Assembly (NCBI GenBank): GCA_949751835.1
Contig: CATKHK010000024.1
Location: forward strand, 427,840-491,839
Length of the DNA: 64,000 nucleotides
Direction: 5' to 3'
Source: Blepharisma japonicum
Taxonomy: Eukaryota > Ciliophora > Heterotrichea > Heterotrichida > Blepharismidae
Part shown: piece by piece, positions 1-64,000 of the stretch
How positions within the stretch are numbered: the first letter of the stretch is position 1
Layout: each line of letters starts with the position of its first letter
Notes under the pieces: generated by a model
The model's input: only the letters and a program-made list of their open reading frames with translations
What the model was told of the DNA's origin: nothing
The model's database searches: none
Translations under genes and position numbers: made by a program

Positions 1-155
1 TTAAGGGCCCTGAATAATCATTATTCTTAAAAATATTTATTGCTCTCCTAAAGTATTTTTTGCTATCTTGTAGCGTCCATTAAAGTAAGACAGCCATCCT
101 AATTTTTGATAAATTTTTTAAGCAAACGCCAAGCTATCGATTTCCTTGATAATAA

Positions 156-1226
156 ATGAGAACATTAAGAACTTTTAAAGGACTTGAAAATGTAAAAGTA
201 CCAATAAAACAAAAAACAGATAGCCAGGGAAGCTTGCTTAATTTTCAAATAAGCACCGTTGCTAATGACTACAATAATAAACTCCACGATAGTGCTTTAA
301 ACACTATAGATAGCTTAAGAAATAAAACAGCTGAAATTTTGAGTAGCCCAAAAAATCCAGAGTTAGAGCTAGATTTCAGAGCAACTTTTTCAGCATATCA
401 AAGCAATTCTCATCCTTTTGATCCATCACTATTGCAAGCTTACCAAGTTTATCTTACTGCTTACCAACAAAAGACATCTCTTTATAGTGTTTGGGAAAAT
501 GATGACGACATGACTATATTAATTGTTTATAACACTGAAACTGAAACCAAAGAAATCAAAATCATGCAAGCTCCAGAACTATTAAACCATGGCACTTGTA
601 TAGCTCAGCTTCCAAATGGCAAGCTATTCTGTTTTGGTAAATATCCACCTTCTGGAATTACAATACTAATTAATCTGAATGATATATTAGAAGTGCTGCC
701 ATCTGGAACTTCTTGCTATGACTCATCATGCATCTATTTTAACAATAGCATCTATTGTTTTGGAGGAAAAAATGAAGATGATGAAAGTTTAACTCTGTCT
801 AGTAGATTTGATTTGTATCAAAATCGATCAATTCAATTAACTCCATTGCCACAAATTGACAGCTTGTGCAATAGTATAATATTTAATGGGAATATTCTAA
901 TTTCTGGATTTAGCAATAGAAATATTTTGTTATACTCAATTGATATTAACTCTTTCTCGACAATTCCTTATGAGTTCGCAGCAGAGAAAAGAAAGATCTT
1001 GATAAATGCAGAGAGACTGTACTTGATTGAATGTGATAAGGGGTCAATATATGAAAGCGAAATTGGAAGTGACACAAATTGGAGACGAATAGGAGATTCA
1101 AATATAAATTATAATCCTTGTCAAGCGTATTGTTCATATAATAAAGGAGGATTATATATTGTGATAGATGGAGATGATTACTTTAAGTTTGATTTGAATC
1201 AAAAGAGATTGACTAAATTAAAATAG
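156..1226 (+). CDS. Kelch/beta-propeller-like protein (left copy)
   Basis: This is an uninterrupted 356-aa frame with TAA just upstream of the ATG and a TAG stop. The C-terminal 240 residues show irregular kelch-like blades: LPNGKLFCFG, then YFNNSIYCFGG followed by the R.DLYQNR element, then FNGNILISG and a terminal block ending YFKFDLNQKR. The Gly-Gly after Y.FG and the spaced aromatic residues are typical of kelch/galactose-oxidase propellers, which bind other proteins. The N-terminal 110 residues are not recognisable. A clear paralogue lies at 61044-62024, sharing the blades almost motif for motif. It converges on the TPR gene downstream, with about 70 bp between stops. No catalytic residues are visible; a cytosolic scaffold role is inference. 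Confidence 0.85.
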   Translation: MRTLRTFKGLENVKVPIKQKTDSQGSLLNFQISTVANDYNNKLHDSALNTIDSLRNKTAEILSSPKNPELELDFRATFSAYQSNSHPFDPSLLQAYQVYLTAYQQKTSLYSVWENDDDMTILIVYNTETETKEIKIMQAPELLNHGTCIAQLPNGKLFCFGKYPPSGITILINLNDILEVLPSGTSCYDSSCIYFNNSIYCFGGKNEDDESLTLSSRFDLYQNRSIQLTPLPQIDSLCNSIIFNGNILISGFSNRNILLYSIDINSFSTIPYEFAAEKRKILINAERLYLIECDKGSIYESEIGSDTNWRRIGDSNINYNPCQAYCSYNKGGLYIVIDGDDYFKFDLNQKRLTKLK

Positions 1227-1298
1227 TCATAAAATAATTATTCAAATTTTAATAATGCTACTTCATTATTCAAATTATTTTAAATAAATTGTGTTAAA

Positions 1299-3197
1299 CT
1301 ACTGCTTTCTGTGATTTAGCACAAGTTCCCTTAGTTCAGAATTATTAGGATTGAATTTGAGTCCTTCGATATAGCACTCAAATTCTTCTTGATCTCTGCC
1401 TAATTTTCTAAGAACAGAACCTTTATTATAGTAAGCTTCAATATAATCAGGCTTGATTCTAATTAATTTGCTATAAATTTCTATTGCATCAGCATATTTT
1501 TCTAAAACTATAAGAGTAGCAGCTTTATGATAATAAGCTTTTGCAAAATAAGGGTTTATTTTGATTGCATAGCTATAGCATTCAATAGCTTCAGAATATT
1601 CGCTTAAATTATAAAGCGAATTTCCTTTATTAAAGTAAGCATCAGCATCATCAGACTCTAGCTTAATTACTTCGTTATAACATTCTATCGCATCAAAATT
1701 TCTACCTAAATTTTCAAGTGCAAAACCTTTATTATGAAATGCATCTGTATAGTCAGGATTAATCTCAATTGCTTTATTATAGCATTCTATTGCCTCAAGA
1801 TACCTACCTAAGTCGTCAAGAGCATATCCTTTATTAAAATATGCAGAAGCATCATCAGGTATGAGCTTTATTGCTTCGTCATAACATTCTATAGCTTCAA
1901 GATTTCTTCCTAATTCATTAAGAGCTGCACCTTTATTCATGAAAGCTATTGCATAATTAGGTTTGAGTGCAATTGCTTTGCTATAGCAGTCGATTGCTTC
2001 AATATTTATATCTAAATTTCTAAGAGCAACACCTTTATTATAATAAGCTTCCGCAAAATTAGGTTTAAGTTTGATTGCTTCATCAAAGCAGTCTATTGCC
2101 TCAAGATATCTGCCTATATCATTAAGTGTAAATCCTTTATTATAATAAGCATCAGGATAATCAGGCTTGAGCTCGATAGCTTCGTCATAGCATTCGATTG
2201 CTTCATAATATCTACCTAAATTCCCAAGAGTGTGTCCTTTATTAAAGTAAGCGTCAGCATAATCAGGTTTTAGCTCTATAGCCTTGTCAAAACATTCTTG
2301 TGCTTCTAAATTTTCACCTAAATTCTTAAAAGCTCGGCCTTTGTTATAGTATGCTTCAGCAAAATCTGGCTCGAGTTTGATTACTTCGTTGTAGCATTCG
2401 AGGGCTTCATAATTTCTACCTAGGTCGCCAAGGGCAGCACCTTTATTATAGTAAGCATCCGTACAGTCAGGCTTGAGTTCGATTGCTTTGTTGTAGTATT
2501 TTATTGCTTCAAGATATCTGCCTAAACTATCAAGTGCATATCCTTTATTTAAGTAAGCGCCAGCATAATCAGGTTCGAGTCTGCTTACTTCGTCATAGCA
2601 TTCAATAGCTTCAAGTATTTTTCCTAAATTTTCAAGAGCATTTCCTTTATTATCATAAGGATCAGCATAATCAGGGTCGATTTTAATAGCTTTGTTATAG
2701 CAATCAATTGCTTCTAAATTTCTACCTAAATTTTTAAGAGCATTTCCTTTAAAATTGTAAGCATTAGTATAATTAGGGTCGATTTTGATGGCTTCATCAT
2801 AGCATTCTATTGCTTCTAAATTTCTGCCTAAACTTTTAAAAGAATTTCCTTTATTAAAATGAGCAGAAGCATCGTCTAATTTGTACTTAATTGCTTCGTT
2901 GTAGCATTCTACTGATTCAAGAGTTCTTCCTAAAGCTTTGAGAGCGTTTCCTTTGTTATTGTAAGCGTGAGCATAATCTGGCTTGTACTTGATTGCTTCG
3001 TCATAGAATTCTATTGCATCAAGATATCTACCTAAATTTTTGAGAGCGTTGGCTTTATTAAAATAAATATCAGCGTCAGGTTTGAGCTTGAGTGCTTCAT
3101 TGTAATAGTCTATTGCTCTAAAGTTTCTGCCTAAATTATAAAAATGATTGCCTTCATTAAATAAACTTATATGGTCTCTGGAATGAATTAGACCCAT
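1299..3197 (-). CDS. Tetratricopeptide-repeat protein, about 18 TPRs
   Basis: A 632-aa frame is made almost wholly of canonical 34-residue TPRs with the pattern A..NKG.AL..LGR..EAIE.Y.EAI.L.P. About 18 repeats follow a 12-residue leader (MGLIHSRDHISL), and the end is a short tail without a special domain. No in-frame TGA is present, because the canonical repeat contains no Trp. TPR superhelices bind partner peptides; no partner can be named. The repeats are close to each other in DNA sequence, so recent internal amplification is likely. A decayed copy of its N-terminal half lies at 11545-11992, and a related TPR gene lies at the right edge, likewise convergent with a kelch gene. Confidence 0.9.
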   Translation of the reverse strand: MGLIHSRDHISLFNEGNHFYNLGRNFRAIDYYNEALKLKPDADIYFNKANALKNLGRYLDAIEFYDEAIKYKPDYAHAYNNKGNALKALGRTLESVECYNEAIKYKLDDASAHFNKGNSFKSLGRNLEAIECYDEAIKIDPNYTNAYNFKGNALKNLGRNLEAIDCYNKAIKIDPDYADPYDNKGNALENLGKILEAIECYDEVSRLEPDYAGAYLNKGYALDSLGRYLEAIKYYNKAIELKPDCTDAYYNKGAALGDLGRNYEALECYNEVIKLEPDFAEAYYNKGRAFKNLGENLEAQECFDKAIELKPDYADAYFNKGHTLGNLGRYYEAIECYDEAIELKPDYPDAYYNKGFTLNDIGRYLEAIDCFDEAIKLKPNFAEAYYNKGVALRNLDINIEAIDCYSKAIALKPNYAIAFMNKGAALNELGRNLEAIECYDEAIKLIPDDASAYFNKGYALDDLGRYLEAIECYNKAIEINPDYTDAFHNKGFALENLGRNFDAIECYNEVIKLESDDADAYFNKGNSLYNLSEYSEAIECYSYAIKINPYFAKAYYHKAATLIVLEKYADAIEIYSKLIRIKPDYIEAYYNKGSVLRKLGRDQEEFECYIEGLKFNPNNSELRELVLNHRKQ

Positions 3198-3994
3198 GCT
3201 GTATTAGCTATAATTATTATATTTTCATAAAACTGAGGGTTGATTATGGATAGACCTACATTTCCCCTCATTTTCTATTAACTGATTTTTAGTAATAAAT
3301 TGATATTGAAAACCATTTTTTCATTTTGTCTATATTTGAGTATCTACTAAAGTCAGGCGTGCAGACAGCTATACCTAATATTTGCAAATTTTTATCAAAT
3401 AAAGGTTAGATTAGAATAAAATTAACGAAATAGAAACAAAATAAATAATCAAATAAATAAATAAAATATGAAGTTGCCTAATATAAAAATTAACTGTATC
3501 AGTTATAGTTTTTATGGAATAAAAACTATAATAAGGAGTTGCTAATTATGGTTTTGGCTCAAGAATTCTATAATAGCAATTTATTTTCCTTATTTGTAAG
3601 AAGATAAATTTCTTCATAAACTTTTGGTATATTAATAATCTTTGCATTAAGCACTGATAATATTTTAAAGTGAGCATAAATCGGATATAAATTTGAGAAA
3701 AGAGAATTTAATTAAAGGTATTATTTTATAATTAAAAATTTGTAATTTTTTAATTTTTTTCTGATAAATCGTTATGTTTCATGTAAAGAAATTAATACTC
3801 TTTTTTAATTCAGGATTAGTTATATTAAGTTCTAGCTGAATATAATATATAGAAACTGATTCCTTGCTAGGCATTTAGCCAAAAAGTAACTTTTTTGAAG
3901 CAAATATCTGGCAGGGAAAAGTTTAGTGAATAACATCAAGAAAATCCTATTCGGGGGGTTATTCCACAAAACGACTGTTATTTATAATATTCAT
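3198..3994. other. Intergenic spacer with decayed repeats
   Basis: No supported gene. The segment around 3300-3510 resembles 12000-12140, so TPR gene and spacer were duplicated together. The segment about 3535-3680 resembles 17430-17590 on the same strand. Both carry a short minus-strand relic (LLIYQ, then KENCK-like residues) that I cannot identify. The rest is simple A+T-rich DNA. Confidence 0.5.
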
Positions 3995-4282
3995 TTATGC
4001 TAAGCTACTTAGAGATTTAAACATAAAATTCCAACATTTCATCAATATCGCTTTAGAACCGACTAAGGGTTTCCTCACAAATGAGTTATGATTAATCTTC
4101 TTAAGAATGTCTAATGACAGCTGATAATAATTTTTTGACTCTTTTCATCTTTGCTGTTCAGAGTATAGCTTCTCAAGTCAGCAATATATAGCTAATTTTG
4201 AAATTAAATCATTGCGTAGCTTTGTGCTAACGATTTCTTCAGAATATTTTAGTATTTTTTCTGCTTTTATATAGTTTTCCTC

Positions 4283-4348
4283 AATAAAAATTTAATTTGG
4301 CCTTTAGGCCGTCAAAAACAATTTAATTCTGATGATTCCTTGGGTCTT
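4283..4348. mobile_element. 66-bp insertion in gene A, TA-bounded
   Basis: Alignment with the paralogue (around 8370) shows 66 extra bases between the codons for KYS and EENYIKA. The insert has in-frame stops and a perfect 12-bp palindrome, GGCCTTTAGGCC. TA dinucleotides sit at both edges (4285-4286 and 4348-4349). Removing TA to TA (63 bp) or the full 66 bp both leave an open frame. It fits a short ciliate IES (inference). Confidence 0.55.
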
Positions 4349-5375
4349 AGAATATTTGATTAAATTAATATAAATTTTGGCAAGTTCTATATAATCACCA
4401 ATGCAATCTAATTCGTTAAATTTTATATGTCTTTGTGAAGGGTGCACAATTACGCTCATATTTAATAATTTTTCAGCTTTGCCCAAATATCTTTCTACTT
4501 GTTTGGTATCACCTAAGGCAATACAAAGCTCTGAATAAAGAATTATGAAATAAGGTTTTCTAAATTTTAGATGCTCATAATTTTGCAGTATTTTATTTAT
4601 TCTTCGCAAAATACTTCGACATTTTTCATAATCAGAAATCTCATAAAAATAACTAAAAGTGTAACTAGATGAATTCATAAAAAAATCAACTCTGCAGATA
4701 TCATAAGAATCGATAAATCCAATTGCTTCAGAAAAACAATTATGAGCATATTTTATTCGACCTTTAAGCTTATGTATTTCTCCAATGTAAGTATTCACAA
4801 TAAATAATTGATTTTTATAAACTCCAGAAAATTCACGCATTTTTTTTTTACGTCAGTTAGAGCTTCTCGTGCCTTAGAAGTTTTGAGCCTATAAAAATAA
4901 GCAATTCCAATACAAAATTTCACAAATAACAGTTCATGCCCTGAGCAGAAATTTTTTATGCTTTTAAAATATTTTGAAGCATCTTTGTAGCATTTTCGAT
5001 TTAAATAAAATAATCCAATCGCTTTATAGATTTCTTTGATTTTTGGATCAGACAGGAATCAATTGCCACACAAAGCTTTTGCATTATGAAGATACTGGTG
5101 TGCTTTTATAAAATCACCTTTTCATATATAAATTTCTACTAAATGTAAATACGATCTTGATTGGTCATAATAATTTTTCACCTTTTTTGTTGTCAAAATC
5201 CTTATATAATTTCAGAGTTTTCTTAAAGAATTATCAAAATCATTTAAAAGGAAATAAATCTCTCCAATAATCCCAGAAAATTTTCATTTCTCTTGATTTG
5301 AAATATTTTCAATCGATTTAATTATTTTCTTTAATCCATTTTTATTTCCCAGCTCATGATATGTTTTCGCCAAGC

Positions 5376-5544
5376 ACCTATAAGCTTCAGTTAATTCAAT
5401 TAAAGTCTGCTACCAGGTTGCTTCCTGCAGTTGCCCCCAAAATAACACTAGGGTATTTATGCTATTTCCTCCAGTCTTCCAAAGTGTGGCTACCTTGGCT
5501 TTGCTCACAATGAGGGCACTAGTCTTGAATTTTGGACTCAGAAG
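5376..5544. mobile_element. 169-bp insertion in gene A
   Basis: This is the same insertion as at 9398-9566, at the same codon of the paralogous gene, so it predates the duplication. The flanking direct repeat is imperfect here: 5376-5391 versus 5545-5559, one copy having lost two bases and one carrying a substitution. The interior is clearly richer in G+C than the gene and contains TAG in the host frame. Confidence 0.7.
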
Positions 5545-6570
5545 ACCTAAAGCTTCAATCAACAATTCTAGCGAATTTGGATATTGAAATTTCTTGTGAA
5601 AATAAATTGATTTCATAAACCATCTCTTTGCTTCTTTATATATTTTATTTTGACAGCACAATAATCCCAGTTCTTGGTTAATTCTAATTGCATTATCTCA
5701 ATTACCAAGTTTTCGGCTAGATTGTTCTGCATTACGAAGTTTGGCTAATTTATCTTTAAGATGAATCTTCTCTCCAGAAATTTTTAGATTCATTTCTTGA
5801 AAATATATATTAAGGTATTCATGCTTAAAATCAGTCTCGAGTAAATACTTACTAAGATTAATTCAGTCAATTAGAGAAAGGTTTGATTTCTTATTGATTA
5901 GATTTTCAATTTTAAGATTTAGGATTCTGTTATCAGTAAGGTGGTAAAATTCTTGATAACTCAGGAAATTTTGCGCGATTTCGCGTGCTATTTCTAATTC
6001 TTTTGATTCAAGTAAATTTAAAAGAAATGGGCCTATAAGTTTTGATAGAGGACATTGGTCGAAATAAGATTCATAAGGCAAGCATGAAATATATTTTTGG
6101 TCTTCAAAAACGAAATAATTGAAATTAAATAGATATGTTTTGAAATAATAGTAAAAACTTCGAAAATTTTCTTCTGAGAATTTGAAATTCTTTATATATT
6201 CCTCTACTTTATCTGGAGGTTGGATTAAAAAATACTCAGGAACTCCAAAAATAAATTTCATGGAAACATATTTCTTTTTCATCAAATATATCAAATATCC
6301 ATTGCACAAATCATGGCTTTCATGTAATCTGTCTAAATCAGAATTTTGATTAACCAATTCATCAAAATATTTGCACAATCACCGTTTTATTGAAACTATA
6401 AAATTGCGCAACATTTCTTTTGATTTTTCGTTGATTGGAATAATTATTCGCTCTAATTCAATTCTATCCTTTTTATAATGATAAAAATGTTTAATGCAAG
6501 CCTTAATCGTACCACAGCTGGAAGTGAAAATTGCATCATAAGAATCTAAAGAACAGCTAATCCTTTCCAT

Positions 6571-7138
6571 TGCTCTATATTTAATTTTATTCCCTATTTT
6601 TACTAAATATAATTTTGCACATCTGAGATCTCTATTTTGATTATCACTAGAATATTGAATTAAGCAATAAATAATTTCTGATTTTGGCAAAATTATTTTC
6701 TTACATTTTATTTGCTGCCAGTAATTAGCTCTTAAAATTTTATAGCTTTATTAAGTTTAGATAAATATTTTTTTCCTTTTTGGATCTAATTTTAAAAAAT
6801 TTCCATTTTTAATTGGATTCTACATTTTAGCTACTCTCCCTCCAAAAACTACTAAGAATAAATAGTTTATAACTAAGCTAATTATTAGAATGGACTTATT
6901 TTATATGATTAATTTATAATCCATTGTATGTGAATTTAATTTCTATCATAATTATGAGCTCAAGTATCTGGTATTTTATTATTGATACGCATGACAGATA
7001 GCCTTGCATGAATATGAAATACTGTATAGTTTACTATTGATGTGCTGTATTGGAAAATGCATTCAATATTTGGGGCTCTGATAAAATTTGAGGAAATCAT
7101 ACGCTGCATAATGCATTCTTAATATAGATAAAGTAAGG
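6571..7138. other. Duplicated spacer upstream of gene A
   Basis: No gene is supported. From about 6730 to 7135 this closely matches 11120-11535 upstream of the paralogue at 8103-10590, so gene and upstream spacer were copied as one block. The homology breaks at about 7139, where a fragment of another family member begins. Confidence 0.55.
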
Positions 7139-8008
7139 AGGAAATTAAAAAGGCATCTAGTCATATTTTCATTTCCAAATATTGCTTAAAGTATTCTACC
7201 CAAGGAATTTTTTAATATTAATTCATTTGTTTGTGATGATTTAATATGTAATCGTTTTCATTCTTTTAAGAGTTTGCCAGAATCCTCTTTCTCAATAAAC
7301 TTTTTCAGAATATTACTAAACTCTTCACAAATATATAAGATTTCTTGAATTAAAGGATGATAATAAAATTCTTTATAGCTCAGCAAACTTTGAATTAATT
7401 CATAGCCATCTCATATTCAGAAATTTGTATAAAATTGCAAAATAATATATAGCAAAAACTTGATAGATGAGACTCATTGTAGCTTGTTTTGTATTCCCCC
7501 TCATGAATGTATCTTTGATCCTCGAATATAAAATAATTGAAATCAAAGACATATGTTCTAAAAGTTTTATAAAAAGAGATCAAATCTTCTGGAGATCTAA
7601 AATTTTTTACATATTCTTCTGCTTTAAACTCGGACTCAATTAAAAAATTATCAAAAGGACTGAAAATTAATTTTGTAGAAATGAATTGTTTTCTTTCAAA
7701 AACATTAAGATTCAGTCACAGTAGTGATAGGCATCACTTATTGTATCTAATCTAGAACTGTATTCTGCTGAATTACCATGAGAGCTTGGATTGATTAAAT
7801 TACTAGCATAATAGTTAAATTTCTGCTTTATTGCGAGTATAAAATTGATCAAAATTGCTTTTGATTCATTATTGACTGGGATTTTTATTCGCTCTAGGCT
7901 GTAACCTTGATTTTTGTAATAAAAATAATGCTTTGAGCAAGCAAAGTGACCGCAGCTCGATACGAAGATTGCATCAAAACAATAAAGAAAGCGCCTCTCC
8001 TTTTTCAT
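7139..8008 (-). pseudogene. Cys/His-TPR fragment B, 5' third only
   Basis: It is nearly identical to the first 870 bp of the gene at 12169-14475 (start MKKERRF, cluster ...SSCGHFACSKHYF). It is broken by a one-base loss near 7695 (AAAGAAAA where the parent has AACAGAAAA) and another near 7405 (CATAGCC where the parent has CATAGGCC). The remaining two thirds, the helical region, are missing. TGA at 7712 lies in the conserved YCD.ILMF stretch. It is a truncated, decaying duplicate and part of the A-B / A'-C block duplication. Confidence 0.8.
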
Positions 8009-8102
8009 TATTTATATTTTTATTTATATATTACGCCTTATAGATATTTGTTTTAAATAATAATATTTTAAAGTTAAACAATTTTATCTTTTCCTTAGAG
8101 AT

Positions 8103-10590
8103 TTAGCCATACATTTCCAATATTTCATCAATATCTCTTAAGTACCGACTAAGGTTTTCCTCTGCAAATGAGTTATGATCAAACTTCTCGTGAATATCTA
8201 ATGACATCTGATAATAATTTTTTGACTCTTTTCATCTTTGCTGTTCATAGTATAGCCTCCCAAGTCAGTAATATATAGTTAATTTTGAGATTAAATCATT
8301 GCGTAGCTTTGTGCTAACGATTTCTTCAGAATATTTTAGTATTTTTTCTGCTTTTATATAGTTTTCCTCAGAATATTTGATTAAATTAATATAAATTTTG
8401 GCAAGTTCTATATAATCACCAATGCAATCTAATTCATTAGCTTTTATATGTCTTTGTGAAGGGTGCACAATTAGGTTAATATTTAATAAATTTTCAGCCT
8501 CACCCAAGTATTCTTCTACTTGTTTGGTTTCATCTAAGGCTATATAAAGCTCTGCTCAAAGAATTATGAAATAAGGTTTTCTAAATTTTAGATGCTCATA
8601 ATTTTGTAGTATTTCATTTATTCTCAGCAAAATACTTCCACATTTTTCATAATCAGAAATCTCATAAAAATAACTAAAAGTGTAACTAGATGAATTCATG
8701 AAAAAATCAACTCTGCAGAAATCATAAGAATCAACATATCTAATCGCTTCAGAAAAAAAATCATGAGCACATTCTATTCGACCTTCAAGCTTATGTAATT
8801 CTCCAATGTAAGCATTCACAATAAATAATTGATTTTTATAAACTTCAGAAAATTCATGCATTTTTTCTTTTACATCAGTTAGAGTTTTTAATGCCTTAGA
8901 ATTTTTGAGCCTATAAAAATAAGCAATTCCAATACAAAAATTCACAAATAACAGTTCATGCCCTGGGCAGAATTTTTGTATGCTTTTAAAACATTGTGAA
9001 GCATCTTTGTAGCATTTTCGATTTAAATAAAATACTCCAATCGCTTTATAGATTTCTTTGATTTTTGGATCAGACAGGAATCAATTGCCACACAAAGCTT
9101 TGGCATTATGAAGATGGTGGTGTGCTTTTATAAAATCACCTTTTCATATATAAATTTCTACTAAATATAAGTACGATCTTGATTGATCATAATAATTTTT
9201 CAGCTTTTTCGTTGTCGAAATCCTTATATAATCTCAGAATTTTCTTAAAGATTTATCAAAATCATTTAAAAGAAAATAAATTTCTCCAATAATCCCAGAA
9301 AATTTTCATTTCTCTTGATTTGAAATATTTTTAATCGATTTAATTATTTTCTTTAATTCTTTTTTATTTCCCAGCTCATGATATGTTTTCGCCAAACACC
9401 TATAAGCTTCAATTAATTCAATTAAAGTCAGCTACTAGGCTGCTTCCTGCAGTTGCCCCAAAAATAGCAACAGGGTATTTATACTATTTTCCTCTAGTCT
9501 TCCAATTGTGGCTACCTTGGCTTTGCTCACAATGAGGGCTCTAGTCTTGAATTTTGGATTCAGAAGACCTATAAGCTTCAATCAACAATTCTAGCGAATT
9601 TGTAAATTGAAATTTCTTGTGATAATGAATTGATTTCATAAAACATATCTCTGCTTCTTTATATATTTTATTTTGATAGTACAATAATCCCAATTCTTGG
9701 TTAATTCTAATTCCATTATCTCAATTGCCAAGTTCTTGGCTAGATTGTTCTGCATTACGAAGTTTGGTTAATTTATCATTAAGATGAATCGTCTCTCCAG
9801 AAATTTTTAGATTCATTTCTTGAAAAAATATATTAAGGTATTCATGCTTAAAATCATTCTTGAGTAAAAGCTTACTTATATCATTTCAGTCATTTAGAGA
9901 AAGGTTTAATTTCTTATTGATTTGGCTTCCAATTACAAGATTTAGGATGTTGTTATCAGTGAGGTGGTAAAATTCTTGATAACTCAGCAAATTTTGCACG
10001 ATTTCGCATGCTATTTCTAATTCTTTCGATTCAAGCGAATTTAAAAACATTGGGCCTATAAGTTTTGATAGATGACATTGGTCGAAATAAGATTCATAAG
10101 GCAAGCATGAAATATATTTTTGGTCTTCAAAAATGAAATAATTGAAATTAAATAGATAGTCTTTGAAATAATAGTAAAATTTTCGAAAATTTCCTGAGAA
10201 TTTGGAATTTCTTATATATTCCTCTACTTTATCTGGAGGTTGGATTAAAAAATACTCAGGAGCTCCAAAAAATAATTTCATGGTAATATATTCCTTATTC
10301 ATCAAATATATCAAATATCCATTGCACATATCAAGGCTTTCATTTAATCTGCCTAAATCGGAATTTTGATTAACCAATTCATCAAAATATTTGTGCAATC
10401 ACCGCTTTATTGAAACTACAAAATTAAACAAAATTTCTTTTGATTTCTTGTTGATTGGGATAATTATTCGCTCTAATTCAATTCTATTCTTTTTATAATG
10501 ATAAAAATGTTTAATGCACGCTTTAATCGTACCACAGCTGGAAGTGAAAATTGCATCATAAGAATCTAAAGAACAGCTAATCCTTTCCAT
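8103..10590 (-). CDS. Cys/His-TPR family protein A' (772 aa after insert removal)
   Basis: The start is the ATG at 10590 (MERISCSLDSYDAIF) and the stop is TAA at 8103. In-frame TGA codons (10399, 9886, 8556 and others) fall at family Trp positions. Domains: Cys/His cluster with C6, C19, C24 and H27 at the N-terminus; EYFLIQPP near residue 120; FNYFIFEDQKYI near 160; helical TPR-like repeats to the C-terminus, with the conserved QRWKES element. One 169-bp insert (9398-9566) breaks it. Removing the insert with one 16-bp repeat copy gives exactly 2319 nt with no stop, reading LELLIEAYRCLAKTY across the junction. Closest paralogue is gene A. The role is unknown; zinc binding and protein binding are inferred. 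Confidence 0.85.
9398..9566. mobile_element. 169-bp insertion with 16-bp direct repeat
   Basis: The perfect direct repeat ACCTATAAGCTTCAAT occurs at 9398-9413 and 9567-9582, spaced 169 bp. The interval is not a multiple of 3, has host-frame stops and is markedly richer in G+C than the flanks. Precise loss of one repeat unit restores the host gene. No terminal inverted repeats, poly(A) tail or coding capacity are visible. IES, or SINE/MITE with long target duplication, are both possible. Confidence 0.85.
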
Positions 10591-11540
10591 TGCTCTATAT
10601 TTAATTTTATTCCCTATTTTTTTTCTTAATATAATTTTGCACATCTGAGATCTCTATTTTGGTTATCACTAGAAATTGAATTAAGCAATAAATAATTTCT
10701 GATTTTGGCAAAATTATTTTCTTATGTTTTATTTGTTGCAGTAATTAAATTTAGATTTTTCGAGCTTGGTTATCATAAAAGTGATAAATTTGTATATAAA
10801 GATGTCTGGCTGAAGAATAAAATATGTACATAAATATCATTCATAAAATAAGTGACTTTTGAATTAATTCTTTCATTTTATGCTATTTCTATGGTATTAT
10901 TCAATTCTCAAAGTATGATATAGTCAGTAAGGTTACTTCATTGATTTCATGCAATAAAATGACAATTATTTAAGTGAGAACCTTTTAATAATGATTCGAG
11001 TTTTCAATAAAATTTCATACCAGTTTATTACAAAATGATTGTATAAAATTTTTTTGTAAATAGATGTACTGGAATAATTCTATAGCTAGCAATTACCATT
11101 CCCTAAAATTGAAAAAGCGAGAGCTCTTAAAATTTTATAGCTTCATTTAAGTTTAGATAAATATTTTTTACCTTTTTGGATTAATTTTTAAAAAATTTCC
11201 ATTTTTAATTGGATTCTACATTTTAGCCACTCTCCCTCCAAAACCTACTAAGAATAAATAGTTTATAACTAAGCTAATTATTAGAAATGGACTTATTCCA
11301 TATGATTAATTTATAATCCATTGTATGTGAATTTAACTATCTCTCATAATTATGAGCTCAAGTATCTGGTATTTTATTTTTGATGCGCATTACAAATAGC
11401 CTTGCATGAATATGAAATGCTGATATAGCTTACTATTGATGTGCTTTATTGAATTAATATATTCAATATTTGGGGTTCTGATAAAATTTGAGGAAATCAT
11501 ACGCTGCATAATGCATTCTTAATATAGTGAAGTAATTTTT
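10591..11540. other. Spacer with a 370-bp indel relative to its duplicate
   Basis: Up to about 10749 and from about 11116 this aligns with 6571-7135. The intervening stretch of about 370 bp is absent from the other copy (CAGTAATTA joins GCTCTTAAAA there). I see no gene, inverted repeat or clear direct repeat in it, so insertion here and deletion there cannot be separated. Confidence 0.5.
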
Positions 11541-11544
11541 ACTG

Positions 11545-11992
11545 AAATTTGTGTTGAGATGTAGCGCGATAATCAGGCTCAAATCTACTTTACTTCGTCA
11601 TAAAATTATATAGATTCAAGTATTTTCCTAAATTTTCGAGAGTATACCTTTACTCTCTTAATGATCAACACAATCAAAGCCGATTTTGATTATTTGCTAT
11701 AACAATCAATTGCTTTTAAATTTCTGCATAAAGTCTTGACAGAAATTCTTTAAATTGTAAGCTTAGAGAGCATTTCATTTGCTTTTATATGTGTAAGCAT
11801 ATCTAGCTTGTTAATAATTGCTTCGTCATGGCATTCTATTGCATAAAAATATCTGTCTAAATTTTTGAGAGCGTTCCCTTTATTAAAATAAATATCAGTA
11901 TCAGGTTTGAGCTTGAGTGCTTCATTGGAGCAGTCTATTGCTCTAAGATTTCTACCTATATTATAAAAGTCATTCCTTAATTAAATAAACTT
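11545..11992 (-). pseudogene. Decayed TPR gene fragment
   Basis: The minus strand is a degraded copy of the N-terminal part of the TPR gene at 1299-3197. The recognisable DNA includes the 34-codon modules (segments for FYDEAI, LGR..EAIE and the leader region near 11960). Frameshifts and deletions break it throughout and the start codon region is lost. The spacer behind it also matches the one behind the intact TPR gene. Confidence 0.75.
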
Positions 11993-12168
11993 ATAATAAT
12001 TAGAGATTGAAAACTTTGTCTATATTTCCAAATTTTATCTAATAGTTGTTTAAATTAAAATAAAAATAAGCGAAAATAAAAGCAAAGATAAAAATCAAAT
12101 AAATAGAAAATGAAGTTGCTTAATATAAAAAGTAATTAAAATGAACTCCTTGAATCTTCAAACACATA

Positions 12169-14475
12169 TTAATTAATTTTTTTAGTAACTATAGTTTTAT
12201 ATTCGCCAATAGATAATGGGAGCTGAAAATAAAGATTTGACTCTTTTCATCTATGCTTGTTAAAATATAAAGTAGCAAGTCAAAGGAATGAAAATATTCT
12301 TGAATGGAAATCATTGAGCTGCTTCGTATTGACAATCTCCACAACATATTTTAAAATTACTTCTGCTTTTTGCCATGCCTCAGGAAAGCATATAATATAA
12401 ATTTTAGCAAGTTCTATATAATCAATCATACAATCTAATTCATTAAAGCTTATATTTTCGCAAGAATTGTGTACAATTTTGTCTATATTTAATAATTTTT
12501 CAGCCTCACTCAAGCATTCTTTTGCTTTTTTGGTTTGATTTAAAGCTATATAAAGCTCTGCTCATTGAATTTTGCAATAAGGTAATCTAAATTTTAAATG
12601 TACATTTTTTTTTAATATTTCATTTATTCTGGCCAAAATAATTCCACATTTTTCATAATCAGAAATATTATAAAAATAACTAAAAACGTAACTAGACGAA
12701 TTCATAAAAAAATCAATTTTGTGGATATCATAGGAATCAATAAATCCAATTGCTTCAGTAAAAAATTCATGAGCTATTTTTGTCTCACAGAAGAGATAGC
12801 ACAACTGTCCAATATAAGAATTCACAATAAATAATTCATTTTTATAAACTTCAGAAAATGTATCCATAACTTTTTTGGCACCAACTAGATTTTCTAATGC
12901 CTTAGAATTATTGAGTATATAAAAATATGCAATTCCAATAGAAACTTTCACAAATAACAGCTCATACCCTGAGCAGTAATTTTCTATACTCTCAAAATAT
13001 TCTAAGGCATCCTTATAGCATTTTCTATTTAAATAAAATACTCCAAATGCTTTATAGATTGCTCTGATTTTTAGATCACCTAAAGGCAAAATACCCATCA
13101 AAGATTTAGCTGTAAAAAGAAGCTGGTGAGCTTTTTTAAAGTCACCTTTAAAGATATAAATGTTTACTAAATATAAGCATATGCTTGATACTTCATAAGA
13201 ATTGCAAAATTCTCTTTGTTTGGACAATTTTATGCACATTCAAATAATTTCAAATGCTTTGTCATGATTATTTAGAAGATAATAAATTTCTCCAATAGTC
13301 GCATAAAATTTAAATTTAGCCTTAGTTAGTAAGCTTGCTTGATCAAAGATTTTAAGAATTTTCTTTAGTTTTTTTGGCTTTTTTAGGGAGTTATATGTTA
13401 ATGCCAAACCACGATAAGCTTCAATTAAAAGCTCTGAAAATTCATCATTCTTCAATTCATTATGATATTTGATTGATTTCATAAAATATCTTTTTGCATT
13501 TTTGTAATTTTGATTATTATAATGTAATCAGCCTAGCTCTTGGTTGATATTAATTGCATCATATTCATAGCCAAAGTTTCAGCAAAAGATTTTTACTCTA
13601 AGGAGGAAATTAAAGAGGCATCTAGTCATATTTTCATTTCCAAATATTGCTGAAAGTACTCTACCCAAAGAATTTTTTAATATTAATTCATTTGTTTGTG
13701 ATGATTTAATATGTAATCTTTTTCATTCTTTTAAGAGTTTACCAGAATCCTCTTTCTCTATTAACTTTTTCAGAATATTACTAAACTCCTCACAAATATA
13801 TAAAATTTCTTGAATTGAATGATGATAATAAAATTCTTTATAGCTCAGCAAACTTTGAATTAATTCATAGGCCATCTCATATTCAGAAATTTGTATAAAA
13901 TTGCAAAATAATATATAGCAAAAACTTGATAGATGAGACTCATTATAGATTGCCTTGTATTCCCATCCATGAATGTATCTTTGATCCTCGAATATAAAAT
14001 AATTGAAATCAAAGACATATGTTCTAAAAGTTTTATAAAAAGAGATCAAATCTTCTGGAGATCTAAAATTTTTTACATATTCTTCTGCTTTAAACTCGGA
14101 CTCAATTAAAAAATATTCAAAAGGGCTGAAAATTAATTTTGTAGAGACGAGTTGTTTTCTGTTCAAAAACATTAAGATTCTATCACAGTAGTTATAGGCT
14201 TCACTTATTGTATCTAATCTAGAACTGTATTCTTCTGAATCATCATGAGAGTTTGGATTGATTAAATTACTAGCATAATAGTTAAATTTCTGCTTTATTG
14301 CGAGTATAAAATTGATCAAAATTGCTTTTGATTTATTGTTGACTGGGATTTTTATTCGCTCTAGGCTGCAACCTTGATTTTTGTAATAAAAATAATGCTT
14401 TGAACAAGCAAAGTGACCGCAGCTTGATACGAAGATTGCATCAAAACAATCAAGAGAGCAACTCTCCTCTTTCAT
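12169..14475 (-). CDS. Cys/His-TPR family protein C, intact, 768 aa
   Basis: This is one continuous 2307-nt frame with seven in-frame TGA codons read as Trp (for example EWKRL at 13723, FCWNF, ELGWLH, and HRWKES near the end) and a TAA stop. The cluster is at residues 6-27 (C6, C10, C19, C24, H27) within CSLDCFDAIFVSSC and ACSKHYF. SPFEYFLIE lies at 117-125, FDFNYFIFEDQRYIHGW at about 155-171 and SEYEMAYELIQ at about 197-207. From about residue 330 the sequence is paired amphipathic helices of TPR type, with repeats such as IYKAFGVFYLN and YKNELFIVNSYIG. There is no signal peptide or membrane segment. It is a good reference copy for judging lesions in its paralogues. Function unknown. Confidence 0.88.
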
Positions 14476-14712
14476 TATTATTTATATTTTTATTTATAAA
14501 TTACGCCTTATAGATATTGGTTTTAAATAATAATTATTTTAAATTTAAATTAATAGATAGAATTTCACACAATTATAAAATTTTTCTTTTTATTAAAATT
14601 AAAATAAAAAAACAGAAAAGAATTAATTGATTATTCATTAAGTCTATCTGCGGCGCAATACATTATATTTGAGTAGTATTATTAATTAACTTGCATATTT
14701 ATTTGAAACCTT

Positions 14713-17264
14713 CTATTCAGAAAAGTTCAAATATTTCGTCAATAAAACGTCACTTGGTTTAAGATCTCTCACTGCTCTAGAGCTATGCTTAAATTGATTA
14801 TACAAATCTAATGATAGCTCACTGCAGCGTGTTGTCTCTTCCCATTTATGCTCTTTAAAATAGAGAATCCTATGACAGTAATATATAGCTAATTTGGAAA
14901 ATCGATCATTGCGTCTCTTGGTGCTAACAACCTCTTCAGCGTATTTTAAAATTTCCTGAGTCTTTTGACGATATTCATCGAAAATATTAAATAAAATGGC
15001 AAGTTCGATATAGTCACTTATACAATCTAAGTAATTGATTTTTCTAGATTTTTGAGAAGACAATAAAATGTTGTTTATATTTAATAGTTTTTCAGCATTT
15101 TTCAAACATATTATTGCTTCGTTAATTTGATTTGAAGCTATATACAGCTTTGCTCTTTGAATAAAGTAATAAGGCTTTCTAAATTTCAGATAGTCGTTAT
15201 TTTTTAATATTTTTTTTATTCTTAGAAAAACAACCCTACATTTTTCATAGTCGGATTTTCCATAAAAATATTGAAAGACAAAGCTTTGGGATTTCAAAAA
15301 AATATCAATTTTAAAAACATCATAATGGTGTATAAAATTAAAAGCTGCAATAAAGTATTTTTCTGCTATTTTTAATCTGCCTATAATATTGTATAGTTCT
15401 CCAATATACGCATTAACAATAAATAATTCATTTTTATAACTTTCAGTAAAGGCAGACATTATTTTTTTGGCTTTACTTAGGCATATCAATGCTATTTCAA
15501 ATTTCCGCATCCAAAAATAAGCAATTCCCATAGAAAGCTTAGTAAATAGTACTTCATGCTCAGAGCATTTATTATCCATGAGTTTAAAGTATTCCAAAGC
15601 CTCTTCATACCTTTGGCTGTTTAAATAAAATACTCCAAATGCTTTATAAATTTTTTGCTTATTTGGATCTGTTATAGGTAAAATGCTTAACAAAGATTTA
15701 GCATAACAAATAAATTTATGTGCTCTCATAAAATCGCCTTTTCAGGTATTAATTTCTGCTAAATAAAGCCACAAATTTGATAATTCGTAAGAGTGAATAA
15801 AAGATTTTTGCTTAGACATTTTAATGCATTTCCATATATTTTTAAGAGCTTCATCAAAATTATTTAGAAGATAATAAATCTCTCCAATAGCTGCGTAAAA
15901 TAGAAATTTATCCTTAAATGCTGCACTTTCAATAATTTGAAGAATCTCAATCACTTTTACTTTGTTCTTTAAGGCACTATATACTACTGCCAAACTACGA
16001 TAAATTTCAATTAAAAAATCTAAGAATTTATCACGAGCAACTTCTTCCTTGTATTTAATTGCGTTCATAAAACACATTATTGCATCAGTATAGTTTTTAT
16101 TATTATAATAGATTCATCCTAGCATTTGATTAAATCTAACTACATCTTTCATGAAACCACAGTTTCAGCAAGTATTCATTACTTCTATAAAGCATATAGC
16201 GAGATTGTCGATATTATCAATCACTGAAAGCAACAAATTTGAAGCATTTTTTATGATGATTTCATTTACTACTATTAATTTTTTATCTATATCATTTCAT
16301 TGCTCTAACAAGTGAGAATAATTCTTTTTATTTATAATGTTTTCAAGAATTTCCTTAAAAGTAATAGCCATTTCTACATAGTTTTTAATAATTGTAGGAT
16401 TATAATAAAGCTCTTTACAGCTCAAGACATTTTGAATTAATTCATATGCCATCTCAAGCTCAGAAAGTTGAATAAAATTCACAGCTATTATAATGAGAAA
16501 ATGTGACAAGTATGGTTGATTGTAATCGGATTTATAAGTCCAGCCGTGAATATATCTTTGTTCTTCGAGCATGAAGTAATTGTAATCAAATATATGCTTC
16601 CTCAATGATTTATGAAAACGAGCTAAATCTCACAAAGCAAATGGGATTCTGAAATCACTTGTGTGGTATCTGAATTCTTTTAGCTCTTTATAATGTATAT
16701 ATAATCCAATTCATCATGGCCCATATTTATGAGTTAAGCAGGTCGGTTAATTCTAAAAATTATATTTACTTGTCAGCCTTTTACTAACAAATAGGGATGC
16801 TTTCTCCTACTCGATGCAGGACTAAGGTTTCCTAGCGATATCCAAAAGAATTTTAAATGTATATATATCAAAGCTTTTTCTTTTGGCTCAATTAAAAAAT
16901 ACTCAAATGGGATGAAAACCGTCTTCATATTGACAAATTTCGTTTTCATCAAAAAGAATTGTAATACATCGCACATGCTTATAATCTCATTAAGTCAGTC
17001 TAAATGAAAACTATAATCCTTATTCTCTTCTAGTAGACTTTGATTAATTAACATACGAGAATAAAAGCTGGCATTTTGCTTTATTGCTCGTATAAATTTG
17101 TCTAGAATTTGTTTTGACTCATTGTTGATTGGGATCTTTATGCGTTCAAGCTTGCAGTTTTGGTTTTTATAATAAAAATAATGCTTAGGGCATGCTTTAA
17201 TCTTACCACAATCAGATATATATATTGCATCAAAAGAATCAAGAGAGCAGCTTACTCTTTTCAT
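14713..17264 (-). CDS. Cys/His-TPR family protein D (795 aa after insert removal)
   Basis: The start is MKRVSCSLDSFDAIYISDC at 17264 and the stop is TAG at 14713, the only TAG stop among the family members. The Cys/His cluster, FIPFEYFLIEP, FDYNYFMLEEQRYIHGW and LEMAYELIQN follow in order, then TPR-like helices. Trp is encoded by TGA (16995, 16297 and elsewhere) as well as TGG (HGW). A 164-bp insert interrupts the codons for ALIYIH. Excising one repeat unit gives 2388 nt with an open frame reading IYIHYKELKEF across the join. The C-terminus keeps the family element KWEETTRCSELSLDLYNQF. Function unknown. Confidence 0.85.
16692..16855. mobile_element. 164-bp insertion with 12-bp direct repeat
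   Basis: The direct repeat AATGTATATATA lies at 16692-16703 and 16856-16867, spaced 164 bp (not a multiple of 3). The insert brings TGA, TAA and TAG codons into the host frame, and precise excision restores it. The sequence is unrelated at a glance to the 169-bp element. The repeat contains TA, as expected of a TA-type IES pointer, but is much longer than two bases. Confidence 0.82.
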
Positions 17265-18199
17265 GTTTTGATATTACTATTACTATCATTTTTATTGATG
17301 AAAATATCACCATCGAAACATAAGCCGCAATCAACTCATTTCCGTAGACAGAAATGAATAAGTATTAAGAAGATAAGTTAAAATGTATTAAGTATTTTTC
17401 TATGCAATATAAGCTATAATAAAGAATTGTAGACGATAGTTTTGGCCGAAGAATTCTATAATATCATGCATCCTTACGATTTTGCAATTTTCCTTATTTG
17501 CTCGAAGAAAAATTTGTTTTCTAAATATTTGGTATATAAGTAAGCTTTGCTTTAATTTTAAAGTTTGCATAATTTTAATATCCATAATAGAAACAATAAA
17601 TTTATTAAGAAAGCTATTTCAGGTCCATGCTTCACTTAAAAAATTCTATTTTTCCTAGAAACACTTGAAATTTTTTGTTTTCTGACGATCTCCAAAATTG
17701 GGTATGCTATCATCTATCAGAGAGATTAATACTCTTTTTAAATTAAGGACCTAGTGGCATCAAGTTCCTATTCCAGTTGGTTTCAACTAGAGATAATAGT
17801 CTTGGTCTCTTTCACGCCTAAAGCTCAATATAAATCATCAAAATTCTTCATCTTCCGAGTCATTGAAACTTGAGTACAAAGTGCGCTATATTCGTGATAA
17901 AATTAAAGGATAATCTCAATTTTATGATTTCTTAATAACTTTGCCATTTTTCTGAAAACAGGTCATTTTTACAATGCCTATTACTTTGAAAATATTTTGC
18001 ATAAATGTGTAATTTCATGCTCTATCGAAGCTGCAAAATTAATTCAATAAATTAAAATTTAAATTATAATAGATAGAATTTCAAACATTTATAAAATTTT
18101 CCTTTATCATCGAAATTAAAAGACAGAAAAGAATTAATTGCATTAAAGCTATCTGCGGCTCAATATATTATATTTAAGTAGAGTTATTTTTATTATTAA
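17265..18199. other. Spacer with an unidentified relic
   Basis: The stretch 17400-17585 reads on the minus strand as a 61-codon frame containing KLKQSLLIYQIFRKQIF and MHDIIEFFGQNYR. A diverged copy lies around 3535-3680. It has no recognisable domain and probably is a relic. The rest (17591-18199) is A+T-rich with no gene that I can support. The last part resembles the 3' spacers of the genes at 14713 and 24573. Confidence 0.45.
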
Positions 18200-20650
18200 T
18201 TAACTTTGGATATGCATTTGATACTTTCTATTCATAAATTTCAAATATTTCTCCATTGAAACTGCCCTTGGCTTAGGATTTCTCACTGCTTTAGAGTTAT
18301 GCTTAAATTGCTTATACAAATCTAAAGATATTTGATTGCAGCGCCTTGACTTTTCCCATTTTTGCTCTTTAAAATATAGAGCTCCAAGACAGTAATATAT
18401 AGCTAATTTGGAAAATCGATCATTGAGTCTATTGGTGTTAACAACCTTTTCAGCGTATTTTAAAATACTTTTTGCCTTTTGACGATATTCATCAGAAATA
18501 TTAAATAAATTGATATAAATTTTAGCGAGTTCTATATAGTCACTAATAAGATCTAAATCATTGATTTTTATAGATTTTTGAGAATATAATAAAATGTTGT
18601 TTATATCTAATAGTTTTTCGGCTTTTCTCAAACATTTTTCTGCTTTTTGAATTTTATTTAAAGCTATATGCAGTTCTGCTTTTTGAATAAAGTAATAAGG
18701 CTTTCTAAATTTCAGATGGTTGTTATTTTTTAATATTTGATTTATTCTCAGAATAACAACTTTACATTTTGTATAGTCGGATTTTCAATAAAAATAACTA
18801 AAGACAAAGCTTTGGGATACCAAAAACATATCAATTTTAAAAATATCATAATAGTTTATAAATTTAAAAGCTACATTAAAGTATTTTTCCGCTTTTTCTA
18901 ATTTGCCTCTAAGATTGTATAATTCTCCAATATACGCATTAGCAATAAATAATTCATTTTTATAACTTTCAGTAAATTCAGACATTAGATTTTTTGCTTC
19001 AATTAGGAATTTTTTTGCTCTAAAAATTCTTAGCATTCAAAAATAAACAATTCCCATAGAAAGCTTAGTAAACAGCACTTCATGATTAGATCATTTATTT
19101 TTCATGAGTTTAAAGTTTTTTAAAGCATCCTCATATCATTGCCTGTTTAAATAAAATACTCCAAATGCTTTATAAATTTCTTGCTCATTTTGATCTGCTA
19201 TAGGTAAATTGCTAAGAAAAGATTTCGCAACGCAAAGAGATTCGTGTGCTTTTGTAAAATTGCCTTTTCAGGTATGAATTTCTGCTATATAAAGCCATAA
19301 ATTTGATAATTCATAAGCGTGCATAAGATTGTTTTGCTTAGACTTTTTTATGCATTTAAATATAATTTCATAAGCTTTATCAAAATCATTTAGAAGATAA
19401 TGAATCTCTCCAATAGTTGCCAAATATAAAAATTTATCTTTAGTTAAGGAGCATTCAAATTCAACTTCACTAAGAATTTGTTTAATCGCTTCATAATTTT
19501 TTAGAGCCCTATATGCTTTTGCCAAACAACGATAATCTCCAATTAAATATTCTAAGGAGTCATTTCAGATGCCCACCTTATATTGCCATGCAGATTCATC
19601 TAGGAGACGCTTTTTATAAAAATTAATCGATTTCATAGAGTATATTACTGATTTTTCATAGTTTTTATTGTTATAATAGAGTAATCCTAGCTCTTGATTA
19701 ATTTTATTTGCAAAACTTTTAGAACCAAACTTAGACAAGTATTCAACATCACAGAGGATTTTACAGTAATATACAGAAATATTATTGTCGATAGACATCA
19801 TATCAAGCACTCGGCCCAACCAATAATATGCCCAATAAACTAATATTTTGGATGAATGACGACGGGTTGATTTTTCGATTAAAGCAGATCTGTTTAACTT
19901 CTTTAAAAATTTTGGTAATAAACCATTAATATTTTTATTTCATTTCTCATGCAGCTGAGAGTAATTTTCTTTCTTTATAATTTTTTTTAGGATATTCCCA
20001 AATAATTTAAAAATCTTTTTCAATTTTCCAATTGAAGAGCGATCGTAAAATTCTAAATAACTTATGAGATTTTGATACAATTCATATGCCATCTCGTATT
20101 CAGATGTTTTAATAAAATCCAAAAATATTTCAACATAAATCTTTGATAGACGACGGTTTAGATTATAAGAAGACTTATAAGCCCAGCCATGTATATATTT
20201 TTGATCCTCAAGTCCAAAATAATTGAAATCAAACACATGTGCTTTAACTGCTCGACAAAGTTCTAATAAATCCACCCGATTTCAATTTTGCTTTATATAT
20301 TGTTGAGCTTTTTCCTTTGGCTGAGTTAAAAAATATTCGAAAGGGCTTAAAATGAGCTTCATATGAACAAATTTCTTTCTCTGCAAAAATATGATGATTC
20401 GGTTGCAGTAATGGAAAGCCTCATCTAATCATTTTCATTTCTTTTTATATTCTTTAAATATTCACTTTAATTTGATTAAATGAAGAAGTAAAATTTCTTT
20501 GGATTCTGTGTTTATTGGCATTTTTATACGTTCTAGTTTATGCCCTTGGGCTATATCTGAAAAATAATGCTTTGGACATGCTTTAAACTGATCATCACTG
20601 CATGTAAAGATTGCGTCTAAAAGGCAACAAGAGCAGCATACTTTTGCCAT
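18200..20650 (-). CDS. Cys/His-TPR family protein E, intact, 816 aa
   Basis: A single 2451-nt frame runs from MAKVCCSCCLLDAIF at 20650 to TAA at 18200, with many TGA-Trp codons (20462, two in KKKWKWL, 18785 in YFYWKSDY). The upstream in-frame ATG (20698) is less likely because the family starts at MAK/MKR. The N-terminal cluster differs from genes A-D: the Cys at position 19 is replaced by Asp (CSDD), while a CxxC (C6, C9) is present before the KACPKH element. FEYFLTQP, FDFNYFGLEDQKYIHGW and SEYEMAYELYQN follow. The helical region has the recurrent ATIGEIHYLLNDFDKA and NELFIANAYIGELYNL units, and it ends LKFMNRKYQMHIQS. Closest relatives are the genes at 21651-24113 and 24573-27952. Confidence 0.88.
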
Positions 20651-21650
20651 GCTTGATATTTTATTTTTATCACCTATTCTAAAATAAAAATTTTCCAATG
20701 CTGATGAATTTTACTACCTAGAAATAGCTGAAGAAAATCACTCAGAAATTAAAATTATTATAATCTATTTTTTCTAGCCATCCATGAATGTATTTTGATC
20801 TTCAATTTGAAAATAATTGAAAGAAAACAAATACACTAAGATTATGGGTTTACAACTCATATATTTTCTAGCTTTTTATAAACTTTAAGATACTTTGCAT
20901 ATTTTAAAGCTGTGCTTGGTGCTGAATTAAAAAATTCCTAAAGAGTTAAAATAAATTTAATGGAAATGAATTTCTTTGATTTTAAAAACTTTTAAGTATT
21001 ATTACAAGAAGCATCAAATTTTTTTAATTATTCATCAAAGTTTACAAGAAATTTTGGCTGCATGACTTTTAATCGTTCTACTAGAGATGCTGTTAGATGT
21101 TATTACTGGATTTTTACTTTAAAAGCTATTGATTCTTCTTTCAATGAATCACCCTTTTTATCTTCAATTTTTCAGTATCATGCCCTGTTTTCCCTATAAT
21201 GTTAACCATCTTTACTGCAAGCATAAATCAAAATTTTACTAGGGATTAGAAGTTAAAAAGTTCCTTAGTTTAAAAAGAAATTCAATTGTTATTGCGCTAG
21301 AATTTTAATCTTAAATTGGGCTTAGTGTTCATAGGCTTTAAAATTTTGCTAATAAAAAACATTAAAATATCTATTGACCATATTTTGAGGAAATTCTATA
21401 GCATTTACCTATATTTCATATGCTAGCTAGATTTAGCAAACTAATCATTGCTTGGTGAGCCAAACTATAGAGGCATACGTTTCGAATCATATAGAAACAA
21501 GTAATTAAAATATATTTTAATAAAAGATTTAGGAATTATAAAAGAGTAACCTTTAGCAACAGGAAAAAAATTGTGTACCAAAACCTCTAGTGAGCTGTTT
21601 TTCGGATTGAATATAGTATATATAATATTTAAATAATACTTTTTTTATTA
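20651..21650 (-). pseudogene. Spacer with a Cys/His-TPR relic (about 20760-21060)
   Basis: The minus strand of about 20760-21060 matches the middle region of the copy at 33257-35136: degraded equivalents of KKFISMNF, IFSPIEYFLIQPPSKALKYV and the YF..ED..YIHGW segment. Frameshifts and stops are frequent and no N- or C-terminus is present. The remaining 21061-21650 holds nothing that I can identify. Confidence 0.6.
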
Positions 21651-24113
21651 TTAATTTTTAATATTTATTTGATACTTTCTACCCATAAATTTCGAATATT
21701 TCTCCATTGAAACTGCCCATTTTTTAAAATCTCTCACTGCTTTAGAGTTATGCTTAAATTGCTTATACAAATCTAAAGATATCTGATAGTAGCGCTTTGA
21801 CTTTTCCCATTTTTGCTCTTTAAAATATAGAGCTCAAAGACAGTAATTAATAGCTAATTTCGAAAACATATCATTGAGTCTCTTGGTGTTAACAACCTTT
21901 TCAGCGTATTTTAAAATTTTTTTTGCCTTTTGACGATATTCATCAGAAGTATTAGATAAATTGATATAAACTTTAGCGAGTTCTATATAGTCACTTATGC
22001 AATCTAAATCATTGATTTTTATAGATTTTTGAGGAGTCAAAATAATTTTGTTTGCGTTCAATAACACCTCAGCTTTGCTCAAACATTTTTCTGCTTCTTT
22101 CATTTCATTTAAAGACATATGCAGCTCTGCTCATTTAATAAGGTAATAAGGCTTTCTAAATTTTATATGGCGATTAATTTTTAATATTTCATTTATTCTC
22201 AGCAAAATAAATCCGCATTTTTCATAGTCGGATTTTCAATAAAAATAACTAAAGACAAAGCTTTGGGATTTCAAAAATATATCAATATTAAGGATATCAT
22301 AGTGGTCTATAAGATCAAAAGCTTTATTAAAATATTTATCTGCTTTTTTTAAGTTGCCTTTAAGATTGTATAATTCTCCAATGTATGCATTAACAATAAA
22401 TAATTCATTTTTATAACTTTCAGTAAATTCAGACATCATTTGTTTTGCTTTTGATAGCAATTTCCATGCTCTTTTATTTAGCATTCAAAAATAAGCGATT
22501 CCCATACAAAGCTTAGCAAATAGCAGCTCATGATTAGATCATCTATCATTTTGTTCTATACATCTAAAACATTTTAGAGCCTCTTTATAGCGTTGGCTTA
22601 CTAAATAAAATACTCCAGATTTTTTATAAATTTCTTGCTCATTTGAATCTGTTGTATATAAAATGCTACACAAAGATTTGGCACAAGAAAGAGATTCATT
22701 TGCTTTTTTAAAATCGCCTTTTCAGGTATGAATTTCTGCTAAACGAAGCCGTAAATTTGATAATTCGTAAGAGTGCACACATCTTATTTTATTAGACATT
22801 CTAATGCATTTCATTATATATTTAAAAGCTCTATTGAAATTATTCAGAAGATAATGGATCTCTCCAATCATTGCATAAAATTGGAATTTAAATTGAGAAC
22901 TTGAACTTTTAAATTTGAATAGATCAAGAATTGCTCTAACCTTATCATTATTCTTTGCGGCGCTATATGCTTTTGCCAATCAAAGATAAGCCTCAATTCA
23001 ATATTCTAAAGAGTCATTTCAGAGACCCTTTCTATTCTGTCATGTGTCTTCTAAGAGATGCTCTCTATGCCAAGCAATCGATTTATTAAACCGTTCTATG
23101 GCTTTTGTATAGTTTTTACTGCCATAATAGAGTAATCCGAGCTCTTGATTAATTATATTTGCAAAATTTTTAGTAAAACTCATTCTAGAGCATTCAACCT
23201 TACAGAGGATTTTACAGTAATATTCAGAAAGATTGCTATCAATCTTCATCATAGAAATCACTTTATCCAAAAAATAACACAACCAATAATTAACATTTTT
23301 GGACGATTGATCATTTGGCTTTTTATTTGCTTTTTTATAATGTTTAATCGCAAATTTTCATCTCTCATACAGCTGAGAATAATTTTCATTCTTCAACATA
23401 ATTTCTTTGAAGATATTACCAAATCAATCAAAAATCCCTTTAAATTTTTGAATTGAAGAATGATCATAAAATTCTAAATAACTTAAGAGATTCTGATATA
23501 ATTCATATGCCATCTCGTATTCAGACATTTTAATAAAATCCAAAAATATTATACCATAAAAATCCGATAGACGGTCGCGATCGTAAGAAGACTTATAAGC
23601 CCAGCCATGTATATATTTTTGATTTTCAAATTGAAAATAATTGAAATCAAATACATGTGCTCTAATTGATGGACAAAGTTCTAAGAAACCCTCCCGATAT
23701 CAATTTAGCTTTATATATTGTTGAGCTTTTTCCTCTGGCTGAGTTAAAAAATATTCAAAAGGAGTTAAGATTAATTTCTTTAAGACTCATTTTGCTTTTA
23801 TCAAAGATAAGGCGATTCTATTGCAGTAATCAAAACCCTCATTCAATCTGTCTAGATTCTCCTGATATTCTTTAACTTTTTCATAGTTTTTTTCAATTAA
23901 ATTATCACTCCGGGCCTTAAAATTTCACTTTAATTCAACTATAAACCTATATAAAATTTCTTTTGATTTGTTGTTGATTGGGATTTTTATACGTTCTAGT
24001 TTATATCTTTGGGCTTGATCTGAGAAATAACACTTTGCGCATGCTTTAAAATTATCGTCGCTGGATGTAAAGATTGCGTCGAAAAAGCAAAGGGAGCAAC
24101 ATACTTTTGCCAT
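21651..24113 (-). CDS. Cys/His-TPR family protein F, intact, 820 aa
   Basis: One 2463-nt frame runs from MAKVCCSLCFFDAIF at 24113 to TAA at 21651, with TGA read as Trp at numerous family positions (VELKWNF at 23925, LEDTWQNRKGLWND, YFYWKSDY). The cluster again lacks C19 (SSDD) and keeps C6 and C9; the usual His after the last Cys is replaced by Cys (ACAKCYF). The middle motifs FEYFLTQP and FDFNYFQFENQKYIHGW are present. The TPR-like region has the same unit order as E and the end is MGRKYQINIKN. Spacing to gene E is about 1 kb, with its own relic between. Confidence 0.88.
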
Positions 24114-24135
24114 TCTTGATGCTTTATTTTTATAT

Positions 24136-24387
24136 CTATTTTAAAATAAAATTTGGGCAATTTGGATGAATTTTATTATTTGGGGATGATTGATAATTTG
24201 GTAGGATAAGATTATTGATTTTAAAATCTCTCATATATTTTAGCTTTTTTGATTTTTTAAGATTGCTTGCATAATTTAATTTATGAAGAGGAAATTCTTT
24301 AATGAGAAAAATAAGATTTTCACATAGATTTTTACAGCTGCATATGTGAATTGAATCAAAAGTATCAGGAAACATCAGAGTCTTCAT
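24136..24387 (-). pseudogene. N-terminal Cys/His domain fragment
   Basis: An 83-codon frame begins MKTLMFPDTFDSIHICSC and continues EFPLHKLNYAS, clearly the N-terminal domain of the subfamily at 33257-35136 (MKKLRCSFDSFDAIHICSC, EFPNHKIEY). The first Cys and the CxxH are lost, and the frame then joins a segment resembling the later PENI/LKI region and stops. It lies 22 bp upstream of gene F's start, so it could form part of F's 5' region; it is more simply a relic. Confidence 0.6.
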
Positions 24388-24572
24388 ACTTTTTAATTCG
24401 ATTTTTATGAAAATTTCTTTACTATGATTCTACAAATTTGCTGAAATTTAGAATATTCTCTGTTCTTTTTCTAAATTGTCGATTTTATAAAAATAAATTA
24501 AAAGTAAATTATACTTGGATTTCCATCATCACCACCAGCTGTATATTCGAATATATTTATTTTTATTATTAA

Positions 24573-27500
24573 TTAACTTTGGATATTTATTTGAAACTTT
24601 CTATTCATGAATTTCAAATATTTCATTAATAAAACTGCCCTTGGCTTAGATTCTCTCACTGCTTTAGAGTTATGCTTAAATTGCTTATACAAATCTAAAG
24701 ATATTTGATTGCAGCGTTTTGACTCTTCCCATTTTTGCCCTTTAAAATAAAGAACTCCAAGACAGTAATATATAGCTAATTTCGAAAATCGATCATTGCA
24801 TCTCTTGGTGTTAACAACCTCTTCAGCGTATTTTAAAATTTTTTCTGCCTTTTGAAAACATTCATCAGAAATATTAAATAAATTGATGTAAATTTTAGCA
24901 AGTTCTATATAGTCACTAATGCAATCTAGATCATTGATTTTTATAGATTTTTGAGAAGACATTAAATTGTTTTTTATATTCAATAGCTCTTCAGCTTTTC
25001 TCAAACATTTTTGTGCATTTTTAATCTTATTTAAAGCTATATGCAGTTCTGCCTTTTGAATATAGTAATAAGGCGTTCTAAATTTCGCATGTTCATTATT
25101 TTCTAATATTGCATTCATTCTCAGAGAAACAACTCTACATTTTTCATAGTCAGATTTTCAATAAAAATAACTAAATACAAAACTTTGGGATGCCAAAAAA
25201 ATATCAATTTTAAAAATATCATAATAATATATAAGGTCAAAAGCTGCAGTAAAGTATTTTTCTGCTTTTTCTAATTTGCCTCTAAGATTGTATAATTCTC
25301 CAATATACGCATTAACAATAAATAATTCATTTTTATAACTTTCAGTAAAGTCAGACATAAGTTTTTTTGATCCAGTTAGAAACTTCAATGCATGTTTAAA
25401 ACGTAGCAATCAAAAATAAGTAATTCCCATAGAAAGCTGAGTAAACAGCATCTCATGCTTAGATCATTTATTTTTCATGAGTTTAAAGTATTTCAATGCC
25501 TCTTCATATCGTTGGCTTTTTAAATAAAATATTCCAAATGCTTTATAAATTTCTTGCTCATTTGGATTTTTTATAGGTAAAATACTAATCAAAGATTTAG
25601 CATTACAAAGAAATTGGTGTGCTTTTTTAAGGTCGCCTTTTCATGTATGAATTTCTGCTAAATAAATCCACAAATTTGATAAATCATAAGAATGTGTAAA
25701 ATTAGTTTCCTTAGACATTTCAATGCATTTTCATATAATTTTAGAGGCTTCATCAAAATCATTTAGAAAATAATGGATTTCTCCAATAGCTGCATAAAAT
25801 ATAAATTTATCTTCAGTTGAGGAACATTCAAATTTAATTAGATCAAGAGTTGCTCTAATCTCTTTATAATTTTTCAGGGCACTATATGATCTTGCCAAAC
25901 AAAGATAAGCTTCAATTAAATATTCTAACCTTATGGCTTCCTTTTCTTCTATCTCTCCCATCTTCATCTAGCAATCCAGAATTTCCACTTTTTCTCCTTT
26001 TTCCTGATTTTCTTATCTTTTCCTGCCTTTTCTTCCTTTTTCTGACTATTCTTTTAATTTCAGCCTTATTCTTCTTCTGCTGATCTCCTTTTTTCTTTCT
26101 AGCTTTCCATTGAGGCCTTATCTTTTCACATGCCGCGTTGCCAATTGGGCTTTCTGTTGAATTTTGATTTTTAGTAAGTTTTTTGCTTGGTCATCTGTTT
26201 TGCTTTCTGTCGAGTATTTTCTCTTGAGCTTCGACTAAATTTTCTGTTGGTTTTTCTGTCCGATTTCTGTAGAATTTTCTATTGGATTTTCTACTGGATT
26301 CTCTGTGGAGCTTTTTATTGTTTTCCTTGGTGCCATTTTTATCTTGCTAGCCCTCTGGATATTTTGCACATTTTTCCTTCTTCGCGCCTTTTTAGTCTTT
26401 CCCGCACTCTTGGCATTTCCTGTACTTTTTGCCTTCCCAATTATTCCTTTAATTTCTTCTTTCTCCTCTATCTCTTCCTTGCCAATCATTTCCTTACCTT
26501 CATCATGTCTTTCATCAAAAACCAAATCGCATGATATTGATCTAAATCCAGCAGCCACCATCAATTCTCTATCATCCAAGACATCTCAATGCTGTTGTGT
26601 AATCACCGCCCTTGTCCTTTCCTCAAAATTGTTTTTCTCCTCCAGTTCTTCTTCATAATCTATATCTTCCAACTCATTCCCTTCATCACTTTCATCAATT
26701 TCTTCATCATCTAATTCTTCCTCTTCTAAAAGTTGTAGTTCTTCTTCCAAAGTCTCAACCTCGTCCAATATTTCATCATAAAAGTCATCATACCAAAAAT
26801 CGTTTTCTTCAGGGCAAAATTCGCTGAAAGAGTCGCTGTTGCTCACATACGAAGTTGCCATATTCATGGCGATTAAAAAGTACGCTCTTTATGCAAACTA
26901 ATTGATTTATTAAAGCATTCTATTGATTTTGTATAGTTTTTACTACCATAATAGAGTAATCCTAGCTCTTGGTTAATTATCTTCTTAATACTTTTAGGAT
27001 AATACCTACTAAAGTATTCAGCCTTAGAGAGACTATTAATGTAATATTCAAAAATATTATTATCATTGATAGTCACATCGAGCACTAAATCTAAAATATA
27101 GCATAACCAATAAATTAAATTTTTGGAAGAATGAAAAGTTTGTTTTTTGGCTAAGATAAATTTTAAAAATTTTTGTCATAAATTACTTTTTTTTCTATTT
27201 CATTTCTCATATAGCTTAGAATAACTTTCTTTCCTTATAATTTTGTTTAGGATATTACTAAATAAATCAAAAATCTTCTTAAATTTTTGAATTGAAGAAT
27301 GATCATAAAATTCTAATCAACTTGAGAGATTTTGATATAATTCATATGCCATCTCGTATTCAGATATTTTAATAAAATCCAAAAATATTATAATATAAAC
27401 ATAGAATAGACGGTTCTGATTGTAAGAGGACTTATAAGTCCATCCATGCATATATTTTTGATTCTCAAATTGAAAATAATTGAAATCAAACACATGTGCT

Positions 27501-27952
27501 TTAACTGACCGACGAAAATTTACTAAGTCTACCCGGTTTCAATTTTGCTCTGTATATTGTTGTGCTTTTTCCATCGATTGAGTTAGTAAATATTCGAAAG
27601 GGCTGAAAATGAGTTTCATTCGAACAAATTTCTTTCTCTGTAAAGAATTGAAGATTCTACTGCAGTAATTAAAAGCCTCATTTAATCATTCTCATTTCTT
27701 CTTATATTTTTTATCTTCTTCGCGCTTTTCTTTAATTAACTCATCGATTCGAGCCTTAAATTCCTGCTTTAATGTGACTATAAAATCGTTTAAAATTTTT
27801 TTGGATTCATTATTGATTGGAATTTTTATACGTTCTAGTTTATAACCTTGGGCTTGATCTGAAAAATAATGCTTTGGGCATGCTTTAAATTGATCATCGC
27901 TAGATGTAAAGATTGCATCTAAAAGACAACAAGAGCAGCATACTTTTGCCAT
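24573..27952 (-). CDS. Cys/His-TPR family protein G, split by a 0.93-kb insert
   Basis: The start is MAKVCCSCCLLDAIF at 27952 and the stop is TAA at 24573. Both halves are open with TGA as Trp (27692, 25731, 25158). The N-terminal half runs through FEYLLTQS, FDFNYFQFENQKYMHGW and INQELGLLYYGSKNY to ISLHKER. The C-terminal half restarts at LEYLIEAYLCLARSYS and ends FMNRKFQINIQS. The halves lie in different frames, separated by the insert at about 25956-26887. A 932-bp removal at a shared AGAG would rejoin them in frame, with a junction shorter than in genes E and F, so the exact ends are uncertain. Closest to genes E and F. Confidence 0.75.
25956..26887. mobile_element. About 0.93-kb insertion carrying an ORF
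   Basis: The block is absent from paralogues E and F at the equivalent codon. Its edges are inferred from where family homology stops and resumes, and from a 4-bp match AGAG that restores frame. Unlike the other inserts it is strongly purine/pyrimidine biased and codes for a highly charged protein on the minus strand. No terminal inverted repeats or transposase motif are seen. Confidence 0.6.
26235..26867 (-). CDS. Acidic-to-basic low-complexity protein inside the insert
   Basis: The frame starts MNMATSYVSNSDSFSEFCPEEND and passes one TGA at 26586 (QHWDVLDDRE), giving about 210 aa. Residues 20-85 are extremely acidic (runs of E and D), then comes DDRELMVAAGFRSISCDLVFDERHDEG, then a Lys/Arg-rich half (GKTKKARRRKN). 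After the TAG at 26235 the same frame stays open for about 38 more codons, and a neighbouring frame stays open and very basic to about 25950, so the original protein may have been longer and is now broken. I do not recognise it; nucleic-acid or histone binding is only suggested by charge. Confidence 0.5.
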
Positions 27953-28049
27953 GCCTGATATTTTATTTTTATATCTTATTTTAAATAAAACTTGGGGAAT
28001 GCTGCTGAATTTCACTACTGAAGCCCATAAGATATCACAATTATTATAT

Positions 28050-28845
28050 ATTATAATCTATTTATAAAGCATCGTGAATGAATTTTTGGAGACGTACAAA
28101 AAACGAGCTAAAGGTATCAAAAATTTGCAAAAACAATTAATTGGTTCGATATAGGATGGGGAAATAAAATTATTCCATGAATTGGTAAGAGTATAAAACA
28201 AATCCATTCTTTATAGAGATTATAAATTTAGTTAAAATTTCTCTTGATTCATAGTTTGTTGTGATTTTTATATATTCTATTTTGTGATTAGGAAATTCAC
28301 ACATAAAAATAAACAGATATTTTACCTGCCATTCTAACACCTGCAGTCTGATGGCAAACTAAGACTTTTGGAAGGGAGAACAGCTTCTTGCGAGCGTGTC
28401 TGATCAGGTTTTGCTAATTTTGTGGAGCAGTAACCTCTCAAAGCTCTACTCTGTATCATTTTTTCTTCATGGGTGAATTAAAAAAGAGATAGCACAGCGA
28501 AGTAGCGAAGTCAAAGGTGTTCTCTTGATAAATTTGGCATTTTCCTAACACAATACTAGGAGTTATGCACTGAACTGCAAGTTTCCTCTTGGTAGACAAC
28601 TGACTAGAAAATTCTCTCTTCAAATTTTCAGAGCAGATAATCCCATTGACATACTCGCAAGCGATACAGTATACTCATTTTAGTGTGCAAGTGAGGCCCA
28701 CCTCCAAGAGGAATAAAGAGGGTAAAAAGGCAATACTTAATGACTGCTAAGCAGGAGGTAAAGTTAAATAAGCTAACTAAGAGCTGCTCGATAATAATCT
28801 AAGCTCAGGAAATTATTTAGAATGAAAAAAATAATTTATTAATTA
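28050..28845 (-). pseudogene. Cys/His-TPR N-terminal fragment with element inside
   Basis: It is a duplicate of 34378-35065. It contains the codons for EFPNHKIEYIKI (28240-28300), then the repeated element, then a stub of the HYFSH region at 28816-28840. The start codon and the first cluster Cys are gone, and homology ends at about 28845. The downstream part (28050-28200) is also degraded. Confidence 0.65.
28290..28806. mobile_element. 517-bp element, copy 1
   Basis: It has the same element and host site as at 34497-35028. The flanking repeat AGGAAATT occurs at 28290-28297 and 28807-28814; the ninth base differs. It is richer in G+C than the surroundings, with several small indels against copy 2, which breaks the reading frame found there. 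Shared position shows that insertion came before duplication of the host gene. Confidence 0.7.
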
Positions 28846-29101
28846 AAAGCGTAATTTTTTAAACTATATATTATTTACACACCCCTTTAAATAGAACAAT
28901 CTAGTGTAAATATTAAGTTTGGTATAACATTAATTATTAAAAATGGGTATTAAAGCACTTACACATAATTTATATTTAACCTATTAAAGCAATTTTATTG
29001 AATTTTAAAGGGGTTCAATGTAATCACAAAATGGAAATATTCTTATATTTAATCAAATATAAGGGAAGGTAAGTAAGATTAGCAATTGATATTATAAAAG
29101 A
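28846..29101. other. A+T-rich spacer
   Basis: No gene, repeat or known site is seen. The sequence is simple A+T-rich DNA between two gene fragments. Confidence 0.4.
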
Positions 29102-30450
29102 CTAATTAGAGTTATATTTTAAGAGTTTTTCAATTTCATGAAGACGAGTTAAACGCTGATATAATAGCTTTACTCCCATCATATCAGGCATATGCTGCTT
29201 ATAAATATCTAATGACTTTTCATAATTTATTTTTGATTCTCTAAATCTTCCTTGCGCATAATATAAATCTCCAAGAATACAATAAATATTAGCTTTTGAA
29301 ACCCAACAAACATAGAAATTTATATTTTTAACCCCTTCGAGATATTTTAATATTTTTTCAGCCTTTTCAAGATTTTCATATTTATTCGACTTAATGCAAA
29401 TTAATGCAATTCTTATACAGCTTTTAATATCATCATTTTCATTGAGCTTTACCTGCATTTGGGGATATAGTAAAATTTCATCAATTTTCAAATTTTTTTC
29501 TGCTTCACTTAGGATTTGTTCTGCTTCATCAATTTTACCCTGGGCAATATATACTTCTGCTGACATAATTAGTATCAAGTTTGATGGGGAAATTCCAAGA
29601 TTTTTGATATTTCAAATGCTTTATTCACAACAATCTCACATTTTTCATAATCGGATTTTCAATAAAAATATTCAAAAATACAGAATATTGAGAGAAGATT
29701 AAGATTAAGGGTTTTAAAGTTCTCCACTTATGAAGCCTTTGTATGCTTTCGGCCGCTAAACCTGCTTACAGGAGCAACCTAAAGGCTGGTGTCTCAACAG
29801 TAAATTCTCGCTAGGCTTGGGCTTATGCCACCGAGTATCAATGGGTAGGAGGATTCTTCTTCTCTTCGTCTTTCAGGTGTCATAACCGATGCCTTCTGTC
29901 AGCAACCTTGATTGCAGGTGACACCTAGTAAAAAGAATCACGGCTCTCAGAAATCGGCAGGGAACCTGCAGACTAAACCATTCGGATAATTAATACCACG
30001 CTGAAGTCACCACCAGATGACTACCAAGGCTATCTACTCCATACTGCCACAAGAAACAAGCTATGGGTTAGGATTAAAGGGTCTGAACTTTGGTTAGACT
30101 ATAAAACGACTCTGGTGCTCAGATGGTATGCTGTCAGCAAGGATATATTTCATCTCCGCTATCTTATTAATTATTATTGAAAAAAGGGATTTATCATAGA
30201 AAGAATAATTGTAATAGCGAAGAAGTTTAAAAGCATTGATAAGCAAGAATCACCCTTTTTGTTATTACCTGAATTAATATATAACATTCCCATTATTGAA
30301 TTTACAATACAAGAATAATTTTTGTCTTTATGGCCACGAGAAGCAAGTAATTTTTTCACTTTAATAAAATGTTTAAAAGATTTCTGGAAATTCAGTATAG
30401 AAATATAAAAATTTGCTTATAGGACTTGATTAAACTCGAAAAAAAGATTT
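29102..30450 (-). pseudogene. Cys/His-TPR C-terminal portion H, with 489-bp insert
   Basis: It is a paralogue of 33257-34130: KKLLASRGHKDKN at the start, then the TPR-like helices, MSAEVYIAQGKIDEAEQILSEAEK, and the C-terminal SKINYEKSLDIYKQHMPDMMG. Two single-base losses relative to that copy (near 30240 and 29610) shift the frame. A 489-bp insert sits after the codons for DKSLFSI. Upstream homology ends at about 30450, exactly where the other copy joins an N-terminal segment, so the N-terminal half is missing here. Confidence 0.75.
29686..30174. mobile_element. 489-bp insertion in copy H
   Basis: It is absent from the paralogue at 33850. The repeat TATTGA lies at 29686-29691 and 30175-30180, and removal restores KSLFSIFCIFEYFYW. 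The insert is much richer in G+C than its host, with many stops in all frames and no recognisable protein. It differs in sequence from the 517/532-bp element. Confidence 0.7.
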
Positions 30451-30811
30451 TGCTAAATTGAGCTATTCTATAAATTAATAGATATTTTTAACACACTTAA
30501 AAAATTTTACAGTTGCCCTATTTTCTTTCTTAAAGATCGCTATTTTTGAAGTATGAATAGGATATGAGTTAATCGACTGCAATAATGCTTCCCCTAGATT
30601 CAAATCCCACCCTCCATGAAATACTATTTTTGAAAACACCCTTCTGTGAAAAATTTATTTTATTATAAGTTCTAAAAATAAACTTATAAATTAAATAAAA
30701 TTTTTAAATTATAAATTTTGAAGAGCTTGATGCTCTTAGAGCTACCTGCTGAGCCAAGAAGTTGTTCCAGAATTTCAATAGTTTTTAAAATTCGCTCATC
30801 TTCATTTTTGA
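30451..30811. other. Spacer
   Basis: No gene supported. A tRNA-like TTCAAAT segment near 30598 was examined and not accepted. The end adjoins the 3' side of the retroelement relic. Confidence 0.4.
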
Positions 30812-31640
30812 TTAGTCAAGCTTAGTTTTAACGAATCATCATCATCATATATTATTCAGTGAGCCTAGATCACAGCAAACCCTTATGGGTGTTTTATTAA
30901 GAATCAACTGTCTAGTAATGTCTGTTTCAAGGTCCTCTTCTCTCCAGTTCTTCAGTTCCAACCATTTTGTTTTTTTGCTCGAACTCCCTTGCGCTCAGTT
31001 TCAGAATTTCCCATGAAAGATTTTGATGTGTCTATTTACTGCAACCGTTAGCACGTTGCTTTCTTTAATTCCCACTGCCTAAGGCGTGATTCAAACCCAT
31101 GATTGTAAAGGGTCAATTCTGTAAGCCTGAATTCCCTCCACAGAAAGCCAATTCTTTCCATTTCTTCTATCAGCCTAGTCTTGGAGAGTCATATTTTTGA
31201 GCAAATTTCTATAATGTGCCCTTCAGTCTCTTCTTGGCTGCATGTGCCACATTCACACTGGTGCAAGATGCCTGATGATTATTAAGTTGAGCCCAACTCG
31301 CAATCTGTGAATAGCTCCTATTGTCAATTGTCTTTCGGTGTTAAGTCTAATGAATGTTGGTGTGTAGCTGTATTCCGCATCTTCTTTCAGCCATCTCCAT
31401 ACTAGGGTTTTTTTTTCTGCTTCAGTTTTCAGTCTATTTAAAATTTCCTTCAAGTTAAGGTTATTATTTTGCTTGTTAGCATCTGTTTTCATTTCTTCTT
31501 TTCTATAGCAGTGATTCTTCTACGATCCAGGAATTCATCAAGCCCAAGTTGCTCTAACAACAGTTGTTCGCATTTTTTCTCCCATGAAACCATCGTTTTT
31601 GTTTGCAGTAACAATCTCCTTCATGATGCTGTTCTTGGAG
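30812..31640 (-). mobile_element. Decayed non-LTR retrotransposon, ORF2 C-terminus
   Basis: On the minus strand, frames joined by at least two frameshifts read RRLLLQTKTMVSWEKKC, LGLDEFLDRRRITAIEKKKW, then KTLVWRWLKEDAEYSYTPTF and QLTIGAIHRLRVG. These are followed by a zinc-knuckle block, HQCECGTC then ETEGHIIEICSKIW. The order, a helical segment followed by CxC..C..ET..H....C, is that of the C-terminal region of LINE-type reverse transcriptase proteins. TGA again reads as Trp, so it evolved under the host code. A further open frame (RHIKIFHGKFWNW and onwards) runs to TAA at 30812, with a short TGA-triplet run just before. The reverse transcriptase and endonuclease domains are missing. Confidence 0.6.
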
Positions 31641-32301
31641 CACAGCCGTCTCCTTCTAAACCTCAGTCTTACAAATTAAAAAGCCCTGGTATAAAAATAT
31701 TTTGCATTTACTATATTATATAAGGTAAACAAATGAGTTTTATTGAACTCAGAAATGCCAGTTAAATATTGACCTAAGCCTGTATAAGTTCCTGTAAAAA
31801 ATTTGTTTGCCAACCTAACTAAGATTTTGCAATATAATTTATAGGATTTTGCAATATAATTTACACAAGCTCTTATCTGATATATTTCATGATCATAGAA
31901 ATAAAAAAGCTTCTATTATTCAAATCAATAACTCCAATGCAATAATCAGCATGCTTACGCCAAAGATATAATTTTAAAATTCTACATGCAACATAAATTG
32001 GGTAAAAATATTGAAGATTAGGTCAGCTTAATAACTAAATAGTGAATGCAATAATTGTCTCAAAACTAATCTAAGATATCTATATTATTATGTATTTTAT
32101 CATAACTCATTAAAAATATATTGATTTTTTATTTTCTGAACAAAAACATAAGAAAAATTTAAACTCTATGGTTATTATAAGAAAAATAATTATTTTCTAT
32201 GAATTTCATAGTACTTGATATGCACTTGATTCAGTCAGGTAATCTAATTTTGTGTAAACTTTCAATGCGGACTATTATTAAAATTAAAGAAATAATTATT
32301 T
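31641..32301. other. Spacer duplicated at 43690-44173
   Basis: From about 31745 the sequence follows 43690-44173 closely (shared CCTGTAAAAA, AATCAGCATG and ATTGAAGATTAGG landmarks), with a short local duplication of GATTTTGCAATATAATTTA around 31820-31860. No gene is seen. It is the 3' flank of the gene J paralogue. Confidence 0.5.
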
Positions 32302-32905
32302 TTACTTATTTGGGTTGCTTGATTCAATCATTTTATCAAGTCCAGCTAATCTTTGATCAATATATTCATTCATTACTATATCATTTTTATGCTCATCATT
32401 TTCAGAATATATCTTCTTGTTTTTATTCATTTTTTTTCTTTTGAATAAACCAGACTAAGATATGAATAAGTTATGATTTTTGGATACCAACTTGTACAAC
32501 TACTTTTTTCAGCAGCCTCTTTACAATATTTTAACATTCTTTTTACTTTAGAGTATTTTCCATTTCCATTTGAAAAAGAAAAATCTAAAAGTTCAATATA
32601 AATTATTGCATGTTTAATAATACTGATAAAGTTTTGCTCTTCATTTTAGAAAGAGAAAAATTCTCTTCTACGTTCAAATATTTTTCCCATTCTAAGAAGT
32701 ATTGCTTTGCTTCTTCTATTCTATTTTGAGAAAAATAAAAATCAGCTAATACAGTCAAAAATTTTGCTTGATGATAAATTAAATGAGTTTTATTGTTTAA
32801 ATGCTTACAAGCTTGAGCTAAAACAATCCTGCATTTTTCAAAATCATATATACTGCTAAAATAATCAAAAATAGACTATAAAATTTTAAGATTTTCTTTT
32901 CGCTA
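32302..32905 (-). pseudogene. C-terminal fragment of a gene J copy
   Basis: It matches the last 600 bp of the gene at 44174-46540, including LDKMIESSNPNK before the TAA. A deletion of about 25 bp near 32400 and single-base losses break the frame. Homology ends at about 32905. Confidence 0.75.
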
Positions 32906-32920
32906 ATAAGAAATTGGTAT

Positions 32921-33112
32921 TTGCAGATTAAGCATATTGTGGGCCTAGGGATAGGCCAATTTACAATAGGTGATTTTTGTGCCACAATTATATTTAATTT
33001 ATCTGGAGCAAGGGATGATGGGATGGCTTCCATGGAATTAGATCCTTTTGCTCAGAGAGTTCATTACCTTATAGTTAAAAAATTCATAATAATACCCTTT
33101 ATTTTTATTTAA
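32921..33112 (+). CDS. Short unidentified ORF, possibly an exon-like relic
   Basis: A 63-codon frame begins MQIKHIVGLGIGQFTIGDF and contains SGARDDGMASMELDPFAQRV before a hydrophobic tail. The sequence is richer in G+C and more protein-like than the adjacent spacer, and it starts where family homology ends. No domain recognised. It may be a fragment of a gene brought in by rearrangement. Confidence 0.25.
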   Translation: MQIKHIVGLGIGQFTIGDFCATIIFNLSGARDDGMASMELDPFAQRVHYLIVKKFIIIPFIFI

Positions 33113-33256
33113 AAATATATAAGCGGTTTAAATTATAAAGCTTTTAATTCTAGATTTTTCAAGACTAATAAAGTGCTATGGAAAAGGATGCTCATCAAAG
33201 CCAATTAAATAAAACTTATCTATTTTAATTTTAATAAGTAAAATTATAAATTGATA

Positions 33257-35136
33257 TTATAATGGACAATTAGAGATATGTTTTGAGAGTTTTTCAATTT
33301 CATTAACACGAGCTAAACACTGATATAATATCTTTACTCCCATCATATCAGGCATATGCTGCTTATAAATATCTAATGACTTTTCATAATTTATTCTTGA
33401 TTCTCTAAATCTTCTTTGCTCACAATATAAATCTCCAAGCATGCAATAAATATTAGCTTTTGAATACCAACAAACATAGAAATTTATATTTTTAACCCCT
33501 TCGAGGTATTTTAATATTTTTTCTGCCTTTTCAAGATTTTCATATTTATTCGAATTAATCCAAATTAATGCAATTCTAATACAACTATCAATATCACCAT
33601 TATTATTAAACTTGGTCTGCATTTGGGGATATAGTAAAATTTCATCAATTTTCAAATTTTTTTCTGCTTCACTTAAGATTTGTTCTGCTTCTACAATTTT
33701 ACCTTGGGCAAAATATAGTTCTGCTGACATAATTAGCATGTCGTTTGAAGGGAAAATTCCAAAATTTTTTGATATTTCAAATGCTTTGTGTACAACAATC
33801 TCACATTTTTCATAATCGGATTTTCGATAAAAATATTCAAAAATACAGAAAATTGAAATAAGGGATTTATCATAGCAAGAATAACTGTAATAGCGAAGTA
33901 GTTTAAAAGCTTTGATAAAGTAAGAATGACTTTGCTTGTTATTACTTGAAGCCAAATATAACTGTCCGATTATTGCGTTTACAATACAGGAGAGATTTTT
34001 GTTTTTATGACCGCTAGAAGCAAGTAATCTTTTCACTTTAATAAAAAATTTTAAAGATTTCTGGTAATTTCGTATAGAAATATAAAAATTTGCTTATGGG
34101 CCTTGATTAGACTTGAAAAAAATTTAATAAGATTATTGAAACTATCGCATCTCATATATTTTCTGGCTTTTTTGGAATTTTAAGATCGTTTACATATTTT
34201 AAAGCTTTACTTGGTGGCTGGATTAAAAAATATTCAATAGGGCTAAAAATAAAGTTCATAGAAATGAATTTCTTTGATCTTAAAAACATTAAGTATTTAT
34301 TGCACATTTGAAGCATAGTATTAAAATCCTTTAATTCCCCAGCAAACCTTACACTAGAAATTTTATTTTCATAAGAGTGTTCCATAAATTGGTAAGAGTA
34401 TAAAACAAATGCATTCTTTATAGAGATTATAAATTTAGTTAAAATTTCTCTTGATTCATAGTTTATTGTGATTTTTATATATTCTATTTTGTGATTAGGA
34501 AATTCACACATAAAAATAAGTAGAGAATCTACCTGCCATTCTAGCACCTGCAGTCTGATGGCAAACCAAGACTTTGTGAAAGGAAGAACAGCTTCTTGCG
34601 AGTGTGCCTAATCAGGTTTTGCTAATTTTGTGGAGCAGTAACCCCCCAAGGCTCTACTCCGTATCAATTTTTCTCCCATGGGTGAATTAAAAAGAGATAG
34701 TACAGCGACGTCAGAGGTGTTCTCTTGATAAATTTGGCATTTTTCTAACACAATACTAGGAGTATGCACTGAACTGCAAGTTTCCTCTTGGTAGATAACC
34801 TGACTAGAGAATTCCCTCTTTAAAATTTCAAAGCAGATAATCCCCATTTGACATACTCGCAAGTGATCCAGCATCCTCACTTTAGCATTGCAAGTGAGGC
34901 CCGCCTCCAAGAGGAATAAAGAGAGTAAAAAGACAATACTTAATGGCTGGTAAACAGGCGGTAAAGTTAAATAAGGGACGAGAAAGGCAAGTGGCTAACT
35001 AAAAGCTACTCGATAATAATCTAAGCTCAGGAAATTCTTTAGAATGAGAAAAATAATGTATTGGGCATAGAATTAGTTGGCAGCTACATATGTGAATGGC
35101 ATCAAAAGAGTCAAAAGAGCAGCGAAGCTTTTTCAT
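33257..35136 (-). pseudogene. Cys/His-TPR family member I, centre deleted
   Basis: The N-terminus starts at 35136 (MKKLRCSFDSFDAIHICSC), interrupted by the 532-bp element and then continuing EFPNHKIEYIKI and FSPIEYFLIQPP to KPENI. From there the FNYF motif, the EYEMAYE helix and the first TPR-like units are absent. After about 110 bp the C-terminal part resumes (YQKSLKFFIKVKRLLASSGHKNKN) and runs open to TAA at 33257 (EIEKLSKHISNCPL). The C-terminal 259-codon frame is unbroken, so a shorter product is possible. The same C-terminal break point is seen in copy H, so the deletion predates their duplication. Confidence 0.7.
34497..35028. mobile_element. 532-bp element, copy 2
   Basis: The repeat AGGAAATTC flanks it exactly (34497-34505 and 35029-35037). 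It interrupts the codons for KEFPNHKIEY. Excision of 532 bp, which is not a multiple of 3, restores the frame and the family consensus. The interior is richer in G+C and has a 100-codon minus-strand frame at 34608-34910 (MEAGLTCNAKVRMLDHL...) that is broken in copy 1. No terminal inverted repeat is found. The 9-bp repeat has no TA, which argues against a simple TA-type IES. Confidence 0.8.
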
Positions 35137-35940
35137 ATTCTTCCTTCTATTGTATTTAAGTATTTATTATTATAAAATTAGAAATAAGTTGACCAAATAT
35201 CAAGTATTTTTCAAATTCATCATTCATTTCACCATCATATATTCATTGAGGAATATCTTCATTTGTATGAGTTTTATTAACAATTCTTGAGCTGCAGCTT
35301 CTTCATGACTGCAGCAGGCTTCTGAAATTGATCTTGAGAACTATGGTTGCTGTCATAATCGTAATGTTCTTTTACGATGACCACCTCAACCCAGAAAAAT
35401 AGGCTTTATTTAACCTATTGTAATCAAATAATTGATTTATTAGAGCTTTTTTGAATTACTAATTACTTCACAAAGAATATCGAAATTTATGATAATTAAC
35501 TGAAGATACCTTGATTTTTAAGCTAATAAAATTAGCAAGTTTTAAAGTAAGCTATTCACTTAAGAGAATTAATAAATTGATAAGATAAAAAGTAATACTT
35601 GCTTTTAAGAAATTATAAATTTAATTAAAAGCCTCTTAATCCATCATTTACTGTAATTTTTATACCTCTATTTTGAGATAAGAAAATTAGTTGGAATAAG
35701 AAAATAATTCTTTGAGAATAGGCTTGCTTGACAGCTAAATTTATAAATTGAATCAAAAGAATCAAAAGAGCAGTGGAGTTTTACCATATTTCTTAATTTT
35801 ATTCATTTACTGATTTCTAGCATGATTCTACAAATTTACAAAAAAGTACAAGAAAAGACTATTTCTGTCATTCTATGATATATTTTCTAAGCAAATTATT
35901 TCTATTATTATATGTTACCATTAAAAAATTAAAAAGTAAG
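35137..35940 (-). pseudogene. Spacer with N-terminal domain relic (35600-35787)
   Basis: The minus strand of 35600-35787 reads MVKLHCSFDSFDSIY then KFSC, the Cys/His domain start, followed by stops and indels where CxxH should be. Sequence beyond is lost. The rest of the interval shows nothing that I can support. Confidence 0.6.
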
Positions 35941-36219
35941 TTAATCGAATAACGAGTTCAAGGATTCTCCAAATTCTTCAAATACGTCATATATTAGTTG
36001 AGGAATATCTTCATCTAAATAATCTTCATCTGAGTAAGCTTCATAATTAAATTCTTTTGCTGTAGCTTGTCCATTACTTTGGTAGCTTGCATAATAGTCA
36101 TCACGAGAGTTATGGCCAGAAGAGCTATCATAGTAAATGTCATTACCTCGGTAATATGCTGTACACCCCAAAGCGATATATATCATTAGCATCAATGATA
36201 AGAGTTTTGCAAATCCCAT
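35941..36219 (-). CDS. Small acidic secreted-type protein, 92 aa
   Basis: A complete short frame with ATG at 36219 and TAA stop. Residues 1-20 (MGFAKLLSLMLMIYIALGCT) are a hydrophobic signal-peptide-like segment ending in LGC, after which the mature part is Tyr-, Asp- and Ser-rich (YYDSSSGHNSRDDYY) and ends in an acidic helix (YDVFEEFGESLNSLFD). No homologue is recognised. The composition differs from all neighbours and the signal peptide makes a chance frame less likely. Secretion or membrane anchoring is inferred. Confidence 0.5.
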   Translation of the reverse strand: MGFAKLLSLMLMIYIALGCTAYYRGNDIYYDSSSGHNSRDDYYASYQSNGQATAKEFNYEAYSDEDYLDEDIPQLIYDVFEEFGESLNSLFD

Positions 36220-36391
36220 TAAAAATAATTATTAACATATTGAGATTAAATAATTGACCTTAAATTTATTAAAACATATTAGAGCATTTTTGAATTAATA
36301 ATGATACAATAAAATTTATGATAACATTTGAAGATACTTTACATTTAAAAATAATAAAATTAAGCAACTTTTAGATTTAAATCATTCAATC

Positions 36392-36464
36392 AAATATTTA
36401 AATTATTGATTAATATTTTAATCTTAAATATTTAAATTATTGATTAATATTTTAATCTTAAATT
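36392..36464. repeat. 2 x 34-bp tandem repeat
   Basis: The unit starts AAATATTTAAATTATTGATT and recurs 34 bp later, almost perfectly. It is A+T-only apart from one C and one G per unit. Confidence 0.7.
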
Positions 36465-37256
36465 TTAAGCAATTTTTAATAAGAATTTATCTATTCTAAA
36501 ATATATATTAAGTTTAATTAGTACTAAAATTAGCTTAATTTGGATTTTATTAATATCTATTTATTTAGCTATATTTTATACTTCTATTTGGAGCTTAATT
36601 TTGATGTTTAACTAAGTTTTCAATGTAAATGCTTATTGCAAAAAGCATCAACCTTACAGCATGATCTCTTATATTAGGAATTTTGGTTTGCATATTATAA
36701 GCTCAAAGAGATAATTAAGTTAAAAGATTTCCTAGAGAATTAAAATTAGGCTTCATCAAAATGAATTTCTTTTTTCACAAAAAATTATTATTCATGGCAT
36801 AATTTAAGATTCATTAATTCTTAAGCAAAGTTTTATTATACTACATTAATTAAAGTATTTAAGGTCTAAAATGCTGCACACCCACTACAGGGTCATAGCA
36901 AAACTATTGATCTTATAAGCATTTTTAATTATCTTGTGAAAATTATTCCAAATAGCCATCTATAAATCTGGCTCTAATCTCCCACCTGTGGGTTTTGCCA
37001 TCACTCTAAATTCAGTTATATGTGTTCCGCTTAAGGGTCTTCTTTAAGAGTGCTGAGCTGTAAAAATCTAAGCCTTTCTTTATCCATTTGTTTTTGAATT
37101 TTCTGGAAGGGTATCTTGCTTGGCATCCAGCACATTAACGCATCACACTACACTATCCAATCTGATGCAAACCCGGCAGGAAAGATGGAATAAAATGGAA
37201 AAAATACCTTCAAGGTATCGCAGTTAGTTTCTTAATAATTTAATGAGAATTAAGAA

Positions 37257-37421
37257 CTAAGAAAATTCGCTCTTGAAGAGGATGAATTTTGCCAAAATAA
37301 TGATTATTTGCAATCGTTTTGCTCACGCTTAAAGGAATCTAAGAAAATTCGTTCTTTGAAGAGGATGAATTTTGCCAAAATAATGATTATTTGCAATCAT
37401 TTTGCTCACTCTTAAAGAGTT
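37257..37421. repeat. 2 x 82-bp tandem repeat
   Basis: The unit begins CTAAGAAAATTCG (37257 and 37339) and contains GAAGAGGATGAATTTTGCC. The two copies differ at a few bases. No coding sense seen. Confidence 0.75.
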
Positions 37422-38076
37422 TGAAAATTTTTATATCAAAAAATTAAAACCCTTTATATTTTATTTTAAGTTTAGGGGGAGGGGAAATATAATATGAATT
37501 TTTATGCAATAATCAGTTTTTGTTTTTCAAAAAGTTTCAATTACTCAATATAATAATATAGTTTTTAAGTAAGATAGATTAATACCAGCTTACTCTAATA
37601 ATTCAATGCCTTAATCATCATATATAAAAAAATAAATTACAGCAGCATTTATAAATGCAAATTAATTGATTCATAAATTTCTTGAAATGAAATTACTTTA
37701 TTGGGATTTAATGCAGAAAGAAGAGTTTTATTTTTAAGATATTTTATTCAGCCTTAAATAATTTTTTCATTTTCTGAACAAAAATTAATAAAAAGCTCTA
37801 TTCATACAATGCTTACATTTTGAAAATAATTTTTCTTTTTCTTCATCTAACTGTTTATAATTTACTTTGCTTTCATGCTATATCAGAGCTTAAATTTCCA
37901 ACGATTTTAGAATAAAGTTTCCCTTAAATTAAAACAAAAATGAGTGAAAATTTAATTGATAATTCATTCTAATATAGTAAGCGTATCTGTAGTTATAATA
38001 AATTATATTAAGTAAAGCTATTTTTATTTTAATTATGGGTATTTATTTGAACTTCTAGCCATAAAATTCTGATATT

Positions 38077-41000
38077 TTATCTGTAATAATTAATCTTTGA
38101 TAGATTTTGAGTCATTTTTAAATTCTGGAGCAAATCTAAGGTTAGCCGATTGTAATCTCTTGACTCTTCCTCTCTTTGCTCTTTAAAATATAGAGTTCCA
38201 AGCAAGTTATATATAGCTAGTTTTGAAAATAGATCATTGCATCTCTTGGTGTTAATAACCTCTTCAGTATATTTTAAAATTTTTTCCGCCTTTTGCAATT
38301 TTCCATCAGAATTATTAAATAAATTAATATAAATTTTGGCAAGCTCTATATAGTCACCCATACAGTATAAACCATTGATTTTTATATTTTTTTGAGAAGA
38401 AAATAAAATTTTGTCAACATTCAATGACTTTTCAGCTTCATTTAAGCATTTTTCTGCTTCTTCCTTTTCATTTAAAGACATATGTAGCTCCGCTTTCAAA
38501 ATAAAGTAATAAGACATTCTAAACTTCAGATGGCCGTTATTTTTTAATATTTGAATTAATCTCAGCAAAATAGCATTACATTTTTCATAGCTAGATTTTT
38601 CTCAAAAATAACTAAAAACAAAACTTGAAGATTTCAAAAATATATCAATTTTAAAAATATCATAGTCGTCTATAAGTTGAAAAGCTTCAGTAAAGTATTT
38701 ATCTGCATCATCAATACTAGTTTTTATGATATTCCTATTTTATGAAAAATTAAATAAGCTAAATTTTATAAATTTATATTTAAAATTGTTTTTACTGAAG
38801 CAAGAAATAAAGAAATTGGAATAGATCACCTTTAAGATAGTATAATCCTCCAATGTACGAATTAACAATAAATAATTGATTTTTTTAACTATAAAAAATA
38901 AAACGCATTAAGAAGGCCATTTTTTTAAACCAATTTATTAATTTACTCTTCTATAGCACAGATTCAAGCTTAGCGTATCAAAGTCTTACCTTGGTGTAGA
39001 GCTACTCCCTGGAAAGTGACTCAATAGTCCCTCACTAAACCCAATGGCCTACTGGAAAGCGACAGAAACTCTCGAATTGAGTTTGATAGGATAAGTTTTG
39101 ATTACTAGAAATTCAGAAATTTAAATAAGTTCATGCATATGAATTGGTTTGTGCATTATCATTACCCTTTAAGTAAAAAGGGAGACATAAATACTTATTT
39201 AATTAAAATTAAAATTTTATAACTTTCAGTAAATTTATACATTATTTTTTTTGCTTCACTTAGAAATTTGCAAGCTTTTTCAAAATTCAGCGTTCAAAAA
39301 TAAGCAATTCCCATAGAAAGCTTAGCAAATAGCAACTCATGCTCAGACCATTTATTCCTTATGAGTTTAAAGTACTCTCTAGCCTCTTTATACCGTTGGC
39401 TGTTTAAATAAAATACTCCAAGTGCTTTATAGATTTCTTGCTCATTTGAATCTGCTTTAGGTAAAATGCTTAACAAAGATTTAGCATTATAAAGATATTG
39501 GTGTGCTTTTTCTAAATTGCCTTCTCAGGTACGAATATCTGCTAAATAAATCCACAAATTTGATAAATCATAAGATTTTATAAATATTTCTTGCTTAGAT
39601 ATTTTGATGCATTTCCATATAGTTTTATAAGCTTTATCAAAATCATTCAAAAAATAATAAATCTCTCCAATAGCTGCATATAATAGAAACTTATCTTTAG
39701 TATTGGAACATTGAAATTCAATTACATTAAGAATTTCTCTAATCATTTCATAATTTTTAGAGGCACCATATGCTTTTACCAAATGACGATAAGTTTCAAT
39801 TAAATAATCTAAGGAGTCATCTCAGATACCCACCTTATTTTGTCAGGCAGAGACATCTAGGATACGATTTTTATGGTAAATAATCAATTTCATAGAGCAT
39901 TCTATTGATTTTTTATAGTTTTTATTGTCATAATAGAGTAAACTCTGCTCCTGGCTAATTCAATTAGAAATATTTGTAGAATTATTTCCACAAATGCATT
40001 CTGCTAAATCGAGAATTTTAGAGTAACATTCAGAAATATTTTCATCCTTAGGCATCATATAAAGAAAATTATCAGCAATAAATTATGCTATTTTTAATGA
40101 GCATAAACCATTTTACTTATAGACAGCTATCCATAGATTAAAAAAATATAGACACTCTAATTTTCTCGTCTCTGACCAAAATTCTTCTTTGAAAATTTAA
40201 GAGCCGATGGTTTTTCCTTTCCCAAATTATTTAGAAGTGTATCACATACTCAGGCGGCGGAGATTAAGACACCTGAATGCCTAAGGATTCTAAATAAGTA
40301 GCTTGTGGTCAAAGAAGAGTATTCGAAGCCCAAGCTTTCAGACTGATATTCTCATTTGATTACAAAGGTCAAGGCGGCAACATCTTGGGGCTGAAGGAAA
40401 ATGGCGCGAATACTCCAATGAGGTATTGAAGGCAGCCGTGGCAAGAGGTAGCCTAATAGTGCAATCAAAATATTCATTTTTGAGGTGACTTATCAATTTG
40501 ATTTTTGATTAAATACGGTTTAAATATTTTTTTAAATGTATTTCATAGCTTTTTTAATATATTTCATAGATTTTTTAATATATTTCATAGCTTGCAGAAT
40601 AAATAAACATTTCCTTTCTCAATTTTTATTTTGAGAATACTCCTTAACCAAAGGATAATACCTTTAATTTTTTTAATTGAAGGATTATAATAAAGTTCCC
40701 GATAATCTATGAGATTTTGAATTAATTCATATGCCATCTCGTATTCAGATATTTTAATAAAATCTAAAAGTAATGTTCAAAAGAAAGCTGATAGAAGGTT
40801 CTGATTGTACAAGGACTTATAAACCCAGCCATGAATATATTTTTCATCATTAAATTTAAAATAATTGAAATCAAACACATATGATGAAATTCATCGATGC
40901 AGTTCTAATAAACCCTCCCGTTTTCAGTCTCCCTCTGTATATTTTTGTGCTTTTTCCTTTGGTTGAGTTAAAAAATATTCAAAAGGGGCTAAAATGAGCT

Positions 41001-41331
41001 TACTTGAAACGAACTCCTTTTTCATCGAAAATAAGGCGATTCTATCAAGGGAGTTTATGGACTCATTTAATCAGCTTAGTTTCTCCTGAATCGTTTTACT
41101 TGAGTTTTCTTTAAATATATCATTAAATCTGGAAATAAATTCTTGCTTTAATTCTATTCAAAAATTGAATAAAATTTTTCTGGATTCTTTGTCGATTGGG
41201 AGTTTATTACGCTCTAGCTTATGACTTTCAGTTTGACGTGAAATACAATGCTTTGGGCATGCTTTAATTTGATTATCACTGGATGTAAAGATAGCGTCTT
41301 GTAAGCAATAAGAACAACTTACTTTTTTCAT
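38077..41331 (-). CDS. Cys/His-TPR family member K, several inserts
   Basis: The start is MKKVSCSYCLQDAIF at 41331, with KACPKH further on. The cluster lacks C19, as in E-G. FEYFLTQP, FDFNYFKFNDEKYIHGW and SEYEMAYELIQN follow with TGA-Trp codons. After a 7-residue tandem repeat (40528-40593) a block of about 0.4 kb (about 40085-40470) intervenes. The frame resumes at MPKDENISECYSKILD. Two more inserts lie at 38885-39218 (334 bp) and 38710-38824 (115 bp). Removing these two joins FTESYK to NQLFIVNSYIG and LKGD to DADKYF, and their combined length exactly reconciles the frames on either side. The end (TAA at 38077) is shorter than in E-G through a frame change. A germline gene or a decaying copy. 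Confidence 0.6.
38710..38824. mobile_element. 115-bp insertion in gene K
   Basis: It sits between the codons for LKGD and DADKYFTEAF. A 4-bp match ATCA flanks it (38710-38713, 38825-38828). It is A+T-rich with host-frame stops. Removal brings the two homologous parts into one frame together with the 334-bp removal. Confidence 0.5.
38885..39218. mobile_element. 334-bp insertion in gene K
   Basis: It interrupts FTESYK / NQLFIVNSYIG, one of the best-conserved family segments. Only a short T-run is shared at the edges, so the ends are good to a few bases. The centre (about 38940-39080) is richer in G+C than the gene. Confidence 0.6.
40085..40470. mobile_element. About 0.4-kb insertion in gene K
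   Basis: Family homology stops after QKWIFWL and resumes at about 40080. The inner part (40225-40460) is clearly G+C-richer than the host and resembles no gene. Exact edges could not be set: the best short repeat (GCAAT) does not restore the frame, so a further indel or other ends are likely. Confidence 0.5.
40528..40593 (-). repeat. In-frame 21-bp tandem repeat in gene K
   Basis: Three 21-bp units, with the landmark TTCATAG at 40542, 40563 and 40584. Read on the minus strand they give LWNILKN, LWNILKK, LWNTFKK, each Trp being TGA. The unit length keeps the host frame open. Confidence 0.75.
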
Positions 41332-41449
41332 GCTTGATATTTTATTTTTATATACTCACAACAAGTGAGTGATTTTAAATACGAGAAGAGGCTCAAGAAA
41401 ATATTCAGGATAGAGGAATGAGCCAAAAATTAACCTCCAAAGGCTCTTT

Positions 41450-42330
41450 TTGCATCTAGCCTTGAGCAACGCAGGATATGAAGGAGGAGTAATTGAATTT
41501 GTAGATTTAAAGAGAATAAAGAAAAAGTTCGTAAGATATCCTGATAATTTTTTAATAGTTATGAAGATGGTAAGACTGATTACTTGTTTCGTAGCAACTC
41601 AAGCAGCCTCTCAAACTGAATTATCAAAGACAACTCGAAGATTATAATACTCCATATATAACTTTAAAATTCCCCAAAAAAGCTCTAGACGAAGGATGTG
41701 GCGCTGGCAATGGGGTTTCAACAATGAAAAAACTTCTAGCCCAAATACTAATTCATCTTAGTAGACATTAGTGATTACTTTGTTAAAATATTTAGTAAAT
41801 ATAATCCAGGGGTAGAAGTTCTCAGCAGGGCACTTAAGCTTGTCTTTAATGATCTATCCTTTATCTTGTATATTTCCAATGCACTCTTAGAAATCCTTAA
41901 GAAGTCTGCTTGAGTTGTTAATGAAGCTTATAGAGGAAGTGAAACCAGTTAGAGTTGCATATTTCCTATTTATTGAAGAATGGGATATACAGCACTTTAA
42001 GAATTTACTGATCAATAAGAAACAAGCTATGAATCAAATTTGGAATCTAAATTTGAACTTGCTGACCCAAAAAGCTTTTGCAAAAGCTGTAGGTTCAAAA
42101 GTATGGTTTATTTCAACGAAAGGTTTCATTCGGGATGAATCTAGAGAGCAAGTTTGAAGAGAAGGTACAGCTTAAGCTGGAGAAGTTCGAAAATTTAGTC
42201 AAGTAAGAGGCAGCTGGACTGAGGTTAAGACAAAGAATATGAGGAACTTAATTGAGCATGACTTTGAAGAAGTATCGAAAAGGCTTCCATAATGGTTAGA
42301 GGAGCAGAAGATATAGATGCTAGATAGTAA
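41450..42330 (+). pseudogene. SAM-methyltransferase-like gene relic
   Basis: Plus-strand frames joined by frameshifts read LDEGCGAGNGVSTMKKLL and, one frame over, FILVDISDYFVKIFSKYNPGVE. These correspond to methyltransferase motif I (glycine-rich loop) and the acidic end of the second strand. A preceding frame (41450-41646) starts MHLALSNAGYEGGV, and a following one (41915 onwards) reads VRVAYFLFIEEWDIQHFKNLL, passes a TGA as Trp (QVWREGTA) and then meets TAA codons. It is the only plus-strand gene remnant inside the array. The substrate cannot be told. Confidence 0.4.
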
Positions 42331-42474
42331 GGAATCAATTCGGCTTATGAATCTAAGTTAGAAAGAAGACAATGGATTGAGGGAATTGGATTTGCAAGGA
42401 AATAAGAATTTGCAGCAAAAAGAAAGTGATAAAGGAAAAAACTCATGAGCGTGTGGATGTATATTTTGTATTAT

Positions 42475-42735
42475 ATGAATTATTTTTATTATTAAACAAC
42501 TTTGGGCATTTACTTGAGCCTTTCTACTCATTAATTTCAAGCATTGCATTAATAGCAATAATATTTGATTAACATCTCTCGTTATGCTTAAGTCATGCAT
42601 AAATTTCTTAAGCAGATCTAAATGCAACTTGCTATAGTGTCTTGGCTCTTCCCATCTTTGCTCTTTAAAATCTATGAATCCAAGACAGTAATATATAGCT
42701 AGCTTTGAAAATCGATTACTATATCTCTTAATGAA
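42475..42735 (-). pseudogene. C-terminal Cys/His-TPR fragment
   Basis: The minus strand reads RYSNRFSKLAIYYCLGFIDFKEQRWEE then LHLDLLKKFMHDL, the last about 80 codons of the D/E/F/G type, open to the end. Upstream homology stops abruptly at about 42735 at a repetitive segment. Only this 3' end remains. Confidence 0.75.
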
Positions 42736-42890
42736 AATTCAATTTTAGATCTGATTCTAATTCTAATTTTGATTCAGATTCAGATTTTGATACTAATTCT
42801 GATTCAGATTCAAAGATTCTGATTTTAATTCTAAAATTTTTAAATTCAAACTTTTTAAAATCATATGATGACTCGGTAGTAGACTTTGTA
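42736..42890. repeat. Imperfect GATTCAGATT-type repeat
   Basis: Irregular 6-12 bp repeats of GATTCAGATT and TCTGATTT. One minus-strand frame reads ESESELVSKSESESKLELESD. It is probably simple sequence rather than a gene. Confidence 0.5.
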
Positions 42891-42916
42891 AATAGCATAA
42901 CAGTAGTGTGTAACAA

Positions 42917-44173
42917 TTTTTTAACATAAAATTAAATAGAAAAATCATTTTTTAAGCTGCCTATTAGCAACGAAATTAGAGAAGTAGTATATATGAAACT
43001 GTTGAAGAAGCTTAACCAGTAATTAATAAAATCATATAAAAGAAATACTTAGAAGTTGTTTTTGTAAATTATCATTAAGTTGGGAAATGCAAACATGGGA
43101 ACGTGTAATGAATCCTTAGAATTCTCTACTGTAGTCTTTAAAAGAGCCATCATAATCGAAGCAACAAAATAATTTTATTTCTCCTTGAAAACTTTAATCA
43201 TTTAATAGTGAAGAAATATGATAAGCCTGAGAAGTCAATGATATAATTCAAGTCTTCTATATAAAACCATAAGAAGCCTGGATTGTAAAACTCAAAGAAT
43301 AGCATTGAAATTGATTAAAGTAAATTGCTACTATAGAGATATAATCTAATATTAATAGTAGCTATTATAATTTATGATACTATTAGGAGATCATTCTTTA
43401 AAGAATTGATCGATATCGTATACTCATTTTGGATCCCATTGATTACTGTCAATATTTTTCTGTCATTTTTATTTTATTAAAGCTCTTAATTTTTGATAAG
43501 CTTTACTCTTGCATTTTATGAATTTTTTGCATCATTAACGATGATAATAAGAGCTAGCCTCTAATAAAAACGCAAAACTACAGAAAGAAACATGAAAATT
43601 CAAATAAACTTTATAGAAATTATAGATAATTTATTTCTGGAAAGCGTGACCCAACACATAATAGGACATTTTTGAGCATTTGATAAGAATCAAGTGAATT
43701 CGTTGACCTTAGCCTTATATAAGTTCCTGTAAAAACATTTTTGGCAATCTAACTAAGATATTACAATATAATTTACACTAGCTCTTATCCGATCTATCTC
43801 ATGGACATAGAAATATAAAAACTTCTAGTATTTAAATCAATAACGCCAATGCAATAATCAGCATGATTATGCCAAAGATATAATTTTAAAATCCTACCTG
43901 CAAGCATAAATTGGTAAAAATATTGAAGATTAGGCACGTTAATTAGTAAATAGTGAATGCAAAGATTGTATCAAAACTAATCTAAGATATCTATATTATT
44001 AAGTATTTCATCATAACTCATTAAACAAAAACACAAGACAAATTTAAACTCTACAATAAAATAATTGTTTTCTATGGATTTGTAGTACTTTATATTCACT
44101 TGATTAAGTCAGGGGTTGAATTTCTTGTAAACTTTCAATGTGGACTATTGTTAAAGTTAAAGAAATAATTAAT
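42917..44173. other. Spacer; right part duplicated at 31745-32301
   Basis: No gene is supported in 42917-43690. From about 43690 the sequence is the 3' flank of gene J and has a copy near 31745-32301. Confidence 0.45.
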
Positions 44174-46540
44174 TTACTTATTTGGGTTGCTTGATTCAAT
44201 CATTTTATCAAGTCCAGCTAATCTTTGATCAATATATTCATTCATTACTATATCATTTTTACGTTCATCATTTTGCTTATTTAAATCTGAAGCTTTCAGA
44301 ATATATCTTCTTGCTTTTATTCATTTTTTTTCTTTTGAATAAACTAGACTAAGATATGAATAAGTTATGATTTTTGGATACCAACTTGTACAAGTACTTT
44401 TTTCAGCAGCCTCTTCGCAATATTTTAGCATTCTTTTTACTTTAGAGTATTTTCCCTTTTCATTTGAAAAAGAAAAATCTAAAAGTTCAATATAAACTAT
44501 TGCATATTTAATAATACTCGATAAAGTTTTGCTCTTCATTTTAGAAAGAGAAAAATTCTCTTCTACGTTCAAATATTTTTCCTCTTCTAAGAAGCATTGT
44601 TTTGCTTCTTCTATTCTATTTTGAGAAAAATAAAAATCAGCTAATACAGTCAAAAATTTTGCTTGATGATAAATTAAATGAGTTTTATTTTTTAAATGCT
44701 TATAAGCTTGAGCCAAAACAATCCTGCATTTCTCAAAATCATATATACTGTTAAAATAATCAAAAATAAAATATAACAGTTTAAGATTTTCTATTTCGCT
44801 ATAGTTTATAAGCTGAAAAGCTTTATTGAAAAAAATATTTGCGTTTTCTTTGCTCTTTATATCATTGTACAAATCTCCAATAAACACAAATACAACAAAC
44901 AAGTCGTTTAAATTGGCTTTAGGATCTTTAGAAAGTGTATTATTTACCTCCATGAATTCTTGTAGTGCTTTGCAATAATTTCGCCTTTGGGCATAAATAG
45001 AACCAATAAAAATTTTTACAACACTTAGAGTATGCTCAGAACAGTAATTTTTTACTGTTTCAAAACACTCTAAGGCATCTTGATACCATTCTCGCACAAA
45101 ATAAAACATTCCTATTGCAGTAAGGATTATTTTAAATTGTGGGTCACTCAAGGGTATAACACCAATTCAGGCCTTTGCATTAGCTATCATTCGATGCGCT
45201 TTTGCAAAATCCTTTTTTCCTCGATAAGCTACCATTAAATTAAAATTTATTATCACCAAAAATGGTCGGCTTTTACCATTCTGCAATTTTATGGACTTTC
45301 ATAAATATTTTATAGCATTATCATAATCATCTATATAATTATGCAATTCGCCCATAACCATATAATAATAAGATTTACCAAGAGCTGGTGGCTCTAGATT
45401 TTTAATTTTTTCAGCTAATTTCTCCAACTTATCTTTTTCCCTGAGACTAAAATAAGCTACCATTAAGCCTTCATAGCCTGCAAGTAGATAAATAGAATCT
45501 TCATTTCCAAAGAGCTTAATAAATTTCTTACAAATTGACTTTAAAGCTGTATAGTTTTGATTTCGATTATAGCCTTTTACTAACATTACAAAAAAAAATT
45601 GAAATTGATTTTTATCTTTCAAACATATTGATTCTGCTTTTTTAAGATAATAATTTGATAAATTTTTAATGTCTTTGCTTATAAATAAAGCAGAAAATAT
45701 TTTATAAAAATATATCACAACTCATCTTGAATCTACTTCAGAAAAAGCATTTTCAAAATTTATAAATTCCTTTTTTGACAACATAAAGTTTTTTTCATTA
45801 ATAAAGGCATAAATTATTAGCATTAATGAACGCAAAATAGCTAATATGTCAGATCCTATTAGTAATAGATCATTAAACTTCATTAAGTTTTGGATTATTT
45901 CATATGCAATTTCATATTCAGATATTTCAATGATTTCCGTTAGCACATTAAGAATAATAATAGTTAAATTTAAATAATCATAATTATCCTTATAAGTTCA
46001 GCCAATAATATATTTTTTGTCTTCAAACTTAAAATAATTGAATTCAAATAAATTAGAAGAAAATTCTTGATAAACAAAATTCGCAAAATTTTTAGGTAAT
46101 TCCTCTTGAATATCGAATTTTACATATTGCTGCAAAGCTTCATTATTTGGTGGCTGAATTAAAAAATATTCCAAAGGACTAAGTATAATTTTCTGAGAGA
46201 TATATTTTGTTTTTAACAAAAAATTAATAGCTCTGTCCATTCTAGAAAATCCTATATTCAGTCTCTTTAATCCAATATAATAATCATGAGATTTCTTTTC
46301 AGAGTATGTTTCAATTCATTGATTTATATATAAGCTAAACTTTTGCTTGATATTTGTTATATAGTTAATTAATATTTTTCGTGACTCATTATTTATATCG
46401 CGATTGATCCGCTCCATGTTATGATCAGGGTTCTCCTTTGTGTGAGAAAAATAATGTTTTGAGCATGCCATGAATAAACAAGATCTGCATTCGAATATTG
46501 CATCCAGAGAATCTAGGCTACATGAAGAATTTTTCTGCAT
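44174..46540 (-). CDS. Cys/His-TPR family protein J, intact, 788 aa
   Basis: A 2367-nt continuous frame runs from MQKNSSCSLDSLDAIF at 46540 to TAA at 44174, with TGA-Trp codons at 46316, 46241 (GW), 45722, 45299, 44321 and others. The cluster has C7, C18, C21, C26, H29, H33 and H40, spaced like the M/N/O group but with one extra residue. SPLEYFLIQPP and FEFNYFKFEDKKYIIGW follow, then SEYEIAYEIIQN and about ten TPR-like helical pairs (AIGMFYFVREWYQDALECF is a clear unit). It ends in a hydrophilic tail (DQRLAGLDKMIESSNPNK). No inserts. Function unknown; likely a soluble scaffold. Confidence 0.88.
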
Positions 46541-47264
46541 AGATATTAATATTTATAATTCGCTAATATTATTACTTTTATAGATATACAAGATTATATT
46601 AATTTTAAGATGGGTAATGTAATTAATTGTATTAAATCTTGAGTTTTAGCCTTTATTTAAATCTTTGACTTCGTATTGGCATATTAAACATATTTCGATT
46701 TTAACATGTATATATTTTTTATAAATTGATGTCATAATATAGCTCTAGATTCCTTTCTTCAAGAAATTTAATATAACTGTCTCAGTGTTTATATAAAATT
46801 TGAGTCATTTTTATTAAATATAGACTCAAAATCATTAATCTCATGCTTTTTTATATTTAAAATAGTCAAATTTTAGCTGGTGAGTATAATTAAAATTAAA
46901 CTCAATTTTTGCTTTAAATTGGCTATATGGTTAATTAAGTTTTTATGATTCCTCTTCATATTTATATGAACAAAATTCATTTCATGAACTCTCTTTACTG
47001 CTCAAATCTTGATCAAAAAATCAAGCCGCTTTGTCCAGTAGTTTACATCATGACTTGTCAAGCACTATTAAAATAGGAATTATTAATTTTATGTTATAAT
47101 TAATTATTTAATCTGTATAAGAAGGAATTTTTGATATCATATATGAAAAAATTTAATAATTTATAGCCAAAATATTCATATTTTTATATTCAAAAATTAA
47201 TGTAAGTTATATAATTTATAAAAGTCAATAAAAATCGTGGCTATTTAGAAAATTTCTTATTTTA
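46541..47264 (-). pseudogene. Spacer with N-terminal relic (about 46800-46990)
   Basis: The minus strand contains KNLINHIANLKQKLSLI, matching the ILINYITNIKQKFSLYI segment of gene J's N-terminal region, with degraded sequence around it. Nothing else is recognisable. Confidence 0.45.
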
Positions 47265-49609
47265 TTAAGAATTTTTTTCTATTTCTTCATTTTCAATTTG
47301 AATCAAGTACCGATGAGCTAAGATCATTGCTGCTGTATTTGAAGTATACTGATTATATGTGCTTAATGACTTTTCATAGTACGCCTTTGACTCTGTAATT
47401 CTTTTTTTATATTTATATAAATGCCCAAGCAAAAAATATAAATTTGCTTTTAAATCCCAGCTAATCAAAAATTTGGTTTTAAAAATCTCTTCAATATATT
47501 TCAAAATTTTTTCTGCTTTTAAGCAATCTCCATATCTAAAATTAACATAAAGTGCAGCAAACGATATTCAGTTTAAAATTTCATCATGTTGGAGAGGCTG
47601 TATCTTTTCTGGAGGATCCTTCAGGATTTTATCAATTTTAAAATTTTTTTCTATTTGGTCCAAGCATTGATCTGCTTCTGCTGTTTTACCTTGAATAAGT
47701 TTAAGTCTTGCTTCTATTAGTAACAAATCGCTCTGCAAACCATTTAAAGCTGGATTTTTTTCTAAAATTTCTCATGCTTTATGTAAAGCAGTTTCACATA
47801 TTTTAATTTCAAAATTTGAGAAAAAATAATCAATAAGATGACGCAATGAGCTTAAATCACGGTCATATAGGCAATAATCATAATAATCAATAAGCCTAAA
47901 AGCTTCTATAAAATAAGAATGAGCGCTATCTCTATCGTCTATGCTATAATATGATTTTCCAATCACTGCATTTATAATGCAAATATATTTGTTATCTACC
48001 TGATCTCGACTGGAAAGCAGCATTTTTACTTTAAGATAATATTCTAAAGATTTGCTATAATTTTGTTTCATAGAATAAATAAATCCAATATAATACTTAG
48101 TTTCTAGGAGTTCATTACCATAATAAAAGATTTCAATAGTTTCAAAATATCATAAAGCATCATCATAGTGTTCATAATATAAATAAAATCTTCCTATAGT
48201 ATCAAAACTATATTTAATTTGAGGATGGCCAAATGGTAAAATCCCACAGCAGGATTTTGCATTGGCAAACATTTTCTGTGCTTTTTTCAAGTCATTTTTT
48301 TGACAATAAGCTAGACCTAAATCCATATATAAATCTACTAGTCTATATGGGTCGTTTCCTTTGCATATATGTATAGATTTTCATATAGATTCTATTGCTT
48401 TATCAAAATCTCTTGCGGCGCTATAAATTATCCCTAAAATATCATAATATGCATAAATTTTTGCATAACGTGATAGATTTTTAACAATTTCGATTATTTT
48501 TTTAATTTTTTGGACATCTTCTTTCATATAGAAATAAGTGCCTTAGTAGTATATAAGATTTTACTAATGATGCTATGTCGCCTGTCTGCATCTGAATCTT
48601 GATTAATGATTCGGAGACTGATATTGCTTTTTGAAAATTGCCATTTGTCATATATAGTGCTCCTAGCATTAGACTAATCTCATTTGCTTCCTTCATTTTC
48701 CTATTTTTTAAAGAAATAGATACTAGATTTCTCAAGTAGTAGTGTGCTAGATCATAGTCATTTCTGTTTTGAAATACAACTGAAAATGCACGATAAAGCA
48801 AATAATAAACTTCATATTGACTAAACAAGAAAATTCGACTTCTAATTTTGCTCATTTTTGTTTCAAATTGGGAAATTTTTTATTCTGAATAAATTCATAG
48901 GTGATACTTTTTAATTGTCTTAATAAATTTAATTTTTCATTATTAAATTCATAAGTTTCATAAATATTTTCTCAATTTTGGAGCAATTCATATGCCATTT
49001 CATATTCAGATGCTGCAATAAATCAAAAAATATCAAAGAAATAACTCTTGAGAGATCAAAATCATCATAATAAGATGGATATGGTCAACCATGGATATAT
49101 TTTTTGTCTTCAAATTTGAAATAATTGAAATCAAATAAATGTCAGAAAACTATTAATCTGTAAGCAGCTCATGGATCTTTAGGAATTTTAAGTTCGTTTA
49201 CATATTTTGATGCTTCACTTGGTGTATGAATAAAAAAATATTCTAAAGGACTAAAAAATATCTTCATTGAAATAGATTTCCTTGTCATTAAAAATTTTAA
49301 AAGTCCATTACATGCGCACCAAATGCCATTGAGAATTTTTAATGATTCAAAATGATTTTCAGGAGTTTCTTGTGTGCTAGACAGTTCAATTAGTTGTTTA
49401 AAACACTGAATAATTATCTGCTTCATAGAAATTATATATTTGATTAAAATTGTCCTTGACTCATTGTTTGTTGGAACTTTTATGTGATTTATGATGTGCT
49501 CTGAAAATCCCTGTTTATGAGAAAAATAATGCTTTGAGCAGAGATATTTTTGGCAGCTACATATATAGATTGCATTGAAAGAATCAAAAGAGCAGCTAAT
49601 TGTTTGCAT
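47265..49609 (-). CDS. Cys/His-TPR family protein L, three apparent frame slips
   Basis: The start is MQTISCSFDSFNAIYICSC at 49609 and the stop is TAA at 47265. The complete domain order is present: Cys/His cluster, SPLEYFFIHTP, FDFNYFKFEDKKYIHGW, EYEMAYELLQNW, TPR-like helices and the end EKSLSTYNQY. Coding homology with gene J continues across three one-base frame changes, near 49040 (after DDFDLS), 48850 (after NLKQKW) and 48545 (KSYILL then TYFYMKED). All parts look conserved, so sequencing errors, a very young pseudogene or unrecognised small introns are alternatives. I could not find a GT...AG intron of suitable size at the third site. Confidence 0.65.
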
Positions 49610-49645
49610 AACTTTATGCTTAATTTATTTATTATAAATTTATAA

Positions 49646-52384
49646 TTATCATGAAGGCTGAGATGTGTATTCTATAAATTCTTTAAATGCGAAAAATAAT
49701 GATTTTGGCACTTCATTTTCTTTTGTATGCTCGTTCAGGCCTCAGCCGTAAGTGTTGAGAAAAGGAGTTGTTCACCATAGAGCAAATGATTCCACAGAGA
49801 AAAGCCTACTGGATAAATTTACACATAAAAGAGTAAGTATTTTCTTCTTCTTATTATTATAAGATCCTCTTTTTTTTGCTTTATTATCGGGCACTGATTG
49901 ATGGCATAATCTCAGAAACTCGCATTTACATCAATCTAGTAAATATATTTTTATTAAATTTAAAAGAGTTTTATAAATTTCAAGTTTATTTAATTGTATG
50001 GGTAATAATAAATATAACCAAATGTTTATTCTACTTTTATTAGGTTTTTGCATGCTTGAATTGATAACGCCTGCAATCCATTGAACAGCGCTAATTAGAT
50101 CTTCAAGTTCAGCCTTATTATTTAGCATTTTTTGCCTTAAGAACTCATTTTGATTGATCTCTTTGAGTAAATTCAATAATTTCTGGTTATATTCTTTTGC
50201 TTTTATTCAGTTTTCTTGTTCAATATATATTTCTTGGAGATTTGCATACACATGGTAACACATTATTAGATGAGTAGGTGAGTTTATATCAAGTGTAGAC
50301 TCAATAGTCTTGCAAATCTCTTCTGCTTTAGAAAAGTTGCTTTTTTGCCTAATATAAATAGTGCTAATCATGAGAAAATTATTTACGCTGTTTAGATTTA
50401 TTTTACTTTTGGACATTAATAAAGTCTTTTCTAGGTTCATTAGTTTTTCTGCTTTATATAGATATTCATCTGCTTCTAAAATTTTATTTTGTTCAAAAAA
50501 TAGCGTTGATCATTCTATAAAAAGTTCGCATTTTAGCACAATGTCACTGTTGTTTGACAATAAATTTGTTTTCATTTCTAAAAACGCTTTGCATTTATCA
50601 TAATCACATTTATTATAAAAGAACGTATAAAGTGAATTAAATAAAACACTTTCTTCTCATGTATTGATTTCTAAGTAATTTATAAGCTCAAATGCTTTGG
50701 TGTAAAAACAATTAGCTTCTTCTGAGCATATTTTGCGTTCGTAAATGCTACCGATTATTGCATAAGTGTTAAACAATTTAAATTTATTTGGGGAGGAAAA
50801 ATAACAGTCTTTTGCCTCAATGCAACATTGCAATGCCTTATCATAATTCTCCATAGCATAATTAGAAACTCCAATACCAAATTTAGCATCTCCTAAATCT
50901 TTTCCTCTGCAGTAGCTAATTATTCTTTCATAATACTCTATTGCATCTTTATAGCAAAAAGTTAATATATAATAGTTTCCCAACTCCTTATAAATCGATA
51001 CGTTTAGAAGATTCCCCATAGGCTGATTTCCAACACGAGATTTTGCATTGCAAAGAGCTCGATGAGCCTTTTTAAAATTTCTCTTCTTGATATAAATTTG
51101 CCCTGCGCGTAAATAGTAAAATGCTAAATCCAAAGAAGTTTTTATATTTTTTTCCTCTAAAGATTTTATCAGTTTTAATGAGGTAATGAGAGCTTTATCA
51201 AGATCATCTATTTTATAGTAAAATTCTAAAATTTCTGCATCAAATTTATGCGTATTCGTACAAGATTCAATAATATTTTTAACTATTTTTATTATCTTTT
51301 CTGCTTTTCGGTATTTTTTATAATCAATGTAATATGATAGCAAATAAAAATAAGAATCAATTATCTCTTTTGTGTTATCTGAAGAGTCTTTAGATAATCT
51401 GATAAACTTTCAATAGGCTTTCTTTGCTTTTTTATAATCTTCATAGAGGCTGTAATGCATACCTGAATTATAATAAAATAAAACCTCAAATTCAATATTA
51501 TGTTTATGATCAAGAATTTCAATTTTTTTAAAACAATAAGATACTAATTTTATATCATTTAACCCATAAAATAGATTTCCTAAAATGGTATAGAATAATA
51601 TATAATTTGAAATTTCTACAACAGTTTCGAAATTTTTTCATTGATTTACTAATACTGAGACATTTCTATTTTTGATAAAATGATGAAGAGGTTGAAAGAA
51701 AATTTTTAAAAAATTTGCTCTTTCTTTATCAGCAAGCATTTCAATGATTATCAAATTCCCTAGGGATTCTAGAGCCATTTCGTACTCACGTGTACCCAAA
51801 GATGTCAGTAAAACATATAAACAAATATTTGGTAAAGTTTCCTCATTTAAGCTTTGATCATAATTCCAGCCAAAAATATATCTTTGCTCCTCAAATATGA
51901 AATAATTGAAATCGAATAAGTGGATTTCGAAGGGCGACTCAATAAATTCTTCAAAGGTTTCTGGAAATTTGAAGCTATTAACAAATTTAATTACTGTTTC
52001 TGAAGGCTGATGCAAAAAATACTCAAACGAAGTGAAAATGAGCTTCATGGGGATAGACTTAACTTTTATCAAAAATAGTAGCACAAAATTCAATCTAGTA
52101 TGATAATCGTTATAGACTCGTAAAAAATTTTCATAGCTTTCCGAATTTTTGATAACCCATTTTCTTGATTTATCATAATATAAAACAAGCATTTCCTTTA
52201 TAGAAATGATAAAATTGATTAAAATCTGTCTTGATTCATCGTTTACTGAATTTTTGATACGCTCAATTTTGTGCTTAGGAAAATTCTTTAAGTGTGAAAA
52301 ATAGTGCTTTGAGCACTGCATTTTTTCACAGCTGCATATATAGATTGCGTCATAAGAATCCTCAGAACATCTATGTTTTACCAT
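49646..52384 (-). CDS. Cys/His-TPR family protein M, extended C-terminus
   Basis: The start is MVKHRCSEDSYDAIYICSC at 52384. The cluster C6, C17, C19, C24, H27, H31, H38 is the fullest in the window. FEYFLHQPSE and FDFNYFIFEEQRYIFGW follow, then helical repeats close to gene N. The frame is continuous with TGA-Trp codons (51638, 50657, 50207). Homology to N and O ends around 50060, but with TGA read as Trp the frame stays open through 49931 to TAA at 49646. This gives 912 aa, about 140 more than N, and stops 36 bp before gene L's start. The extra tail is unlike the family and overlaps duplicated spacer DNA with an N-terminal-domain relic in another frame, so it may be fortuitous. Confidence 0.8.
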
Positions 52385-53560
52385 GCTTAATATTTATATA
52401 ATTTTAATATCACTCTTGATTCTACATAAATAAGGTCAATATAAAGATTGCATCTTAAGTAATTTTATTCTAAGGAAGAAGTGGCTTAAGATATTTAAAT
52501 AAATTCTATTTAAAATTATTCAGAATCATTGAGTTATTAAAATAGTTATATGAAATTAATTTAATAACCTGGTTTATTGGGCTGTGATAATTCCTATTGC
52601 TAAGTTAAATTTCCTTTTGGTTTAAGTACGTCCTTGTAAAGAACTAAATGCATAGTCCTTGAGCACCTTTGGCAAGGAAAAGGCCAAAAGAGAGATAATT
52701 TTACCTTCTTCTAACCAAAATCTTTATTCAAATACTAGCACTGAGAAAACTTTGAGATCTTATGATTCTGGCTTAAAAGAATTGTGCTAGTAAATTGAAA
52801 AGATCATAAGTTCTAGATAGCAAAGTAAGAGCAAGGCCTACTTTTAAATTTATTGACGTTACATCCTGACGATTTTAAAACGGTGATATTCTAAATATGA
52901 GAAAAGCTTAGGTAGTCCCACCAGTACTGAGTTGCAACTATATGATATTTTTCTAATGCGAAAGTGATAATAAGTCATTCAATAATATTTCTATGAATCC
53001 CCTGTACTTCCTGTTTTGAAATCTAATCACATGTTTTGTTATAATATACGAAGTCTTTTGGCACTGCACAATATGGCAGCTAGAACAATTAATATTCATT
53101 TAGAAGATTTTCATTATTGTTAGGTCTAATCAGCCACTTTTGGATAAAATATTATTAGTAATTATTGCATATAACAAGGAAAATACTTTAAATGTGAAAA
53201 ATAATGATTTTGGCACTTCATTTTCTTTTATATGGTCGTTCAGGCCTCAGCCGTAAGTGTTGAGAAAAGGAGTTGTTCACCATAGAGCAAATGATTCCAG
53301 GGAAAAGCCTACTAGATAAGTTTATACATTAAAGAGTAAGTATTTTATTATTATTATTATTAGATTCTCGTTTTTTGCTATATTATCGGGTACGCATTGA
53401 TAGCATAATCTCAGAAACTCTCATTTGACATCAATCTACTAAATATATTTTATTTAATTTAAAAGAGTTTTATAAATTTCAAGTTTATTTAATGGTATGG
53501 ATAATAATAAATATAGCCAAATGTTCATTCCACTCTTATTTATTTTTTTTTTCGCAAGTT
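52385..53560. other. Spacer, duplicated on both sides
   Basis: 52385-53160 matches 55892-56560 (upstream of gene N). 53180-53560 matches 49650-50060. Both downstream copies contain a minus-strand stub KMKCQNHYFSHLKN of the Cys/His domain at about 53190-53235 (and 49680-49725), so the spacer holds an old family relic. No other gene seen. Confidence 0.55.
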
Positions 53561-55891
53561 TTAATTAATAACGACTCTAATTAATTGAAAAGTACTCATT
53601 AGTTCTTCAAGTTCAACCTTACTCTTTAGCATTTTTTGTCTTAAGAACTCATTTTGATTGATCTCTATGAAGAAATTCAATAATTTCTGATTATATTCTT
53701 TTGCCTTTATTCAGTTTTCTTGTTCGTAATATATTTCTTGGAGATTTTCATACACATGGTAACACATTATTAGATGAGTAGGTGAGTTTATATCAAGTGT
53801 AGACTCAATAGTCTTGCAAATCTCTTCTGCTTTAGAAAAGTTGCTTTTTTGCCTAGTATAAATAGTGCTAATCATGAGAAAATTATTTACGCTGTTTAGA
53901 TTTATTTTACTTTTGGACATTAATAAAGTCTTTTCTAGGTTTATTATTTTTTCTGCTTTAAATAGATATTCATCTGCTTCTAAAATTTTATTTTGCGTAA
54001 AAAATAGTACTGATCACTCTAAAAAATGTTTACTTTTAACTGCTATATCACTGTTGCTTGCCAATCAATTTGTTTTCATTTGTAAAAACGCTTTGCATTT
54101 ATCATAATCACATTTATTATAAAAGAACCTATAAATTGAATCAAATAAAGCAGTTTCTTCTCATTTATAGATTTCTAAGCAATCCATAAGCTCAAATGCT
54201 TTGGTGTAAAAACAATTAGCTTCTTCTGAGCATAGTTTACGTTCGTAAATATTGCCGATCATTGCATAATTGTTAACCAGCTTAGATTTATTTGGGGAGG
54301 AAAAATAATAGTCTTCTGCCTCAATACAGCATTGCAAAGCCTTATCATAGTTTTCCATAGCATAATTAGAAACTCCAATACCGAATATAACATCTCCTAA
54401 ATCTTGTCCTCTGCAATAATTAATTATACTCTCATAATGTTTTATTGCATCTTTAAAGCAAAAAGTTAATAAATAATAGTAACCAAACTCCTTATAGATC
54501 GATAAGTTTAGAAGATTCCCCATTGGCTGAATTCCAACACAAGATTTTGCATTGCAAAGAGCTTGATGAGCCTTTGTAAAATTTCTCTTCTCGATATAAA
54601 TTTGTCCTACGCGTAAATAGTAAAATGCTAAATCAAAAGAAATTTTTATATTTTTTCTCTCATATGATTTTATGAGTTTTAATGAGATAACGAGAGCTTT
54701 ATCAAGATCGCCTATTCAACAGTAAAATTCTAAAATTTCTGCATCAAATTTTTCTGTATTTGTGCAAGATTCAATAATATTTTTAACTATTTTTATTATT
54801 TTATTTGCTTTTTGAATTTCATGAACTGAATAATAAGATATCAAGTATAAATAAGAATCAATTACCTCTTTCGTGTAATTAGAAGAGTCTTTTTTACATA
54901 ATTTGATAAACTTTCAATAATTTTTCTTTGCTTTTTTATGATCTCCATAGAGGCTGTAATCACTTGCTGATATATAAAAATTTAAAACCCTAAACTTTTC
55001 AATATTATGTTGCTTATCATAAATTTCTAATTTTTTTAAACAATAACATGCTAATTTCGTATCATTTAATCCATAAAATAGCTTTTCTGAAACGGTATAG
55101 AACAATAGATAATTTGAAATTTCTAAAACAGTTTCTAAATTTTTTCATTGATTGACTAATATGGTGACATTTCTATTTTTGATAAAATGATGAAGGGATT
55201 GAAGGAAAAGTTTTAAAAAATTTGCTCTTCCTTTATTAACAAACATTTCAATGATTATCAAAGTCTCTAGGGCTTCTAGAGCCATTTCGTACTCACGTGA
55301 ACCCAAAGACATTCCTATAGCATATAAACAAATATTTTGCAAATTAGTCTCATTTAAGCTTTGATGATACTCCCAGCCAAAAATATATCTTTGCTCCTCT
55401 AATATGAAATAATTGAAATTGAATAAGTGGAAATCGAAGGGTGACTTAATAAATCCTTCAAAGATTGCTGGAAATTTGAAGCTATTAATAAATTTAAATA
55501 CTGTTTCTGAAGGCTGATGCAAAAAATACTCAAACGGAGTGAAAATGAGCTTCATGGGGATAGACTTCACTTTTATCAAAAATAATAGCACAAAATTCAA
55601 TCTAGTAAAATAATCGTTATAGACGTGCAAAAAATTTTCATAGCTTTCTGAATTTTTGATAGCCAATTTTCTGTATTTATCATAAAATAAAATAAGCATT
55701 TTCTTTATAAAAATGATAAAAATGATTAAAATCTCTCTTGATTCATTGTTTACTGGAATTTTGATACGCTCAATTTTGTGTTTAGGAAAATTCTTTAAGT
55801 GTGAAAAATAGTGCTTTGAGCACTGCATTTTTTCACAGCTGCATATATAGATTGCGTCATAAGAATCCTCAGAGCAACTATGCTTTACCAT
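53561..55891 (-). CDS. Cys/His-TPR family protein N, intact, 776 aa
   Basis: A 2331-nt frame runs from MVKHSCSEDSYDAIYICSC at 55891 to TAA at 53561, with TGA-Trp at 55145, 54914, 54161, 53711 and within FYCWIGDL. It is a recent tandem duplicate of gene M: the N-terminal 250 residues are nearly the same, and the block MSKSKINLNSVNNFLMIST is identical. The cluster ligands are all retained. FEYFLHQPSE and FNFNYFILEEQRYIFGW mark the middle. The TPR-like part includes GIGVSNYAMENYDKALQCC. Upstream and downstream spacers were copied with the gene. Confidence 0.9.
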
Positions 55892-57185
55892 GCTTAATAT
55901 TTATATAATTTTAATATCACTCTTGATTCTACATAAATAAGGTCAATATAAAGATTGCATTTTAAGTAATTTTATGTAGATAGATTGGAAGCAGGATGAA
56001 TGCAGTTTGAAAAAGATAAGGAAGAAGTGGCTTAAGATATTTAAACAAATTCTATTTAAAATTATTCAGGATCATTGAGTTATTAAAATAGTTATATGAA
56101 ATTAATTTAATAACCTGGCTTATTGGGCTGTGATAATTCCTACTTGCTAAAGTTTGAGATCTTATGATTCTGGCTTAAAAAAAATTGTGCTCGTAAATTG
56201 AAAAGATCATAAGTTCCTAGATAGCAAAGTAAGAGCAAGGCCTACTTTTAAATGTGTTGATTTTACATCCTGATTTTTTAAACAGTGATATATAAATATG
56301 AGAAAAGCTTAGGTAGTCCCACCAGTACTGGTTATAACTATATCTTATTTTTCTAATGCGAAAGTGATGATAAGTTCTTCACAAATCTTTCTATGAATTC
56401 TCTGCACTTCCTGTTTTGAAACCTACTCACATGTTTGTTATAATATGCGAAGTCTTTTGGCATGGCACAATATGGCCGCTAGAGCAATCAATATTCATTT
56501 AGCAGATTTTATTATATTCAGATCTAATCAGCCACTATGGGTAAAATACCAATAGTAATTATTGCATATAAATATAAGATTTCAAATGTATTAAACTTCA
56601 TTTATAGGGTTAAAATCTTCAAATAATAATAAAATTAAAATATCCAACCTAATAAAATAATTAAAAGAGTAAAATCAATGATTTCAGCTTCGTTTTAACA
56701 TTAGTCTTTTCCATTTTTAATTCATTTCTAGTGCATAGCAGCTTTCTTAAATCATGATAATTTCTCTATTAAACGTTAATTCTTAAAAGTTAACTCTCAA
56801 CAGAAAAGTGTCAAATCATAAATTATGTCATATTAGTGAAAATATTAATAACGTATAAATTTATTTAAATTATGTTTTAGACATATATATATTCTCATTA
56901 AAAGATAGAGTTATTTGTTAGTAATTTAAAAATAATTTTGAATTTTATAGTTTTTTGTTTTCATTAGATTTACTATTACAATTAAAAATTGTTTATATAT
57001 TGATATAGTCTCACATAAGGTAGAGAGCCTTAATTTTTAAAAGAATAGCAGAATAAAATTAAAAATAGTAATCGACTTGCTTTATTGCTATCTTGAAAGC
57101 CTATTTATATAATTAATTTAATTTAGAAATGATTTATATTATTTTAATTGGTTTTAATAAAGAAATGCCTATCATACTTTCAGCA
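55892..57185. other. Spacer
   Basis: 55892-56560 duplicates 52385-53160, with a 50-bp difference near 55980. 56560-57185 is very A+T-rich and shows no gene or repeat that I can support. Confidence 0.5.
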
Positions 57186-59537
57186 TTATAAATTTTTATT
57201 AATATTTTCTGCAATTTTATTGTTTAACTTTATCCGTTCTCCAATATTAGCTTTATCTACATTAAAATACTCATTCTGACTCATTTCTTTAAGTATTTTG
57301 AATAATTTCTGATTATATTTTTTTGCTTTTATTCATCTTCCTTGTATAATATAAATTTCTTGAAGTAAAAGAAATGCATTGTAGCAATTATATAAATTAA
57401 TAGGCAAGCTTGCATCAAGAGCTAGGTCAATAGTTTTGCAAATCTTTTTAGCCTTCTCATTATCTCTTTTATAGTTAGAATACTGATAAGCAATAAATAT
57501 ATAATTTTTGATCCATTCTAAATCTATTCTTCTTTTAGGGTATCGTAGAAAATTTTCTAGATCAATTATTTTTTCAGCTTCGCATAAATATTTTTCTGCT
57601 TCTTCTCTTTTATTTTGCTCAAAATATAGATCTGATAAATCTATAAAGAGCTGAGACTTATATGCTAGATTAGTATCACTATTCAAAAATATTGTTTTTA
57701 ATTGTAAAATCACTTGACATTTTTTATAATCGTATTTTCTGTAAAAATAGTCATAAATGTAACGAAGGAAAAGATCATCTTTTTGGTCCTTAATTTCTAG
57801 GTTATTTATTAGCTCAAAGGCTTTTATATAATAGCAGCTAGCTTTTGCTTTACTATCTAACTCATAATATACTAATCCCATTAATACATTAAGTTTAAAG
57901 AGTTCTCGTATATCTTTATTTTGAATAGAAGAGTAAAATACTTCTACATCAATTAAATATTTCAATGACTTATCAAAGTTTGCCATATAATAATAAGACA
58001 TCCCAATACCGAATTTTAATTTTGGCACGAATGTGTCATTACAGTAATTAATTATGCTTTTATAATGGTATAGAGCATCTTTATAGTATCCATTTTTTAA
58101 ATAATAGTTTCCAAACTCAATATATATAAATATCATTAAATTGGAGCTCATTGGCAGAATTCCAGCACAAGATTTTGCATTATAAAGAGCTCAGTGAGCT
58201 TTTTTGTTATCTCCTTTAGCCCTGTAAATAAATTCTAAGTGTAAGTACATTTTTGATAGGGAAGGAGAATTATTTATTCTTTTTTTCCTGTACATTTTTA
58301 TAAGCCTCAATAAGATTTTATAAGCTTTATCGAATTCTTCTATATAATAATAAAATATATAAAGCTGTTCATCAACTTCTGGTGCATCCTTATTCAATTC
58401 TGCAAAACTCTCTACCAATTGAATTATTTTATTTACCTTTTCTTTTTTTTTATAATGCAAATAATAAGATGCCAAATAATAATAAGTAATAATTATATCT
58501 TTTGATTTGGTATAATTAGAATGAAGGCTAGATATTCTGATAAATTGTTTAAAGTATTTTTTAGCTTTTTTAAAATTTCCTGTATCTCAATGCCTTTCTG
58601 CTAATATACGAACTATATCTGTATTTTTAAATTCATCCTTATGGATATCATTTTGGATCTTTTCTTCAATTTTTTTAAAGCAATAAGATGCTAAGTTGGG
58701 TGTTTTTAAGCCATTAAACAGCTTTGATGAAAGATCATAGAACAAATAATAATAATCTGGTAATTTCAATAATAGAGCTTCAATCTTTTTTCATTGTGCT
58801 ATTAAATTGAGGAATTTTTTTTCTTTTATAAAATTACCTAAAATTTCTTTAAATCTACGAAAAAATAGGAAATCTATTCTACTCTCCATCTCTGCTAGGC
58901 TTATATAATTATTGATTATTTCATAAGCTACCTCATATTCAGATATATCAAGCAATTCACATAAATTTGTCAAACAAACAGATTTTAGGAAAAATTTATG
59001 AAAAACATGATTATAGTATCAACCAAATATATAATTTGTGTCTTCAAATATAAAATAATTGAAATAAAACAAATAATCTATTAATGTGTCATCGAGAAAG
59101 TATTTGAAATTTGTTGGAAAAATAAAATCACTTATATATTTAACTGCTTTATCTGCCAGCTGATGCAAAAAATACTCGAAAGGAGTGAAAAAAAGCTTCA
59201 TAGGAATTCATCGTGCTTTAATCAAAGATAATAGTAAAATATTTAAGCATACGATTCAATAGCAGTAACAATGTATGAGTAATTCATAGTATTCGCCTTT
59301 TCTGATATCTCATTCAATATCTTTGTGATATAATAGAACAAGCATTTTTTTGATTTTGATTACAAAATTGATTAAGATTTGTCTTGATTCATTATTTATG
59401 GGGATTCTGATACGCTCGATTTTATGATCAGGGAAATTCTTTTGGTGAGAAAAATTATGCTTTGAGCAAAGCATTTTTGTACAGCTACATTCGAAGATTG
59501 CATCAAAGCAGTCCTCAGAGCATTTAAATCTTTTCAT
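57186..59537 (-). CDS. Cys/His-TPR family protein O, intact, 783 aa
   Basis: A 2352-nt frame runs from MKRFKCSEDCFDAIFECSC at 59537 to TAA at 57186, with at least seven TGA-Trp codons (59310, 59202, 59019, 58791, 58587, 58191, 57333). The cluster has C6, C10, C17, C19, C24, H27, H31 and H38. TPFEYFLHQ and FYFNYFIFEDTNYIFGW follow, then SEYEVAYEIINN and TPR-like helices such as FGNYYLKNGYYKDALYHY. It is the most diverged of the M/N/O subgroup and shares their C-terminal form (KYNQKLFKILKEMSQNE). No insert. Confidence 0.9.
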
Positions 59538-61043
59538 AATTGTTTAATATTTATATATGTCCCTTGATTTTACAAAAATAAATTTTCAATAGAAAATCTC
59601 ATAAGAGTGAATTATTTTGTAAGTTTTATGTGTTTGATTATTTACCTATATTTTATAGATTACTTCATTTTGTCTAAATTATAAGAATCTAATATTTAAT
59701 AAAATAACTTATAATCCACTCAAGCTAACTATTTTATCATAGGATTTATATTTTAGATCATACAGAAATTTTTGGCACAATACCAAAGTAGCATTATAAA
59801 ACAGGTTATGGCCTAAAGAGGATTTCAAGCTTGCAGTAATTACAGCTCTCCATAAGCGAAAAAATATGATAAGGAAATACTAAATCATTATATAAAATCC
59901 TAAAACATAAATTAAAAGATTCGATATTGAAATTTTAAATAAAATTTATGCAATTTTATATTAATCGTTTATAAAAGATAATAGATTTTTTGGAGCTTTT
60001 CATTTCTGCTTAAATCTTTAAGAGCATCTCTTTTATGTTGATCATAAACTTCTTTCATGGATTGATTCTAATCGCATCTTCAAAATATTTTTGGGCTTCA
60101 TATTTCTTTTCACCATACAAGATATCTCCTATGCCATTCCAAACAATATCATTATTTGGATTAATTCTTGCAGCTTCTTTATAGAATTTTATAGAAACGA
60201 TTCTAACGCATAAACGCCTGTAACTCATAAAACACCATCTTCTAATTTTTCACTATTTTCTTCGTTACGGGTTTTTCATATTTATCTTTTTTAATTAACT
60301 ATACTTGTCAGTTTTTTGAAAAGTACAAATGGATAAATCTCTGATTATGGTTTTCAGATTTCTAATCGGCTTAAACTGGATACAGCAAGTGTCATAAGCA
60401 ATATTTTTTTCTCTCCAGTATTTTTCTGGGTATAGTGGTCTATCATTTAGTATATACAATATTCTGGCTCGCTTTCAAAGTTCATAATTACATCTAAAAT
60501 TCTTTTGATATCTATTTCATCTTTAAATTTCTTTATCTTTGCATAAATTTCTATTCCTAAGTGGAGGAATGAGTTGTAGCTATTATCTGATTATGCAGTA
60601 AAATTTCATTAGCTTTTCTAACAGCTTCATTTGACGGTAGAGCTAACAGATTTAAAGCTGGATCTTCCTCAAATCTAGATAGTTTTTGTTTTTGCAAGAT
60701 TTTTCAGCATATCTGGAAAATCTTGCAAAGTCAAGTCGATTTCGTTTTGAAATTATTCTAGGATGGCTTCATAACAATTAATAGTTTGAGTAAATCAATA
60801 AAGTTAAAAGACAGATATATTCATAATTATTGCGCACTAAGTATTGCTTCTTTTGGCCTTCAACAGGCTTTAAAAATATTGAGCTAAAATTATGAAGTTT
60901 TTTGTTCGTTTTACAATGCCCCATAGTGCTTCGCAAGAATAAGTCACAGGACAAGTGCAGTTGCATGAAAGTTAAACTTCATGGTCGTACGTTGACTCAT
61001 AGCATCTTATGGTGCTCATATTTTACAATAAATCTCTAATAAT
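59538..61043 (-). pseudogene. Spacer with TPR relic and an unknown relic
   Basis: About 60050-60200 on the minus strand reads KEAARINPNNDIVWNGIGDILYG and KKYEAQKYFEDAIRINP, one and a half TPRs, with stops outside. About 60300-60680 has minus-strand fragments (EEDPALNLLALPSNEAVRKA; SYNSFLHLGIEIYAKIKKFK) with frameshifts; I do not recognise the family. 59538-59980 holds nothing that I can name. Confidence 0.5.
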
Positions 61044-62024
61044 ATGCAGGAGAATCAATTAATCGATCCTCAAGAGGTAAAAATAGAAAGATCTGCAATT
61101 TTAAGTAACTTAAATTCCTCAGAAGAAAGAAAAGATTGCTTACTGTTTAAAAGTCAGGGTACTGCTTTTGATTCAAAGCTTAAGATGGCTAATAAAGAAT
61201 ATGAAAATGTTTATCAGGAAACTTCTTCTCTTTATCTTATTAAAAGAGTCAACAATATAACTAAATTGTGTGTTTATGATATTAAGAATAAAACAGAAAT
61301 AATTAAGAAAATTTGGACTCCAGAGCCTTTATGCAAAACTACATGCTTAGCTATTCTTCCAAATGGAGAGTTATTCTGCTTTGGAAAAGATAACCCAATT
61401 TCTGGAATTACATTGACAATTTCTAGTGATTTTAATATTAGAATTTTACCATCTGGAACACCTTGCTGTTACTCATCTGCTATTTATTTCAACAGGGGTG
61501 TTTATTGCTTTGGTGGCATAGATAGTAATGATTTTTGTTTATCTCTATCTGAGAGATTTGATTTAGATAAAAATCGATGGATTAAATTAACCTCAATGCC
61601 TTGGCATGATTACATGTGCCAAAGTACAGCGTTTAATGGAAATATTTTAATTTCCGGTTTTGATAATATGTATATTTGGATATATTCAGTTGATACTGAT
61701 TCTTTTTCAACAATAGATTATTACTTTTCACACCAAAGGAGAAAGATCTTGGCAAATTCTATAGAAAGATTATATTTAATTGGGTGTGAATGAAATACAA
61801 GTACGTGGATCTACGAATCTGAAATTGGAGATGAATATTCATGGAAGAAGGTAGGAAAATCAGCAATCAGATTTTCCAGTCAAGTGTATTATTGCATATA
61901 TAAAGAAAGTGTCTACATATCTACTTTTTATTCTAGTACTTCTGGATGTATAGTAAGCTTTAAAAATGGATACTTCAAGTTTAATCTGAATGAAAAAAAA
62001 ATAGTTCAATTAAATAATTTCTAA
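61044..62024 (+). CDS. Kelch/beta-propeller-like protein (right copy), 326 aa
   Basis: The frame starts at MQENQLIDPQEVKIERS and ends at TAA 62022. One in-frame TGA at 61791 falls in GCEWNTSTWIYESEIG, and the paralogue at 156-1226 continues colinearly (SIYESEIG), which is direct support for Trp. The blades are LPNGELFCFG, YFNRGVYCFGG, the R.DLDKNRW element, FNGNILISGF and the terminal YFKFNLNEKK. The N-terminal 60 residues differ from the left copy. It faces the TPR gene on the other strand with about 390 bp between stops, repeating the arrangement at the left end. Confidence 0.87.
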
Positions 62025-62413
62025 TAAGATTAATTAATAATTCCAATCTTACTCTCATATATATATTCAAATTTTATTAGAATGATTTATTTTTATTTTA
62101 AACCCCAGATAATTTTATTAAAAAAGATTTTTAATAGTTTGAAACTAAGTGCTGCGTCATTCATATATAAAAAATATACTTAAAGATCCATTTAATACCG
62201 AAGAAAACCCCTATAAGTGCATAATTTCCTTAAACCCATGATCATCTATAGTCATTCTTGGCTGAAAAATAAAGCTTTGGTTTATATTACTTCAAGCAAG
62301 ACAAAATCTTTTTCGCTTAAAATCTATTGAAAAAAACTATTCACTGGTATAATAAGGCTAATAATAAATTTATATGAATTTATTTAATTGTCCTTAATAT
62401 GAGATATAATATT
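62025..62413. other. Intergenic region between convergent genes
   Basis: A+T-rich sequence with no gene. It presumably holds both 3' ends; no terminator signal can be defined. Confidence 0.4.
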
Positions 62414-64000
62414 TTATTCATCTTGCTGCATAGATGTTCTGAGACCAGAAATTGTTGCAATAGCCCTATTTAGGTATTCATCAGCTTCTCTGCCTGTTTG
62501 ATAAATTTTTTGCTGTATTTCTTCTGTTGTATATTTATTTTGGCCTAAGAAAGCAGCTGCTTTCATCAAAAATTGAGAATGCTGTTCTTTAATTGTTTTT
62601 TCTTGCTCCTCAATCTCCTTTACTAATTTTTGATTTTTGCTATCTTTGAGGTTGTTAAATTCCTCCTTAAAGCTAATAGCACTTTCCTGTAGTTGAGTAA
62701 GCTTTTGGAGGAATCCTATTAAATCGTTTTTCAATGTTTCATTAGAAAATTTACTCATAATTTTAGAAAGGCTAGATTTTGCATCATTATTTGTCTGGCT
62801 TTCTTTTATTAAATAATAGCCTCGGTAAAAGTCCTGGAGTGCTTCTGCTTCTTGTCCTAGAAAATTGAATGCAAACGCTCTGTTAAAGAAATTCAGAGGA
62901 TTATCAGGATCTAATTTGATTGCTTCATTATAGCATACTATTGCTTCAAGTTTCATATCCAGATTATAGAAAAGAATATTTCCTTTTCTCTGATAAGCAG
63001 AAGCATGCCTGGGATCGATTTTGATTGCTTCATCATAGCATTCTATTGCTTCAAGATTTCTATCCAATCTAGCAAGAGTCTTTCCTTTTTTTCTGTAAAA
63101 TGAAGCATTATTAGGGTCAATTTTAATTGCCTGATTATAGCAGTCTATTGCTTCAAGTAATTTACCCAAATTCCAAAGAACATTTCCTTTATACTGATAA
63201 ATTATAGAATTATTGGGATAGATTTTGATTATTTCGTCGTAACATTCTATTGCTTCAAGATACCTTTCCAAAGCATGAAAAGCGTTTCCTTTACCGGTGT
63301 AAGCATTGGCATCACTAGGATCAATTTTTAAAGCTTCATTATAGCACTCTATTGCTTCCAAATACCTTTTCAGAAAATTCAAAGCCAATCCTTTCTTTCT
63401 GTAAGCTTTCTTATCTCTAGGATTAATTTTGATAATTTCATTATAGCATTCTATTGCTTCCAAATGCCTATTCAATTTATAAAGTTTAGATCCTTTTATT
63501 TTGTAAATCATAACATTTCGAGAGTTAATCTTGATATATTCATTATAACACTCAATTACTTCATCATATCTTTGTAAGCCATCAAGAGCATCTGCTTTAT
63601 TGTAATATCCACAAGAATTATAAGGGTCAATTTTGATGCACTCGTTAGATCAATCTATTGCTTCAGCGTACCTTTTCAAGGCGTTTAGAGAAATTCCTTT
63701 ATAAATGTAAGCATAAAAATTCCTAGGATCTATTTTGATTGCCTCATCATAACATTCAATAGCTTCAAGATACCTCTCTAAATCGTTAAGCTTATTTCCT
63801 TTTTCATTATAAGCATCGCTATCTCCAGGATTAAGTTTGATTAATTCATTGCAGTATTCAATTTTCTCAAGCTTTCTTCCTAAATAATTAATAGTGAATG
63901 TTCCGGAATTGTAACTTAAAGCAATTTCAGGATTGAGATTGAAAGTTTGATTATAGCATTCTATTGCTTCAAGATTTCCGGCTAATCCTCGAATAGCGAC
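62414..64000 (-). CDS. TPR protein with C-terminal coiled coil (5' end outside)
   Basis: The frame ends at 62414 and is open to the right edge of the window, so the N-terminus is missing; the ATG at 63511 is internal. About 528 aa are visible. Some eleven or twelve 34-residue TPRs (A...KG..L..L.R..EAIECY.EAIKIDP) are followed by a non-TPR region of about 130 residues with heptad-like charged helices (LVKEIEEQEKTIKEQHSQF) and the tail READEYLNRAIATISGLR. One TGA-Trp is present (AIDWSNE near 63650). Related to the gene at 1299-3197, but the coiled-coil tail is an addition. Oligomerisation via the coiled coil is inferred. Confidence 0.88.

Follow-up and report, generated by a model that had tools for sequence, protein, structure and literature searches.

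The locus and the interrupted gene

The window, i.e., the whole stretch of 64,000 nucleotides analyzed here, corresponds to C24:427840-491839 in a Blepharisma japonicum assembly of 45.2 Mb and 224 contigs, and its far edge is the end of contig C24 (491,839). Most of the window is occupied by a cluster of fast-evolving TPR genes in which intact and broken members are mixed. The cluster runs from C24:408672 to the contig end and has relatives on contigs C90, C155, C167, C180, C211, and C218. Gene A (8103-10590, minus strand), assigned to this family via the Pfam TPR matches of its paralogue C, is interrupted by an insert. A perfect 16-bp direct repeat, ACCTATAAGCTTCAAT, is found at 9398-9413 and, in an identical copy, at 9567-9582 (spacing 169), these being the downstream and the upstream copy on the coding strand, respectively. 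Both copies enclose a block of 153 bp (9414-9566, minus strand) with a G+C content of 40.5%, compared to 29.2% for the kilobase 9001-10000 with the insert counted in. When 9398-9566 is deleted and TGA is read as Trp, what remains is an open frame with a length of exactly 2319 nt (stop codon counted) that encodes 772 amino acids. In the undeleted sequence gene A consists of two separate frames (9541-10653 and 8103-9431), and its downstream half is an open frame of 442 codons that starts inside the insert. The first-pass annotation had described a perfect 16-bp repeat around a G+C-richer block within a coding region, and a stop-free frame of 2319 nt upon removal of one repeat plus the block; both descriptions are confirmed, the latter for A under TGA=Trp.

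Thirteen pairs of non-simple direct repeats of at least 16 bp with a spacing of 40-700 bp are present in the window. All except the pair in A are spaced by multiples of 102 or 83, the former reflecting TPR arrays and the latter a tandem pair. Tandem 102-bp repeats are located at 1395-3137 and 62900-63469, the first array comprising 17 copies that code for TPR motifs, while two 83-bp tandem copies with 94% matches lie at 37257-37417. We also scanned 261 kb (the window and 20 sampled loci) for repeat pairs at which a deletion would fuse two frames of at least 100 codons. Eight such pairs have repeats of at least 10 bp, with lengths of 16 (the pair in A), 14, 12, and five times 10 bp. The 14-bp pair, in sampled locus L017, was rejected as another insert flanked by a target-site duplication (TSD): its spacing of 195 is a multiple of 3 and it lies, by eye, in a repetitive stretch. 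Long direct repeats occur in two further sampled loci, L011 (1513/1650, 19 bp, spacing 137) and L029 (8736/8918, 26 bp, spacing 182).

Genome character and genetic code

The genome seems Blepharisma-like, based on TGA in tubulins, candidate introns of 15 nt and, weakly, one CCCTAACA unit. TGA occurs inside tubulin matches of the same genome, which supports TGA=Trp. Of the six contig starts seen, that of contig C4 alone has the CCCTAACA unit, and two units in tandem were present at no locus. In B. stoltei, UGA encodes Trp, the telomere repeats are CCCTAACA in permuted form, and introns of 15 and 16 bp predominate (PMC9942806). For the internal eliminated sequences (IESs) of that species, PMC9942856 gives 39,799 reconstructed elements in 41 Mb, with an intragenic share of about 70% and a median length of 255 bp; 30,212 of the 39,799 are bounded by TA-containing terminal direct repeats, most commonly TA, TAT/ATA, and TATA, and excision is described as a continuum.

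The assembly looks somatic. A germline resembling that of B. stoltei should have around one IES in every kb, if that density may be transferred, whereas long ORFs of the window are uninterrupted. Seven uninterrupted ORFs of 770-915 amino acids are present in the window (17 kb), and 17 of the 33 tubulin matches lie in frames of at least 445 amino acids. A 401-base search of the 45.2-Mb assembly found no insert-free version of A or B.

The same insert in a broken paralogue

An orthologous insertion had been reported in a paralogue at 5376-5559, and it is indeed there. In this paralogue B, the block (5392-5544, minus strand; 43.1% GC) is 91% identical to that of A. The flanking repeat copies are ACCTATAAGCTTCAGT at 5376-5391, with one substitution relative to A, and ACCTAAAGCTTCAAT at 5545-5559, with one base lost. 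Both genes differ at 178 of 2313 aligned sites (7.7%). B also has an extra in-frame segment of 66 nt near CDS 2051 (approximately 4284-4349) that is absent from A.

The claim that the gene has been kept open on both sides of the insert stands for A, which is intact, but not for B. The latter carries three frameshifts, i.e., the 1-nt loss in a repeat copy and 1-nt losses at CDS ~1555 and ~2258, and two stops at CDS 1865 and 2282. All of these frame-breaking changes and stops are situated at the insert or downstream of it; the upstream half has a single in-frame gain of 3 nt and otherwise keeps its frame. A GT-AG join in B has the dinucleotides and loses the reading frame, and both TA-to-TA joins between the repeats are out of frame. 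The sole in-frame join at the site takes out 168 nt and retains the intact copy of the repeat, which leaves 608 codons open (stop to stop) until the later frameshift; over seven removal offsets tried, the longest open run was 609. Because the 168-nt join stays in frame, the site in B is by itself no proof of lost removal. The far end of B is broken whichever join is used at the site.

Empty sites and the age of the insertion

A genome search with a stretch of 156 amino acids of paralogue C around the site gave at least 31 matches. These represent at least 29 family loci, two of which are filled (A and B), at least 22 empty and at least five uninformative, as the match ends short of the site or starts at it (C24:427548, C24:476073, C167:3986, C218:2414, and C211:276). 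The site is hence empty in at least 22 of the at least 24 loci that cover it and, among the matches listed, filled only in A and B. Each of the latter is matched in two pieces broken at the site, whereas the at least 22 other loci cross it in one piece. Four empty neighbors, all on the minus strand, were aligned with A and B: paralogue C (12169-14481), with a continuous frame of 770 amino acids and Pfam TPR matches, paralogues D (18200-20710) and E (21651-24140), each with a continuous frame, and paralogue F (14713-16746), with an open frame of 677 amino acids that lacks the N-terminal part. The insert limits in A match the empty site of these paralogues. GAAGCTTAT, or a sequence close to it, is present once in C, D, E, and F, and twice in A and B, on either side of the block, i.e., a single target in the empty homologues and a duplicated one around the insert, as in a target-site-duplicating insertion.

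Because repeats flank the block and the paralogue sites are empty, the alignment indicates a single gain with target-site duplication in the common ancestor of A and B, and not a loss elsewhere. The identity between both blocks (91%) is close to that between the genes, and the insert therefore dates back to the duplication or to a time somewhat before it. The repeat copies of A are still identical and the two changes in B are B's own, suggesting that the insertion did not long precede the duplication. The earlier argument that an insert shared by two diverged paralogues is hardly very young is borne out to the extent that the insertion predates the A/B duplication.

Other members of the array are interrupted as well. 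In paralogue G, a split near the equivalent place is due to approximately 0.93 kb of foreign DNA (25940-26890) that is purine-rich on the coding strand and encodes one acidic frame and one basic low-complexity frame. By eye, this DNA replaces rather than duplicates the site, pointing to an event separate from the A/B insert. In paralogue H, the interruption (40100-40457) consists of about 350 bp with an elevated G+C content (39%) and falls between the residues that correspond to YWLCYF and VISMMK in paralogue E; inspection by eye revealed no clear direct repeat around it.

Nature of the inserted block

Elsewhere in the genome, the block of A was found only in B. A DNA search of the genome with E-values up to 10 yielded no third copy. 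A 19-base block pattern with up to three mismatches hit 14 places, with exact matches only in A and B and three mismatches in each of the other 12, and no copy was present in 26 sampled loci (219 kb; best E-value 0.3). The frame of 43 codons within the insert is open in A and B alike; a genome search with its 43 residues gave no copy beyond these two genes, and the absence of a Pfam or PDB match with E-values up to 10 led us to reject a captured protein domain. A structured RNA was rejected as well: there is no Rfam match at the insert with E-values up to 5 (the one match listed, E-value 4.3, falls in the flank outside the insert), and the predicted fold is no stronger than that of mononucleotide shuffles (z from -1.4 to +0.2). 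A 30-base pattern matched 0 viral contigs, and a 19-base pattern matched three bacterial contigs.

The block ends bear no resemblance to terminal inverted repeats, as judged by eye from CTTCTGAATCC at one end and the reverse complement of the other, TAATTCAATTAAAG, and an inverted-repeat scan detected no inverted pair at the block ends. The terminal inverted repeats of a MITE or another DNA transposon are thus missing. A mobile family was rejected because the block is found only in A and B, and an introner family, with similar copies in different genes, does not fit for the same reason. With neither a terminal inverted repeat nor a further copy found, the insert looks like the product of a one-off event and less like part of a mobile family; its long TSD, combined with the absence of inverted repeats, suggests target-primed insertion or filler DNA from repair.

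Fate of the insert

The earlier alternative that the insert is either removed by programmed DNA elimination or very young retains its core, an insertion with a long TSD, which turns out to be old. It leaves out two further possibilities, namely a gene truncated by the insert and RNA splicing via the AG|GT of the target site. Regular programmed elimination is unlikely, because an assembly of somatic appearance contains the insert in both copies and an insert-free copy was not found. An IES is by definition absent from the mature somatic genome; this insert is assembled in A and B. It does share with IESs a terminal direct repeat that contains TA, as ACCTATAAGCTTCAAT does, and the remark in the first-pass annotation that this repeat far exceeds the usual TA of ciliate IESs is accurate (16 bp versus TA, TAT/ATA, and TATA as the commonest ones).

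Partial retention would reconcile an IES with the assembly: a PiggyBac-type excisase would cut at the TA of the repeat in some chromosomes, and the assembler would have kept the retained form. The TA within the 16-bp repeat is compatible with this proposal, as are the mostly TA-containing repeats, the intragenic share of about 70% and the continuum of excision in the parts of PMC9942856 concerned with B. stoltei. We nevertheless regard it as improbable, given that the insert is assembled in both A and B with no insert-free version in the 45.2-Mb assembly (401-base search), that the seven uninterrupted ORFs of the window lend the assembly its somatic look, that the commonest IES repeats in that source are far shorter than 16 bp, and that the two TA-to-TA joins of B lose the frame.

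The coding capacity of A and B also bears on removal. Gene A has neither a stop nor a frameshift in 2319 nt despite approximately 76 substitutions assigned to its lineage. In a neutral simulation, the probability that the gene stays free of stops is 0.0165 over its full length, with values of 0.16 upstream and 0.11 downstream of the insert, and the open frame of A is thus a suggestive, but not a strong, sign of removal. The two stops of B are fewer than the neutral fraction (about 5% of ~102 substitutions) predicts. The dN/dS ratio between A and B amounts to 0.83, compared to 0.61 for L49-M53 and 0.70 for D-E, the two intact pairs nearest to each other, and 0.33-0.60 for the other 26 pairs. 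Differences between A and B are nearly equally distributed over codon positions 1, 2, and 3 (61, 58, and 59), which indicates little constraint. By half, dN/dS is 0.98 upstream and 0.73 downstream; polarized by C, with small counts, it is 1.52 upstream and 1.1 downstream in A, and 2.2 and 0.6 in B. Relaxation is no greater downstream than upstream, even in B, whose downstream half would be dead under a truncation reading; this counts against that reading in its simplest form. Faster decay of B than of A downstream of the insert was suggested with C as sole outgroup (22 versus 43, binomial P = 0.013), but it was discarded as the other outgroups disagree (D: 31 versus 39, P = 0.40; E: 32 versus 38, P = 0.55; majority outgroup: 30 versus 38, Fisher P = 0.47).

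Splicing would equally leave a full-length product of A. The coding-strand AG|GT of the target was duplicated along with the rest of the site, so that the insert starts with GT and ends with AG in both A and B. The candidate intron of 169 nt is located at 9400-9568 on the minus strand (coding strand ...TTATAG|GTCTTC ... TTATAG|GTGTTT...). According to this explanation, the main rival to an unremoved insertion and in our view unlikely, the TSD would have created an intron that is spliced in A, giving the full 772 amino acids, and that was lost in B by frameshifts. The intact frame of A on both sides of the insert and its correct frame after removal agree with it, and the 3' end TTATAG resembles the TAG end of four of the eight 15-nt intron candidates. 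An AGGT target is, moreover, mildly surprising, being present in only 1.5% of the 16-mers of seven intact family ORFs (3.9% from the base composition of A). Any exact TSD insertion, on the other hand, restores the frame automatically, as in A, and the GT-AG join of B loses the frame. The insert also departs in length and 5' splice site from the introns of this genome as far as a small sample predicted from sequence represents them: a scan for introns of 15-16 nt in 261 kb gave eight candidates, all of 15 nt and seven of them starting with GTA, compared to 169 nt and GTC for the insert. In B. stoltei, too, lengths of 15 and 16 bp predominate among introns (PMC9942806). The GT...AG length histogram from 10 to 30 nt reaches five at 15 nt and at most two elsewhere; the peak is modest, because a mock pair (GA...AT) reaches four at one length. 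Frame-joining GT...AG spans of 100-300 nt show no excess (213, versus 1478, 595, and 235 for mock dinucleotide pairs) in a crude scan that counts overlapping alternatives, includes A and B and compares pairs of different base frequency, and thus do not suggest that long introns exist as a class. That a 169-nt GT-AG intron was born by TSD beside at least 22 empty paralogues, and that a spliceosome working on 15-nt introns still defines so long an intron, is unlikely in our judgment.

Direct-repeat-flanked unconventional introns are known as a class, and the insert might be removed from RNA as one of these or by self-splicing; alternatively, the two halves of A might be translated separately. 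The direct repeats at the insert ends and the downstream frame of 442 codons beginning within the insert can be cited in favor. Since nothing in Rfam, group I/II introns included, matches the insert at E-values up to 5 and its fold does not rise above shuffles, these options are very improbable.

The best reading, which we consider somewhat more likely than not, is that the insertion is not removed and cuts short TPR genes that evolve fast. One fragment of 153 bp was inserted at a staggered break in the common ancestor of A and B, leaving a TSD of 16 bp, presumably in a one-off event such as target-primed insertion or the filling of a repaired break. Gene and insert were then duplicated to give rise to A and B. 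Given the somatic character of the assembly, the insert is expected to stay in somatic DNA and most likely to be kept in RNA too. The proteins would be truncated, in the case of A at about residue 349. B has gained frameshifts and stops at and past the insert, and A would be the younger or slower-decaying truncated copy in a tandem family of fast turnover. By eye, the array members G and H also look broken by other insertions, which is consistent with truncation; the AGGT in the target site, with the intron-like GT...AG ends it creates, argues against it.

If the insert is not removed, the case is that of a commonplace insertion into a gene array in decay and has little consequence. If it were spliced, it would represent an intron gain with the empty sites alongside, in a lineage of tiny introns, and would test whether a spliceosome specialized in 15 nt can use an intron ten times longer. 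Partial excision as DNA would make it an IES that leaks into the soma and whose boundary repeat is unusually long.

Comparison with known systems

Similar to the IESs of Blepharisma (Seah et al., 2023; PMC9942856), the insert is short and intragenic, has a TA-containing repeat and restores the frame of A upon exact removal. It differs from them in being present in a somatic-type assembly in both paralogues, in its much longer repeat and in the lack of an inverted repeat. With introners and other TSD-born introns as treated in the main text of Gozashti et al. (2022; PMC9860276), where the word "ciliate" has 0 occurrences, it has in common that the insertion site can supply both splice dinucleotides and that removal leaves the mRNA length unchanged. 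Unlike the introners of that text, it stems from a single event (versus five to more than 2000 copies per genome), has a TSD of 16 bp (versus 3-9 bp in previously characterized families) and a G+C content above that of the gene, whereas introners are generally below exons.

The tiny spliceosomal introns of heterotrichs share the GT...AG ends and the TAG-type 3' end with the insert, but they measure 15 nt and mostly have GTA at the 5' end, compared to 169 nt and GTC here. Target-primed (LINE) type insertions carry long target-site duplications. Non-LTR retrotransposons have been reported in the Blepharisma somatic genome (PMC9942856). The insert departs from the LINE type in that there is no visible poly-A tail, only a doubled TTAATTGAA running into the repeat, and in that neither a coding match nor a second independent copy was found; yet its 16-bp TSD, the absence of a terminal inverted repeat and the precise empty site are all as in LINE-type insertions.
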